Shown: positions 1 to 47,778 of the stretch, in pieces
Layout: each line of letters starts with the position of its first letter
Position numbering within the stretch: the first letter of the stretch is position 1
Source of the DNA: a virus
Virus record (IMG/VR): IMGVR_UViG_3300020470_000021
Coordinates: 1-47,778 of that record
Length of the DNA: 47,778 nt
Reading direction: 5' to 3' (one strand)
The notes under the pieces: generated by a model
Told to the model about the DNA's origin: nothing
The model's input: the letters and a program-made list of their open reading frames with translations, nothing else
Database searches by the model: none
Program-made: the position numbers and the translations under genes

Positions 1-885
1 TTGTCTGATGCATCTTCTAATTCTTTTTTCAATTCGTTCCACTGTGTCGTGTCTTTAACTTGTAGTTTATTACCATACTTATCCAGTAAATCACCACTCT
101 TTACTAAGTCAAGAAATATAGATTTATTCTTTCTTTTAAATAAGTCGTCCTTCTTCATTGCTGCCTCCAATATAATATCATCAATTGCTATTATACTTTC
201 TGAGACTTGTTTGTCAAGGGATAAATGTTTGAAAAGTGCATCCCCTAATTCTTGACCGAACTCTGTATCTGATGGATAGTGAACACCACCTAACATTCTA
301 GACTGACCAATGTAATCTCCTATCTTCATAATTTCCATACGATGTCTCATAGGTACATTGTCTGCAAGATATCTTGCCATAAGTCTACCTTGTGTTGCAT
401 GACCAGATGGATATGATGGAGAGTTTGCAGTCTTTAAAGGAACAATTGTAAATGCAAGTTGTCTCTCAAAGTTCATTTTAGATGCAAGTTTGTATGGTCT
501 TACTCTGTTATAATGTAGTTTAAGTTCTAAAATGATTGGAGAGGAGTTATCTACGAGTTTTTTCGCCTTGTCAATGAGTCTTAGGTCTAGTTCGTTCTTC
601 TTAAAATACCTTTTAAATGGTAACTTTATCTTCTTATCTACCTCTAACATGAAGTCTTTTGCAACTTCCATGTCTCTATCTGCAACCATAGATTGCAGAA
701 TCAAGAGTTCTTTTCTTACCTCTTCACTATCATTTTTTGGGAAAGGTCTAGACTTCCACTCTTCAACTTCAAAGTCTTTAAATGCACCTTTATCACTCTC
801 CAACCTTTTTTTCTTTTTAGGTGGAAGTGGTGTATTGTGCCCTAGACTATTGAGGTCTTCTTGAAATTGTGTAAATGTTCGCATA
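1..885 (-). CDS. PAP2-family acid phosphatase (3' end outside window)
   Basis: The open frame reads from ATG at 885 to the window edge without a stop, giving 295 visible residues. The three PAP2/vanadium haloperoxidase phosphatase motifs are present: K-x6-RP at residues 122-130, PSGH at 159-162 and SR-x5-H-x3-D at about 195-206. The catalytic His should be in SRMLGGVHYPSD. The first 90 residues are charged and low in complexity. After the phosphatase core comes a Lys/Glu-rich tail of at least 75 residues that I do not recognise. No signal peptide or membrane helix is visible, unlike most bacterial PAP2 lipid phosphatases, so a soluble cytoplasmic or virion phosphatase is more likely. A good ribosome site (AAGGAAA) precedes the ATG and a late-type octamer lies just upstream. 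The substrate is unknown. Family assignment is confident, role is not. Confidence 0.8.
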
Positions 886-907
886 AATTATTTCCTTCGT
901 TTAATAC

Positions 908-915
908 TATTTATG
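908..915 (-). promoter_or_regulatory. T4 late-type promoter octamer upstream of PAP2 gene
   Basis: The minus strand reads CATAAATA, one base from the T4 late consensus TATAAATA, 22 bases before the PAP2 ATG. An AAGGAAA ribosome site lies between. A terminator lies immediately upstream, so this would start a new transcription unit. The same CATAAATA form occurs before the curli operon. Confidence 0.5.
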
Positions 916-924
916 CAAATAAAA

Positions 925-949
925 AAGGGAAACTCTAGAAGTTTCCCTT
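925..949 (-). terminator. Rho-independent terminator
   Basis: On the minus strand a perfect 9-bp stem (AAGGGAAAC paired with GTTTCCCTT, 7-base loop) is followed by a T-rich run. The plus direction lacks a T run, so it terminates minus-strand transcription coming from the 1047..1953 genes. Confidence 0.85.
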
Positions 950-969
950 AGTAGCAATTTACTGTGTAG

Positions 970-1046
970 GTTAATGTGGAGATTATCTACTTACAGCGGA
1001 AGGACGCTAATCGACTCTATTTTTACCCATACGACTCCACTGGGTA
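970..1046 (-). ncRNA. Structured 3' region with candidate pseudoknot
   Basis: This non-coding stretch lies between the stop of the gene ending at 1047 and the terminator at 925-949. On the minus strand a 6-bp hairpin (TACCCA/TGGGTA, 1024-1046) has an 11-base loop. The GTGGAG in that loop is complementary to CTCCAC at 976-981, which would make an H-type pseudoknot. Between them lies a small hairpin AGCG-6-CGCT (995-1008). It could be a 3'-UTR-derived small RNA or an mRNA end protector. I do not recognise a family. Confidence 0.45.
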
Positions 1047-1250
1047 TCATTTTTGTAATCTGTGTTGATGAAGATATTCGTCATATTCAGCAATCTTATC
1101 TTCTAAGATTTGTTGACGATTTTCATTCTGTTTGAGTTTTCTGAGTTGAATGAGTTCCTTCTTCAACCTAACTTTCTGTTGAAGAATATCAATGACAGTG
1201 TGTCCTATCAGAACACCCTTGTCCGAACTCTGTTTATCTGTACCCATCAT
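1047..1250 (-). CDS. Small coiled-coil hypothetical protein
   Basis: A 67-residue, highly charged protein with no recognised family. Residues 25-60 are rich in Lys, Glu, Gln and Leu with heptad-like spacing, so a helical or coiled-coil protein is likely. Its start overlaps the stop of the upstream gene by four bases (ATGA), which points to translational coupling. It is the last gene before a structured 3' region and a terminator. Two ATGs in tandem (1250 and 1247) could both serve as start. Confidence 0.65.
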   Translation of the reverse strand: MMGTDKQSSDKGVLIGHTVIDILQQKVRLKKELIQLRKLKQNENRQQILEDKIAEYDEYLHQHRLQK

Positions 1251-1438
1251 AAAAACATTAACAATAATGCCCCTAATATTAAAATTCCAAAGAATGCAAT
1301 CTTACGATTTACACTCTGTCTATACTCACACCATTCTAAATATGGCAATGCATCACGACCAATCTCTGGTAAAGGTGGTCTACTAAAGTATTTATGTCGT
1401 TTTCTCTGTCGTTTATTGTTAGAAATTACACTAATCAT
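1247..1438 (-). CDS. Small membrane-anchored hypothetical protein
   Basis: A 63-residue protein with a basic N-terminal half (KRQRKRHK at about residues 9-16) and one C-terminal transmembrane helix (IAFFGILILGALLLMFL, the last 17 residues). The topology suggests a tail-anchored protein with the basic part in the cytoplasm. It overlaps both neighbours by four bases, typical of phage operons. Function unknown. Confidence 0.65.
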   Translation of the reverse strand: MISVISNNKRQRKRHKYFSRPPLPEIGRDALPYLEWCEYRQSVNRKIAFFGILILGALLLMFL

Positions 1439-1953
1439 ACAACACTCATCCCATTTCTAAGTAATTTTAATTCGTTTATTGTGTCTCTTGCAGTCTTGTG
1501 TTTGATACCAATACCACCAGCTTTAACCCAAGCATCGATATTTTTACCTCTATCATCAATCAAAACACTACCTTTTTGAGCAAAAGCTGCCTTTTGAGCA
1601 CCACTCATTGTGCAAGTAACAACAATAGTAGGGTCAACCCACTGTTTAATCCACTCATGTTTATCCCAAACTACCAACTCTCTGTTAATAACACCAGCTG
1701 CAGTTAGGATTTCTAGAGGCAACCCAGTATGTTTTAGGTAACCCATTAACTCCCACATATCTTTCATAGGTGGAAGATTTCTAAACAACCTTTTGTTGGT
1801 CAATTCTTCTTTTCTTCTATCATATTCAGAATGACCAGCATCATCAGAAGTTAATTTCATTCCGATCATATTCTCAACACCCAATGCAAAGTCTGTTAAG
1901 ACTCCATCCATGTCGATAAAAATTCTTTTCACTTTTACTTTATTCTCTAACAT
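1435..1953 (-). CDS. HAD-family 5'(3')-deoxyribonucleotidase-like phosphatase
   Basis: A 172-residue HAD phosphatase. The nucleophile motif I is DMDGVLTD at residues 14-21, with both catalytic aspartates. Motif II threonine lies in ILTAAG and motif IV in LIDDRGKN near residue 130. Length and layout match 5'-nucleotidase, deoxy (pyrimidine), type C proteins (NT5C) found in many phages, which dephosphorylate dNMPs and adjust nucleotide pools. The ATG at 1953 is preceded by the overlapping end of the next upstream gene. The exact substrate cannot be read from sequence. Confidence 0.8.
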   Translation of the reverse strand: MLENKVKVKRIFIDMDGVLTDFALGVENMIGMKLTSDDAGHSEYDRRKEELTNKRLFRNLPPMKDMWELMGYLKHTGLPLEILTAAGVINRELVVWDKHEWIKQWVDPTIVVTCTMSGAQKAAFAQKGSVLIDDRGKNIDAWVKAGGIGIKHKTARDTINELKLLRNGMSVV

Positions 1954-2128
1954 AATTCTTTAAACTTTTTAGGAATTCTTTCATTAGAAATTCCTTTGTT
2001 GCAACCACATAATCCTCTACTGATGCATATGGTTCCTCATTCCAAGTTCTTCTCTCAACACAATTTTCTGTGTACATTGTCTGACAAAAAGACTTAAACT
2101 CTGGTGTATCTACTAATTCCATGTTCAT
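1940..2128 (-). CDS. Small hypothetical protein
   Basis: A 62-residue acidic protein with no recognised domain and no signal or membrane segment. A second in-frame ATG two codons in (MNMEL) is possible. It overlaps its neighbours by 4 and 14 bases, so it belongs to the same operon as the nucleotidase. Function unknown. Confidence 0.65.
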   Translation of the reverse strand: MNMELVDTPEFKSFCQTMYTENCVERRTWNEEPYASVEDYVVATKEFLMKEFLKSLKNYVRE

Positions 2129-2475
2129 CTTAAGTAGTCAGGCCCATATTGTCTCATCCCAATAATAGGATAAGGTGCCTTTAGAAGGTTACCTCTTGGT
2201 GCATTCAATGCTGGTGTTTTCCATCCAGCAGCTTTTAGAATATCACCTTCTCTGAAAGTGATTCCACCAACACCTTTGGTAAATTCTTTTGCATTAATAA
2301 AACCCCAAACTGACTTTTGATTACCACTATCAGTGATAATTTTAATGTATTTCTGACCCGCATAAGATGGGTAAGTATTGTACTCTGTCAAGTTGGGAAA
2401 CTGGTCAAAATGTGCTTTGTTTATATCTGCACAAAGTTTTTCAACAGCATCAACTAACTCTTTACTAACTTTCAT
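2125..2475 (-). CDS. Hypothetical protein of marine T4-like phage type
   Basis: A 116-residue soluble protein. The middle reads as a beta-rich fold with a conserved-looking segment SVWGFINAKEF and then FREGDILKAAGWKTPALN. I have the impression of related small proteins in marine T4-like phages but cannot name a family. The ATG at 2475 has a strong ribosome site (AAAGGAG). The mRNA leader holds a large folded element behind its own sigma70-like promoter, so this gene and the small operon below it may be controlled at the RNA level. Confidence 0.7.
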   Translation of the reverse strand: MKVSKELVDAVEKLCADINKAHFDQFPNLTEYNTYPSYAGQKYIKIITDSGNQKSVWGFINAKEFTKGVGGITFREGDILKAAGWKTPALNAPRGNLLKAPYPIIGMRQYGPDYLR

Positions 2476-2479
2476 ATAA

Positions 2480-2593
2480 TCTCCTTTAAAAAGAGTACAT
2501 AACCCGCAACAGTCCCATCTTTACTCAATGGATTAACCACTATAGCCTTAAGGCAGTGGTTCCAGAGTGGGTTATGTACTATCAAATTCATAT
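2480..2593 (-). ncRNA. Structured leader or independent ncRNA (three-way junction)
   Basis: On the minus strand a perfect 12-bp outer stem joins 2569-2580 to 2494-2505. It encloses P2 (2535-2561: AACCACT, GCC, TTAA loop, GGC, bulge, AGTGGTT) and P3 (2514-2532, four pairs plus a G-U wobble that forms only on the minus strand). The outer stem is followed at once by TCTTTTT, so it can end transcription, and then by the AAAGGAG ribosome site. CTCTTT can itself pair with AAGGAG. It has its own promoter at 2598-2627. This fits either a riboswitch-like leader or a roughly 100-nt RNA. No known riboswitch family is recognised. Confidence 0.6.
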
Positions 2594-2597
2594 GGCT

Positions 2598-2627
2598 ATT
2601 ATACTAAAAAGTGTACCCATAGGTCAA
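2598..2627 (-). promoter_or_regulatory. Sigma70-like promoter, 18-bp spacer class
   Basis: The minus strand has TTGACC, an 18-bp spacer containing GGGTACA, then TATAAT. The 30-bp unit is identical to the one at 35354..35383 and closely related to three others. It drives the structured leader and the gene at 2125..2475. Confidence 0.8.
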
Positions 2628-2629
2628 GT

Positions 2630-2899
2630 TTAACCATGTGGGCCAGGTCTTGACATAAGATTATCATAAACTAGATGCATTAAAAGGTCTCTCATTGAGT
2701 CCATATCCCAATGGCCTTTACAATCTTTACACCATTTACATTTTTTGAAAGCAATCTTATGGTCAATCATAGCTTTTTTGACATCATACATTTTGATACC
2801 ATAGTCAAAATTTACTGCATTACAAACAGCATCATCGTCCATAGCATCAACAATGTCTATTGCATTGTCTACTATCATGTCGTTTATTGGATGACTCAT
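2630..2899 (-). CDS. Small Cys/His-containing hypothetical protein
   Basis: An 89-residue acidic protein. A short cluster KKCKWCKDCKGHWD (about residues 52-65) contains three Cys and a His, which could bind a metal ion. Before it lies an aspartate-rich segment (MDDDAV). It has its own promoter just upstream and a ribosome site AGGAGAA. No family recognised; single-gene unit between two promoters. Confidence 0.65.
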   Translation of the reverse strand: MSHPINDMIVDNAIDIVDAMDDDAVCNAVNFDYGIKMYDVKKAMIDHKIAFKKCKWCKDCKGHWDMDSMRDLLMHLVYDNLMSRPGPHG

Positions 2900-2925
2900 A
2901 ATTCATTTCTCCTAATTGATACTAC

Positions 2926-2955
2926 ATTATACAAAAAAATGTACCCTAGAGTCAA
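2926..2955 (-). promoter_or_regulatory. Sigma70-like promoter, 18-bp spacer class, overlapping a terminator
   Basis: TTGACT, an 18-bp spacer with GGGTACA and a T run, then TATAAT on the minus strand. The -35 box is in the loop and descending arm of the terminator at 2938-2969, and the terminator's T tract is the promoter spacer. It drives the gene at 2630..2899. Confidence 0.8.
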
Positions 2956-2969
2956 CTCTAAGGTACATT
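2938..2969 (-). terminator. Terminator after tRNA-Ala, fused to a promoter
   Basis: Minus-strand stem AATGTACC + TAGAG pairs with CTCTA + GGTACATT (one internal mismatch, TTGA loop), followed by seven Ts. It lies six bases after the CCA end of tRNA-Ala. The same bases carry the -35 box and spacer of the next promoter. Confidence 0.8.
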
Positions 2970-2974
2970 TAATT

Positions 2975-3050
2975 TGGTGGAGCTGATAGGAATCGAACCT
3001 ACGACCTACTGGATGCAAACCAGTCGCTCTCCCTACTGAGCTACAGCCCC
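2975..3050 (-). tRNA. tRNA-Ala (anticodon TGC)
   Basis: A complete 76-base cloverleaf on the minus strand: acceptor GGGGCTG paired with CAGCTCC (one G-U), D arm GCTC/GAGC, anticodon stem CTGG/CCAG with loop TTTGCAT (anticodon TGC), T arm with TTCGATT loop, discriminator A and an encoded CCA. It directly follows the stop codon of the 2OG oxygenase at 3051, so it is processed from a longer transcript. Confidence 0.95.
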
Positions 3051-3530
3051 CTAAAAATAGTTAAAATTAAGATTATATCTGAATTTTGTATTGGTGCAAT
3101 TTGTAGAGCAATGTGGTTTAGTAGAGTCAAATTCTACCCATCTATTTGCAACACTTTCCACCTTTGTCCCATCTGAAAATTGGGTATATCCATCATTAGA
3201 ATTGATATAAAACAATGCAGTTTTACATGGATAATCTGAGTCTGTATGTGGTGGATGCACCTGTAAAGTGTCGTTCTTTGGATATGCATTTGCTTTAATT
3301 CTGATTAATGATTTAATGTCTACCAACTGCATTAAAGGAAGAAGTAGATTAAGACCTTCTGCATCTACTGGTTGATCGTTATCATAGAACATATGAGTCA
3401 TAAGAATTTGTTCAGTATCACCCCTTTCAACTATGCCTGGCTGAATATGCCATGTCATTGCATCACTCATAATGAATTGTTGAATTCTTTCAAATTCATA
3501 CTTGGTCATAAAGTTATCTTTTATAATCAT
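3051..3530 (-). CDS. 2OG-Fe(II) oxygenase-like protein
   Basis: A 159-residue protein with the double-stranded beta-helix pattern of 2-oxoglutarate/Fe(II) oxygenases. The HxD pair is HTD in VHPPHTDSDY (about residues 92-102). The distal His is in KPHCST and the 2OG-binding Arg follows in KFRYNLN near the C terminus. It is one of five such oxygenases in this window. It overlaps the next upstream oxygenase by one base and runs into tRNA-Ala. Substrate unknown; protein, nucleic-acid and small-molecule targets are all possible. Confidence 0.75.
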   Translation of the reverse strand: MIIKDNFMTKYEFERIQQFIMSDAMTWHIQPGIVERGDTEQILMTHMFYDNDQPVDAEGLNLLLPLMQLVDIKSLIRIKANAYPKNDTLQVHPPHTDSDYPCKTALFYINSNDGYTQFSDGTKVESVANRWVEFDSTKPHCSTNCTNTKFRYNLNFNYF

Positions 3531-4174
3531 TAGAATGGTGCCTCGTCTCTGGTAAAATCGTGTGCCATATTTCCAGCAACAACATATCGTTTTTTATCAT
3601 TTGGTTGTTTAGGAACTTGATGGTATAGGTGAGATTGAAATAGAATGAGTCTACCAGTTTTTGATGGTATACTTAATGCAACATCATCGATAACTCTTCT
3701 TTCATCAACCTTTTCTTCTACTTGTCCTTCCATTATAGATGTTAAGTTACTAGGAAACTGCAATGGTGGTGCAGTTTCTTCATCTTCTATGTAAGGATAA
3801 TACACCCAACTCCAAACTGCTGGAAAGTGTCCATGTGCTGGTGCATAATCACCTTTGTGATATCTCATACCCCAACAATGAGTATAAGTTCCAACAAAAT
3901 TAACACCAAATCTAGATTCACTAATTTCTGATGCGACTGCACCAGCCCAATCCATTAATTTCTGAAATTCTGGTGGGTCAAATGTTTTCCATCCAGTAAA
4001 TGTTGATACCTTTGCATTGATACTATCGTATCCACCAACACCCTTATTGTCTAAATCATCAATTACTTTGATAAGGTCAGAGTTTATCTCCATGATAAGG
4101 TCTGGGGCATCAATAACATGAATCAATGGATGGTCTGTAACATCTATCTGATGGTCTTCTCTATTATTCCACAT
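3530..4174 (-). CDS. Putative 2OG-Fe(II) oxygenase (2OG-FeII_Oxy_5-like)
   Basis: A 214-residue protein resembling the putative 2OG-Fe(II) oxygenases common in marine T4-like phages. The pattern AHGHFPAVWSWVYY (about residues 113-126) gives the first metal ligands, SHLYHQV near residue 183 the distal His, and KKRYVVAGN the 2OG-binding Arg. There is no signal peptide. It sits between a second oxygenase and a Mom-like protein, with one-base overlaps on both sides. The grouping with a DNA-modification gene makes a nucleic-acid substrate possible, but this is inference. Confidence 0.7.
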   Translation of the reverse strand: MWNNREDHQIDVTDHPLIHVIDAPDLIMEINSDLIKVIDDLDNKGVGGYDSINAKVSTFTGWKTFDPPEFQKLMDWAGAVASEISESRFGVNFVGTYTHCWGMRYHKGDYAPAHGHFPAVWSWVYYPYIEDEETAPPLQFPSNLTSIMEGQVEEKVDERRVIDDVALSIPSKTGRLILFQSHLYHQVPKQPNDKKRYVVAGNMAHDFTRDEAPF

Positions 4175-4968
4175 TATAAAAATCCTTCCAAACTTCCTCT
4201 ACCATATTTAGACTCCACTTTTGACACATTACTTTCATTGAACTCTGTCTGAGTTCCATCATATTTGAAAGGTATATCTGATGTAAAAACCCAGTCTTTA
4301 GAATTAGGTTCTAAGACTTTCCATTCAAGAGAATCATCTTTAGGATGATTCAATGACCATTCTACAGTAGAATTCTTTAAATACTTTCTATCTTTTTTAG
4401 TCATAGGATAGATGTATCTAAATTGTTTACCAAATACTCTCTTCAATCCTAATTCAATTCTTTGTTCAAAGTTTGGTCTATGACCATACTTCAATCCTTC
4501 TTCATTGGGTAATTGTCCCTGTATGGTTCTAGGATGAACCTTCTCACCCTTTTCAGTAACATACAAATCTGTCCATGAAAATCCACCATAAAGAAAGTTA
4601 GATGCTTGATATACATATCCAACCTTTCCTACAATACCATCTGCCCAAGTAAACAGATATTTTATATCTGTATTTTCCTTACACCATTTAATGATAAGAG
4701 ATAGTAATTGTGATTCTGAGTTTCTCAACATCTTATCATCCATACACATCTTTCCTATTTCAAAATAGTCTTTTGTATCTAATTCTGGAAATAGTTTTTT
4801 GATGGTATGTTTAGGTCTGGTTCCCCAACCTAAAGTTAGAACTCCAACTAATTCATCATCAACATAACAACCTAACCACTTCTTGGTTAGTTTTGGCATT
4901 ATTGGTGAATAATGTCTATCTTGAATGAATAGTGTCCCAACACGATAATCTACTTCTTTTATTATCAT
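4174..4968 (-). CDS. Mom-like DNA modification protein (GNAT fold)
   Basis: A 264-residue protein resembling the phage Mu Mom family, which converts adenine to a carbamoylmethyl-type base. The N-terminal half has a GNAT-like layout: WLGCYVDDELVGVLTLGWGTRP (about residues 30-51), then FEIGKMCMDDKM, then LFTWADGIVGKVGYVYQASNFLYGG, the part most like Mom. The C-terminal third is basic and unrecognised. I chose ATG 4968, which overlaps the gp41 stop as ATGA; a TTG three codons upstream is less likely. Mom-type genes protect phage DNA from restriction. Lysine or RNA targets cannot be excluded. Confidence 0.65.
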   Translation of the reverse strand: MIIKEVDYRVGTLFIQDRHYSPIMPKLTKKWLGCYVDDELVGVLTLGWGTRPKHTIKKLFPELDTKDYFEIGKMCMDDKMLRNSESQLLSLIIKWCKENTDIKYLFTWADGIVGKVGYVYQASNFLYGGFSWTDLYVTEKGEKVHPRTIQGQLPNEEGLKYGHRPNFEQRIELGLKRVFGKQFRYIYPMTKKDRKYLKNSTVEWSLNHPKDDSLEWKVLEPNSKDWVFTSDIPFKYDGTQTEFNESNVSKVESKYGRGSLEGFL

Positions 4969-6350
4969 ATATTCCAACCATCTGTCTTCTCCTCACTAAT
5001 TCTTTTTCCTGTATCAGAGTTGTCAAATGCTGGCCCAGCATCATGTAATTCATCTTGTGCAGACTGTTCACAATCATACAACTTCATACGACTTCTGTCC
5101 ACACCAATTACAAACCTTCTGTAGTATGATGGGTCATTGTATCGATTCTTTAATTGTTTTACCATTATCTGGTCTAAGTCTTCAAGTTCTTCTGTAGATA
5201 TCAATGCAAGCATCAAGTCAGCAGTTGCTGGTAATCCAAAAGATTCTGATGTATCTTCGAGTCCAACATCTGTTGATGTGAATCCAGTTCTGTTTGTTTG
5301 TGTTGCACTCATGACTGGAATGTCATGTTCTACTGCAAGTCCTCTAACTTCTTCTGCAATACTTTTAACATAGGTATATGTGTTTGCATTACTGCCAGGC
5401 TTAATTCTTGATGATGCACATATGTTTAGATAATCGATATAGATTATATCTGGAACAAAATCTTTTTTAAGACTTAACTCTTGTAATAGATGTCTAAAGT
5501 GTCCAGTATGTGCAGCTGCTGTTGGGTATTCTTTGACTACCAACCTACCAACTGTCTTATCTCTAATAGATTTAATCTTTTTATCATACATGTCTTTTGG
5601 TAAATCTGAAAGGTCTTGTAATGGAACATTCATTAAGTTTGCATCTATTCTTTCTGCAATCTTTTCTTCACTCATTTCCATCGATATGTAAAGTACATTC
5701 TTACCCATCATGAGATTGTTGGCTGCACAATGACACATGAATAAGGATTTACCAACCCCAGTTCCAGCCATTATGATATTTAAAGTCTTGTTGGGCATTC
5801 CACCCTTTGTGATTTTGTTAAGTAGGTCTAAATCGAATGGAAGTTTTTCTTCTTCTGTATGATAGAAATCATATCTTTGGTCAGCATTTTCCATCCAGTC
5901 ATGACCAATATGTTGGTCAAAAGATACTGCAAGTGCATCCTTAAGTAACTCTGGAATCTCACCTTTACTTCTCTTTGAATTCTTATCCAAGATAGTAATA
6001 GAATCCATTACTGCATTATAAACTGCTCTATCTTTACACCACTTCTCTGTTTCATCTAATAGAAACTCTTCTGGTGTTTCTTCTGTTGATGATTTACATT
6101 GAGATACAATGTGTAATGCACTGGATAGTTCATCTTGATTGAGACCACTTGCCTCATTCATCTGAATAGTTAATGCTTCATGAGTTGGATTTTGATTATA
6201 CTTTTCAAAGTATGATTTGATATTAAGAAAGATTAATCTCTCTTCTCTCTCAGAAAAGAACTCATCCCTTATATAAGGAATAACCTTACGAGTATATGTA
6301 TCACTTGTAAAGAGATTCTTAAGTATTAATAATTCTAATCTACTCTGCAT
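4965..6350 (-). CDS. 41: Replicative DNA helicase gp41 (DnaB family)
   Basis: A 461-residue DnaB/gp41-type hexameric helicase that unwinds the lagging-strand template and works with the primase. An N-terminal helical domain (1-165) precedes the RecA-like core with Walker A GTGVGKS at 196-202, then [19 protein letters not shown], Walker B IIYIDYLN near 307 and the sensor region VMSATQTNR. The acidic tail is short. It overlaps UvsX by 11 bases upstream and the Mom-like gene by four bases downstream, matching the UvsX-gp41 order of T4-like phages. Confidence 0.95.
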
Positions 6351-7386
6351 CTACTTCACTTTCAATTTCTTCTACTTCTGCACCATATCTAAATTCTTTC
6401 TTAGCACATTCATCTAATTGTTCTAAGATTTCTGGTGTAAAATAAGTTTCTGGATTGTTGTTAATGGTTTTTCCAAACTGAGTTTTACCATCTGGAAGTT
6501 CAATCCTTGTTGATACTTGTTTAAAGATACCATACTTAATTGCAAGTTCCAGAAGTCCATAATATCTAGATAATCCCTTATCATAAGTCAATCGAACATC
6601 GACCATTTTGTTTTCTACTGTGAGTCGAGATTTCCAATTCCTACAATGAATGATATTACCTATAACTTCTGTACCTTCTTTTTCTTTTCTCTTCGATAAG
6701 AATACTACACTAGAGGCTGCATATTTAAGACCACTTCCACCACCCATTTCTTTCTCTGGGTATAAGGAACCAATCTTATCATAGGTATGGTTCGTAACAA
6801 TCATAGGGACACCTACCTTTCCTAGTTTCAAAGTCAATACTCTGAATGCACCTTTGGTTACTTGTGCCTTCGTCATATCACGAACCATCTTTCCAGACTC
6901 TACATCTGTTACCTCTTTTTCAGTTGATAACATACCTAATGAGTCCAGAACAAATAATAGTTTCTGGTCTTCTTTTCGTGTCTTATCGTATTGGTCTAGT
7001 ATACGAACTGCTTCAGTTCTAAACTGCTCAATCGTAACTACTGGGACAATCATAATCCTTTTAGGGTCAATACCCCTTTCGACTATAATATCTTTGGTTA
7101 ATGCAGATTCACTCTCAAAGTAAATAACTGCACTATCTGGATTGTCTTCCAGAAATCTTTGACATATTCCTAGTGCAAAAAAAGTTTTACCAGTGGAAGA
7201 TTCACCTGCTAATGCAGTAATCTTGTTTGATGCAAGTCCACCATATATCGAACCACTTAAAAGTGCATTCAATATATATGAACCAGTGTCTAGATAACCA
7301 TCTACATCACCAGCAACGATACCATCGTCTACTACTGATGCAAGATCATTACCACTTGCTTTTGCAAGGTCTTTCAATAAATCCAT
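6340..7386 (-). CDS. uvsX: UvsX recombinase (RecA family)
   Basis: A 348-residue RecA/UvsX strand-exchange protein. Walker A is GESSTGKT at 61-68, Walker B is [11 protein letters not shown], and the L2-like segment includes [21 protein letters not shown]. The C-terminal tail is very acidic, as in other RecA-like proteins. In T4 it drives recombination-dependent replication with UvsY, gp32 and gp41/gp59. A GAGG ribosome site precedes ATG 7386 and the promoter at 7410-7437 supplies a short leader. Confidence 0.95.
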
Positions 7387-7409
7387 AATAAATCCTCAAA
7401 TATAATACT

Positions 7410-7437
7410 ATTATACCACGAGTCCTTGTTCTGTCAA
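7410..7437 (-). promoter_or_regulatory. TTGACA-16-TATAAT promoter for uvsX
   Basis: Both hexamers are perfect on the minus strand with a 16-bp spacer. It overlaps the last codons of the nuclease gene. The -10 ends 23 bases before the uvsX ATG, leaving a leader of about 17 bases. Confidence 0.85.
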
Positions 7438-7827
7438 CCAAGTTCTGTTGGCCATGTGTTGTTCTTCAACTAGGTCTTTGTTTTCACCATTATAAGGTAC
7501 TGCATGGTGGTCTTCTATACTCTTGTCGTTATAACATTCAGACATATCTGGGTTATAAATTCTACCAAGTATTCTACCAAATTTTCCTTTTTCAGTTGAC
7601 TCTACCAATACTGAATCGTATTTTGCAACCCAGTCCTTGAAGTATTGTTTGGATGCAAGTCCAAATTTCTTTTCTTCTAGGTCTCTGGTTCTAGATTCTG
7701 GAGTATCGATTCCAGTCAGCCTTACTCTACCTTTATATAAGATGTCAAAGCCCAAATGTAATGTTACATCACATGTATCGCCATCTACAACTCTAGTGAT
7801 ATCCGCTCTGTAAATGTGTGGGTTCAT
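7411..7827 (-). CDS. Staphylococcal nuclease-like (SNase) endonuclease
   Basis: A 138-residue SNase/thermonuclease-fold protein. The OB-fold core starts with DITRVVDGDTCDVTL and the catalytic Arg-Glu pair lies in RVRLTGIDTPESR (about residues 35-47). The second Arg is in GKFGRILGRIY near 85. These match the Arg35, Glu43 and Arg87 arrangement of the staphylococcal enzyme, which cuts DNA and RNA with Ca2+. No signal peptide is visible, so it should act inside the cell, perhaps on host DNA. Its ribosome site is buried in a 10-bp hairpin, so expression from the gp43 read-through transcript may be blocked. Confidence 0.8.
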   Translation of the reverse strand: MNPHIYRADITRVVDGDTCDVTLHLGFDILYKGRVRLTGIDTPESRTRDLEEKKFGLASKQYFKDWVAKYDSVLVESTEKGKFGRILGRIYNPDMSECYNDKSIEDHHAVPYNGENKDLVEEQHMANRTWLTEQGLVV

Positions 7828-7829
7828 TT

Positions 7830-7857
7830 TTCTCTCCTTAAATTAAGAAGGAGAGAA
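7830..7857 (-). promoter_or_regulatory. Hairpin sequestering the nuclease ribosome site
   Basis: On the minus strand TTCTCTCCTT (7848-7857) pairs perfectly with AAGGAGAGAA (7830-7839) over 10 bp with an 8-base loop. The 3' arm is the Shine-Dalgarno sequence, three bases before ATG 7827. T4 uses similar hairpins to keep e, soc and 49 silent on early read-through transcripts. Confidence 0.7.
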
Positions 7858-7861
7858 TCAG

Positions 7862-10348
7862 TTACCCAAAAAAATCCTCTAAGGAAGATGTTGGTTCTGT
7901 TGACCACCCAATCTTCTCTAGTATCAATTTAAAAGGTTCTATGAATGACTTCTCGAATTGCAAATCATAATCTATGTATTTTTCTAATTCAAACTCCTTC
8001 GGTAAAGTATTTATAAAACCAATGACATTCTCGGTGATAGGATTCGGTATTTTTAGATAAACAAACTTCATCTTCTCACCATTGTTAATTAATTGATACA
8101 CCAATTCCTTTCCATGTTTTTTGACATGATGGTTGTATAATAATGATGCACGAACATGGATAGGTGTTGATTTCTTATAAATTGTTTTAGAGTTTGCATA
8201 CTCAACAACACCATTTACCCCTCGTGGAAAACCAATATCTTCTATTGGTTGTTTTTTAAACTCTTCTCTTGCATCCTCTACAAACTTATGAACTGCACCC
8301 TCATCACCTTCCATAACAACCTTAAGTGCATCCTCTAACCTACCACGAACCCATGCTGGTGTAGAAGACTTTGCAGTTTCTATACCCATCAACTTAAGTT
8401 TAGGTTCTTTTAATCTTACACCTTCGTTATCATGAACATTAAGGATGTATCTTTTCTTTGCAGTCCAGATACCTTTGTCTGCAATTACCTCACGACCCAT
8501 AACCATCTTGTTTTGATATGCATTAGTATAATCTGCAAGGTCTGTATAACATTTATTAATAACATCTTGCATCTTACCACTTGCAACCTTATCTAAAAAG
8601 TCAATCGGATTTTTGGGATTAACCTTATCGACTAATGCATCAAATCTTACATAGATTGAATCAGTATCAATTGCAACTACATAATCGTCTTCTGTACCCA
8701 ACAATTCATTTAGGTACATGTTAACTGCATGTTCGACCCATTTAATTGCAAGTTGACCACTTGTAGTTACTGCTTCTGCCATCATCAAATCGTAGTACCT
8801 AAACCACTGATTTCCAATTGCACCATAAGCACTGTTCAAAGAAATCTTACGAACCATTTGGTTATTATATGCAATTGCAATCTCTCTGTTTAGATGTTTC
8901 TTATGTTCTTTATCATCTGAGTCTTCATATTCTCTCTGCAACTCAATCATCTTATTCTTCCATTGAACTCTCTCATCATATAAAGATTCGAGTATCTCTG
9001 GAAGAAACCCTTGTTTATTCTTTCTGAATCTTGCACCATTAGGACAAACTGCAAGGTCTTTACTATCAAATTGTATGTTCTTATGCAACAACTCATCAAC
9101 TTCATGTTTAGTACCAGACTTATCTAATTGTTCTGGACTGATGTTGTACTGCATAATCAAATGTGGATACAGACTGTTTAAGTCAAATGATACTACCCAT
9201 TCATGCATACCAACTTGTGGTTCTTTAACATATGCACCAGTAAACTTTTGAGATTTCTTACCAGATGCTTTTGGTGGAATAATGATGTTCTGTTGTCGTA
9301 ATCTATTCCAAATGAGTAAGTCCCAATACTTAACTTGACCAAAAGTATCACCATAGTTACACTTTGCAGTATACGCCATTTGAATCATTAAAGACATTAG
9401 ACCTAACTTATTATCAAGTCTTTCTACCAAGTCCACATCACGAACATTATACTCTAGGAACTTTTGGTAATTCTGTTTATAGAATAAGTGCATTGCACCA
9501 AACTCAGAATAATCTAACTTACCTTCACCAAGTTCAATTTGTGCAATGTTTTCTAATCGATAACTATCTCTGTTTTTAAATGTAAACTTCCTATAGAGTT
9601 GTAGGTAATCTATCACTTCTACACCCATAAGGTCATAAGTTTGTTGTTTTTGACCACCTAAACCAAAACTATCCCACTCTCTTGATGAAGTGATGTTCCA
9701 AGGCGATAACATATCTGCATGTCGTCCATCAATCATTCTGGTGATACGATTCATCAAATATGTAATATCAAATGTTTCAACATTCCAACCAGTAATGATA
9801 TCTGGCATGATTTTACGATATTCATCTAAGAAAGTCTTAAGAAGATGAACTTCATTCTTACATTCAAAGTAACGAATATTCTTATCACCATGATTCCAAG
9901 GCTGTGTTCCAAAAACATACTTGGTAGGTTGACCAAATATTTTAAATGTTATTGCATTGATTGGTTCTGGTGCAACGATAGGTTCTGGAAATCCATGTTC
10001 ACACTCACACTCAATATCGATGTTCATGACTTTAATATGTCTGAAACTCCATTCAATATCTTGTGGAAATGTTTCTGTTACCCATGCATATTCATATCTA
10101 TCCATACCATAGATATCAAAACCTTCAACATCCTTATACTTATCCATGAATGGTCTAACACCACTCATGTTGGTAAACTTTTTGGGTTCTAGGTTTTGAC
10201 CAGTGATACTTCTGAATGAACTATCACGATTGGTAGGAAGATATAATGTAGGTTTATATGGAATTCGTCTGGGTTTGTTTACACCATCCTTGAATTCTCT
10301 GACGAGAATCCAGTTCCTATATCTTTGGACATTTGTATAAAAGTGCAT
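7862..10348 (-). CDS. 43: DNA polymerase gp43 (family B)
   Basis: An 828-residue family B replicative polymerase with 3'-5' exonuclease. Exo I is NIDIECE (Asp111, Glu113), Exo II is GWNVETFD (Asp194) and Exo III is YNVRDVD near 300. Polymerase motif A is FDLNSLYP (Asp389), motif B KISLNSAYG at 501-509 and motif C DTDS at 561-564. The C terminus ends in a hydrophobic/acidic stretch SSLEDFFG, the type of tail that binds the sliding clamp. The N terminus FYTNVQRYRNWI aligns with T4 gp43, so ATG 10348 is the true start. That ATG is only six bases from a -10 box, so the mRNA is probably leaderless. Confidence 0.96.
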   Translation of the reverse strand: MHFYTNVQRYRNWILVREFKDGVNKPRRIPYKPTLYLPTNRDSSFRSITGQNLEPKKFTNMSGVRPFMDKYKDVEGFDIYGMDRYEYAWVTETFPQDIEWSFRHIKVMNIDIECECEHGFPEPIVAPEPINAITFKIFGQPTKYVFGTQPWNHGDKNIRYFECKNEVHLLKTFLDEYRKIMPDIITGWNVETFDITYLMNRITRMIDGRHADMLSPWNITSSREWDSFGLGGQKQQTYDLMGVEVIDYLQLYRKFTFKNRDSYRLENIAQIELGEGKLDYSEFGAMHLFYKQNYQKFLEYNVRDVDLVERLDNKLGLMSLMIQMAYTAKCNYGDTFGQVKYWDLLIWNRLRQQNIIIPPKASGKKSQKFTGAYVKEPQVGMHEWVVSFDLNSLYPHLIMQYNISPEQLDKSGTKHEVDELLHKNIQFDSKDLAVCPNGARFRKNKQGFLPEILESLYDERVQWKNKMIELQREYEDSDDKEHKKHLNREIAIAYNNQMVRKISLNSAYGAIGNQWFRYYDLMMAEAVTTSGQLAIKWVEHAVNMYLNELLGTEDDYVVAIDTDSIYVRFDALVDKVNPKNPIDFLDKVASGKMQDVINKCYTDLADYTNAYQNKMVMGREVIADKGIWTAKKRYILNVHDNEGVRLKEPKLKLMGIETAKSSTPAWVRGRLEDALKVVMEGDEGAVHKFVEDAREEFKKQPIEDIGFPRGVNGVVEYANSKTIYKKSTPIHVRASLLYNHHVKKHGKELVYQLINNGEKMKFVYLKIPNPITENVIGFINTLPKEFELEKYIDYDLQFEKSFIEPFKLILEKIGWSTEPTSSLEDFFG

Positions 10349-10354
10349 ATATTC

Positions 10355-10382
10355 AGTATACTACGATACTGGTATTTGTCAA
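10355..10382 (-). promoter_or_regulatory. TTGACA-16-TATACT promoter for gp43, leaderless
   Basis: Minus-strand TTGACA, 16 bp, TATACT; six bases later comes the gp43 ATG. With a normal start site 6-7 bases downstream of the -10, transcription would begin at or next to the start codon. The -35 overlaps the end of the upstream gene. Confidence 0.8.
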
Positions 10383-10594
10383 GGAATTTTAGGTGTAGTG
10401 AAATGACCATCTAACACCATTAATCTATCTTCTGCCTCTGCAATCTTATTGACTTGTGTATCTATTGCTTCTAAGACTTCTGGATGTTCTCCAATACCTA
10501 CTGGATTGGAAAGATAGATGTCGATGTTTGCCTTTGCTTCGGCAATTTGACCTTCGTACTTAAGACGAAGTGCTTTTAGGATGCTTTCTTTCAT
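10379..10594 (-). CDS. Small helical hypothetical protein
   Basis: A 71-residue protein, predicted mostly helical with Ala/Glu/Lys-rich heptads (EGQIAEAKANIDIYL, IDTQVNKIAEAEDRLMVL). No recognised domain. It overlaps the upstream gene by four bases and ends just above the gp43 promoter. Function unknown; could be a dimeric helical accessory protein. Confidence 0.65.
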   Translation of the reverse strand: MKESILKALRLKYEGQIAEAKANIDIYLSNPVGIGEHPEVLEAIDTQVNKIAEAEDRLMVLDGHFTTPKIP

Positions 10595-10902
10595 GTGATT
10601 ATCTTTTGTGTTTCTGGTGGAGTAACTATCTTACCCATTATTGTTTGATACTGATTCTTTAAACCTGTCTCTGGGTCTGAACTCCAAACTACATTCTTAA
10701 AGTTAATGTGGACACATTGATTATCAGATAATTGTGCATAAGGCATCAATTGAATTCTAATTTTCTTTGGGTCTTCTTCTTCTGGTTGTGCAAACACAAA
10801 TAAAGGTTGATTAATATCGAACTGAGCAGATGAAGAGAATTCCTTAGAATTCACTTCACCTATAATAGTTTCTCCAGTTACTAATTGAAATAATTTTATC
10901 AT
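10591..10902 (-). CDS. Sm-like fold hypothetical protein (paralogue of 46028..46501)
   Basis: A 103-residue beta-rich protein. It starts with FQLVTGETIIGEV, followed by DINQPLFV, a LMPYAQLSDNQCVHINFKNVV block and QYQTIMG. This order and spacing match the protein at 46028..46501 (LRLNTGEHVISVV, MPMIADIV, LIPYTNEDHIIMRLSDISY, FYKKGVD). A small beta barrel resembling Sm/LSm proteins would fit and could mean RNA binding, but that is inference. It overlaps lysozyme and the next gene by four bases each. Confidence 0.65.
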   Translation of the reverse strand: MIKLFQLVTGETIIGEVNSKEFSSSAQFDINQPLFVFAQPEEEDPKKIRIQLMPYAQLSDNQCVHINFKNVVWSSDPETGLKNQYQTIMGKIVTPPETQKIIT

Positions 10903-11345
10903 ACTTCTTCTAACATTGTCATCAATCGTTCTGCACGATTGGTTACTTGATTATACCATCTTGAATCACGACCTTCAACAGCTGCCTGTTTCCAATCGTT
11001 TCTTTCAATTGCAGATTTAAAGTTCTTAAACTTACTGAGTCTTGTCATACCCATGTTAAATGTCATGTTGACTAGAACTCTTTGAACTTCATCTGGATAA
11101 TGTTCTAAATCTGGATAAAGTTTTCCACATTCCTCTACATGTTCTGCAAAGTCATGTTCCCATACTTCATCCACTCTTTCTTTAGGAACTGGTGTTCCTA
11201 CTGGAAAATCCTTTTCTGGATCACCATCTTTGACTAAATGACCTATGCCAAATGTTGCAAGTCCTAGATGGTCGTTATAAATTTCGTAGACGACTCCTTC
11301 GTCTCGAATAATTTCTTCTTTAAGTTTGTTCGGATTTTTTATCAT
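10899..11345 (-). CDS. e: T4-type lysozyme (GH24 endolysin)
   Basis: A 148-residue peptidoglycan muramidase. The catalytic pattern E-8-D-5-T of T4 lysozyme is in RDEGVVYEIYNDHLGLATFG (about residues 15-32), followed by FGIGH. The C-terminal helical lobe (RVLVNMTFNMG, WYNQVTNRAERLM) is also typical. There is no signal peptide or SAR helix, so release needs a holin. The start overlaps the upstream gene by 26 bases; the ATG gives the expected N terminus. Confidence 0.93.
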   Translation of the reverse strand: MIKNPNKLKEEIIRDEGVVYEIYNDHLGLATFGIGHLVKDGDPEKDFPVGTPVPKERVDEVWEHDFAEHVEECGKLYPDLEHYPDEVQRVLVNMTFNMGMTRLSKFKNFKSAIERNDWKQAAVEGRDSRWYNQVTNRAERLMTMLEEV

Positions 11346-11625
11346 CTTTCAATAACTCCACGGCTTTTTCACCTTGTTCTTCTAATAATTCGATAAGGAT
11401 ATCACCCATTAACTGGTTGAATTCCTTATCATCGGAAATAGTATCTCGAAGTTCTTCTGGACAAGCCCGAACTGCACGAGTAAAGTTTATCTGAGGTTGT
11501 TCACCTTCCTTAACTGGAAGTAATTGTACTTCCCCATAAGTATAGACAACCCCAGTATACTTCCCTTCGCATATTTGAATACCTTGTTCTCCAACAGTGT
11601 TTTCTACAAGTTTATATTCAATCAT
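11320..11625 (-). CDS. Acidic hypothetical protein
   Basis: A 101-residue acidic protein: a beta-rich N-terminal half (YKLVENTVGEQGIQICEGKYTGVVYTYGEVQLLP) and a helical, Glu-rich C-terminal half (LMGDILIELLEEQGEKAVELL). No family is recognised with confidence. It overlaps the lysozyme start by 26 bases, so the two are probably translated together. Function unknown. Confidence 0.65.
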   Translation of the reverse strand: MIEYKLVENTVGEQGIQICEGKYTGVVYTYGEVQLLPVKEGEQPQINFTRAVRACPEELRDTISDDKEFNQLMGDILIELLEEQGEKAVELLKDDKKSEQT

Positions 11626-11626
11626 G

Positions 11627-11854
11627 TTACTGAGCTTTGTAAACTTCGTTTACGATTTTAGACTTTAACTGTCTTTGGTCTACATCAACACCAAGTTTCC
11701 TACCTTCTATAGCTAATTGAGCTTTGGTAAGTTTACCTAGTTTTGCTTTAGACACCTTCTGAACTTTTGGTTTTGCACTTGGAGCTTCTTCTACGACTGG
11801 TGTGTCATTGAAAAACTCACAAATTGCATTCCAAATTCTCTTCAAAAAATCCAT
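11627..11854 (-). CDS. Small protein with SAP-like C-terminal motif
   Basis: A 75-residue basic protein. The N terminus (MDFLKRIWNAICEFFND) is an amphipathic helix. After a Pro/Ala/Lys linker, the C-terminal 38 residues (LGKLTKAQLAIEGRKLGVDVDQRQLKSKIVNEVY) resemble a SAP-type helix-loop-helix DNA-binding motif, with the conserved leucines and final Lys/Ile run. This suggests binding to DNA and perhaps to a membrane or another protein, by inference. Located between peroxiredoxin and the lysozyme cluster. Confidence 0.65.
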   Translation of the reverse strand: MDFLKRIWNAICEFFNDTPVVEEAPSAKPKVQKVSKAKLGKLTKAQLAIEGRKLGVDVDQRQLKSKIVNEVYKAQ

Positions 11855-11872
11855 AACAACTCCATAGATTAA

Positions 11873-12487
11873 TTAATTTACTTCCCCATCGTCTTCTTGT
11901 AAGACTGTATGGGCTGGTTGTGGTGGTTCTGGATGTTCGTTTGCACCAATATCATCCACATAGATTGGTTCTTGTGGATTATTTTTGCACCATTCCAAAA
12001 CATTCTCTGGAGTTGAAACTTCATATGGATCGGAATCCATTTCGTCTCTAATACCAGCTTCTTCAAACATTTGAACTACTCGTCCATTTCTGATTACGGC
12101 TGCATATCTCCAAGACCTTTTACCAAAACCAAGATTCTCTTTGGATACTAACATACCCATGAATCTTGCAAATTTGCCATTACCATCTGATAATGGTTTT
12201 ACTTTATTAACTTCTTGTACTGCAAACCAAGCTTGCATTACAAATCCATCATTTACTGATGTACAATAAATGTCATCGATACCACACTCTTGGAATTGGT
12301 CATGCAATTCGTCAAAGCCTGGCAATTGTTTTGTTGAACATGTAGGAGTAAAAGCTCCAGGCAATCCAAATATAATCACATTCTTATTAGTGAAAACATC
12401 TGCTGCTGGAATAGTTTTTAAGTCTCCTGTTACATTAACAAAATTCAAATCGTAGGGTATCTGTTCCCTAACTAAAGTATTACTCAT
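11873..12487 (-). CDS. Peroxiredoxin (Prx5/AhpE-like)
   Basis: A 204-residue peroxiredoxin that reduces peroxides. The peroxidatic Cys is in PGAFTPTCSTKQLPGF (about residues 44-59), the Prx5 subfamily signature, followed by CTSVNDGFVMQAWF. A later Cys in LEWCKNNP may be a resolving residue. The C-terminal 30 residues (Pro/His-rich) are an extension with no match I know. It has its own promoter with a 40-base leader and a GAGGAA ribosome site. In context with Hsp20 and Fe-S genes it may protect the infected cell from oxidative stress. Confidence 0.9.
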   Translation of the reverse strand: MSNTLVREQIPYDLNFVNVTGDLKTIPAADVFTNKNVIIFGLPGAFTPTCSTKQLPGFDELHDQFQECGIDDIYCTSVNDGFVMQAWFAVQEVNKVKPLSDGNGKFARFMGMLVSKENLGFGKRSWRYAAVIRNGRVVQMFEEAGIRDEMDSDPYEVSTPENVLEWCKNNPQEPIYVDDIGANEHPEPPQPAHTVLQEDDGEVN

Positions 12488-12534
12488 AAATTGTTCCTCT
12501 GCGGTAAAATAGTTAAATTAATATTCATATATCT

Positions 12535-12562
12535 ATAATACCACAGAAGTCCAATCTGTCAA
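12535..12562 (-). promoter_or_regulatory. TTGACA-16-TATTAT promoter for peroxiredoxin
   Basis: Minus-strand TTGACA, 16-bp spacer, TATTAT, located in the 84-base gap between hsp20 and the peroxiredoxin gene. The leader is about 40 bases. Confidence 0.8.
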
Positions 12563-12571
12563 CTAAAAAAT

Positions 12572-13030
12572 TTAACTTTCTGAAAGAAATTCTTTAGTAT
12601 CTACAAACTCCAATACTTGAGGTTTGTCTTCCTCTGGTATTACTTTTACCATAGGTATATATAGTATTCCATTTCGGACACTAGGGTTTGATACTTCAAC
12701 ATCGTCTGCAAGTACCCAAGTTCTTCTGAACTTACGAGTTGCAATACCTCGATGGATAGTTTCATCATCAGAACCTTTAATTTCACCAGAAACTACTAGT
12801 TCGTTTTTGATTTTTTCTACCTTCAAGTCTTCTTCACCAAAACCTGCTACTGCAATTTCAATAGCAAAGTTCTCATCATCTTTCTTAACGATGTTATAAG
12901 GTGGATAACTCTGTTGTTGTTGAGACGAAAGTGCCTCTAGTTGGTGGAACAGTCTATCTGTTCCTATTGTGAATGGGGAGTATCTTCCCCACATTTGATC
13001 GAATAGATCATTAGTGCTTAGTTTAACCAT
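12572..13030 (-). CDS. Small heat-shock protein (Hsp20/alpha-crystallin)
   Basis: A 152-residue Hsp20 chaperone, common in marine T4-like phages. The alpha-crystallin domain spans about 45-135: YNIVKKDDENFAIEIAVAGFGEEDLKVEKIKNELVV, then the IATRKFRRTWVLADDVEV segment and the GILYIPMVKVIPEE strand with an IPM in place of the usual GVL motif. It holds unfolded proteins, probably during head assembly or stress. The start has an excellent AGGAGG site. Its leader contains the folded element at 13072-13118. Confidence 0.92.
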   Translation of the reverse strand: MVKLSTNDLFDQMWGRYSPFTIGTDRLFHQLEALSSQQQQSYPPYNIVKKDDENFAIEIAVAGFGEEDLKVEKIKNELVVSGEIKGSDDETIHRGIATRKFRRTWVLADDVEVSNPSVRNGILYIPMVKVIPEEDKPQVLEFVDTKEFLSES

Positions 13031-13071
13031 TTTGGCCTCCTATTATTAAGCAAGGTTTATTAAAATGAGAC

Positions 13072-13118
13072 CCCATTTTGGGCATCCCTTTATATAGCTA
13101 TAGTTTCCTTTCGGACAC
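13072..13118 (-). other. hsp20 leader element, first copy of a repeated RNA motif
   Basis: Minus-strand reading of 13084-13118 begins GTGTCC-GAAA-GGA, a GNRA-capped hairpin. It continues with CTATAGCTATA and AAAGGGAT, then a second hairpin CCCA/TGGG at 13072-13082. The same ordered blocks occur on the plus strand at 45991-46028. A TATAAATG box at 13121-13128, close to the late octamer, may start this transcript. Function unknown. Confidence 0.45.
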
Positions 13119-13138
13119 TACATTTATATATATACAAA

Positions 13139-13276
13139 TTAAGATTTTGACTTTAACAGTTTTTCGTGCATATCACTCCAAAGTTTCTTAAACTCTGGGT
13201 TTTTTGCCCTTCTTTCTGCCATTTTCAAACAGTTTAATCTGTGCTGTTTCAAAGTATCTACTACTTTTACTACCAT
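13139..13276 (-). CDS. Small basic hypothetical protein, leaderless
   Basis: A 45-residue basic protein (MVVKVVDTLKQHRLNCLKMA... ending MHEKLLKSKS). No family recognised. The ATG at 13276 lies six bases after a GATAAT -10 box, and there is no ribosome site. This spacing is the same as at gp43 and the clamp cluster, which supports a real gene expressed from a leaderless mRNA. An internal Met at residue 19 could be an alternative start. Confidence 0.6.
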   Translation of the reverse strand: MVVKVVDTLKQHRLNCLKMAERRAKNPEFKKLWSDMHEKLLKSKS

Positions 13277-13282
13277 ATATCT

Positions 13283-13310
13283 ATTATCTCATGGATTTGT
13301 TATTTGTCAA
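13283..13310 (-). promoter_or_regulatory. TTGACA-16-GATAAT promoter, leaderless gene
   Basis: Minus-strand TTGACA, 16 bp, GATAAT. It is very similar to the promoter at 32734-32761, including the shared TTGACAAATAA and TCCATGAGATAATA blocks. The ATG of the 45-residue gene follows after six bases. Confidence 0.8.
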
Positions 13311-13314
13311 GTGT

Positions 13315-13746
13315 CTATGCAAGACCACCTAACTCATTATGTCGTCTATGTGCAGATTTCTCTTCCCAGTGTTCCACTGCTTGTCGAATACAGTCCTCTG
13401 CAAGTACACTACAATGTAGTTTAATTGGTGGTAATTCTAATACTTCTGCAATATCTTTATCTTTTATCTCTTTTGCCTCATCAATAGTTTTACCTATTAA
13501 CATATCAACAAATAGACTAGATGATGCAATTGCAGAACCACACCCATATGTCTTAAATTTAACATCCTCTATTAACCCATCAATATCTAGTTTTAGGTCT
13601 AGTTTCATAACATCCCCACATGCTGGAGCACCAACCATTCCAGTTGCAACATTTGGGTCTTTTGGATCAAACCTACCTACTGAGTGTTTTTCTGGGTTAT
13701 TCAATACATTATTGAATCTGTCTACTACTTTCTTACTATATGCCAT
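13315..13746 (-). CDS. iscU: IscU Fe-S cluster scaffold protein
   Basis: A 143-residue IscU-type scaffold on which Fe-S clusters are built. The three ligand cysteines are all present: GAPACGDVMKL, TYGCGSAIASSS and LHCSVLAED, with the ELPPIKLHC motif recognised by the HscA chaperone. I chose ATG 13746 (MAYSKKVVDRFNN), as in E. coli, with AGGAAA upstream; a longer reading frame upstream overlaps the cyclase and looks spurious. It is the last gene of the long curli/cyclase operon. With the IscA-like gene at 20501 it may keep Fe-S enzymes working during infection. Confidence 0.94.
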   Translation of the reverse strand: MAYSKKVVDRFNNVLNNPEKHSVGRFDPKDPNVATGMVGAPACGDVMKLDLKLDIDGLIEDVKFKTYGCGSAIASSSLFVDMLIGKTIDEAKEIKDKDIAEVLELPPIKLHCSVLAEDCIRQAVEHWEEKSAHRRHNELGGLA

Positions 13747-15646
13747 CTTTATATAATTTCCTAATCTCTTTTCTCTTACCAAATTTTGCATCAAATAATG
13801 GTGCATATATGGTTACTGGTTCTTCTTTACCCTTAACTTTTATCTCATCTAACTTATCACATGAAATACCTTCTGTCTGCATATAAGTATATTCAGATAG
13901 TAGGATAGGTGTATCATACTCTCTAGTTTGCACTTCAAGTCTTGCACCTAAGTTAACAGCATCTCCAACAACTGAATAATCAAATCGAGACTCACTTCCC
14001 ATGTTACCCACTATACATGGCCCTGTATTTACTCCAGTGCCGATTTTAACTAGTGGTAAATCCAATCCTTGTTCCTTTAACTCTGCATTTAACTCTTCAC
14101 ATACAAGTTCCATTTCCATTGCAGTCTTAACTGCCATTTCAGCATGGTTCTCACATGGTAGAGGAGCATTCCAGAATGCCATGATACAGTCGCCCATATA
14201 CTTGTCAACTGTTCCGCCATTCTTAAGGATAATTTTAGTTAACCTATCTAAGAACATATTTATAAGTTCTACTAGACCTTCTGGGTCATCTTTTTGCATA
14301 TATTTTTCACTAATTGGAGTAAATCCTACAATGTCAGCGAAAAGGAATGTCATTTCCTTTCTATCTCCACCCAGTTTCATTAGTGATGGGTCTTTAACTA
14401 ACATATCTACCATATCTGGTGATAGGTAAGTACCAAACTGTCCTTTAATCTGTTGTCTTAATTTAAACTGTTTATAGAAGTTATTAAAACTCAATTGACT
14501 AAATATGAGTATCAGTGTTATAATTGGGAATGTAAAATCAATAAGGAACATCGATGAATTCCAGAAGTAGAATGAGGAATAGACAACTCCAGAGACAGCA
14601 GTCAAAGAGACGAGAGTGGATGATGCGAAACCAAGACGACCAAATGAAACCATCATTAGAAGAGACCCAATTAGAATTAGACCTATTTCCAGAAGGGAAC
14701 CCCAATTTGGACGAGAAATGGAAACCCCACCCATTATTGTCTCAATCGCAGAAGCCTGAATTTCGTGTGGATAAGAACTTCCACGAGGAGAAGGGACAAT
14801 GGGTACAATGCCCTCTGCTATCACCCCAACAATCACTGTCTTCCCTTGAAGATTCGGAAGAGTCTCTCCATATTCGTACCGAATAAAATCTTTCGACCAA
14901 TCTAACCAGATCGATCCAGATGAGTCTGTTACCACAGGCTCGTATGGTGGTATTCTAAAGTTCTCTATACCTGTAGTTTCTACCTTCATCGTGTAGGACA
15001 TCTTGTCGGCGTTGGCACGAACTACTTCTATCGGAAAACTAGGGTATAACTGACTATTGACTTGGGTAACTAATGGAACTCTTCTGGTAATACCATCTAC
15101 TTCTGGTGATGAATTCATCATACCTACACCCCAAGATGCAGATTCTAACTCTGGTAGATTAGTTACAATACCTTTATATTCGTATGCAAAATCATATGCA
15201 CTACCTTCCCCTAATGTTGCAGTTCCTACAAATGGTGCAACATCACTTCTACCTTTAGGTGAAGATGTTTGTCCTAGTATTATTCCATTACCTTCTATCC
15301 AAGATTGAAGTATCTGGTCTCCACCAAACCTATCTGGTTCTGGAAACATAACAGTCATACCTATCATTCCAGCATTTGCATTCCTTAAATCGGAAATCAT
15401 TTGTGCAAACTGTTGTCTGGGAAACGGCCATTGGCCAAACTTTTCTAAGGACATTTCTCCTACATCTAGTAGGATAATGTTATCTGAAATGGTAGGTTCG
15501 TGTGAGGTTAGAAAAGAATCGAACTGAATGTTCCTAATCCTTTCTACTGGTTCTGGGTCTAAAGTTCTTATTCCTAATAGTCCAATTAGGACTAAACCAA
15601 CCATCCATGTGGATGTTAAAAATTTACCCATCTTGTTCTTTTTCAT
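13736..15646 (-). CDS. CHASE2-domain class III adenylate cyclase
   Basis: A 636-residue membrane enzyme expected to make cAMP. Order: one N-terminal helix (about 13-26), an extracytoplasmic CHASE2 sensor (about 32-310), three helices (318-385) and a cytoplasmic catalytic domain (about 425-605). Metal ligands are Asp438 (FADIVGF) and Asp486 (GGTVDKYMGD). Lys482 and Asp556 are the adenine-specifying pair, and Asn565 and Arg569 (VNLGAR) stabilise the transition state, so the enzyme looks active on ATP. It follows the curlin and FecR genes in one overlapping operon. CHASE2 cyclases and FecR proteins are often neighbours in bacteria. The signal sensed is unknown. Confidence 0.92.
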   Translation of the reverse strand: MKKNKMGKFLTSTWMVGLVLIGLLGIRTLDPEPVERIRNIQFDSFLTSHEPTISDNIILLDVGEMSLEKFGQWPFPRQQFAQMISDLRNANAGMIGMTVMFPEPDRFGGDQILQSWIEGNGIILGQTSSPKGRSDVAPFVGTATLGEGSAYDFAYEYKGIVTNLPELESASWGVGMMNSSPEVDGITRRVPLVTQVNSQLYPSFPIEVVRANADKMSYTMKVETTGIENFRIPPYEPVVTDSSGSIWLDWSKDFIRYEYGETLPNLQGKTVIVGVIAEGIVPIVPSPRGSSYPHEIQASAIETIMGGVSISRPNWGSLLEIGLILIGSLLMMVSFGRLGFASSTLVSLTAVSGVVYSSFYFWNSSMFLIDFTFPIITLILIFSQLSFNNFYKQFKLRQQIKGQFGTYLSPDMVDMLVKDPSLMKLGGDRKEMTFLFADIVGFTPISEKYMQKDDPEGLVELINMFLDRLTKIILKNGGTVDKYMGDCIMAFWNAPLPCENHAEMAVKTAMEMELVCEELNAELKEQGLDLPLVKIGTGVNTGPCIVGNMGSESRFDYSVVGDAVNLGARLEVQTREYDTPILLSEYTYMQTEGISCDKLDEIKVKGKEEPVTIYAPLFDAKFGKRKEIRKLYKDGI

Positions 15647-15833
15647 GGATGAAGTCTTTCATATCTACCATCCATGCCTTTAGTCTTCTCATTTGTTTTT
15701 CGTGAAAGTAATAATTCTCTTTATCCTTTAACATCTGATGATTGTGATAATCTATGGTACGAAGAATTATACGAATTGCATCCTTGTACGGCATTCGGAT
15801 AAGTGTCGTATATTTTTCTTCCTTTTCTTTCAC
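15624..15833 (-). CDS. Small charged protein upstream of the cyclase
   Basis: A 69-residue, strongly charged helical protein with no recognised family. The only start giving the full frame is GTG at 15833; the frame is closed by a stop just upstream. Its end overlaps the cyclase start by 23 bases and it begins 11 bases after the second curlin gene. A role as a cytoplasmic partner of the cyclase is possible but unsupported by sequence. Confidence 0.55.
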   Translation of the reverse strand: MKEKEEKYTTLIRMPYKDAIRIILRTIDYHNHQMLKDKENYYFHEKQMRRLKAWMVDMKDFIHEKEQDG

Positions 15834-15844
15834 TATTCATTTAA

Positions 15845-16654
15845 TTAATTCTGGTTAACTGTTACTGAACATCCACCTGCCGTTAAACAATTCTGGTTTA
15901 ATGAATAAGTTTGTGTTGTATTTCCAGATTGTGTTAAGTTTAAATCTGTTGGATTGGTTCCCCTTAATGTAATAGTTGCAGTATGAGCACCATTGTTTTT
16001 TTGTGTAACTGCAACCTCATTGTCATCATTATAGATAGTCATGGTAAAAGTCTTATTTCCATTTTGCATTTGTTTTAAAAATACATCATTATTATCTGCA
16101 TATATGTTTACTGTTGCACTATGGTTAATTGAACTTGAATCTTGTTTTTGACTTCCTTTAAATTTATTATCATCACCATGTATATCTAATCTTACAAAGT
16201 TTCCGCCTGGTTCTGTTCCATCATAATTCCAGTTTGGTGTTAGACTATTATTGTTTTCATATCCTTGACCAAAGACAACTTCGTTGTCATCACCCCAGAT
16301 ATGAAATTGGAAATCAGTTTCATTACAAGAAGTAAGTGAACATTTTTGACGAATGTCAACTTCATTTCTTAATCCATCTAAATCTCCACCCCAGTTATAA
16401 CCAGAACCCCATGCATCTGTATATCCGATATACATGTTGTTTCCAGATTGTAGGATGTCTACTGTGTTGTCGTCATGGTTAAAAGAGAACCTAATTAAAT
16501 TCTCATAACCAATCTGGTCAATCGATAGGTGGAAGTTATCTCCACTTTGTACTTGGTCTATATGTATGTGATTGTGTTCATCACCCGCCTTGACGAATGA
16601 TGATAACGATAGACTCACCATCGTTAACAGTAATAAGATTCCTCTTCCCTTCAT
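15845..16654 (-). CDS. Curlin-like amyloid subunit, secreted
   Basis: A 269-residue secreted protein with signal peptide (MKGRGILLLLTMVSLSLSSFVKA, cleavage near residue 23). The mature part is built from degenerate curlin repeats, with spaced Gln-x-Gly-x-x-Asn units: VQSGDNFHLSIDQIGYEN, ILQSGNNMYIGY, DDNEVVFGQG, KQMQNGNKTFTM, VTQKNNG and LTQSGNTTQTYSLNQN. The spacing is looser than in CsgA and Asp/Asn-rich, more like CsgA/B relatives in marine bacteria. The segment IDQIGYxN recurs in the first curlin at 17683. It is predicted to leave through CsgG and form amyloid fibres. Start overlaps the FecR gene by 74 bases. Confidence 0.8.
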   Translation of the reverse strand: MKGRGILLLLTMVSLSLSSFVKAGDEHNHIHIDQVQSGDNFHLSIDQIGYENLIRFSFNHDDNTVDILQSGNNMYIGYTDAWGSGYNWGGDLDGLRNEVDIRQKCSLTSCNETDFQFHIWGDDNEVVFGQGYENNNSLTPNWNYDGTEPGGNFVRLDIHGDDNKFKGSQKQDSSSINHSATVNIYADNNDVFLKQMQNGNKTFTMTIYNDDNEVAVTQKNNGAHTATITLRGTNPTDLNLTQSGNTTQTYSLNQNCLTAGGCSVTVNQN

Positions 16655-17723
16655 TTTCTGACTCCAATGTTAAATTTGCAGATATAGGAACTTTAACTGA
16701 TATGATTCCATTTACTTCTCTATAAAACCATATTGTTCCAGCACCTTGATCTATGATAGTATTGTATTGAGTATCTTTATCAAAACCTAATGCTGTTCCT
16801 ACAATATTACCAGTTTCATCTGCACCTGTTCTTTTTTTCAAGACATCTACTTCTTCAATTGTAGTTAATACATCTTGAAGGAAGTCAACATCTAATAAGT
16901 CCATATCGAGCTCTGTGAACTCCATATCTTCTTCTTTAAGTTTATCTTCATCTAACTCATTTACATCTAAATCAGTAAAATCCAATATACTTGCTGGGTC
17001 TGTATTATCAGTTTCCCCTTGTTCTTCATCCACCGCCTCTACAATCTTTTCTGGTGGTGAGACAATGAACATGTTGTCAATCATATTGACATTTATATTT
17101 TCTAAAGTTACTGGTTGGACTGGACTCTGGTCAAAAGATGATACCATTGTAGCTTGGTATGCTTCTGATAGAGTTACAGTACCACCATCATTTGTAACTG
17201 TTATCTCTCCAGATGGAGAACAATCTCCATCTATAGTACATTCTGTTTCTGGTAAAAGAATTACGAGACTTCTTCCCAGCTCATCTACGCTTGTAGTGAA
17301 ATCTGTACCCCTAATTCCAATCGTGGCAGTCGGCGTCTGGATTACTATATTCTCTCTAGGAACTAATCCTAATTTTCCAGTAGCAAACCTTGCAGTACCA
17401 GATACAAAACTCATTGCCATCTTACTCTTAGATGGGTCTGGGTCAAAATAGTATTCGTCTATTGTAACCTCAGACTGTTCTGTCAATGATAATTTTGTGT
17501 CATCAACAAATTGGATTTTCATTCGACCATTAGCAGTAACTATATGGTCAAGAGACATAATGTCAATCCCCACATCGGTAGGTAGGGTTTCACCAGTTTG
17601 TCTGGTTAACCCCGCACTACCCTTATGTTCAGTAATGTCCCCAATACTGTCAGCATACGATACTAAACTAAAGAGTAGGAGATTAATCCCCAGTATCTTT
17701 TTGATTAATTGTAATCGTTGCAT
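16581..17723 (-). CDS. FecR-domain secreted protein
   Basis: A 380-residue protein with a signal peptide (cleavage near SYA-DSIGD) and a FecR-type domain: GDITEHKGSAGLTRQ, then RMKIQFVDDTKLSLTEQSEVTIDEYYFDP and PTATIGIRGTDFTTSV (about 40-165). The C-terminal half is very acidic (EEQGETDNTDPASILDF, DLDVNELDEDKLKEEDMEF) and unrecognised. Such periplasmic FecR proteins, unlike the iron regulator, lack a membrane anchor and often sit beside CHASE2 cyclases. I chose ATG 17723; GTG 17729 is possible. It lies between the two curlin genes, overlapping both, so it may be a matrix or ligand protein of the fibre system. Confidence 0.82.
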   Translation of the reverse strand: MQRLQLIKKILGINLLLFSLVSYADSIGDITEHKGSAGLTRQTGETLPTDVGIDIMSLDHIVTANGRMKIQFVDDTKLSLTEQSEVTIDEYYFDPDPSKSKMAMSFVSGTARFATGKLGLVPRENIVIQTPTATIGIRGTDFTTSVDELGRSLVILLPETECTIDGDCSPSGEITVTNDGGTVTLSEAYQATMVSSFDQSPVQPVTLENINVNMIDNMFIVSPPEKIVEAVDEEQGETDNTDPASILDFTDLDVNELDEDKLKEEDMEFTELDMDLLDVDFLQDVLTTIEEVDVLKKRTGADETGNIVGTALGFDKDTQYNTIIDQGAGTIWFYREVNGIISVKVPISANLTLESENEGKRNLITVNDGESIVIIIRQGG

Positions 17724-18420
17724 TATCACTTGTAATATCCAAATCTATGGTTGAATAACATGAATTAACTCCTTGTGGACATGTTCCAGAAGACATAACT
17801 ATATCAATGTCTCCACCATCTCCAGTATGGTCTAACTTCAATTCATGGTCTGAACCATCAGAAATTGTAGTTACTACATTATTACTGTCTCCAGTAATAT
17901 CTACATCCCAAGTCATATCATCTGCATTGATGTCAATATCGAATACATTTGAATCTCCGATAACATCAAAATCGAAATCCAATCTTTCAGCAGCTGCTGT
18001 ATAACCCTGTTTAAAGTCAACAGTGTTTGATGAACCTGTAAAGTCAACTAACAAATCTGAGTCATCTGAGCTTCCACTTTCACCTATGTCCCAAGTCCAA
18101 CTATTTGAATCACCAGTAAATGTTAAATCTATATCTGATGTATCTAAATCGATGTTACCAATCACTTTATTGTTGTTACCAATCTGATCGATGTTAATCG
18201 TCAGCGTGGTGCCAGCAATAGTCCAATCACTTGCACAAACATTAGAGTTTAAAGTACCACATAGCTTGTTACCATAACCAATTTGGTCAATGGTTAATGT
18301 TAGTGTATCACCAGTTTGCTCTAATGAGATTTCATTGTCAGATGAGGATACTGCACCCATAACCACAGATGTACTAAACAATAATGTAAAAGATAATAAA
18401 AATTTATTAATCATTTTCAT
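17683..18420 (-). CDS. Curlin-like amyloid subunit, secreted (first copy)
   Basis: A 245-residue secreted protein. Signal peptide MKMINKFLLSFTLLFSTSVVMG. Repeats with Gln-x-Gly and Gly-x-Ser-Asn spacing follow: SLEQTGDTLTLTIDQIGYGN, LTINIDQIGNNNKVIG, then many GDSN units (TFTGDSNSW, VIGDSNVFD, ITGDSNNVV) and a final ITINQKDTGD. Composition is extremely Asp-rich and lacks the Arg/Lys of classical CsgA. I chose ATG 18420 with AGGAAA upstream; GTG 18441 is possible. It is directly downstream of CsgG, the usual place of a secreted substrate. Confidence 0.8.
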   Translation of the reverse strand: MKMINKFLLSFTLLFSTSVVMGAVSSSDNEISLEQTGDTLTLTIDQIGYGNKLCGTLNSNVCASDWTIAGTTLTINIDQIGNNNKVIGNIDLDTSDIDLTFTGDSNSWTWDIGESGSSDDSDLLVDFTGSSNTVDFKQGYTAAAERLDFDFDVIGDSNVFDIDINADDMTWDVDITGDSNNVVTTISDGSDHELKLDHTGDGGDIDIVMSSGTCPQGVNSCYSTIDLDITSDNATITINQKDTGD

Positions 18421-19333
18421 TTGTATTTTCCTCTTCTTCACCTACTACAACTATTTCTGCCGAATGTACAATCTCTTCTACTTCGTTTTCAATTATCTTA
18501 TTAGTAGGCCAATTTATTTTCCAAAAACCCCTTTCATCTCCTTGATAGATTAACTCCAAAACCGCTTTCTCTATCGCACTACGAACTGAACGAGTTATTG
18601 ATTCATTTTCTGTCATTCCATTCTCAACTTCTACAAGTTGAGTATCCATATCAATAAATTTAAAGACATCGAAACCACCTGCGACAGATAAGATGGTCTT
18701 TGAAGTCTGGACATTGAGTAATATCTCTCCAGTCAATACAGATACCGCTCTTAACGAAATGGTAACTATATCTCTTCGATATTGTTGCTGACTGCCGATG
18801 CCTAATGTCCTCGCACCCCAACCGCCAGTTTCGAGATTAGTATCGTAGCCTATGATACCACCCTCTAAAATCATACCAGCAAATAACAATGGAGCAAGTC
18901 CAGTTGTATCTTGGTTATATTGTTCTCTTGTTGTTCTTACTATTTGTCTTTCACGAGTTAGATGGTCAACTCCAACTCTCTCTACTACTCTGAACCATGT
19001 ACCACCACCAGCAGTTTTTAATGCATCTATTAACATTGTCTCACCACCTTGAGTTACTGCTGTAGAGAATAGAGCTGCAGAATCTTTTTGTTTTCTTTGT
19101 CCAGTCTTATCTGGAAAAGTATAAACTGCAACTATAGGTTGCTTATCTGGTTTTGGTAGATTCAATAGTTGTTCGTGTGTAGGAAGTTCTACAATTTCTG
19201 GTTGTTCAACACATTCAATAAAGTCTACACAATTTCTATCTGATAACCCAGTAGGAGATACCATAGACGCACATCCAGACATCAATAAGAGTCCAGATAA
19301 TACTAATAAAATACTTCTTAGATTATTAACCAC
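18407..19333 (-). CDS. csgG: CsgG-like outer-membrane curli secretion lipoprotein
   Basis: A 308-residue CsgG family protein, which forms a nonameric outer-membrane channel for curli subunits. The lipobox LMSGC puts the lipidated Cys at residue 21. The core includes KQPIVAVYTFPDKTGQRK, GAETML-like GGETMLIDALKTAGGGTWFRVVERVG, a REQYNQ... LLFAGMILEGGIIGYD block, and TVSLRAV-like DIVTISLRAVSVLTGEILLNVQTSKTI. The start is GTG 19333, overlapping the csgF stop; no nearby ATG gives a signal peptide. The C-terminal 30 residues are acidic. Confidence in the family is high. Confidence 0.94.
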   Translation of the reverse strand: MVNNLRSILLVLSGLLLMSGCASMVSPTGLSDRNCVDFIECVEQPEIVELPTHEQLLNLPKPDKQPIVAVYTFPDKTGQRKQKDSAALFSTAVTQGGETMLIDALKTAGGGTWFRVVERVGVDHLTRERQIVRTTREQYNQDTTGLAPLLFAGMILEGGIIGYDTNLETGGWGARTLGIGSQQQYRRDIVTISLRAVSVLTGEILLNVQTSKTILSVAGGFDVFKFIDMDTQLVEVENGMTENESITRSVRSAIEKAVLELIYQGDERGFWKINWPTNKIIENEVEEIVHSAEIVVVGEEEENTNEND

Positions 19334-19856
19334 CCCAGTTTCCTACTCCAATAGGAATTGAGATTGTCGTTGTTGTTCCATCAGAATTCGTAATGTTTAG
19401 AACAATTATTTCTTGACCTTCTGTACAACCAGCATCAACTCCTACGATACATGTTCTTCTTTCATATGTTATAACCGAATCTTCTAAAGTAAAACTACCA
19501 AATGATGCACCATCTTCATTACTGAACAATGATTCTACCAACTGTTTACTTAATTGTGAATAGATTCTGCTTTCTAAATTTCTGATGAATTTTGCGAGGA
19601 CTGTATTCTCTTCTGCCCTTTCAGCAGCAAGAAGTGCAGCCTCGATGTCTTCTTTAATTTTGTCTCGTCTTGTCTTTTCTTGATTCTCAATAGTAAGATA
19701 GTGTGCAGATGTTCCTATCCCACTGAAGCTGGGATTTTTGAACTTTTGAGTAAGTTCATCCCCATAGGCATTTGGTGTCAAACCAAACATTGATATTATA
19801 AAAATACCTGTTAATATTATTACTTCTAGTTTATTCTTTATCCTTTCCTCTTTCAT
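19326..19856 (-). CDS. csgF: CsgF-like curli assembly factor
   Basis: A 176-residue secreted protein with a signal peptide (cleavage after NAYG near residue 32). The mature N terminus reads LTQKFKNPSFSG, matching the CsgF segment that plugs into the CsgG channel (usually TFTFRNPNFGGNP...). The rest has a helical section with KIKEDIEAALLAAERAEEN, LESRIYSQLSKQLVESLF and a C-terminal GSFTLEDSVITYERR strand. Two Cys (RTCIVGVDAGC) could form a disulphide. CsgF couples secretion to nucleation at the cell surface. It overlaps csgG by eight bases and the upstream gene by 26. Confidence 0.9.
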   Translation of the reverse strand: MKEERIKNKLEVIILTGIFIISMFGLTPNAYGDELTQKFKNPSFSGIGTSAHYLTIENQEKTRRDKIKEDIEAALLAAERAEENTVLAKFIRNLESRIYSQLSKQLVESLFSNEDGASFGSFTLEDSVITYERRTCIVGVDAGCTEGQEIIVLNITNSDGTTTTISIPIGVGNWGG

Positions 19857-20142
19857 GTTTTTTTACCTCGGCCAATGCTTCTTTTTCCTCTGCATCTTCA
19901 AGAACCTCTTGTCTAGCTCTGTACTCAAGAACAACATTTACTTTTTGTTGTAAACGAATCATATCATTATCCAACATTCTGTTTGCATCTATGCATTTAA
20001 TAAGTGCAAAATGCATTTTTTCAAGTTCTGGTTCAATCTTATCGACTACAAATCTCCAGATGAAATAGATAAAATATCCCATTCCACCTGCCATAACAAC
20101 TGGAAACCCAAATTGTGAGATTATATCAGCCAAATCTTGCAC
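19831..20142 (-). CDS. Small membrane protein (first of a paralogous pair)
   Basis: A 103-residue protein with one N-terminal transmembrane helix (GFPVVMAGGMGYFIYFIWRFVV, about 12-33) and a long charged helical tail with coiled-coil character. Start codon is GTG, fused to the stop of its neighbour (TAGTG). It shares layout and local sequence (D..xxFGxPxxxAGxMGxFIxFI, then LxKCI/LxxMLxxxR, then VxLxLxxxxxVxLE/VSSAL) with the protein at 20142..20456. Could be a holin-like or scaffolding protein; the link to curli is by operon only. Confidence 0.7.
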   Translation of the reverse strand: MQDLADIISQFGFPVVMAGGMGYFIYFIWRFVVDKIEPELEKMHFALIKCIDANRMLDNDMIRLQQKVNVVLEYRARQEVLEDAEEKEALAEVKKHERGKDKE

Positions 20143-20456
20143 TAATCTCTCCTCACATCAAGTTTTACATTTTGTGGATTACCTTTTTCGTCTGTTCTAA
20201 AGTTTTCCGCCCGAGCTACACGATCAATAGGTGGTGATAAGTCTAAAGCACTAGACACCAACATATCGATTTTCACTAGTTCATTACATCCAACTCTTGC
20301 CCGATCCTCAAGCATTTTGCAGAATCCAGTTAGGGTTTTGATTTCGTCAATGATACCATCAAATATTTGCTTAAGTACCATGAAGATAAAAAATCCCATG
20401 ACTACTGCTCCCCCAATGGGGACGCCCACATCGGTTACAAATTCAATAAAAGACAT
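20142..20456 (-). CDS. Small membrane protein (second of a paralogous pair)
   Basis: A 104-residue protein from ATG 20456, which has a GGAGAG ribosome site; the longer frame to 20531 has no support. One transmembrane helix at about residues 11-33 (GVPIGGAVVMGFFIFMVLKQIF) is followed by a helical region and an Asp/Arg-rich C terminus. It is the first gene of the late curli operon and is adjacent to a late-type promoter. The single N-terminal helix and tail fit a pinholin or membrane scaffold, but function is unknown. Confidence 0.7.
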   Translation of the reverse strand: MSFIEFVTDVGVPIGGAVVMGFFIFMVLKQIFDGIIDEIKTLTGFCKMLEDRARVGCNELVKIDMLVSSALDLSPPIDRVARAENFRTDEKGNPQNVKLDVRRD

Positions 20457-20481
20457 GATCTCTCCTTCACTATTTCTTAAG

Positions 20482-20489
20482 TATTTATG
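20482..20489 (-). promoter_or_regulatory. T4 late-type promoter for the curli operon
   Basis: Minus-strand CATAAATA, one base from the T4 late octamer, 25 bases before ATG 20456 with a GGAGAG site in between. It lies inside the end of the IscA-like gene. It would start transcription of the operon from 20456 down to 13315. Confidence 0.55.
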
Positions 20490-20500
20490 TAAAAAGAGAG

Positions 20501-20830
20501 TTAGAAAGACATAGAAATACCACATCCACATGTATTTTTTACATTTGGGTTGTAGAATTCAAATCCTTCGTTTAAACCATTTTTATTATGGTCTAGAGTA
20601 AGACCATCTAGATAAGGTGCTGATACTGGGTCAATGTGTAGAAAAAACTTACCATAATCCAATACAACATCATCTTCTTTTGCTGGTTGGTGTTCTAAGT
20701 AATCGAAAATATACTCAAATCCACCACATCCACCACCAGTTACACCTATGCGAAAAGAGTGTGAGAGTCCCATCTCACATGCTTTTTCTATGAGTTTTTG
20801 AATTGCTTTATCGGTAAGTTCGATGTTCAT
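20501..20830 (-). CDS. IscA/ErpA-like Fe-S carrier (HesB family)
   Basis: A 109-residue A-type Fe-S carrier protein. The three conserved cysteines are in GGGCGGFEY (about residue 35) and NTCGCGISMSF at the C terminus, as in IscA and ErpA. It passes clusters from IscU to target enzymes. It has its own late octamer 11 bases before the ATG and no ribosome site, so it may be translated from a nearly leaderless mRNA. IscU at the other end of the curli operon is its natural partner. Confidence 0.93.
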   Translation of the reverse strand: MNIELTDKAIQKLIEKACEMGLSHSFRIGVTGGGCGGFEYIFDYLEHQPAKEDDVVLDYGKFFLHIDPVSAPYLDGLTLDHNKNGLNEGFEFYNPNVKNTCGCGISMSF

Positions 20831-20840
20831 TTACATGAGA

Positions 20841-20848
20841 TATTTATA
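20841..20848 (-). promoter_or_regulatory. T4 late promoter TATAAATA for the IscA-like gene
   Basis: Perfect late consensus on the minus strand, overlapping the T tract of the terminator at 20854-20872 and ending ten bases before ATG 20830. Confidence 0.65.
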
Positions 20849-20853
20849 AAAAA

Positions 20854-20872
20854 ACCCACCTTATTGGTGGGT
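20854..20872 (-). terminator. Rho-independent terminator
   Basis: Minus-strand stem ACCCACC/GGTGGGT (7 bp, 5-base loop) followed by seven Ts. It ends the transcript of the 52-residue membrane-protein gene at 20910..21068. Confidence 0.88.
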
Positions 20873-20909
20873 CTTTCGTTACACTTCTTCTCGTGTTTAG
20901 AGCATTGGG

Positions 20910-21068
20910 TTACCCTTTCTTAAGCATTTTCCAACCACCATATAATACACCAGCATATGCGATGTATTTAAGGATTGGGCCTAAGAACAAGATACCAAGT
21001 GATAATGCCAAGATGATTCCACCATCTAAAGTAGAAACTTCTGACAATCTTCCTTTTAACCAGTCCAT
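20910..21068 (-). CDS. Small membrane hypothetical protein
   Basis: A 52-residue protein with a central transmembrane helix (GGIILALSLGILFLGPILKYIAYAGVLY, about 16-43) and basic ends. GAGG lies upstream of ATG 21068. It ends with WKMLKKG and is followed by a clear terminator. No family recognised; the size fits a small phage inner-membrane protein. Confidence 0.7.
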   Translation of the reverse strand: MDWLKGRLSEVSTLDGGIILALSLGILFLGPILKYIAYAGVLYGGWKMLKKG

Positions 21069-21082
21069 ATATCTTACCTCGA

Positions 21083-21322
21083 TTATTTGAACTCAGAGAC
21101 GACGCCTTCACTGTTTCTCATCTGTAGTTTGATAAGACCAATCTTTTGTCTTCTCACCAATTCATTCTTCACTTTTTGTCTGAGTTTTGGTTTAGTGTTT
21201 TCATCATTAAATGATTTCAAAAGCTCATCCAAAGGTTGACATTTCATCCAATAGTATTCAGTCTTTTCCTTTTTGGTAAGACGATCTATTGTTCTATGTT
21301 CTGTTTTATATTTTACTGGCAT
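21083..21322 (-). CDS. Small basic hypothetical protein
   Basis: A 79-residue basic protein (MPVKYKTEHRTIDRLTKKEK...). Residues 20-70 are helical with Lys/Glu pairs; no domain recognised. A late octamer TATAAATA lies nine bases before the ATG and there is no clear ribosome site, so this is another short-leader late gene. Confidence 0.65.
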   Translation of the reverse strand: MPVKYKTEHRTIDRLTKKEKTEYYWMKCQPLDELLKSFNDENTKPKLRQKVKNELVRRQKIGLIKLQMRNSEGVVSEFK

Positions 21323-21331
21323 CGTATCCAG

Positions 21332-21339
21332 TATTTATA
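21332..21339 (-). promoter_or_regulatory. T4 late promoter TATAAATA
   Basis: Exact late octamer on the minus strand, nine bases before ATG 21322. It falls in the 20-base gap below the Coq4-like gene. Confidence 0.65.
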
Positions 21340-21342
21340 TAT

Positions 21343-22332
21343 TTATCGTTCTTGACTACACTGATATAGTCGATTTCCTTGTTCCCATCTCTCTGTTTTA
21401 TACTTTTTAGATGGAAAAGTATTAAAATGTCTTACACCAGTGAACTTTTGATATGATTTAGTCATCTTGATACCTAACTTTCTTCTTAGTTTAGGTAAGT
21501 CTGTTTGAAGTGCAGATTCAAAATCTATCTCTAATAAGTTCTTAGATTTCTTTGCATGGTTGATTGCTTCTGTTCTCATCCTAAATGGTTCCCATGTTCT
21601 ATGTTTAACTGATTCTCTTAAACATGTTAACCAAGTAATTACATACAATCCAGTGTATCCAGAATGCACTGCATTCCAACATAGGATTAACATTTCACCT
21701 AATTGGTCTCTTCCATAGTTCAATAGGATATGATACATGTCGTGCAAGCCCATAAACCTATCTCCAACACGAATTCTTAATGCTTTACTCATTCCTAGAT
21801 TCTCTACATCTTTTTTCAACTGAGGATGTACTTTAGGGTTAGTAAGATAGTAGTCTAGTGATTTTTTTCCCAGATGTTTTGAAAGGTCTGGAGAAAAGCG
21901 GCTTTGTTCGTGTTTCTTAACTTGGTTATGTGATATATCTGCAAAGTGTCTTGCACTATACCAAGGCTTACCATATTTACCTTCGACTCCTTCTTTTGCA
22001 TAGATAGGTTTCCAGAACTTCATGAATTCCATATATTCATATCCAAGAGAACCTTTTGGACATGATTCCAAAAAGTCTTGGTCGCATAATAGTTCTGAAT
22101 GTAACCAATGTCCATCGGTTATAGGTCTAGTCTCTGGGTCGGTTGCCCATTTGTATACTAACTTTCTACTTTCTAATGCACCAACACCAAAGAATTGTGA
22201 TGCTACATCACCAAATACTTCCAGACTGTAGTCTGGTCTTATTCTGGATGTTGAAATGTTCCATAGAGATTTTACTTGTTGCCAAGGGGATGTCCACATC
22301 CCAGTGTTGAAATGGTCAACTGGTTTTTTCAT
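21343..22332 (-). CDS. Coq4-like protein (first copy)
   Basis: A 329-residue protein with the Coq4 zinc-binding signature HDxxH-x11-E at His197, Asp198, His201 and Glu213 (HDMYHILLNYGRDQLGE). The flanking helices (ALRIRVGDRFMGLHDMYH, LILCWNAVHSGYTGLYVITWL) also fit the family. Coq4 takes part in ubiquinone biosynthesis in bacteria and mitochondria, with a role in head-group modification. The extra N-terminal 180 residues are longer than in most Coq4 proteins. A second Coq4-like protein is encoded at 38071. Whether it acts on quinones in infected cells is inference. Confidence 0.85.
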   Translation of the reverse strand: MKKPVDHFNTGMWTSPWQQVKSLWNISTSRIRPDYSLEVFGDVASQFFGVGALESRKLVYKWATDPETRPITDGHWLHSELLCDQDFLESCPKGSLGYEYMEFMKFWKPIYAKEGVEGKYGKPWYSARHFADISHNQVKKHEQSRFSPDLSKHLGKKSLDYYLTNPKVHPQLKKDVENLGMSKALRIRVGDRFMGLHDMYHILLNYGRDQLGEMLILCWNAVHSGYTGLYVITWLTCLRESVKHRTWEPFRMRTEAINHAKKSKNLLEIDFESALQTDLPKLRRKLGIKMTKSYQKFTGVRHFNTFPSKKYKTERWEQGNRLYQCSQER

Positions 22333-22579
22333 CTTCGAGTTCCTTTAATCTTGCTTCAATAATATCCATTCTTTCTGATAACAATGGATAGTCCTTTCTC
22401 CACTTTGCTTCTTTTTTAGCAATTTCTATATCATATTTAGTGGACAAGTATTCCATAAATGAGTTTACCTTGTTCTGAAACCAGATACCCATTGTGGTTG
22501 ATTGAAACCATCGATAAAAGGAACTACCTATCACTGATGATAGGATAGACTTTAATGATAGTATAAGTAACATGTACAT
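22316..22579 (-). CDS. Small membrane-anchored coiled-coil protein
   Basis: An 87-residue protein with an N-terminal hydrophobic segment (MYMLLILSLKSILSSVIGSSF) and a charged C-terminal coiled coil (RMDIIEARLKELEDEKTS). It overlaps the Coq4-like gene by 17 bases, which suggests coupled translation. No family recognised. It could act as a spanin-like or scaffold protein. Confidence 0.65.
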   Translation of the reverse strand: MYMLLILSLKSILSSVIGSSFYRWFQSTTMGIWFQNKVNSFMEYLSTKYDIEIAKKEAKWRKDYPLLSERMDIIEARLKELEDEKTS

Positions 22580-22580
22580 A

Positions 22581-22958
22581 TTAAAACCTCTTCATGTAGT
22601 AAATACCATTATGGGTTACTACTAATCCTTGTAGACCAGTCATTAACTTTAATGCAAACTCTCGGTCTTTGTTTGGTGATGCATCTAACAGTTTATAGAT
22701 TATTACATTACCCATAACCTTAACAGCCAACAATCTTTCTTTAGATGGATGACTACCTATGATGGGATTCATTTCTACAAAAGGACAAGATGGTTGTTTC
22801 TGACAATCAATCATTTTCCATGTTTGATATGTGTCAATTGCAGATAGTGCTAGGTATGAATGGTAAAGTTTTCTTTCTTTTTCTGTCCAGTCTTTTAGGG
22901 CAGCTTCACACGACCCCGCAGCAGACATAAAAAATAAAACTGTCAATAACCACTTCAT
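22581..22958 (-). CDS. Secreted or membrane hypothetical protein
   Basis: A 125-residue protein with a signal peptide (MKWLLTVLFFMSAAGSCEA, possible lipobox AAGSC). The mature part contains a WKMIDCQ...CPFVEMNPIIGSHPS block and a second helical segment (LAVKVMGNVIIYKLL). NP-x-x-G-x-HP is a motif I associate with predicted phage and bacterial membrane proteins, but I cannot assign a family. It lies next to the lipase gene, three bases apart, so a role in lysis or membrane remodelling is conceivable. Confidence 0.65.
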   Translation of the reverse strand: MKWLLTVLFFMSAAGSCEAALKDWTEKERKLYHSYLALSAIDTYQTWKMIDCQKQPSCPFVEMNPIIGSHPSKERLLAVKVMGNVIIYKLLDASPNKDREFALKLMTGLQGLVVTHNGIYYMKRF

Positions 22959-22961
22959 TTA

Positions 22962-23831
22962 TCATACATTATCCCTTTCCAGATGTTTAATATAGTCCAC
23001 TATATTATGGTCTGCAACAAAGTCTAATCTTCCTTTTATTATTGTTGTTAATAATCCCCATCCTTTATCTTTGATTCGTTCCAGAGACCATCTTCCTAAG
23101 TCTGTTACTGTTCCATCAGACTTGATGTACTTGCACCTTCCATTGTGTCTCCATCTGAATACTGTTGGTACACAAGGTACAACATCATTGTTGTTTACGA
23201 ATCTTTGATGGTTTAAATGTTTATCACACCACTTAGAGAACTTCGGGCCACCAGCTCTTGGTGAACCATAAGTGTAAAGAGTATCTACATCAAACTTATT
23301 GACATACTCAAGACGACTTGCAATAAGGGTTGCCATTGCACCACCTAGTGAATGACCACATACCCAAATCTTCTTTGCAACTCTTCCTTTCTTTCCATAC
23401 TTTTCTACTCTGGAAAGAATTGAGTCCCAAACTTTATCGACTTCTTCTCTAAAACCTTGATGGATTTGTCCAATTCCAGTGAATGAATCGGACTTGAATA
23501 TTTCTAAATCTGCATAGACATCAGACATTTCAGTAGGTTCTGTACCCCTAGCTGCAATAACTAAGTCTTCTGCATCATGCCAAATGTGAACTTGAGCACC
23601 CTCAATATCAATAAATTGATGTGCTTTCCATCCAAACTGTTTACCAAACTGTTTACCATCTGCTTTATTCCAGTATGCAGCTTGAGAACACTTTGCAAAA
23701 AGGACTCGTCTGTCCTTTTCTTTTAAGTTAAAAACTTTACTCATAGACCTGTTCCTCAATTCCATATTGGGAACATTATCTTTAGTATTCTTTTTTCCAG
23801 TGAATTTGATAACTCTTACTTGTTCATTCAT
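22962..23831 (-). CDS. Class 3 lipase-family alpha/beta hydrolase
   Basis: A 289-residue lipase_3-type hydrolase. The nucleophile elbow is GHSLGG with Ser161. The remaining triad fits Asp216 (NNNDVVPCVPT) and His275 (ADHNIVDYI). The fold is supported by DLVIAARGTEPTEMSDVYADL and HQGFREEVDKVWDSI. There is no signal peptide, so it would act on the inner side of the membrane or in the cytoplasm unless released at lysis. It overlaps RegA by four bases. A phage lipase near gp62 and regA is unusual; it may degrade membrane lipids or storage lipids late in infection. Confidence 0.88.
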   Translation of the reverse strand: MNEQVRVIKFTGKKNTKDNVPNMELRNRSMSKVFNLKEKDRRVLFAKCSQAAYWNKADGKQFGKQFGWKAHQFIDIEGAQVHIWHDAEDLVIAARGTEPTEMSDVYADLEIFKSDSFTGIGQIHQGFREEVDKVWDSILSRVEKYGKKGRVAKKIWVCGHSLGGAMATLIASRLEYVNKFDVDTLYTYGSPRAGGPKFSKWCDKHLNHQRFVNNNDVVPCVPTVFRWRHNGRCKYIKSDGTVTDLGRWSLERIKDKGWGLLTTIIKGRLDFVADHNIVDYIKHLERDNV

Positions 23832-24226
23832 TTACTAACCACGCCAATGTTGTATTTCGGAATAAGTTCCCATTCAGTTTTTTCTTTGTAGGGTAAAACC
23901 TTAATCTGACTCATTGGTGCAAGTGGTGTTGAAGTGTTATCTGATATTATCTTAATCAATCCCCATTCTTCTAAAAGTCTGGCAATTGCATTCCTTCTTC
24001 CAATATCTGATTCCACCATAGAAGACTCTTTACCATCTAATGCAAAGAGTTCCTTGAAGTGTACAAGATAGTATCTTCCTCGTTTATGTAAGATATGACA
24101 CGATTGATAGAGTATCTTTTCTTTTCGAGACGCCACACCAATTCTAGTTAGTGTCTCTTTGACCTTTAGAAAGTCATCGGATTCTTTCAACTCTACCTCT
24201 ACCATATCGGAGAGGTCGTAGCTCAT
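23828..24226 (-). CDS. regA: RegA translational repressor
   Basis: A 132-residue protein matching T4 RegA, which binds the start region of early mRNAs and represses their translation. The N-terminal DMVEVELKESDDFLKVKETLTRIGVAS and the conserved HILHKRGRYYLVHFKELFALDG block are clear; the C-terminal GLIKI and LPYKEK fit too. It directly follows gp62 as in T4. It may act on this phage's own early mRNAs, including leaderless ones. Confidence 0.95.
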   Translation of the reverse strand: MSYDLSDMVEVELKESDDFLKVKETLTRIGVASRKEKILYQSCHILHKRGRYYLVHFKELFALDGKESSMVESDIGRRNAIARLLEEWGLIKIISDNTSTPLAPMSQIKVLPYKEKTEWELIPKYNIGVVSK

Positions 24227-24229
24227 TGT

Positions 24230-24607
24230 TTATTGTCTCCCACCTTTTTTCATTCTGTTTTTCAATTCCTCAATGTCCTTTTCAGAAAGAAGTTTCATAT
24301 AATCTTCTGCTTTAGACTTTGAGACTCCATAATACTCTTGAATGACTTTCATGTCGTCCAAGACATTCGGTTTTGCCCATTTAGCAAACCTTTTTCTTTT
24401 TCTAAGAGTATTTAGGAAATAATGAAATTGAAGACGACTATTTAGGTGGTGTCTACGATTCATTTCGTTCGCATAGAGTATGCAATCTTGGTGGTAGGAT
24501 AGTGTCCTATTTGTGATATAAGGAGCGTATTCTTTCTCTGAGATATCATCTACCATAATATCTTTCTTTGTAAATGTTATTGAATTAACAAAGTCGAAAG
24601 GATTCAT
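24230..24607 (-). CDS. 62: Clamp loader small subunit gp62
   Basis: A 125-residue gp62-like protein; with gp44 it loads the gp45 clamp. The length is shorter than T4 gp62 (187) but typical of marine relatives. Blocks that fit are FDFVNSITFTKKDIM, YHQDCILYANEMNRRHHLNSRLQFHYFLNTLRKRKRFAKW and the C-terminal helical region. The upstream gene overlaps it by four bases and RegA follows in the T4 order. Confidence 0.88.
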   Translation of the reverse strand: MNPFDFVNSITFTKKDIMVDDISEKEYAPYITNRTLSYHQDCILYANEMNRRHHLNSRLQFHYFLNTLRKRKRFAKWAKPNVLDDMKVIQEYYGVSKSKAEDYMKLLSEKDIEELKNRMKKGGRQ

Positions 24608-24780
24608 TCTTTTGGTGGTACTATTAGTGGCATTCCAAACTCGTTACGAGACTTAGACGACACAGTAATTTCACCATCCATCTTGTCTTTAATCTCTTTC
24701 AATGCAGATAGGACTACATCCATATCTTCTTTTTCCAGAGTTCGGAACATTCTAATTATTTCTATTATATTTTCACTCAT
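24604..24780 (-). CDS. Small protein upstream of gp62, leaderless
   Basis: A 58-residue acidic helical protein (MSENIIEIIRMFRTLEKEDMDVVLSALKEI...). No recognised family. The ATG at 24780 is six bases after a perfect TATAAT, with no ribosome site. Its stop overlaps the gp62 start (ATGA), so it probably initiates translation of the gp62-regA operon. Confidence 0.65.
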   Translation of the reverse strand: MSENIIEIIRMFRTLEKEDMDVVLSALKEIKDKMDGEITVSSKSRNEFGMPLIVPPKE

Positions 24781-24786
24781 ATTAAT

Positions 24787-24814
24787 ATTATACCATAGTT
24801 TTATGATCTGTCTT
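24787..24814 (-). promoter_or_regulatory. Promoter AAGACA-16-TATAAT, leaderless
   Basis: Minus strand AAGACA, 16-bp spacer, TATAAT. The -35 is weaker than in the sister promoters but the spacing is identical. It overlaps the end of the cytidylyltransferase gene and starts the small gene-gp62-regA-lipase operon. Confidence 0.7.
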
Positions 24815-25199
24815 GTATTTTTTGTCTTAATCCACTACTTGAAAATGAATGTTTTCTGTTAGTATAAAACACTTTAAGTGGTAGATGGTCTCCAGTAAAT
24901 GACTTATCCTTGTAGTCTTCACCTATGAATCTTGTATCGATAGGTGTAGATTCCAGTAAGTCAATCAAACTTTCTTCGGTATCATATGGGATTATCTCGT
25001 CCACATACTTAATTGCATTCAATTGTGTATATCTTTCATACACAGATTGTACTGGTGTATTCTTTTCTTGTCTGTCGATACTTGGGTCTGTTTGTAATCC
25101 TACAATTAGATAATCACAATTCTCTCTTGCTTCTTTTAACATTACTACATGACCAGCATGTAATAAGTCAAAACATCCACATGTGAATCCTTTATGCAT
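24801..25199 (-). CDS. Cytidylyltransferase-like nucleotidyltransferase (TagD/RfaE type)
   Basis: A 132-residue nucleotidyltransferase. The HxGH motif is in GCFDLLHAGHVVMLKEARENCDYLIVGL (about residues 7-33), and the C-terminal SSSGLR matches the second nucleotide-binding motif (ISxTxLR in the family). Relatives activate glycerol-3-phosphate or heptose with CTP or ATP. The enzyme could supply an activated donor for the glycosyltransferases encoded a few kilobases away. I chose ATG 25199; a longer N terminus is possible. It overlaps the cupin gene by eight bases. Confidence 0.82.
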   Translation of the reverse strand: MHKGFTCGCFDLLHAGHVVMLKEARENCDYLIVGLQTDPSIDRQEKNTPVQSVYERYTQLNAIKYVDEIIPYDTEESLIDLLESTPIDTRFIGEDYKDKSFTGDHLPLKVFYTNRKHSFSSSGLRQKIQDRS

Positions 25200-25500
25200 G
25201 TCTTTCACCCTTGAATACACAAACAAATATTAAGTTACTCTTACCAGTATTATGTACTCTATGAAACTCACCATCTTTAATTAGAACAATCTTATCTTCT
25301 TCTACATCAATCACTCTGTCATCTATTTCCATTTGACCCTTTCCATATTGAAAGATGTATACTTCTTCTTGTCCTTTATGTGAATGACCAGTGGTACTTT
25401 TACCAGCATGTAGTATTGTTCTGGATACGACTAAATCTCTGAGGGAAGTATCATCCTCAACAATATACCTATCATCCTTTTTTACTATTTGACCATTCAT
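25192..25500 (-). CDS. Cupin-fold protein
   Basis: A 102-residue single-domain cupin. Metal-binding motif 1 is HSHKGQEEVYIF (about residues 39-50) and motif 2 is HRVHN near 81. Related small cupins act as sugar isomerases, epimerases or sensors. It is fused by overlap to the nucleotidyltransferase and flanked by tRNA-Gly, so a sugar-nucleotide role is plausible. Substrate unknown. Confidence 0.78.
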   Translation of the reverse strand: MNGQIVKKDDRYIVEDDTSLRDLVVSRTILHAGKSTTGHSHKGQEEVYIFQYGKGQMEIDDRVIDVEEDKIVLIKDGEFHRVHNTGKSNLIFVCVFKGERHA

Positions 25501-25504
25501 AAAC

Positions 25505-25579
25505 TGGAGCGGAAGGAGAGAATCGAACTCTCATCTTTTGGTTGGAAACCAAAGGTAATAACCATTATACGACTCCCGC
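25505..25579 (-). tRNA. tRNA-Gly (anticodon TCC)
   Basis: A 75-base cloverleaf on the minus strand. Acceptor GCGGGAG pairs with CTTCCGC, the anticodon stem TTTGG/CCAAA carries loop TTTCCAA, the T arm is GAGAG/CTCTC, and the CCA end is encoded with discriminator T. It lies one base after the stop of the gene at 25581 and is probably processed from that transcript. Confidence 0.94.
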
Positions 25580-25580
25580 G

Positions 25581-26708
25581 TTATCTAATAATATCTATGT
25601 CGTCTGGATTTTCGTTCCAGACTTCCATTGTTGTTCTAAACCTACCATCTTGTTTAAGATTCTCATACCTATTGGATGCTTTCTTCTTCCAATATGCAAC
25701 TAGGTTATCCATAGAGAACCTATCATAGTTCTCTGCTTTCTTTAATTCTGTTTCTTTACCAGTAATAACTTCTTTAACATTACTGAATCCCATTGTAGAA
25801 ATGTAGTATCTTTTTCTTTCTTGTAATGACTCTGCATCTTTCATTACTTGTTTGAAGTGTGTATTATCTTTTAATGACTTCTTAATGATACCTACCATCT
25901 TTGCTTGTGCTTTCATCTTTCTACTTGATGCACCTGGCCATACAATTGCTTCACCACCATTCTTATCCACAAACCATTTTTCTAAATCTCTAAAGTATTC
26001 ATCATTCATTAATGGTGCAAAGTTACTTTCTGTTAGTCCTTGACCTTTGATAAAAGGTTTAAGTCCATCATACTGAGACATACTTTTGGTTGAACCATAT
26101 AAAGATGTAGTTTCAAAATGGCACATATCCATATCATATTTCTGATTAACTACTTCTCTTAACTCATGTGATATACACATCAATGCAAGTAGTTTACCAC
26201 CCAGATAGTTATATCCAAATGGTTGTACTGGAATAATTATCATACCCATCAGTGCATGTTTGTTAAACACTGGCATTTCTTCTGCACTAAGAACTTCACC
26301 AAAGTAAGTATTTCTTGGTTTAATGTTCATCATAGGTGAACCCATTCTACCAAACCCTACAATCTTACCAGTATTCTTTTCTCTTACAATAAAGATAACC
26401 TTTCGGCCTGGATTACTCATTTCAATTACTTGAGAAGATACCACACTAAGGTAATCATGAAAAACTTGTGGTTCTGGATTCCAGTCAACTACAAACTCCA
26501 TATCATTTGGATGCATATCAAAGTCTTGAAAGAAATCATCAGATACATTCATACCCAATAAAGGTCTTGGCATTTCATCGACTCTTTCAAGTTTAACTTT
26601 ACGAAAATACTCACTCATGTCTTCAAACTGAGTATAGTATTCTTCAAACTTAGACGCAGCGTACTCTGCATCCTCATTTGATAAAGTTAAATCACAAACC
26701 CATTCCAT
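25581..26708 (-). CDS. Hypothetical protein with GNAT/DUF4338-like central region
   Basis: A 375-residue protein. The middle (about residues 95-215) reads VIFIVREKNTGKIVGFGRMGSP, then HALMGMIIIPVQPFGYNYLGGKLLALMCIS and CHFETTSLYG. This order resembles the acetyltransferase-like fold seen in Mom and DruA-type (DUF4338) proteins. The C-terminal half is basic and helical. Sequence similarity is too low to name it. It lies next to two glycosyltransferases, overlapping the first by one base, so a role in nucleic-acid modification is possible. Confidence 0.5.
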   Translation of the reverse strand: MEWVCDLTLSNEDAEYAASKFEEYYTQFEDMSEYFRKVKLERVDEMPRPLLGMNVSDDFFQDFDMHPNDMEFVVDWNPEPQVFHDYLSVVSSQVIEMSNPGRKVIFIVREKNTGKIVGFGRMGSPMMNIKPRNTYFGEVLSAEEMPVFNKHALMGMIIIPVQPFGYNYLGGKLLALMCISHELREVVNQKYDMDMCHFETTSLYGSTKSMSQYDGLKPFIKGQGLTESNFAPLMNDEYFRDLEKWFVDKNGGEAIVWPGASSRKMKAQAKMVGIIKKSLKDNTHFKQVMKDAESLQERKRYYISTMGFSNVKEVITGKETELKKAENYDRFSMDNLVAYWKKKASNRYENLKQDGRFRTTMEVWNENPDDIDIIR

Positions 26709-27517
26709 TAGTACAAAAATTCCTCTAATGTTTTGGTATGATATGAATTATATGCATCTTTTAAATCTGTCTTAAACTTTCTAACTCTACCTATTCCTTT
26801 GTATTCATCATACTGATTCAAAGGTGTAACGAATGCATATTTCTTTGCAATCTTCATCATTTCTGCATCATTAACTTCACTTGTTCTAAACTCTGCACAT
26901 CCACCTTCTGCAAATGCAGTTTCCCATCTAGTCATTGCAACTTCATCAGAAATATAATGTAGGTATCCACGCTGTAAACATTCTAAAGTTAATACTAAGT
27001 CTTCACCTATCTGTGCTAAGTTCCAATCGACTTCATCTATAAACTTTGATAACTTTAAACCATCAATCCAATGAACTGCAAGTATAGGTTTAAAATGAAA
27101 ATACTTTTGACCATATGGTGGTAATGATACATCCCTATGACCTATATGCATGACATTCTTATCATCAAATAATCTATGTACTTCTGACAACCAATAGTTC
27201 CAATCATCAAGATTCATAAGTCTTCTTGAAGTTTCCATATTGGATTCTTCACCCATGTACTTTGCATTCCTTCTAAACAATCTAAGGTCATCATCCATTA
27301 TACCAAATCGATGAAGTCCAGCATGTTGATAGATTAGTTCTCTGGTTTTTGCAATACCAATATCATTACCTACAACTAGATATTCACAATCATATTTGTA
27401 TTGGTCTCTTTCTTGTTGTTGAACAACCATGATAACATTCTTTTGAATCTCTTCTGGTAGATTCTCAAATGTTATTTGATTATCAACTCTTTTATATGTT
27501 GGTATGTAAATTCTCAT
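26708..27517 (-). CDS. GT-A glycosyltransferase (TAGT-like)
   Basis: A 269-residue GT-A fold glycosyltransferase. The N terminus MRIYIPTYKRV is the family start, and the metal-binding DxD is in FGIMDDDLRLF (about residue 93-103). Later motifs HWIDGLKL and WNLAQIGEDLVLTLECLQRG (with the catalytic ED) agree. It resembles the TET/JBP-associated glycosyltransferases that add sugars to hydroxylated bases in phage DNA. Overlap with its neighbours by four bases and one base shows a common operon. The acceptor (DNA, LPS or protein) is not known. Confidence 0.75.
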   Translation of the reverse strand: MRIYIPTYKRVDNQITFENLPEEIQKNVIMVVQQQERDQYKYDCEYLVVGNDIGIAKTRELIYQHAGLHRFGIMDDDLRLFRRNAKYMGEESNMETSRRLMNLDDWNYWLSEVHRLFDDKNVMHIGHRDVSLPPYGQKYFHFKPILAVHWIDGLKLSKFIDEVDWNLAQIGEDLVLTLECLQRGYLHYISDEVAMTRWETAFAEGGCAEFRTSEVNDAEMMKIAKKYAFVTPLNQYDEYKGIGRVRKFKTDLKDAYNSYHTKTLEEFLY

Positions 27518-28851
27518 TTCCAGTTATATGTAGGCATCTTATCCATGACATCAAATATGTTTGGATGTTCCAACAATCCTCTTCTGTAAGGTGTAAACTT
27601 AATTCCTCTACCCCAACCACAATGTTCATTAAACAATTCTTTTTTAGTAATACTACCTTTCTGTTTAATAACTTCTATAAGTTCATTAGTCTTATCTGAT
27701 AGAGTTGGTTTAGTGGATTCTATAATCTCGATAAAATCTTTATACATCTGTTCCATATTATCTTTATATAAAAGATTAAGTCTTAAATGGTTTATTGCAT
27801 CATAAGATTTTTTCATTCTATGTTCTGGTTCGTCTAGATAGATGTTTAATAAATCTAGTGCCTCTTGGTCTGTTGTGAAGAAGTCTGCACCATCAAATAA
27901 TTCATGATAGTATTCACCATCATACATTATATAAGGACAACCATTCATCATCCCATCAGTTGTTGCTACACTCCATCCACCATACTTTTGTTTAGGTGAA
28001 AATCCAACACAACATTCTTTCAGCTTATCATAATATCCTTCTTTGTCAAATTTCTCATTTGTCAAATAAGGTCGGTCTAGTTTTCCATCTAATAGTGGAA
28101 CCCAAACCTTAAAGTCTTGTCTCTCTTCCCAGAGTAAATCCATCAATTGAATAAACTCTTTGTAATGTTTGTATGAGTCTGGTCTATGATTGAATACAAT
28201 TGTATTGTCTATGTTTACAGCCATATCTCTTACTATATCTTCTTCCATAACACCTAGATATTGAACAGTTAGAATTTCATCTAATTGGTGTATAGTTTGT
28301 AAATTGAAATGGTCTCTTGCTTGTTCCAATACCATATTCTTTTGTGTTTGTGTATTGATATAACACTTTTCCATTTCTAACAATCCACATATGTTTTGTT
28401 TGAACGAATCTTTTGCCCATACACATACATGTTCAAAGTCAAACCAATGTGCATAACCTATCACTTTAGGTGTATGATGTGTAAGATTGTACAAGGTATT
28501 TACCAGTTGATGTGTATGTTCTGGTAGATGACTCATCACTAAATCAAAATCTCTATCATGACCCATAAGTTTTTTAAACTTCGTTACATCAAAATGACTT
28601 CTCATTGCTGGTGGATATGTGGGAAGTTCCCACATTAATTGTTCTGTATTAGGAAAGTCTAAACCATCTATATGTTCTGGAGATAGGATTGTCCAGAAGA
28701 TTGGTTTATCTTGTAGTTCTCTAATCATGTTCTTCATTACTTGAACATAACTATCCTTTTCTAAGTCTTTAGCAAATGTAATATTAGGATAGACCAAGAC
28801 TCTGATAGTCTTATCAAGAGAAACTTCTTTATCTATATCATACAAATTCAT
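27514..28851 (-). CDS. GT-B glycosyltransferase with C-terminal winged-helix-like domain
   Basis: A 445-residue protein with a GT-B/GT4 layout: a Rossmann-like N-terminal half with FDLVMSHLPEHTH and GYAHWFDFEHVC, then the donor-binding half with FNHRPDSYKHYKEFI, VGFSPKQKYGGWSVATTDGMMNGCPYIMYD (the EX7E-like region) and VWVPLLDGKLDRP. The last 65 residues (LIEVIKQKGSITKKELFNE...) look like a small winged-helix domain, which would suit DNA binding. It overlaps the endonuclease gene by 14 bases. A DNA-modifying role is inference. Confidence 0.7.
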   Translation of the reverse strand: MNLYDIDKEVSLDKTIRVLVYPNITFAKDLEKDSYVQVMKNMIRELQDKPIFWTILSPEHIDGLDFPNTEQLMWELPTYPPAMRSHFDVTKFKKLMGHDRDFDLVMSHLPEHTHQLVNTLYNLTHHTPKVIGYAHWFDFEHVCVWAKDSFKQNICGLLEMEKCYINTQTQKNMVLEQARDHFNLQTIHQLDEILTVQYLGVMEEDIVRDMAVNIDNTIVFNHRPDSYKHYKEFIQLMDLLWEERQDFKVWVPLLDGKLDRPYLTNEKFDKEGYYDKLKECCVGFSPKQKYGGWSVATTDGMMNGCPYIMYDGEYYHELFDGADFFTTDQEALDLLNIYLDEPEHRMKKSYDAINHLRLNLLYKDNMEQMYKDFIEIIESTKPTLSDKTNELIEVIKQKGSITKKELFNEHCGWGRGIKFTPYRRGLLEHPNIFDVMDKMPTYNWK

Positions 28852-29599
28852 CTATGAATTCCTCTAATAATAATGCACTCATAATATTATAATCTTGATA
28901 GTTTTCTAACTTTTTAAACATAGCATTTTGGTATATAACACCATCTAAGAATAAAACCTTTTCTACTGTTTGGTCTGTTGCAACTGGTGTTTCTAATGTA
29001 GTTAATGCATCTAATAATTGATTGTTTTGATGTCCACCCATTTCAGTTAAAAACTTTGCTTCTCCAATAATGTATGTCTCATTTAGTTTAGCAAAAAAAT
29101 CAAGTCCCTTATTTCTTTCATACCCAATCTGTTCTTCTGCATGTTTCTTCAACACTGCATCACTATCTAATAATATATAACCAGTACCAGTTGGAGAAAA
29201 ATCTAACAACAATTTCTCCACATAATTTCTAAAGTGGGAACCCATAGTTCTATTGTTTTCCATAGGTTCTGATACATAAAAGTAAATATCATCCAAGTCC
29301 ATTGCTAAAACCATATTACAAATCTTTTCAACCACTTTGGGATTATCAAAGATTGCATTACGATCTCTTCTTAAAAAAGATACATATGAATTCTTAATTG
29401 GAAACTTTTTGAACTCCAACATCTTCTCAAACAGTAATCTATTAGCATCACCTTTCTCATAAAGATGTTTAAACCCTTTCCATACTTGTGGGTCAACTTG
29501 TCTTTGTGGATGTGTTCTGATTGGATAGACTTCGAGTAGTCTATCTAGATAGTCTTCGTTTTGTGCAAGGTCTAACGATTTTTCTAACCATTTATTCAT
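28838..29599 (-). CDS. Tsp45I-like type II restriction endonuclease
   Basis: A 253-residue protein that resembles Tsp45I-type restriction enzymes (target GTSAC in Tsp45I). The PD-(D/E)xK core fits Asp167 (GLDFF), Glu180 and Lys182 in IIGEAKFLTEMGGHQNNQLLDAL, the block most typical of the family. The catalytic residues look intact. No cognate methyltransferase is encoded in this window. It lies between a glycosyltransferase and a 2OG oxygenase. The start is ATG 29599, overlapping the oxygenase stop as ATGA. Confidence 0.75.
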   Translation of the reverse strand: MNKWLEKSLDLAQNEDYLDRLLEVYPIRTHPQRQVDPQVWKGFKHLYEKGDANRLLFEKMLEFKKFPIKNSYVSFLRRDRNAIFDNPKVVEKICNMVLAMDLDDIYFYVSEPMENNRTMGSHFRNYVEKLLLDFSPTGTGYILLDSDAVLKKHAEEQIGYERNKGLDFFAKLNETYIIGEAKFLTEMGGHQNNQLLDALTTLETPVATDQTVEKVLFLDGVIYQNAMFKKLENYQDYNIMSALLLEEFIDEFV

Positions 29600-30360
29600 A
29601 TGCACTTAGGAAACGGCACCGCTTGATATTGTCTAGGGTCTAATGACCACTGGTAATTTCCTGTCTCATGACCAGAGCAATATACACTCTCTGGAATAAT
29701 ATCGAATGCAATTGTTACTCTAGGTTTATCTTCAAGCCATGGAGTTGATGAATGTTCAAATGATGATGGTGAATAGATTATCATATCATCATAATCTACA
29801 TGTTTAACCCACTCTTCTTCTGGAGATTCTGGGCCTTCTCTATACCAAGTTTGAGAAGGTTGTACATTTGCACAATAAAATCCATGATAGATATGTGGAT
29901 GATAAATTTCTAAATGTTTATGCCAAGGGATATGGTCATATCCTCTATTCTCATCATCTTTCTTGGTGTATACATTAAACCATCCATGTATATAATATGG
30001 TTCACCAGCAAGATGTACTTGTTCATCTGAATAGAAGAACTCATTTAACTTCCAGTATAAATCTGCAAATGGTCTATGTCCAAATTGAAATGGATTGTAA
30101 GTAGAATAGAATTCTATTTCTTTACTTGATTCTTCCATGTCATGTTGACCATCTTCACCAAAGTCTTTTCCTTCTTTAGCACCTCTAACATATGACCTTA
30201 AGTTTTCACTAAACTGATTTGGTGTTGAAGTACCATCTTCGTCATGTGCAAACATAGGATGGTTTTCATGTTCAATACAGAAATCTGTAATCCATTTATA
30301 ATCTAAACCAGTATTGAGTTTAATTCTAAATAAGTCTTTTGTTAGTTTTGGTTGTTCCAT
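29596..30360 (-). CDS. 2OG-Fe(II) oxygenase-like protein in the modification island
   Basis: A 254-residue protein. A His/Tyr-rich block HIPWHKHLEIYHPHIYHGFYCAN (about residues 147-170, quoted in pieces) and an SSFEHSSTP site followed by KPRVTIAFD fit the HxH/HxD...H...R arrangement of 2OG-Fe(II) oxygenases. Acidic elsewhere; no signal or membrane segment. It is the first gene of the unit leading to the endonuclease and glycosyltransferases. It could hydroxylate a base that the glycosyltransferases then decorate, though a protein or sugar substrate is also possible. Confidence 0.7.
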   Translation of the reverse strand: MEQPKLTKDLFRIKLNTGLDYKWITDFCIEHENHPMFAHDEDGTSTPNQFSENLRSYVRGAKEGKDFGEDGQHDMEESSKEIEFYSTYNPFQFGHRPFADLYWKLNEFFYSDEQVHLAGEPYYIHGWFNVYTKKDDENRGYDHIPWHKHLEIYHPHIYHGFYCANVQPSQTWYREGPESPEEEWVKHVDYDDMIIYSPSSFEHSSTPWLEDKPRVTIAFDIIPESVYCSGHETGNYQWSLDPRQYQAVPFPKCI

Positions 30361-30554
30361 TAGAAATCCTTTTTATAATGTCTGTCTTCATATTCTAATT
30401 CAACAATTACTTTGTCGTTTTTTCTGACACCATTTTTATATAAATGTTCATACATTCCTTCTGCACCAGCATTGACTCCAGTCTTATGACCATGCCAATA
30501 TGCAAGTGCAACTACACCACTTAGAATAAGATAATGTATTAGTTGGTATTCCAT
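30360..30554 (-). CDS. Small membrane hypothetical protein
   Basis: A 64-residue protein with an N-terminal helix (LIHYLILSGVVALAYWHGHKTG) and a charged C-terminal tail (VELEYEDRHYKKDF). Overlaps both neighbours by one base. No family recognised; it may be a type I membrane protein with the tail in the cytoplasm. Confidence 0.65.
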   Translation of the reverse strand: MEYQLIHYLILSGVVALAYWHGHKTGVNAGAEGMYEHLYKNGVRKNDKVIVELEYEDRHYKKDF

Positions 30555-30721
30555 TATATATTTAGCATCTTTCTAATTACACAAAATACAAAAATGGCAG
30601 AGAAGGTTGCGAACTCAGCGGTTCCTTCACCAAATGTAACTGCCATACCCAATAGACAGAAACCAGCAACAAAAGTAAATTTGTTATTGTCTCTGTTTAT
30701 CCATTCTTTGAATTGTTTCAT
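30554..30721 (-). CDS. Small membrane hypothetical protein
   Basis: A 55-residue protein starting at ATG 30721, which overlaps the gp44 stop (ATGA). A hydrophobic hairpin-like segment (FTFVAGFCLLGMAVTFGEGTAEFATFSAIFVFCVI, quoted as two helices at about 16-31 and 37-49) is flanked by basic ends. Two short helices with a small turn resemble holins or small phage inner-membrane proteins. Function unknown. Confidence 0.65.
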   Translation of the reverse strand: MKQFKEWINRDNNKFTFVAGFCLLGMAVTFGEGTAEFATFSAIFVFCVIRKMLNI

Positions 30722-31650
30722 GAGAATTTGCACTCCATCATTAATTCTGTTAAACATGCAACCAAGTTAATTTCTTGGTCGGCCACGAATGCAGATTTAT
30801 AACTGTAATCTGCAATAATTAAAACTGCTTGTGGAATTGTTGACTTGTCAATAGTGTCATACAAACTGTCATACAATTTCCTATACAACATCACTGGGTC
30901 ATTATCAATATTCATTGCAACCCATCGTCTCATATCGGTAAACCTTTTGGTTTTAAGATGAGACATTAGTTCATTTAAACTTTCTTCTTGGACATTCGAT
31001 AAGATACCTACATCTATTTCACCACTGGTTCCATATCTCTGTAGTTCGTTTATTGTCCTTCTAAAGTCTGGGAAGTATTTGATTACCAATTCTTGTAATA
31101 CATCTGTATTAAACTTAATACCTTCCTCAGTTAATATTGTCATCAACCTTGCCATGAAAACAGATGCAAGTCTTGGTCTTTCCTTAGATGGTATTCTAAA
31201 GTCAATTACAGTACATCTTGAATGTAAAGGTTGTATGATTCTGTTCTTAAAGTTACATGTTAAGATAAATCTACAGTTCTTGTGGAACTCTTCGATAAAT
31301 CCTCTCAAGGCAGGCTGTGTTGATTGTGGATTTAGATAATCTGCTTCATCAAGAATAACAACTTTGTTCCCACCACCCAACGACACAGTAGATGCAAAGT
31401 TTTTAATCTTTGTTCTTAAAACATCAATACCACTTTCTTCTGAACCATTAATGATAATCCAATCTGCACCAACTTGCTCACATAATGCTCTTGCAACAGT
31501 TGTCTTACCAGTACCAGCAGTACCACTAAGAATCATATTTGGAATTTCACCTTTTAAGTCAAAAAAGGTTTTCTTGATTTCACTTGGAAGTACACAATCC
31601 TCAATTGTTTTGGGACGATACTTCTCTACCCATAAAAATTCATCTGTCAT
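30718..31650 (-). CDS. 44: Clamp loader large subunit gp44 (AAA+)
   Basis: A 310-residue RFC-like AAA+ ATPase. It loads the gp45 clamp with gp62. Walker A SGTAGTGKT at 42-50, Walker B VVILDEADYL near 100, sensor 1 LTCNFKNRI, the arginine finger in LHSRC. The family start WVEKYRPKTIEDCVLP follows ATG 31650; a TTG ten codons upstream would add SDFFYSRYI and is less likely. Confidence 0.95.
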   Translation of the reverse strand: MTDEFLWVEKYRPKTIEDCVLPSEIKKTFFDLKGEIPNMILSGTAGTGKTTVARALCEQVGADWIIINGSEESGIDVLRTKIKNFASTVSLGGGNKVVILDEADYLNPQSTQPALRGFIEEFHKNCRFILTCNFKNRIIQPLHSRCTVIDFRIPSKERPRLASVFMARLMTILTEEGIKFNTDVLQELVIKYFPDFRRTINELQRYGTSGEIDVGILSNVQEESLNELMSHLKTKRFTDMRRWVAMNIDNDPVMLYRKLYDSLYDTIDKSTIPQAVLIIADYSYKSAFVADQEINLVACLTELMMECKFS

Positions 31651-31766
31651 AATATATCTCGAATAAAAGAAGTCTGACAACCCACCTTATCAAACTGAAC
31701 AAGACCCCTAGATGAGAGAGTTGGTCTTGCAGCCCTTAATACCAATGTCTTAGTATCTACAATCAT
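31647..31766 (-). CDS. Possible 39-residue protein between gp45 and gp44
   Basis: The reading frame runs from ATG 31766 (MIVDTKTLVLRAARPTL...) to a TGA that overlaps the gp44 ATG, which would couple translation to gp44. There is no ribosome site, and a TATAAATA octamer abuts the ATG, too close to serve as its promoter. It could be a leader peptide or noise. Confidence 0.35.
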   Translation of the reverse strand: MIVDTKTLVLRAARPTLSSRGLVQFDKVGCQTSFIRDIL

Positions 31767-31778
31767 TATTTATATGAG

Positions 31779-32447
31779 TTAAGACCCATATTTTGAATCT
31801 GGTTCTAATGCAATAAAGTATTCGACACCTTTATTCTTTGCAACAAAGTGTGAAATACCTTTTGATGATACATACACTGTATAATCATCATCCAATACCT
31901 TCAAGTTTTCCATCTTGAAGTTCATTGAATATACACTACCATCACCATCCATAATGTGTTCACCAAATTCATTACTTGAATCAGTCAACTTTCTATCTCT
32001 AACAATTAAAGTTACAACTGTTCCATCAGACTCTAAAACTAAGTCTGGAAGAGATAGTACACTACTTGCTTTTTGTAGTTTAGAAAGAGTATTATTATCT
32101 AACTCAAATACAATCTCTGGGTTAGGCATAGTTATTTCTTTCTCTGGAGTTATAATCATTGAAGGGTCAGCATAAACATATTTTGCCTTATTACTACCTT
32201 CACTAACTACAACATTAGATGCACCAAAGTCATATGTTGGTGTTTCAAATAACGACAATGTTGCAAGAAACTCTGATAAGTCATATATCGAAAACTCTGT
32301 ATCAAAGTTCTCAGATACTTTTGCTGTACCAAAGATATTTTTCATTGGGGATATGGTTTTTAACTCTTGCCCCACCTTGACAGTAATTCCAGAATTAATA
32401 TCTGCAAAATTGTCTAAGACTTCAAGAGTATCATTACTAAGATTCAT
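31779..32447 (-). CDS. 45: Sliding clamp gp45
   Basis: A 222-residue trimeric sliding clamp that tethers gp43 to DNA and, in T4, activates late transcription with gp33 and gp55. The length is close to T4 gp45 (228). Strands such as NFKMENLKVLDDDYTVYVSSKGISHFVAKNKGVEYFIALE and DLSEFLATLSLFETP fit the family. Acidic, with no signal. It overlaps the upstream gene by 11 bases and precedes gp44 as in T4. Confidence 0.93.
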   Translation of the reverse strand: MNLSNDTLEVLDNFADINSGITVKVGQELKTISPMKNIFGTAKVSENFDTEFSIYDLSEFLATLSLFETPTYDFGASNVVVSEGSNKAKYVYADPSMIITPEKEITMPNPEIVFELDNNTLSKLQKASSVLSLPDLVLESDGTVVTLIVRDRKLTDSSNEFGEHIMDGDGSVYSMNFKMENLKVLDDDYTVYVSSKGISHFVAKNKGVEYFIALEPDSKYGS

Positions 32448-32727
32448 CTGTTACCTCACTATTAGATTCATCATGGTTATACAATGCTATCAGTGCATAA
32501 TGCACTACTTTAAGTAAGTCTTGACGATTCCTACCACCTTTCTTACCATATCTCATTGCGTACTTCATTATATTGCCAATGGCAAATCCCTCACCATGTC
32601 CAGAGTCGATTATCATATCAGTTGCCTGATACTTACCACCACCATAGTGTTCACCATAGGTTCCAGTAACATAATCTGCTATCTCTTTCAAAAGTTTGGG
32701 TTCATTAAATTTATATTCTATACTCAT
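32437..32727 (-). CDS. DUF3310-family protein, leaderless
   Basis: A 96-residue protein with the DUF3310 pattern: GEGFAIGNIMKYAMRYGKKGGRNRQDLLKVVHYALIALYNHD in the second half (quoted in part), i.e. GN-x2-KY-x2-R-x-GKK. This family is common in phages and has unproven roles in nucleotide metabolism. The ATG is six bases after GATAAT and has no ribosome site. It starts the clamp operon (gp45, gp44). Confidence 0.78.
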   Translation of the reverse strand: MSIEYKFNEPKLLKEIADYVTGTYGEHYGGGKYQATDMIIDSGHGEGFAIGNIMKYAMRYGKKGGRNRQDLLKVVHYALIALYNHDESNSEVTDES

Positions 32728-32733
32728 ATTATT

Positions 32734-32761
32734 ATTATCTCATGGAATGCTTATTTGTCAA
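32734..32761 (-). promoter_or_regulatory. TTGACA-16-GATAAT promoter for the clamp operon, leaderless
   Basis: Nearly the same sequence as the promoter at 13283-13310. TTGACA, 16 bp, GATAAT, then six bases and the ATG at 32727. Confidence 0.8.
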
Positions 32762-32762
32762 G

Positions 32763-33086
32763 TTACCATTTTTCCTTAAATTCGGTGTATCCAATAAACT
32801 TACCATTCTCGTCATATTTGTATACTGGTCTTGCAACTGAACATGGATTATGTCCAGAACCAATATATTTAAAATGTCTTTGAACTGTCATAGGGTCAAC
32901 ATGGTCTAGATACCTATCAACCCAATAGTTATTAGCATCACAGTAATTTTCGACTTCTTCATAAGTTCCATGAACATAGTCCACGAATACTCCAACAGAA
33001 TTGATTACCCTCGCATATTCTTGTTGGTCTATTTGACCTCTAGGAATATCTTGCTTGGGTAAATCTAATTCTAATTGTTTAGTCAT
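32763..33086 (-). CDS. Hypothetical protein
   Basis: A 107-residue soluble protein. Central FVDYVHGTYEEVENYCDANNYWVDRYLDH is helical; the end carries PVYKYDENGKFIGYTEFKEKW. No domain assigned. It overlaps the upstream membrane protein gene by eight bases and ends just above the clamp-operon promoter. Confidence 0.65.
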   Translation of the reverse strand: MTKQLELDLPKQDIPRGQIDQQEYARVINSVGVFVDYVHGTYEEVENYCDANNYWVDRYLDHVDPMTVQRHFKYIGSGHNPCSVARPVYKYDENGKFIGYTEFKEKW

Positions 33087-33297
33087 TGTTTGAATAATAC
33101 ATCCTTATAGTAAAAACTCTTAAAAGTGCAACTAAAGTCATACCTATTGTAACAACAACAGAAGTTTCAAGAGTATTAAGTCCAATTACATCCCAGCAAA
33201 GATATAGTAATCCTAAACTGATTGGCCAATTGATAATCAACCCAGTAAAAACTGTAACGAAAGTTTCTTGAAGCACTTTTTGTTTTTTCCTATCCAT
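33079..33297 (-). CDS. Small two-helix membrane protein
   Basis: A 72-residue protein from ATG 33297 (MDRKKQKVLQETF). Two transmembrane helices (FTGLIINWPISLGLLYLCW and LETSVVVTIGMTLVALLRVFTI) with a basic N terminus. The longer frame upstream is occupied by the next gene. The start overlaps that gene's stop by eight bases. Size and topology are holin-like but also fit many small phage membrane proteins. Confidence 0.7.
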   Translation of the reverse strand: MDRKKQKVLQETFVTVFTGLIINWPISLGLLYLCWDVIGLNTLETSVVVTIGMTLVALLRVFTIRMYYSNND

Positions 33298-33427
33298 CTT
33301 TCTCGTTTTGATATAGTAGTTCCATAATCTTCTCGAACTGGTCTTCGATCTTCTTTTTCTGATCATCAATCCTTTTCCTTTCAAATCGATTACGATGTTC
33401 TTGATGTTCCATTTGTATGTTTTCCAT
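33290..33427 (-). CDS. Small helical coiled-coil protein
   Basis: A 45-residue protein (MENIQMEHQEHRNRFERKRIDDQKKKIEDQ...). It is almost entirely charged and helical, a short coiled coil. An AAGGAC ribosome site precedes ATG 33427. It overlaps the membrane-protein gene downstream by eight bases. It is the first gene after the ncRNA at 33455-33568. Confidence 0.6.
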   Translation of the reverse strand: MENIQMEHQEHRNRFERKRIDDQKKKIEDQFEKIMELLYQNEKDG

Positions 33428-33454
33428 GTTTTGTCCTTATATGCATGGTATGTT

Positions 33455-33568
33455 TAAAAATAAAATCTGGCGGGATGGAGTCTCGTCAATACTACAAGAG
33501 CTAGTATTAGAAGTGTCCTCTTTGTATATGGTCAGACTCCTGTCCCTGCCCGAGCCTTTTTTCAGGCC
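33455..33568 (-). ncRNA. Candidate structured phage ncRNA with own promoter
   Basis: On the minus strand a long interrupted helix pairs 33535-33550 with 33469-33482 (segments GGC/GCC, GGGA/TCCC and GGAGTC/GACTCC). Inside are two hairpins: a perfect 7-bp stem at 33488-33508 and AGAGG/CTTCT, whose G-U wobble forms only on the minus strand. A short 5' hairpin (33554-33567) comes first. The 3' end is U-rich (AGATTTTATTTTT). A TATAAT at 33572-33577 precedes it. No reading frame fits. No known family recognised. Confidence 0.6.
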
Positions 33569-33571
33569 CCT

Positions 33572-33577
33572 ATTATA
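33572..33577 (-). promoter_or_regulatory. -10 element for the ncRNA
   Basis: TATAAT on the minus strand, followed by AGGGGCC, the expected start region of the ncRNA. A GCAGAC 17 bases upstream is a poor -35, so the promoter may be weak or activated. Confidence 0.5.
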
Positions 33578-33585
33578 AAACTTTT

Positions 33586-33822
33586 TCATCTTTGGTCTGC
33601 TAACCATCTGTTAAATCTTTCAACTAAACTACTCTTCTTTTTCTCGTCTGCATATTCCCATGTAGTTTCATGAGTAGTTGAGTTTATAATCTGTTTATCA
33701 CCATTGTTGAAGTAGTAGGTTACATACCCACCTTCACCAATTACCATCTTTACTTGTTTACCCCATTCTTCGGCCTTCAAGAGTTCTATTTGTTTTTCTA
33801 CTGCTTCTGAAAATTCTGTCAT
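33586..33822 (-). CDS. Small acidic hypothetical protein
   Basis: A 78-residue protein. Central YVTYYFNNGDKQIINSTTHETTW is beta-like, flanked by helices. Its stop lies just above the ncRNA promoter. ATGA overlap with the upstream 33-residue gene. No family recognised. Confidence 0.65.
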   Translation of the reverse strand: MTEFSEAVEKQIELLKAEEWGKQVKMVIGEGGYVTYYFNNGDKQIINSTTHETTWEYADEKKKSSLVERFNRWLADQR

Positions 33823-33920
33823 TGTTTAAAATAGTTTGTTAATTCCTTAATGAAGACACAACTTATAAAAAAGATGTACAACCAAACTGGGTCTAACCAC
33901 AATTTCGTAAACCACTTCAT
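33819..33920 (-). CDS. 33-residue membrane peptide
   Basis: MKWFTKLWLDPVWLYIFFISCVF then KELTNYFKQ: a single hydrophobic helix with basic N terminus. It overlaps both neighbours through ATGA junctions, which supports it as a real translated gene despite its size. Such tiny membrane proteins are common in phages; function unknown. Confidence 0.55.
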   Translation of the reverse strand: MKWFTKLWLDPVWLYIFFISCVFIKELTNYFKQ

Positions 33921-34072
33921 TCGGCATAAGGGTTATTAAGTTTTGTTACTGCCATGTTGAGTAATCTTTCTTTAGATACTTCAACTCCATAATGAGAAGT
34001 TGCACTCGTAGGTGTAATCTTCCATCCTTTATCTTCACCATAGACATAAACAATTAATTGTTTGGTTGTCAT
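33917..34072 (-). CDS. Small hypothetical protein after the CobS-like gene
   Basis: A 51-residue protein from ATG 34072 (MTTKQLIVYVYGEDKGWKITPTSATSHYGVEVSKERLL...). The frame also opens at ATG 34144, which has a GAGG site, but that stretch would run through the hairpin at 34084-34105 and has low-complexity sequence. The start is therefore uncertain. No family recognised. Confidence 0.55.
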   Translation of the reverse strand: MTTKQLIVYVYGEDKGWKITPTSATSHYGVEVSKERLLNMAVTKLNNPYAE

Positions 34073-34083
34073 TTTGGAAAGAA

Positions 34084-34105
34084 GGGCAAGGTTTAATCCT
34101 TGCCC
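34084..34105 (-). terminator. Terminator-like hairpin after the CobS-like gene
   Basis: Minus-strand GGGCAAGG/CCTTGCCC (8 bp, 6-base loop) followed by TTCTTTCC, an imperfect T run. It lies 23 bases after the CobS-like stop. Could be a weak terminator or mRNA-processing hairpin. Confidence 0.55.
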
Positions 34106-34127
34106 CTTTCCTTTAGGAGAGTCCTTT

Positions 34128-35300
34128 TTATATTGGGATGTCATTTTCCTCTGATTCCTCAACATTCTCTTCTTGACCCAACACTCCAGCATCAACTTTA
34201 GTGTAGAGGTCAAGGAAACTTGCCTTAGTATCATCATCGAACCTTGCAAGGCAAACTTCGATAGATTTCAACTTGTCTTCAAACATTGAAAATGCCTTTG
34301 CAATGTGAACCAACCTTCTAGTTGAAATCACTTCATCGACTGCACCTTCGTAGAAGGACTTTCTGATTACATCAGCCCAGTCAACTAGTTTCTCTGCAAA
34401 TTCATCATCATTGACTCCAAGAAGTTCAAAATCTTTCTTGATGATTTTTTGTTCAGTTCTCACTGGTGGATATTCTTGTTCAAGAGTTATTGCAAACCTT
34501 TCAAGGAATGCCTCATTCAAGATGTTAGTTCCTATGAACCTTCCATCCTCAGAACCTTTACCTTTAGTGTTTGCAGTAGCAACGATAGTGAAACCATCTG
34601 CTGGTTCTACATACTCACCAGTTTTCTTGATTAAGTATCCTTTACCTTCCAAGATGGATTGTAGACACATAATCTTGTTTGATGCAAGGTCAACTTCATC
34701 AATCAAAAGAACAGCACCTTTCCTCATTGCCTTGAGGACTGGGCCTTCTCTGAACATGATGTTTCCATTTACCAAAGTATTGGAACCAATTAAATCATCT
34801 TCATCAGTCTCGATGGTGATGTTAACCCTAAATAATTCTTTTTTGAGTTTGGCACAAATCTGTTCCACCATTAAGGTTTTACCATTACCACTCAATCCAG
34901 TTACGAAAACTGGGAAGAAAATACCAGACTTAAGAATTTTCTTAAGGTCAGTAAAATGACCAAAAGGAACATAGTTCTCAATCTGAGAAGGAATCACTGA
35001 AACATTGTCGTCCAGTACATTCATTCCAACACCAGTAGCAGTAATCGGAACCACTTCAACTGATGGTGTATTAGTAACAGTTTCAGCAACTGCAACTCCA
35101 TAATTCTCTGGAACTATGGACTCAATCGAATAAGTTCCATATCCAGCCTTAAATTGTGGTTTTCTAATTAACCACGATGGGAAAGGAATATTTGCTGTTT
35201 CACAAATTTTCCTAACTGTAGATTTAGAGAACTCGACCTGGCCAGGCATTTGGTCAGAACAAGCATCTAAAAATCTATAATGATTTGCATTCAAATTCAT
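34128..35300 (-). CDS. cobS: CobS/MoxR-type AAA+ ATPase
   Basis: A 390-residue AAA+ ATPase of the kind called CobS in marine T4-like phages. An N-terminal 110-residue domain precedes Walker A GLSGNGKT at 135-142. Then LIDEVDLASNKIMCLQSILE (Walker B and helix 2 insert), TIVATANTKGKGSEDGRFIGTNILNEAFLERF (sensor 1, presensor) and EYPPVRTE. It works with the VWA protein encoded next to it. In bacteria CobS/CobT insert cobalt into corrins; MoxR-VWA pairs also act as chaperones. A tandem-promoter and strong AAGGAG ribosome site precede ATG 35300. Confidence 0.9.
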   Translation of the reverse strand: MNLNANHYRFLDACSDQMPGQVEFSKSTVRKICETANIPFPSWLIRKPQFKAGYGTYSIESIVPENYGVAVAETVTNTPSVEVVPITATGVGMNVLDDNVSVIPSQIENYVPFGHFTDLKKILKSGIFFPVFVTGLSGNGKTLMVEQICAKLKKELFRVNITIETDEDDLIGSNTLVNGNIMFREGPVLKAMRKGAVLLIDEVDLASNKIMCLQSILEGKGYLIKKTGEYVEPADGFTIVATANTKGKGSEDGRFIGTNILNEAFLERFAITLEQEYPPVRTEQKIIKKDFELLGVNDDEFAEKLVDWADVIRKSFYEGAVDEVISTRRLVHIAKAFSMFEDKLKSIEVCLARFDDDTKASFLDLYTKVDAGVLGQEENVEESEENDIPI

Positions 35301-35353
35301 AAGCTCTCCTTTATAATTCCTAAATTTGTGTTATTTCTCGATTTCATAAAACT

Positions 35354-35383
35354 ATTATACTAAAAAGTGTACCCATAGGTCAA
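35354..35383 (-). promoter_or_regulatory. Sigma70-like promoter, 18-bp spacer class
   Basis: TTGACC, 18-bp spacer with GGGTACA, TATAAT; identical over 30 bases to 2598..2627. The -35 overlaps the stop codon of the VWA gene. Confidence 0.82.
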
Positions 35384-37743
35384 GCAACCTTCTTAATGAA
35401 ATGTTGAAGGATTTTTCTCTGAGAAAGTTTGTTGTTGCCCATTCTCTTCATTGCACCTTTCAATTTCTGTTTTGAAGCACCTGCCTCTACATCTAAACTG
35501 TCATCTTCTGATACAATCTGCATCTTTTTGATGTTTAGAAGGTAGAATTCTTTGTACCCAGACTTGTCTGAGCAAGGAACTTTAAATCCACCATCTTTTC
35601 TGAATACTTTATAATCTTCTTTATTCGCTTCTCTTTGTTCCCAGTATGAAAGTTCTGATTTTCCAAACTGACTTACTGCATCATCAAAAGCATTGTGTCC
35701 TTGTTTGCAAAGGAAGAATCCTACAGTATCAACTCCAGTAGTTTTTTCCAACCACTTCAAGAGACTATCAGTTGAACTTTCTTCACCAGCATATCTCTCA
35801 ATTTTGTACTCAAAGGTTCTTTGTGCTTTTCTATCATGGAAGAATTGTTTTTTACCATAACTTTGTTTTAATCCATCACAATGGAAACTCGCACCATCTG
35901 TTAGAGTTACAAATTGTAATTTATCAAGATTGTAATTGTTTTTGAAATCTATAATGTAATCTCTCATAACTACTAGTGATTCATCCAGTGGTGTACCACT
36001 TAAGTTATAGTTACTAGCACCATAACAAGGGATTTGGAATCTACCTACATCACCATAGTAGAACATTGCCTCAACTTGGACATTGAGTCTCATTACCATT
36101 TCTTTAAATTCTCTCTGATTCATTTTGTCTGAGAAGAATTCAAACAACTTAACATTCTTAGTGTAAAATTCTTGTCTTTCTCTATGACCTGTAATCTTGT
36201 CTTTCCACATTTCATAAGATTCTTCTGAATGATTTTCTCTGTAACCATCAGAGAAAGCATATACTCTATGAGGAATACCAACTCTTCTTGCAAACATTGT
36301 AAGAACTATACATTGTTCTAAAGTCTCAGAAATACAATCAGACATTGAACCAGACCAGTCCACTAGCATAAGTAGACCATGATTTTTACCATCTGGCACA
36401 ACTGTAACCTTTTTAAAGATATCATCTTTGATTAGGTAGTTTTGGATTTTCTGCATATCAATCTCACCAGACTTGGCAGTTTGTGCCTTCTTGTAATTTG
36501 ATGCAGCCTTTCTCATATCAAATTCTTTTGCCATGTAATTGACAATGTTTTTGTTGTGGTCTAAAAAGTCATTTACATATTTCCAAACATCATCATAATT
36601 TTTGCAGTTTGAATATTCGTAATCGTCTCTGTCCCAGTATTCTCTTCCAACACTGGACATGTTTTCTTCTTGACCAGCAGTTAATTCCTCAAGAACTTTT
36701 TTGTAAGGAATTCTGTAATCGTCAAATTTAATTTGTTTAGTGTTTAGATTAATGTAGGTGTTATCTCTACTATATTCATCATTGTTATCTTGATGAATGA
36801 ATTTTTCCTCATTTTGTCTTGAGATTTTATCAGTGATTGACTCATTTGCCTCACCAGCACCAGAACCACCCATATCAGATTTTTCTGTTTTAGGTTCATC
36901 TGAATTTTCTTCTTCACCTTTAGAAGAAGAATCACCATCTTCATCACCTTCATCAGTGTTACCACTTTGTTCTTTGTCTTCAGCATCTTCATCAGTAGGT
37001 GAACCATTGGAATCTGATTCCTCTTCACCTTCTTCTTCACTTTCCATACCCATTGAAGATGAACTTTCTTCATCACCAAAATCTTCTATACCATCTTCAT
37101 TATTGAATTCTGGAACCATTTGTTGACTAGGGTCTTCTTGAGGTTCTACAACTTCATCTTTAGAAAGTTCAAATAGATACTCTGCCATCTTAACAACTTT
37201 GTCCCAAGTATCCATCTTGGTATTAATTGCAGTGATGATTTTTAATTCTTTGTCTGAGAAATCAATCATTAAAGTATGACCTACTTTAAAGTAAAGATTG
37301 ATTCTATCGATGAATGCAAGTTTGTTTACATTCTTATTTTTGACCCCAAAGAAATCGAGGTCATTGTGTAATTCTTTATATGCATCAAAGAATGCCCTTC
37401 TTAATCCAGCATATTTCTCTTTGATTGCTTTTTCAATCCTAACATCTTCTAAGACATTAAGATAACCTTTAAATTTTGCACCTTTATATTTACCATTATC
37501 AAATATTGCATCGTGCCATCCTTCTTCTGGAGTATGCAATGCATGTGATACTTCATGACCCATAAACAAGTCATACATATCAGCAGACATATCATCTTTA
37601 AGAATAGGACATACTAATTTCCTATTTTTAAGGTCAAAATATGCAGTAGGTGTCTTCCTATGTTCTATAACTAAATCCTCAGTTGCAAGTAACCTCGCAA
37701 GTGAGTCTTTCTGATTTCTGATATTATTGGTGTAATTCATCAT
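35380..37743 (-). CDS. VWA-domain, CobT-like protein with HEXXH motif
   Basis: A 787-residue protein. An N-terminal domain holds HEVSH (residues 63-67) within FMGHEVSHALHTPEEG, a metallopeptidase-type zinc motif. A long acidic low-complexity linker follows (Glu/Ser/Asp-rich, about 200-330). The C-terminal VWA domain has the MIDAS DWSGSMSD near residue 460 and SGTPLDES. This matches phage CobT-like/peptidase-VWA proteins. With the CobS-like AAA+ ATPase it should form a MoxR/VWA complex. The start is ATG 37743, eight bases after the -10 box; a longer frame into tRNA-Asp is unlikely. Confidence 0.85.
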   Translation of the reverse strand: MMNYTNNIRNQKDSLARLLATEDLVIEHRKTPTAYFDLKNRKLVCPILKDDMSADMYDLFMGHEVSHALHTPEEGWHDAIFDNGKYKGAKFKGYLNVLEDVRIEKAIKEKYAGLRRAFFDAYKELHNDLDFFGVKNKNVNKLAFIDRINLYFKVGHTLMIDFSDKELKIITAINTKMDTWDKVVKMAEYLFELSKDEVVEPQEDPSQQMVPEFNNEDGIEDFGDEESSSSMGMESEEEGEEESDSNGSPTDEDAEDKEQSGNTDEGDEDGDSSSKGEEENSDEPKTEKSDMGGSGAGEANESITDKISRQNEEKFIHQDNNDEYSRDNTYINLNTKQIKFDDYRIPYKKVLEELTAGQEENMSSVGREYWDRDDYEYSNCKNYDDVWKYVNDFLDHNKNIVNYMAKEFDMRKAASNYKKAQTAKSGEIDMQKIQNYLIKDDIFKKVTVVPDGKNHGLLMLVDWSGSMSDCISETLEQCIVLTMFARRVGIPHRVYAFSDGYRENHSEESYEMWKDKITGHRERQEFYTKNVKLFEFFSDKMNQREFKEMVMRLNVQVEAMFYYGDVGRFQIPCYGASNYNLSGTPLDESLVVMRDYIIDFKNNYNLDKLQFVTLTDGASFHCDGLKQSYGKKQFFHDRKAQRTFEYKIERYAGEESSTDSLLKWLEKTTGVDTVGFFLCKQGHNAFDDAVSQFGKSELSYWEQREANKEDYKVFRKDGGFKVPCSDKSGYKEFYLLNIKKMQIVSEDDSLDVEAGASKQKLKGAMKRMGNNKLSQRKILQHFIKKVA

Positions 37744-37751
37744 ATGTTTAT

Positions 37752-37781
37752 AGCTTACCAAAAAATGTACCCATAGGTCAA
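37752..37781 (-). promoter_or_regulatory. Sigma70-like promoter, 18-bp spacer class (weak -10)
   Basis: TTGACC, 18-bp spacer with GGGTACA, TAAGCT. The -10 is degenerate, but spacer and -35 match the other four. It abuts the 3' end of tRNA-Asp and drives the VWA gene with an almost leaderless start. Confidence 0.65.
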
Positions 37782-37782
37782 G

Positions 37783-37857
37783 TGGCGGTCTGTAGGGGAA
37801 TCGAACCCCTACCAAGTGATCGACAATCACCTATACTAACCATTATACTAACAGACC
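37783..37857 (-). tRNA. tRNA-Asp (anticodon GTC)
   Basis: A 75-base cloverleaf on the minus strand. Acceptor GGTCTGT pairs with ACAGACC, anticodon loop TTGTCGA (anticodon GTC), T arm AGGGG/CCCCT with TTCGATT loop, discriminator G, encoded CCA. It has its own promoter 17 bases upstream. Confidence 0.95.
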
Positions 37858-37873
37858 CTTCATCGGAATTACC

Positions 37874-37903
37874 ATTATATCAAAATATGTACCCTTGCGT
37901 CAA
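37874..37903 (-). promoter_or_regulatory. Sigma70-like promoter for tRNA-Asp
   Basis: TTGACG, 18-bp spacer with GGGTACA, TATAAT on the minus strand. Confidence 0.8.
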
Positions 37904-37925
37904 TACTGGAGAAATAATGGAAATG

Positions 37926-37955
37926 TTACAGTTTTATGACAAAACTGCATATATA
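37926..37955 (+). promoter_or_regulatory. Plus-strand promoter with palindromic operator
   Basis: Plus strand TTACAG, 18-bp spacer, TATATA, then five bases and the ATG of the 37-residue gene. A 7-bp inverted repeat CAGTTTT-5-AAAACTG (37929-37947) covers the -35 and spacer and is a good candidate repressor site. Divergent from the tRNA-Asp promoter. Confidence 0.5.
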
Positions 37956-37960
37956 TTACC

Positions 37961-38074
37961 ATGACGAAAAAAATTAAAAAGAAAATAAAAGGATTTCATA
38001 GATTTATGAAATCTGGAAGGTTGCATAAGGTATGCAAAGCTGCTGGAGTAGTTAGGGAAGAAAAAACTGCTTAA
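37961..38074 (+). CDS. 37-residue basic peptide on the plus strand
   Basis: MTKKIKKKIKGFHRFMKSG then RLHKVCKAAGVVREEKTA: highly basic, with a KKIKKK N terminus and a likely helix. It is the only plausible protein gene I find on the plus strand. It runs from its own promoter and ends with a four-base overlap with the convergent Coq4-like gene. Basic small proteins of this kind could bind nucleic acid or host proteins; no family recognised. Short length makes the call uncertain. Confidence 0.5.
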   Translation: MTKKIKKKIKGFHRFMKSGRLHKVCKAAGVVREEKTA

Positions 38075-38760
38075 TTAAAGTTCTTTTCCACAAAAGAATG
38101 CCATTGAGGGTCTCGATACTTATACATGGTGGAAGGTTTAAGATATAATATCCTCTCTCGAACAAAATCTAATGGTTGGTCTAGATATTCAAACCAATCT
38201 ATCAAGACATATGGGTAAGACTGTTTACCTCTCTGGGATGCTTCCTTTATTAAAGGTTTCCATTTGAAATACAACTTAGGGTTGAGCAAGAATACTTTAG
38301 CTTGGAACATTAGAGATATAACCTTCCATCCTTGCATGTAAGTTCCACCTATTTCGTATTCAACTCTGAGAAGTTCTCCTAGTCCATCATCACCATATCC
38401 ACTCACAATATGCCCAATATCATGAGTATCAACTATCCAGTTTGAAAATGCTTTTTGTGGATTTGTGTATTTTTTTGATTGTAGAAAATCGAAATCTGCA
38501 TACTTAGGGTCAAGTTGCATTTTGTTTAGATGCCATCCTACAGAATTCTTAGGGTACTTTTTTAGTAAAGGTAATCTTTCACCATTAATATATCTGAACC
38601 CTTGTCCAGTTGACGCCCACTGTTGGATGGTTTTGTCTGGAGAATTTCCATTGAATGCATGATTTACATCCAAGTAAGATTGTATACTTTGCTTTGAACG
38701 AGCAAGTTGAAGAAGTGCTTTTATACCCTTAAAGGGTTTTACTTTATTAAGATAAATCAT
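38071..38760 (-). CDS. Coq4-like protein (second copy)
   Basis: A 229-residue protein with the Coq4 signature HDxxH-x11-E at His113, Asp114, His117 and Glu129 (HDIGHIVSGYGDDGLGE), followed by GWKVISLMFQAKVFLLNPKLYFKWKPLIKEA, typical of Coq4. Length matches bacterial Coq4 (about 230), unlike the longer copy at 21343. I chose ATG 38760 with GGAAGG upstream. It converges on the plus-strand small gene. Two Coq4 genes in one phage are unusual. Confidence 0.85.
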   Translation of the reverse strand: MIYLNKVKPFKGIKALLQLARSKQSIQSYLDVNHAFNGNSPDKTIQQWASTGQGFRYINGERLPLLKKYPKNSVGWHLNKMQLDPKYADFDFLQSKKYTNPQKAFSNWIVDTHDIGHIVSGYGDDGLGELLRVEYEIGGTYMQGWKVISLMFQAKVFLLNPKLYFKWKPLIKEASQRGKQSYPYVLIDWFEYLDQPLDFVRERILYLKPSTMYKYRDPQWHSFVEKNFN

Positions 38761-38911
38761 TCTTACCCTTCCAGAGTTCTGCAATCATCCAAAAAAGTGT
38801 TACCCACGCAGACAATATTAGACCCCACTTAAAGAATAAGAACGGCATTTCTATAATGAACCAAAATGTTTCCATAAAAGTATGTAGGGGACTTTCATCC
38901 CCCACACTCAT
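38747..38911 (-). CDS. Small membrane protein between porin and Coq4
   Basis: A 54-residue protein (MSVGDESPLHTF then METFWFIIEMPFLFFKW...). Two hydrophobic stretches with aromatic residues (FWFIIEMPFLFF and LILSAWVTLFWMIAEL). It overlaps the Coq4 start by 14 bases. A downstream ATG at 38875 would give a 42-residue version. No family recognised. Confidence 0.55.
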   Translation of the reverse strand: MSVGDESPLHTFMETFWFIIEMPFLFFKWGLILSAWVTLFWMIAELWKGKNDLS

Positions 38912-38922
38912 AAATTACTTAG

Positions 38923-39528
38923 TTAAAAGTTATAACCTAATGATACAGATATGTTATCTAGTGCTTCACCTCTGAATGCACTTGATAAAACATGAGCTCC
39001 AACTGATACACCATTATCAAAGTCGTAACCTAGATTAAGTGCTTTATAATCGTTGTCCTCATCAATCCTACCATACTCAAGTGATACATCAACTACTGGT
39101 ACGAAACCAACATTGTAAGAACCAACAACAAATTGATTATCACTGTCTTCTGTATCTCTATAATATTTAATACCAAAATCACCATAGTTTACACCCACAT
39201 AGATTTCTTCTAATGGGTCTATACCTACATCATATCGGTACTGTATAACACCAACATCAAAACTTATACTGTCAGATAACGACATTGCGTATCCAGCATA
39301 TAAGTCATATTCCCAATCGGTTTCGGTTTCAAAATCAACCTGTCCAGCCCATACTCCACCATAGAATCCTTTAGCATCTGCTTCAAGATTTAGGTTGTAT
39401 GAGGGATTACCAGCTGATTGTGATGCACCTCTCCAAATGTAGTCGGAACTTATACCAACTGAGCCACTAACATCACTCCAAACGAATGGTGTTGTACTCA
39501 TTAATAGTATTAATAATAACTTTCTCAT
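38923..39528 (-). CDS. TorF-family (Gcw_chp) outer-membrane porin
   Basis: A 201-residue protein with a signal peptide (MRKLLLILLMSTTPFVWS). The mature part is an antiparallel beta barrel with aromatic-bounded strands, starting GSVGISSDYIWRGASQSAGNPSYNLNLEADAKGFYGG, the hallmark of the Gcw_chp/TorF porin family, and ending in VSLGYNF with a C-terminal Phe for BAM insertion. GGAGAA precedes ATG 39528; the longer frame is the other strand's overlap with the P4H gene. A phage-encoded outer-membrane porin could change host permeability or mask receptors; inference only. Confidence 0.85.
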   Translation of the reverse strand: MRKLLLILLMSTTPFVWSDVSGSVGISSDYIWRGASQSAGNPSYNLNLEADAKGFYGGVWAGQVDFETETDWEYDLYAGYAMSLSDSISFDVGVIQYRYDVGIDPLEEIYVGVNYGDFGIKYYRDTEDSDNQFVVGSYNVGFVPVVDVSLEYGRIDEDNDYKALNLGYDFDNGVSVGAHVLSSAFRGEALDNISVSLGYNF

Positions 39529-39556
39529 AAAAGTTTCTCCATGACCTAATTGTTTA

Positions 39557-40261
39557 CTAACTTTGTGGAAAGTAGGTCTCTTTCCACCAATGACGAAGAG
39601 TCTCCATGTCCTTCTCACTATCTCCAGATGCTGGAAGTGTTCCTCTATAGAGTCCCGCTCTTCCTTCACCACCTTGAGTTTGAAGTTCCATGTTTTTCCA
39701 TTCTGTAGTGTACCAACATGGTAAGGTGTATCGATCCTTGACTTTACACGCACTTACCTCATGCCAATACTTCATCCCTTCAAAAATGGCAACCATTCCT
39801 TGTTGGGGTTTTATTTCATACCCACCTTCAAAAATGGTTAACCCATCGTCAAAGTCATCGTTCAAATAAAGGATGGATGCATAATCTGTAAATGGAATTA
39901 CGCACATTTCATCTTCTTTATCGGAACCCATCGTGTCGATATGTATTTCCTGTGGAACACCTATCGGCCAACGCATGATCTCGGTCTGTTCTGGGTAACA
40001 CCTCTCATGGAAGTGTTCCCAGATTTCTGCTACAACATCATATTGATATTTAGCAATAATTCTTTTGACCTCTAGGTTATTTATAAATTCGGAAGGTATA
40101 CGCCTACCATTATAAACAGTTGTAGGGTCTGAATGTGTTACTTTACTCTGATTTGCTTTGTGGTATTTTATCAGTAGGTTGCACTCCTTCGGAGTCAGGC
40201 AACTGTGTACGAAAATAACCTCTGGATTCAAGCTCTTTGAGTTGTTTTCTGAATCTTTCAT
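39557..40261 (-). CDS. Prolyl 4-hydroxylase-like 2OG-Fe(II) oxygenase
   Basis: A 234-residue oxygenase of the P4H type. EIHIDTMGSDKEDE carries the HxD (about residues 105-115), DGLTIFEGGYEIKPQQGMVAIFEGMKYWHEVSACK the Fe/2OG fold with distal His, and DRYTLPCWYTTEW the 2OG-binding Arg. It shares 119 bases with the deformylase gene in another frame, and the N-terminal NPEVIFVHSCLTPKECNLL inside the overlap is needed for the fold. Substrate may be a peptide; close to deformylase, it may act on phage or host proteins. Confidence 0.85.
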   Translation of the reverse strand: MKDSENNSKSLNPEVIFVHSCLTPKECNLLIKYHKANQSKVTHSDPTTVYNGRRIPSEFINNLEVKRIIAKYQYDVVAEIWEHFHERCYPEQTEIMRWPIGVPQEIHIDTMGSDKEDEMCVIPFTDYASILYLNDDFDDGLTIFEGGYEIKPQQGMVAIFEGMKYWHEVSACKVKDRYTLPCWYTTEWKNMELQTQGGEGRAGLYRGTLPASGDSEKDMETLRHWWKETYFPQS

Positions 40262-40760
40262 ATTGTTTAATTCTCTTATTCTTCTTCTTGACTGCTCTTT
40301 CTAATTTCAACTGACTTGCGTGGTCAATAAAAAGAATACCATCTAGATGATCCATTTCATGTTGGAAACATCTTGCAGAATAACCATCAAAGGAGAGTTC
40401 TCTCCAATCACCATCTTCATTCTGCCATCTTGCAGAAATGGCTGCTGGACGAGTTAAATGACAGAATATACCTTCTAATCCACCAGTAAGGCACCCCTCT
40501 TCCATCGTTTCTTTTTCATCTGAAAATTCCAGTATTTCTGGATTTGCAATGAACATACACTCGTCCTTATCCTTACCTCTCATCACGAATACTCTATAAG
40601 GAACTCCAACTTGTGGTGCAGCCAACCCAATACCACCCTCATCAATCATGGTATTGATTAATTTGTCTCTGAGTTCGAGAGTATCCATAGGTGGATTCTC
40701 GAAATCATATACTTGTGCCTTTTGTCTAAGGACTTCTTCATTCTTTGTTACTAACTTCAT
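40143..40760 (-). CDS. def: Peptide deformylase
   Basis: A 205-residue PDF that removes the N-formyl group from new proteins. All three motifs are intact: GIGLAAPQVG (about 43-52), EEGCLTGG near 88, and QHEMDHLDG near 133. The C-terminal 55 residues (AVKKKNKRIKQYERFRKQLKELESRGYF, ...) are a basic extension overlapping the P4H gene. Marine T4-like phages often carry def. Metal is likely Fe2+. Confidence 0.95.
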   Translation of the reverse strand: MKLVTKNEEVLRQKAQVYDFENPPMDTLELRDKLINTMIDEGGIGLAAPQVGVPYRVFVMRGKDKDECMFIANPEILEFSDEKETMEEGCLTGGLEGIFCHLTRPAAISARWQNEDGDWRELSFDGYSARCFQHEMDHLDGILFIDHASQLKLERAVKKKNKRIKQYERFRKQLKELESRGYFRTQLPDSEGVQPTDKIPQSKSE

Positions 40761-41422
40761 TTCCCTTGCAGTTTTGTATCACTGCCCTCTTCTATACATT
40801 GAAACACTATACCATATCTTGCTATAGTAGTATCTCGTGATACTACACCTGCCTTATGTGGTATTTCACCTTTAAAAACTACTACATTGCCTGGCGTTGG
40901 TGCAACTGCAGCTCTGATAAATTTATAATCGTCATCAAAGAATAGTGTTTCTCCACCCATGATTTGACTATCCCATTCTGGATTGATATAAACAATTACA
41001 GTGTAATCATACCAATCAGTATGTCCCCAAGTGTTATCTCCATGATTAAATGCATTCACATATTGTTGAATAGGAATTAGGTGTCCAAGACTACATTGGT
41101 CTCGTACTGTATTCCATACTTCTTTAATCAATTCAAAACCTTCTTCTGGTTGTCTATCTACATTTGATACTTTAGAATGTAGTTTTGGGTCAGAATTAAT
41201 CTCTTCAATAACTTCTGGAAGGTTAAAATTTGCCTGCCAAGCTTTTGCTTGTTCTATTGTTCCTGTTAGTGTTTGTTTTTCAGAAGATGCACATTGTCTA
41301 AAGTATGCAAAATTGTTTACTTTGTTAAACCAATCTTCTAATTGGTCTGTATCAATTACACCCTCGTATAGCATAATACCATCTGGGTCTAAGTAATCAA
41401 TTCTTGCTGGTTCTCTAATCAT
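40757..41422 (-). CDS. 2OG-Fe(II) oxygenase (SM-20/P4H-like)
   Basis: A 221-residue protein. HTDWYDYTVIVYINPEW carries HxD, then GGETLFFDDDYKFIRAAVAPTPGNVVVFKGEIPHKAGVV with the distal His and RYGIVFQC the 2OG-binding Arg. This order and spacing match the P4H family. It overlaps deformylase and the next gene by four and eight bases. Substrate unknown. Confidence 0.85.
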   Translation of the reverse strand: MIREPARIDYLDPDGIMLYEGVIDTDQLEDWFNKVNNFAYFRQCASSEKQTLTGTIEQAKAWQANFNLPEVIEEINSDPKLHSKVSNVDRQPEEGFELIKEVWNTVRDQCSLGHLIPIQQYVNAFNHGDNTWGHTDWYDYTVIVYINPEWDSQIMGGETLFFDDDYKFIRAAVAPTPGNVVVFKGEIPHKAGVVSRDTTIARYGIVFQCIEEGSDTKLQGK

Positions 41423-42350
41423 GTGTAATATCTATTTTAAACTGCTCTTGAAAATCTAGTTGTTTACAATCTCTCCACATGTCTTCAAAAGCATCTGGAG
41501 AATACATATACTCAGTCATATCTTCAACTGGATGGTTAACAACTAAACTAAAGAAGTCTTCGCACATATCTTGAGTCATATCCAGTTCACATTCTTTCAT
41601 AAAGACTTCTGGATCGGTTTGGAGTGATTCGTAAATACAATATGCATCTGTATGTATTTCTCTTGATGCATACAAGTATCTTTCAACTGAATCTAAAAAG
41701 GTCATAATCATTTGAGGAGTAACCCTAAGACTACCTTTTAGTTTTCTTCGTATATCTAGTATATAGTCTGCACTTTCTTGATCCCATGCATGAAACCCTT
41801 TATATCCACCAATCATAGAAATAGTACATGATATAAACCAATCTTTCAGACTATGCCTGTGTAGATTAACTATCTTATAACCCATTTCCTTCAATGATTT
41901 CCAGTGTAATAAATCGTGTCTCCATTCATTCCATGCACCAAACACACCAAATGGTGGTAGTTCATTCAGTTCATTTCTTATGAACATCAACTCTTTATAA
42001 ATTCTCTGTTCATCATTATTAAATGGATGTGGCATTCCATACACATCTAATGCAGTTCCAACAAATGGTTCTATTGGATTTTTTATATGTTTAAAGTATG
42101 GTGAATCAATTATACCTTCATCAGTTTTCATTACTGAAAGTATCTGGTCATAAACTCCATCTTTATATCCTTGCCAAGGCCTTGGGTCTGATGAAAGACC
42201 TTTTTCCTTCCTATAATCATTCCATGCATTATCTTGTTTGATATAATTATCCACAATTATTTGCCATGACTTATACAGTCCAGTCCTTGCATGACTGTTG
42301 AGGATAATACCCTTCTTGGTACTCTTACCTATATCCCAAACTTCACCCAT
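41415..42350 (-). CDS. Sulfotransferase-like protein
   Basis: A 311-residue soluble protein. The N-terminal IILNSHARTGLYKSWQIIVDNY could be the 5'-PSB loop of a PAPS-dependent sulfotransferase and KIVNLHRHSLKDWFISCTISM the 3'-PB motif. Between them a long stretch is unrecognised. I judge the similarity as suggestive only. It begins one base before gp46 ends. It may modify an acceptor in the cell wall or a phage component. Confidence 0.5.
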   Translation of the reverse strand: MGEVWDIGKSTKKGIILNSHARTGLYKSWQIIVDNYIKQDNAWNDYRKEKGLSSDPRPWQGYKDGVYDQILSVMKTDEGIIDSPYFKHIKNPIEPFVGTALDVYGMPHPFNNDEQRIYKELMFIRNELNELPPFGVFGAWNEWRHDLLHWKSLKEMGYKIVNLHRHSLKDWFISCTISMIGGYKGFHAWDQESADYILDIRRKLKGSLRVTPQMIMTFLDSVERYLYASREIHTDAYCIYESLQTDPEVFMKECELDMTQDMCEDFFSLVVNHPVEDMTEYMYSPDAFEDMWRDCKQLDFQEQFKIDITHD

Positions 42351-44059
42351 TACTCTGCTATCCTACTAAAGTTTTTTACTTTCTCAAATTTCATAACATG
42401 TCTAAACTTCTCGTTTAGAATGTCCCCTTTGTGCGAAATAATAAAGACATTGGTATCGTTTCCTAATGTATGTAATATTTTCATGAATTCATCAGTACCA
42501 CCCTCATCTAGTGAACTGTCAAAGATTTCATCTAACATCAATAGGTTTGTATTCACACTATTTTTTAACTTTGCAACTGCTCTCCAAGTGAATAACAGTG
42601 CAAGGTCAATTCTCATTTTCTCACCTTCACTAAAGTTTGCATAAGAAAAGTCGTCTCTATATCTAGACTTGATGTTCTCATTAAAGTTCTCATCTAACTC
42701 AAACTGAACAAAGAAGTCCATAGATGCAAGATACTTATTAATCAACTTGTTCATTATTGGTAGATACTGTTTAACAATTTTAGTTTTAATACCACTATCC
42801 TTCAATAAGAACGCTGCAAGGTCATAATAATGTCTTTTGTCTACAAGTTCTTCCTTACCCTTCTCATGTTTCTTTAATTCTTTTAATTCCTTTTCTAGTT
42901 TCTTGGAGTCGTCTCCAGATTTTTCGGAATTAAGTTTCTCAATTTCTTTGTTGATCTTTTGGATATACTGTTGTGATGCAGAGATTTCATTCTGCTTTTT
43001 AGATACTTCTCTGTTGAGATCGTCAATTTCTGTTTGGATTTCTCTGATGGTATCCAGTTGTCCTTGTATTTGTCTGGTCTTGTTATCAAGTTCCTCAAGG
43101 GCAGATTCGATTTCTGAAACTGTTTGTGTTGTCGATTCGATCTTTTGTAGTTTAAAGTCGTCTTCCAGATGGGACTTACATGTGGGACACTCTTCGGTGT
43201 TTTCATAAAAGGTTATCTCCTTATCACCTCTTGCCTTTGCATCCTTAAGTTTTCTCTCAATCTCTTGGGTATGTTGTAGTTTATGTTGTATATCTTCTAC
43301 ATCATCTATGTTAGATTGCTTTTGTTCAACTTCATCCAGAACACCTTGAATTACTTTTTGAAGTTCTTCAACATGTGATTCTGAGTTTGCGATACTATCT
43401 CTAAAGTCTGCAATCTTTTGTCTTCTGTTTTCACCTAATGCTTTGATATGACTTTTGTATGTTTTGATTCTATCTTCTGATAGTCTTATGTCATAATCTA
43501 GTTCTTGCAATTCACTTTTCAATGCACCTTGTCTAACCTTTAAGATATCATTCATGATAGAGAATATATTAATATCAAGAATATCTTCAATGATACCTCG
43601 TCTATCTGATTGACTCATTTGCATGAAAGGTGTGAATGTTGAACTACCAAGTATTACCACTTGAGTAAATGCCTTGTAGTTTAATTTTAGAATTTGTTTT
43701 TCAAGATGTTCTTGGTAGTCTCTCATGTTTGCATCTTGGTTCATTAACTTACCATGTAAGTACACTTCAAAGATGTTTGGTTTTGCACCACGAATAACTT
43801 TATATCTTTTTTGTCCAACTGAGAATTCAATTTCAACTACCATGTGTCTACCATTAATACTATTAACTAACATGGTCTTAGAAACTTTTCTAAACCCTTT
43901 TCCAAATAGTCCAAAGCACAATGCATCTAACATTGTAGATTTACCACTACCATTCTCACCCACGACTAAACAGGCTTTTCTTTTGTCTAGAAAAACTTCT
44001 GTAAATGAATTGCCTGTGGAAAGAAAGTTTTTATACTTTACACTATGAAATCTTATCAT
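42350..44059 (-). CDS. 46: gp46 recombination endonuclease subunit (Rad50-like)
   Basis: A 569-residue SMC/Rad50-like ATPase. Walker A GENGSGKST at 34-42, a long coiled coil with a zinc-hook CPTCKSH near residue 290, and a C-terminal SEGEKMRIDLALLFTWRAVAKLKNS...LLMLDEIFDSSLDEGG (signature and Walker B). With gp47 it resects DNA ends for recombination-dependent replication. The overlap with the small gene upstream is 17 bases. Confidence 0.95.
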   Translation of the reverse strand: MIRFHSVKYKNFLSTGNSFTEVFLDKRKACLVVGENGSGKSTMLDALCFGLFGKGFRKVSKTMLVNSINGRHMVVEIEFSVGQKRYKVIRGAKPNIFEVYLHGKLMNQDANMRDYQEHLEKQILKLNYKAFTQVVILGSSTFTPFMQMSQSDRRGIIEDILDINIFSIMNDILKVRQGALKSELQELDYDIRLSEDRIKTYKSHIKALGENRRQKIADFRDSIANSESHVEELQKVIQGVLDEVEQKQSNIDDVEDIQHKLQHTQEIERKLKDAKARGDKEITFYENTEECPTCKSHLEDDFKLQKIESTTQTVSEIESALEELDNKTRQIQGQLDTIREIQTEIDDLNREVSKKQNEISASQQYIQKINKEIEKLNSEKSGDDSKKLEKELKELKKHEKGKEELVDKRHYYDLAAFLLKDSGIKTKIVKQYLPIMNKLINKYLASMDFFVQFELDENFNENIKSRYRDDFSYANFSEGEKMRIDLALLFTWRAVAKLKNSVNTNLLMLDEIFDSSLDEGGTDEFMKILHTLGNDTNVFIISHKGDILNEKFRHVMKFEKVKNFSRIAE

Positions 44060-44258
44060 ATCCTAACTTTAAAAATTCTTGTTGTATCTTAATTGCTTCA
44101 TCAATGTCAACATTTCTTGTTGATGTGTATGTGTTGCCTATTCGGTCAACTTTCATTTCGGTTACCTCAGTGATGTCTACTGTATCATCGTCATTAATGA
44201 CAAAGTGAACTGTATGACCCTCACATGTGTAGGAACCACTGTATACTACTCCATTCAT
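44043..44258 (-). CDS. Small hypothetical protein between gp46 and gp47
   Basis: A 71-residue protein from ATG 44258 (MNGVVYSGSYTCEGHTVHFVINDDDTVDITEVTE...); a TTG start at 44279 would join it to the gp47 stop and add KRAVYN. Beta-rich N-terminal half, helical end (AIKIQQEFLKLGY). T4 has small genes (46.1, 46.2) at this place; homology not checked. Function unknown. Confidence 0.65.
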   Translation of the reverse strand: MNGVVYSGSYTCEGHTVHFVINDDDTVDITEVTEMKVDRIGNTYTSTRNVDIDEAIKIQQEFLKLGYDKIS

Positions 44259-44275
44259 ATTATATACTGCTCGTT

Positions 44276-45337
44276 TCAAATATTAACATCCAATGCCTCT
44301 GTATAAAGAGACCTCATTAAATGTTCTAGTTTCGATTTTTCACCAGAGATTTCCATTTGCTCTATGTGTTTCGTTAATATAGTTAATGTATCTTCTGCAT
44401 CTGATAGTGCATCATCATCATCCATCATATCCAGATTCCCATGATCTTCTACGACCTTGAAGTCTATAACATCTGCTTTTGCAATCTTTTCTATGAACAT
44501 ATCAAACCAATATGGTTGGTCTTTACTCATAACGACTACTTTAACAAACATATCTTTTAAATGAGAGAAGTCTTTCTCTTGTATTGACTCCATTGTTTCT
44601 TTAGAATCATCGTAGAATACTTTTTCAAACATCCTAATAGGGTTTGCTACTGGAAGTATTTCCCTTGTTGATGTATCAAATATATGAAAATATTTTTTAT
44701 CTCCATAGTCTGACCAAGTGAATTCCATTTGAGAACCCAAATATCTTAAGTTGTTCATTTCTGATTTGGTGTGGAAGTGTCCACTATAAACTGCATCGAA
44801 TCTTTTAAAGGTATCCAAACTTAATCCATGAGTTGAATAATAGCCTGGCATCATCATTGCACCTTCAATTTCTAAATGACCCATAGCAACTGTTGCGTTT
44901 GTAGTATCTAGATGCTCTACTGTGTCGTCAATGTTGTTTCGATGAATCCAAGGCACTAAACATATTTTACACCCATCATAATCTTTAGTAATTACATCAC
45001 CATAGATTTTTATATTAGGATGTTGCAATAGTGCTTGTGGTGAATTGACTTCGGATGTGTTCTTATAATATAAGTCATGATTACCAAGAATTAAATCCAT
45101 AGTAATACCAAACTCATCAAGTTTATCAACAAAGTGTTCTTTGTTTCTTTGAAGAGATAGGAAATTGATTCCAGTCCTCTTATCAAAGTAATCACCAAGA
45201 TGGACTATGTGTTTGATGTCGTGTTCTAACAGATAAGGAAAGAATATTTCTTCGTAGAATTTTCTTTGTAGTTCGTGGAACTGTATGTTATCGTTACGAA
45301 CACCACAATGTGTATCGTTCAGAATAGCAAATTTCAT
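44276..45337 (-). CDS. 47: gp47 recombination endonuclease subunit (Mre11-like)
   Basis: A 353-residue Mre11/SbcD-type nuclease. Phosphoesterase motifs: LNDTHCGVRNDN (about 5-15), HLGDYFDKRTG near 46, LGNHDLYYKN near 80, and YSGHFHTKSEMNN near 195. Partner of gp46. It overlaps gp55 by one base, giving the T4-like order gp55-gp47-gp46. Confidence 0.95.
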   Translation of the reverse strand: MKFAILNDTHCGVRNDNIQFHELQRKFYEEIFFPYLLEHDIKHIVHLGDYFDKRTGINFLSLQRNKEHFVDKLDEFGITMDLILGNHDLYYKNTSEVNSPQALLQHPNIKIYGDVITKDYDGCKICLVPWIHRNNIDDTVEHLDTTNATVAMGHLEIEGAMMMPGYYSTHGLSLDTFKRFDAVYSGHFHTKSEMNNLRYLGSQMEFTWSDYGDKKYFHIFDTSTREILPVANPIRMFEKVFYDDSKETMESIQEKDFSHLKDMFVKVVVMSKDQPYWFDMFIEKIAKADVIDFKVVEDHGNLDMMDDDDALSDAEDTLTILTKHIEQMEISGEKSKLEHLMRSLYTEALDVNI

Positions 45338-45897
45338 TAAGTTTTTTTAGATGTGGATTGATAAAAGTTTTCGACACCTTTATTATCGGCTGCCTTTTTC
45401 TTTTTACCTCTAGGTTTATAAGTTATTTCATTCATGTTGTCTTGTAAAAACTCGACATACGAATTTGAATACTGGGATGTATCACCATCCATTGTATCAA
45501 CCATGTCTGTCAATATTCCAGAGTTCATAATTGCTTTCTGTTTAATTGCAGACTGTTTCTTCTCTTTTTGAATCCTTCTAAGGAATGCATAGTATATAAT
45601 TTGAGTAATATATGCGAATGCATTTGTTGACTTCTCTGGGTTGAAATTATTGATATATTGTAGACAGTTCTCAATACCATCACATATCATTTCATCCCTA
45701 TAAGAATAATTGATAAAATTCGGTTTAGTCGATAACCTTGTTGCAATTTTATAAATGCACTCACCAATATACTCGGAAACTCTAGGTGGTTCCTTTCCAT
45801 CTTTGATTGCTTTCTTAACTGCGATATTGTGTTCGGTTATCGCTGCTGTAAACTCTTTATTGTTTACATAATGTTCTGGGTTTGTTTTTTTAACCAT
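45337..45897 (-). CDS. 55: Late sigma factor gp55
   Basis: A 186-residue late-promoter recognition factor. HYVNNKEFTAAITEHN and the central IYKIATRLSTKPNFINYSYRDEMICDGIENCLQYINNFNPEKSTNAFAYITQIIYYAFLRRIQKEKK (quoted in parts) match T4 gp55 and sigma region 2. It should recruit host RNA polymerase to the TATAAATA octamers found here, with gp45 as coactivator. The ATG is eight bases after the -10. Confidence 0.95.
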   Translation of the reverse strand: MVKKTNPEHYVNNKEFTAAITEHNIAVKKAIKDGKEPPRVSEYIGECIYKIATRLSTKPNFINYSYRDEMICDGIENCLQYINNFNPEKSTNAFAYITQIIYYAFLRRIQKEKKQSAIKQKAIMNSGILTDMVDTMDGDTSQYSNSYVEFLQDNMNEITYKPRGKKKKAADNKGVENFYQSTSKKT

Positions 45898-45905
45898 ATG
45901 TAATT

Positions 45906-45933
45906 ATTATACTCCATAATCTATATCTGTCAA
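45906..45933 (-). promoter_or_regulatory. TTGACA-16-TATAAT promoter for gp55
   Basis: Perfect hexamers on the minus strand with a 16-bp spacer. Back-to-back with the plus-strand promoter at 45958, with TGTCAAG and CTTGACA as an inverted repeat around the -35 boxes. Confidence 0.85.
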
Positions 45934-45957
45934 GGTACTATTTCGTACTTTTTTTAC

Positions 45958-45985
45958 TTGACAAGGCAGCAATCCATGTTAAAAT
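45958..45985 (+). promoter_or_regulatory. Divergent plus-strand promoter TTGACA-16-TAAAAT
   Basis: The plus strand has TTGACA, 16 bp, TAAAAT, matching the minus-strand class in spacing. The transcript would start near the GTGTCC element at 45991 and run antisense to the Sm-like and UvsW genes. Confidence 0.6.
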
Positions 45986-45990
45986 GAATT

Positions 45991-46028
45991 GTGTCCCAAA
46001 GGGAATGCTATATTAGCTATAAAGGGAT
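45991..46028 (+). other. Second copy of the GTGTCC RNA motif
   Basis: Plus strand: GTGTCCC-AAA-GGGA hairpin, CTATATTAGCTATA, AAAGGGAT. It matches the hsp20 leader element (13084-13118) in block order, each block starting at the predicted 5' end of a transcript. TCCC could pair with either GGGA, a possible switch. No family recognised. Confidence 0.45.
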
Positions 46029-46501
46029 TAATGTATAGTCCTATCTTTATTGGGATCAATATTAAAGTCTTGAAGTTCATCTTGGATGTCGTCCTCAAAT
46101 CGGATGTCTCCCATTTCGTTATCTACATACTGACGAACTGTTTGTTCCATCAAGTTTTTAAATACTCTCCCTTCTTCAAGTTCTTCCTTTGGTGTTCTGA
46201 CTTGTAATCCCACTTTATCTCGTATCTGTACCCAATCATCCACTCCTTTCTTATAGAAGTCGATAAACTGTTTTGTGATACCAGAAAAATAGGATATATC
46301 AGATAACCTCATTATAATGTGGTCTTCATTTGTGTATGGTATTAATGGTGAAAGTTTCATTATTGTCCCTTGTCCTAACATAGAAGGAACAATATCTGCA
46401 ATCATAGGCATGATTAACTTTACCTCTTGGTTTGCCTTAATAGGTTCAACAACAGAGATAACATGTTCACCAGTGTTTAGTCTTAGATATTTGTAATTCA
46501 T
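46028..46501 (-). CDS. Sm-like fold hypothetical protein
   Basis: A 157-residue protein. N-terminal 90 residues share order and spacing with 10591..10902 (see there): LRLNTGEHVISVV, MPMIADIV, LIPYTNEDHIIMRLSDISYFS. The last 65 residues are acidic and helical (EELEEGRVFKNLMEQTVRQYVDNEMGDI). Small beta-barrel RNA-binding function is plausible but unproven. It overlaps UvsW by four bases. Confidence 0.65.
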   Translation of the reverse strand: MNYKYLRLNTGEHVISVVEPIKANQEVKLIMPMIADIVPSMLGQGTIMKLSPLIPYTNEDHIIMRLSDISYFSGITKQFIDFYKKGVDDWVQIRDKVGLQVRTPKEELEEGRVFKNLMEQTVRQYVDNEMGDIRFEDDIQDELQDFNIDPNKDRTIH

Positions 46502-47778
46502 TTGAACTTTATATTGTGTATTGTGTAAGGAAATCTTTCCTTATTATAAGTATTTATCCTTTCTTTAAAGTGTTTTAGAGTATAATTATCCTTTTTTCCA
46601 AAAGAAAGATCGTCTGCAATATCATATACTGTTGCTTTTCCAGTCTTTCCTTTCCTCAAAACCCTTCCAATTGACTGTAAAATCCTTATTTTTGACTTCG
46701 ATGGACTCGCAAATATGATATTATCTAGGTTTTCTATATTGATTCCAGTAGAGAAAGTACCATATGATGCAATAATAGTTGCATTCTCCGACTTCTCTAC
46801 GATGGCTCTTGCCTCTTCTCGTGCAATAGTATCAGTTTTACCATATATGAAGAATAAGTTACCACCTAGTTGTAGGAAGTCATCGTATAACCCTTTTCCA
46901 TGTTTTTCTACATACTGGAAGAGAATAAGGGTATTACCACCCCTATCTTGTGTTAAATTACGAATAAAACGATTTCTTTTCTGATTATCGACCAAAAATT
47001 CCATTTCTCGTTGATAATCCATCTTTACTACTTCTTTAGATACCTCTTTAGGGTACTGTAATACCAAACATTGTACATCCAAGTCTGCAAGAACTTCATC
47101 TTCTATGAGGCTTGCTGTGCTAGTAACAAAATGAGTAGGGCCAAAGAGACCTTCCAATACCAATTTATGTGTTTGTGAATCATCTAATGTTCCAGTTGTT
47201 CCATATCTATGTGAGATACCCTTCATCTTTTCAAGGATACCAGTTAATACTTTTGCTTTGAATAAGTGTGCCTCATCCCCAAATACACACCCAAAATGGT
47301 CATAGAAGGACTTAGGCATTCGGCTAAGGGTCTGCCAAGTGGTTACTACTATCTCAGTATTACCTACTTTATTACCACCATACATTTTATCGATAGGTTT
47401 ATTATACCCATAACCTTCAAAATCAGTTGCCATTTGTTCTACCAAAGATGTAGTAGGTACGATAATTAAGACTGGTTTCTTATGTACTTTTAGATAATGT
47501 CGTGCCAGACCATATATGATAAGAGACTTACCACTGGCAGTAGGACTGACCAATAACGATCTGCGATATCTAATCCCATGTGAAATAGCCTCTCTTTGGT
47601 AGTCCCTAACCTCAAAAGGTAATTGTAAATTGTTAATGAATCCATCTTCTTCAACATCTGTTTCCCATTGATACCCTTGTATCTCATATTCCCTGTCCTT
47701 AGCAAACTCTTGTAATGCGTAGTATAGTCCAGTGTATAGTTTCTCATTACTATATAGTCGAATGTTACCATCCCAATA
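46498..47778 (-). CDS. uvsW: UvsW helicase (5' end outside window)
   Basis: The frame is open from the window edge (YWDGNIRLYSNEKLY...), so the start is missing; 426 residues are visible. Superfamily 2 helicase: LLVSPTASGKS (Walker A, near residue 77), VFGDEAHLF (DEAH-type Walker B), GTTGTLDD, NTLILFQY, IIASYGTFSTGINIENLDNIIFASPSKSKIRILQSIGRVLRKG (motifs V and VI). In T4, UvsW unwinds R-loops and recombination intermediates and switches off origin replication late. The visible N-terminal domain WDGNIRLY and the gp55 neighbourhood agree. Confidence 0.94.
   Translation of the reverse strand, partial: YWDGNIRLYSNEKLYTGLYYALQEFAKDREYEIQGYQWETDVEEDGFINNLQLPFEVRDYQREAISHGIRYRRSLLVSPTASGKSLIIYGLARHYLKVHKKPVLIIVPTTSLVEQMATDFEGYGYNKPIDKMYGGNKVGNTEIVVTTWQTLSRMPKSFYDHFGCVFGDEAHLFKAKVLTGILEKMKGISHRYGTTGTLDDSQTHKLVLEGLFGPTHFVTSTASLIEDEVLADLDVQCLVLQYPKEVSKEVVKMDYQREMEFLVDNQKRNRFIRNLTQDRGGNTLILFQYVEKHGKGLYDDFLQLGGNLFFIYGKTDTIAREEARAIVEKSENATIIASYGTFSTGINIENLDNIIFASPSKSKIRILQSIGRVLRKGKTGKATVYDIADDLSFGKKDNYTLKHFKERINTYNKERFPYTIHNIKFK

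What the first reader, a model, noticed from the sequence alone, without database searches (positions are those of the whole stretch)
25581..30360. Restriction endonuclease embedded in a glycosyltransferase/oxygenase island
A Tsp45I-like PD-(D/E)xK enzyme (Asp167, Glu180, Lys182) lies between a 2OG oxygenase and two glycosyltransferases, one TAGT-like and one GT-B with a winged-helix-like tail. No cognate methylase is encoded here. The arrangement suggests oxidised and glycosylated phage DNA protects the phage while the nuclease destroys host or competing phage DNA. A known principle is that hypermodified phages use DNA marks for self/non-self discrimination; that it applies here is inference.
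Basis: partly seen in the sequence, partly recalled or inferred. Interest (0 to 1): 0.8.

Follow-up and report, generated by a model that had tools for sequence, protein, structure and literature searches.

The report
Phage restriction enzyme, genome lacks its sites
A marine T4-like phage carries a bacterial-type restriction enzyme without its protective methylase, and the sequenced 48 kb of its genome contains not one copy of the enzyme's GTSAC target although close sister phages without the enzyme have many, so the phage seems to protect itself by deleting the target words rather than by marking its DNA.

Summary
ORF 28838-29599(-) is a full-length Tsp45I-family enzyme (PF06300, E=1.7e-66) with invariant D/E/K catalytic residues. 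It lies between a 2OG-oxygenase-like gene and two glycosyltransferase genes. No methylase was found in the window, whereas the 17 relatives with a readable neighbourhood have one beside them.

GTSAC, the Tsp45I site, occurs 0 times in 47,778 bp (38-39 expected), while its one-mismatch neighbours are normal. The closest sister (114 kb, 87.5% nt identity over 41 kb) lacks the enzyme and has 74 sites, 20 of them in the aligned part. None of the 20 survives in the window, although control words survive 61% of the time. Of 191 palindromic words tested, GTSAC is the only one missing here and not in the sisters.

In the same slot that sister carries C5-methylase + TET/JBP + TAGT. This phage has lost the methylase and TET.

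Most likely this is an active solitary restriction enzyme aimed at host or competing phage DNA, with self-protection by erasing its recognition sites. Enzyme activity, target DNA and the unseen part of the genome are untested.

The parts
28838..29599 (-). Tsp45I-family PD-(D/E)xK restriction endonuclease, 253 aa, D167/E180/K182; starts on the ATGA overlap with the 2OG stop codon
   Evidence: PF06300 E=1.7e-66; invariant catalytic residues; AlphaFold2 pLDDT 88.6; start
29596..30360 (-). 2OG-Fe(II) oxygenase-like protein (PHROG 81 type, not Tet_JBP), upstream partner in the operon; conserved in sisters without the enzyme
   Evidence: PHROG 81 E=4e-4; orthologues 64-82% identical
27514..28851 (-). 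GT-B-like glycosyltransferase with C-terminal extension; overlaps the restriction gene by 14 bp
   Evidence: weak PF13524; orthologues in L003, L004, L005
26708..27517 (-). TAGT-family glycosyltransferase (TET-associated), here without TET or C5-methylase
   Evidence: PF20691 E=1.6e-14; PHROG 842 E=3.8e-25; 29% to the TAGT of L114
25581..26708 (-). DruA/DUF4338-like protein (PHROG 19197), common next to clamp-loader genes in marine T4-like phages
   Evidence: PF14236 E=1.2e-7; PHROG 19197 E=2.8e-144
25505..25579 (-). tRNA-Gly(tcc) inside the variable island
   Evidence: ARAGORN
24801..25500 (-). cytidylyltransferase-like and cupin genes, the other end of the variable island (absent from G015)
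   Evidence: PF01467, PF07883
30718..31680 (-). gp44 clamp loader, conserved border of the island (gp62 at 24230-24607 is the other border)
   Evidence: PHROG 168 E=4.5e-124; PF16790 for gp62
1..47778 (.). whole window: zero GTSAC sites on either strand
4174..4977 (-). Mom-family DNA modification protein, present only in the window among the sister contigs; candidate modification gene, unlinked to the enzyme
   Evidence: PF25680 E=2.2e-47; PHROG 1384 E=7e-39; absent in 6 sister contigs

Best explanation
The gene is a working solitary type II restriction endonuclease with Tsp45I specificity (GTSAC), made by a marine T4-like phage from an operon inserted between the replication genes gp44 and gp62. 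It cuts DNA in the infected cell that carries GTSAC, meaning the host chromosome and co-infecting or related phages. The phage is spared because selection has removed every GTSAC from its own genome, so neither a methylase nor base modification is needed. The gene came from a bacterial restriction-modification pair and was swapped, without its methylase, into a slot where sister phages keep a cytosine methylase and TET/TAGT hypermodification set. Shown: gene identity, intact catalytic residues, no methylase in the window, total and lineage-specific loss of exactly GTSAC in the 48 kb seen, and the slot swap. Inferred: catalytic activity, early/middle expression, and which DNA is the main target.
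For: Full-length family match and invariant catalytic residues. GTSAC: 0 observed, 38.1 expected by Markov model and 39.4 +/- 5.6 by synonymous-codon shuffling, minimum of 500 shuffles 23. One-mismatch neighbours and GTWAC are at expectation. Sisters without the enzyme: G001 28/28.1, G002 18/24.9; G015 67/106 by shuffle, 74/98 by Markov; 80 relatives 880/946; Melnitz phage 31/28.8. Pairwise with G015: 20 aligned GTSAC sites, 0 in the window, 14 differing by one base; sign test P=2e-6, retention against controls (170/278) P=2e-8. Of 191 palindromic patterns with expectation >=10, three are absent; GGWCC and ACGT are absent in all three sisters compared (G015, G001, G002), and only GTSAC is window-specific. 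Seventeen family members with readable neighbours have an adjacent methylase. The same slot in L114 holds C5-methylase, Tet_JBP, TAGT, diverging just after the shared stop/start junction TGCATATGAA.
Against: Only 48 kb of the genome is seen, so a distant methylase or remaining sites elsewhere are not excluded. GGWCC and ACGT are also absent with no encoded enzyme identified, so host restriction can by itself produce complete loss in this clade. G015 is itself mildly depleted of GTSAC (0.63-0.75) without the enzyme in its 114 kb. There is a single phage example. Activity is not demonstrated. Foldseek against the PDB gave only weak nuclease-type matches (McrC E=1e-3, Kpn2I, MspJI).
Confidence: 0.76

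Rival explanations
1. Host-driven avoidance: the phage's usual host has a GTSAC restriction-modification system, which purged GTSAC from the phage; the phage's own gene is a recent pick-up from such a host and may be inactive or irrelevant.
For: The same genomes lack GGWCC and ACGT with no encoded enzyme identified. G015 is mildly depleted of GTSAC. Family members are normally cellular R-M genes.
Against: The single window-specific missing pattern among 191 is the target of the one encoded enzyme. Sisters sharing the GGWCC, ACGT and CTGAAG avoidance signature, hence probably similar hosts, keep GTSAC. The gene has a full reading frame, intact catalytic residues and tight translational overlaps.
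Confidence: 0.14
2. Modification protection: glycosylated or oxidised cytosine, or Mom-type adenine modification, shields the phage DNA from its own endonuclease.
For: TAGT and GT-B neighbours; a Mom-family gene in the window. Mom-endonuclease fusions in jumbo phages have been proposed to work this way (PMC7824862).
Against: Zero GTSAC sites remain in the 48 kb seen, so there is nothing to protect. Other sites (GATC, GGWCC, ACGT) are avoided too, as expected for restriction-sensitive DNA. No C5-methylase, TET/JBP or other MTase in the window.
Confidence: 0.06
3. A sub-question under the best explanation rather than a competitor to it: the enzyme works mainly in phage-phage competition (excluding close relatives) rather than in degrading host DNA.
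For: The closest sister, lacking the enzyme, still has 74 GTSAC sites in 114 kb and a mild GTSAC depletion consistent with some exposure. Giant-virus R-M systems (PMC7253447) and a phage homing endonuclease (PMC11620839) exclude competitors.
Against: The host chromosome would be cut as well unless methylated; nothing here separates the two targets. The sister's depletion could instead reflect a host system or past carriage of the enzyme.
Confidence: 0.4

Closest known systems
Tsp45I type II restriction enzyme family (PF06300)
   Same: full-length homology, D...ExK catalytic residues, and the missing genomic word is exactly the Tsp45I site GTSAC
   Different: the relatives with readable neighbours sit beside a methylase gene; this one is methylase-less, in a T4-type phage replication cluster
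Solitary restriction endonucleases in phages (12 found in 831 phages; Oliveira et al. 2014, PMC4176335)
   Same: an REase gene in a phage with no cognate MTase nearby
   Different: I found no report in the held library of the phage genome being purged of that enzyme's own site, and no sister comparison that ties the loss to enzyme carriage
Chlorovirus and marseillevirus restriction-modification systems (PMC7253447)
   Same: virus-encoded type II endonuclease proposed to destroy host DNA or exclude other viruses
   Different: those viruses protect themselves with a paired methylase; here protection is by absence of sites
Phage homing / intron endonucleases used in interference competition (PhiPA3 gp210, PMC11620839)
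   Same: phage nuclease whose carrier lacks a cleavable site, disadvantaging a co-infecting relative
   Different: homing enzymes protect one long site, usually by insertion (general knowledge); this enzyme has a 5-bp site and genome-wide erasure
Mom-endonuclease fusions of jumbo phages (PMC7824862)
   Same: phage nuclease proposed to attack unmodified host or superinfecting DNA
   Different: there modification is the proposed shield; here Mom is unfused and unlinked, and the target sites are gone
C5-methylase / Tet_JBP / TAGT hypermodification cassette of the sister phage L114
   Same: same slot after the same 2OG gene, TAGT shared as a family
   Different: window lacks the methylase and TET and has the endonuclease and GT-B instead

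Membership tests
Tsp45I restriction enzymes (PF06300) | full-length profile match above the curated cut-off | tested here: met
   224.9 bits against cut-off 25, positions 1-258/260
Tsp45I restriction enzymes (PF06300) | PD-(D/E)xK catalytic residues conserved | tested here: met
   D169, E182, K184 invariant in 14 sequences
Tsp45I restriction enzymes (PF06300) | recognises and cuts GTSAC | tested here: inconclusive
   indirect only: GTSAC alone is lost in the carrier lineage; no biochemical test possible
Type II restriction-modification system | cognate methyltransferase adjacent | tested here: not met
   no MTase in the window; adjacent in the 17 relatives with readable neighbours; rest of genome unseen
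TET/JBP-TAGT cytosine hypermodification system | C5-cytosine methylase | tested here: not met
   absent in window; PF00145 E=5e-49 in sister L114
TET/JBP-TAGT cytosine hypermodification system | Tet_JBP oxygenase | tested here: not met
   window 2OG protein matches PHROG 81 / Oxy_5 weakly, not PF12851; PF12851 present in L114
TET/JBP-TAGT cytosine hypermodification system | TAGT glycosyltransferase | tested here: met
   PF20691 E=1.6e-14
Homing endonuclease | HNH, GIY-YIG or LAGLIDADG family, with a long recognition site | tested here: not met
   only the Tsp45I profile matches in Pfam; the inferred site is a 5-bp palindrome absent from the whole window
Mom-REase modification/restriction fusion | endonuclease domain fused to Mom | tested here: not met
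   Mom at 4174-4977 is 267 aa with no endonuclease match; Tsp45I is 24 kb away

The most novel reading that the evidence does not exclude
A class of phage weapons in which self/non-self discrimination is encoded as a missing word: a phage takes up a bare restriction enzyme, erases that enzyme's site from its whole genome, and can then cut host and rival phages with no antidote. The slot switches between 'mark my DNA' (methylase/TET/TAGT) and 'cut everyone else' (solitary endonuclease) states.
Probability: 0.5. Interest if true: 0.88.

Novelty: new variant of a known kind. Interest (0 to 1): 0.78.

Why it matters
Restriction enzymes are thought to need a partner methylase or modified DNA to avoid suicide. 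Here a phage appears to have solved the problem by sequence evolution alone, and its sister phages form a natural control. It gives a simple genome-only test (is a solitary enzyme's own site missing from its carrier but not from its sisters?) that could be run on all phages with solitary restriction genes and would point to active enzymes, their specificities and phage-phage conflict before any bench work. The same slot holding a methylase/TET/TAGT set in sisters links DNA hypermodification and solitary restriction as exchangeable modules.

Tried and rejected
tblastn of the enzyme in annotated phages found nothing. Single-sequence scans of viral and genome contigs found no relatives; profile scans found 13 cellular and 5 viral ones, with a methylase wherever the neighbourhood could be read. 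A TAGT scan of viral contigs found nothing. AlphaFold2 of the 2OG protein with 5 orthologues was poor (pLDDT 44.9), so it was not compared with TET/JBP structures. Foldseek of the enzyme model against the PDB gave no match better than 1e-3. A DpnII-type gene to explain GATC loss in the sisters was not found. I considered that GTSAC loss is a clade-wide or compositional effect and rejected it: sisters with similar composition keep the sites, and neighbouring words are normal. I considered assembly chimerism: the gene overlaps both neighbours by a few bases and the missing-site signal runs along the whole contig, so it is unlikely. Testing ancestral depletion with outgroup sites was inconclusive.

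Full report
OBSERVATION. The window (47,778 bp, 34.8% GC) is a fragment of a marine T4-like phage; its clamp-loader protein gp44 is 62% identical to that of Methylophilales phage Melnitz. Between gp44 (30718-31680) and gp62 (24230-24607), neighbours in the T4 replication cluster, lies an operon on the minus strand: 2OG-like oxygenase, Tsp45I-family endonuclease, GT-B-like protein, TAGT, DruA-like protein, tRNA-Gly, cupin and cytidylyltransferase genes. The endonuclease is a full-length PF06300 member, E=1.7e-66. Its catalytic Asp/Glu/Lys are invariant in 14 relatives, and a confident AlphaFold2 model was obtained (pLDDT 88.6), though its best PDB matches are only weakly similar nucleases.

NO METHYLASE HERE, UNLIKE RELATIVES. 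Twelve cellular or plasmid loci of the family and five viral contigs have an adjacent gene with a methylase motif; two further fragmentary homologues (L105, L106) showed no adjacent motif hit and were not judged, and L095 is a duplicate of L094. In the window no methylase was found by PF01555 or by hmmscan of about 50 ORFs.

THE GENOME LACKS THE TARGET WORD. Tsp45I recognises GTSAC (established knowledge of the enzyme). GTSAC occurs zero times in the window. Expectation is 38.1 from a Markov model and 39.4 +/- 5.6 from 500 synonymous-codon shuffles, whose minimum was 23. GTWAC (86 sites) and the one-mismatch neighbours are at or near expectation. Two other palindromes, GGWCC and ACGT, are also absent.

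SISTERS WITHOUT THE ENZYME ARE THE CONTROL. G001 and G002 (31.6 and 35.1 kb, syntenic, about 76% nt identity) carry GT-B and DruA genes like those of the window (and, in G001, the 2OG gene directly before GT-B) but no endonuclease was found in them, and they carry GTSAC at 28/28.1 and 18/24.9. G015 (114 kb, 87.5% nt identity over 41 kb) has 74 GTSAC sites and no PF06300 match. In the aligned part G015 has 20 sites and the window none; 14 of the 20 differ by a single base. For control words (GASTC, CTSAG, CASTG, TGSCA, GTWAC) 170 of 278 sites are retained and gains and losses are about balanced. GGWCC and ACGT are absent from G015, G001 and G002 as well, so they are a clade or host signature. 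Among 191 palindromic patterns with expectation at least 10, GTSAC is the only one absent in the window and present in the sisters. That this single pattern is the target of the one encoded restriction enzyme is hard to attribute to coincidence.

THE SLOT. In G015 the position directly after the 2OG gene is occupied by a C5-cytosine methylase (PF00145, 5e-49), a Tet_JBP oxygenase (PF12851, 5e-13) and a TAGT (PF20691, 5e-8). Two further sisters (L112, L113) have a closely similar C5-methylase there, in L112 followed by a protein similar to the TET protein of G015 (by reading the sequences, not by profile). The window and G015 share the sequence TGCATATGAA at the stop/start junction and diverge right after it. 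Over the rest of the aligned region the two phages differ in gene content mainly by a Mom-family gene (4174-4977, window only). So, relative to these sisters, the window phage has a solitary endonuclease where they have cytosine-modification enzymes; which state is ancestral is not shown.

MECHANISM. The most economical reading is an active endonuclease and a phage genome purged of its sites by self-cleavage selection. Base modification as the shield is unlikely, because no site is left to shield in the 48 kb seen and because several other restriction sites are avoided as well, as expected for DNA that restriction enzymes can read. The position inside the gp44-gp62 cluster suggests early/middle expression by analogy with T4 (inference). 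The targets would be host DNA and co-infecting phages with GTSAC. A mild GTSAC deficit in G015 (67 of 106 by shuffle; 74 of 98 by Markov) could reflect exposure to this enzyme, past carriage, or a host system; it is not resolved.

MAIN DOUBT. Host restriction can also remove a word completely in this clade (GGWCC, ACGT). A host GTSAC system remains the main rival. It is weakened by the sisters, which share the rest of the avoidance signature but keep GTSAC. Only a third or so of the genome is seen, and there is one enzyme-bearing phage.

LITERATURE. Solitary endonucleases in phages are known but rare (12 in 831 phages, PMC4176335). Viral R-M systems used against host or rival viruses (PMC7253447), an intron endonuclease used in phage competition (PMC11620839) and Mom-endonuclease fusions (PMC7824862) are the nearest ideas. 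A survey of site avoidance in prokaryotic viruses considered host enzymes (PMC6286503); excluded sites (ratio below 0.1) were 3.9% of its site-genome pairs. I found no report of a phage purging the site of its own solitary enzyme, within the open-access library searched.

Noticed in passing
4174-4977 (-): Mom-family DNA modification gene, the only one among the sister contigs. The window has 33 GATC sites (204 expected), whereas sister contigs without a Mom match have 1/441, 0/128, 0/138 and 0/52; Mom-type adenine modification may have relaxed GATC avoidance. A 14-kb fragment (G013), whose phage's Mom status is unknown, has 23/55.
   Followed up: partly
whole window, G015, G001, G002: GGWCC and ACGT are completely absent, and CCTG and CTGAAG strongly depleted, in the sister group; no encoded enzyme was identified, probably host restriction. 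GGWCC is also rare in 80 marine T4-like relatives (37/455).
   Followed up: partly
L114:6756-9957: C5-cytosine methylase, Tet_JBP oxygenase and TAGT in the closest sister phage, a compact cytosine hypermodification cassette in a marine T4-like phage.
   Followed up: partly
25581-26708 (-): DruA/DUF4338-like protein (PHROG 19197) common beside clamp-loader genes in cyanophages and pelagiphages; function in phages unknown although DruA is a Druantia defence protein.
   Followed up: no
13736-19856 (-): CHASE2-guanylate cyclase, FecR-domain, CsgG and CsgF (curli secretion) genes close together, an unusual host-signalling/secretion block in a T4-like phage; conserved in G015.
   Followed up: no
21343-23831 (-): Coq4-like (ubiquinone biosynthesis) and class 3 lipase genes, possible auxiliary metabolic genes.
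   Followed up: no
L003:13982-14452: A small cysteine-rich, HNH-like endonuclease gene (judged by eye) in the same variable island of the sister phage, suggesting nuclease-driven turnover of the slot.
   Followed up: no
L003:11292-12359: A different glycosyltransferase stands in the place of TAGT in the sister G001/G002 island; the glycosyltransferases of the slot are exchanged too.
   Followed up: no
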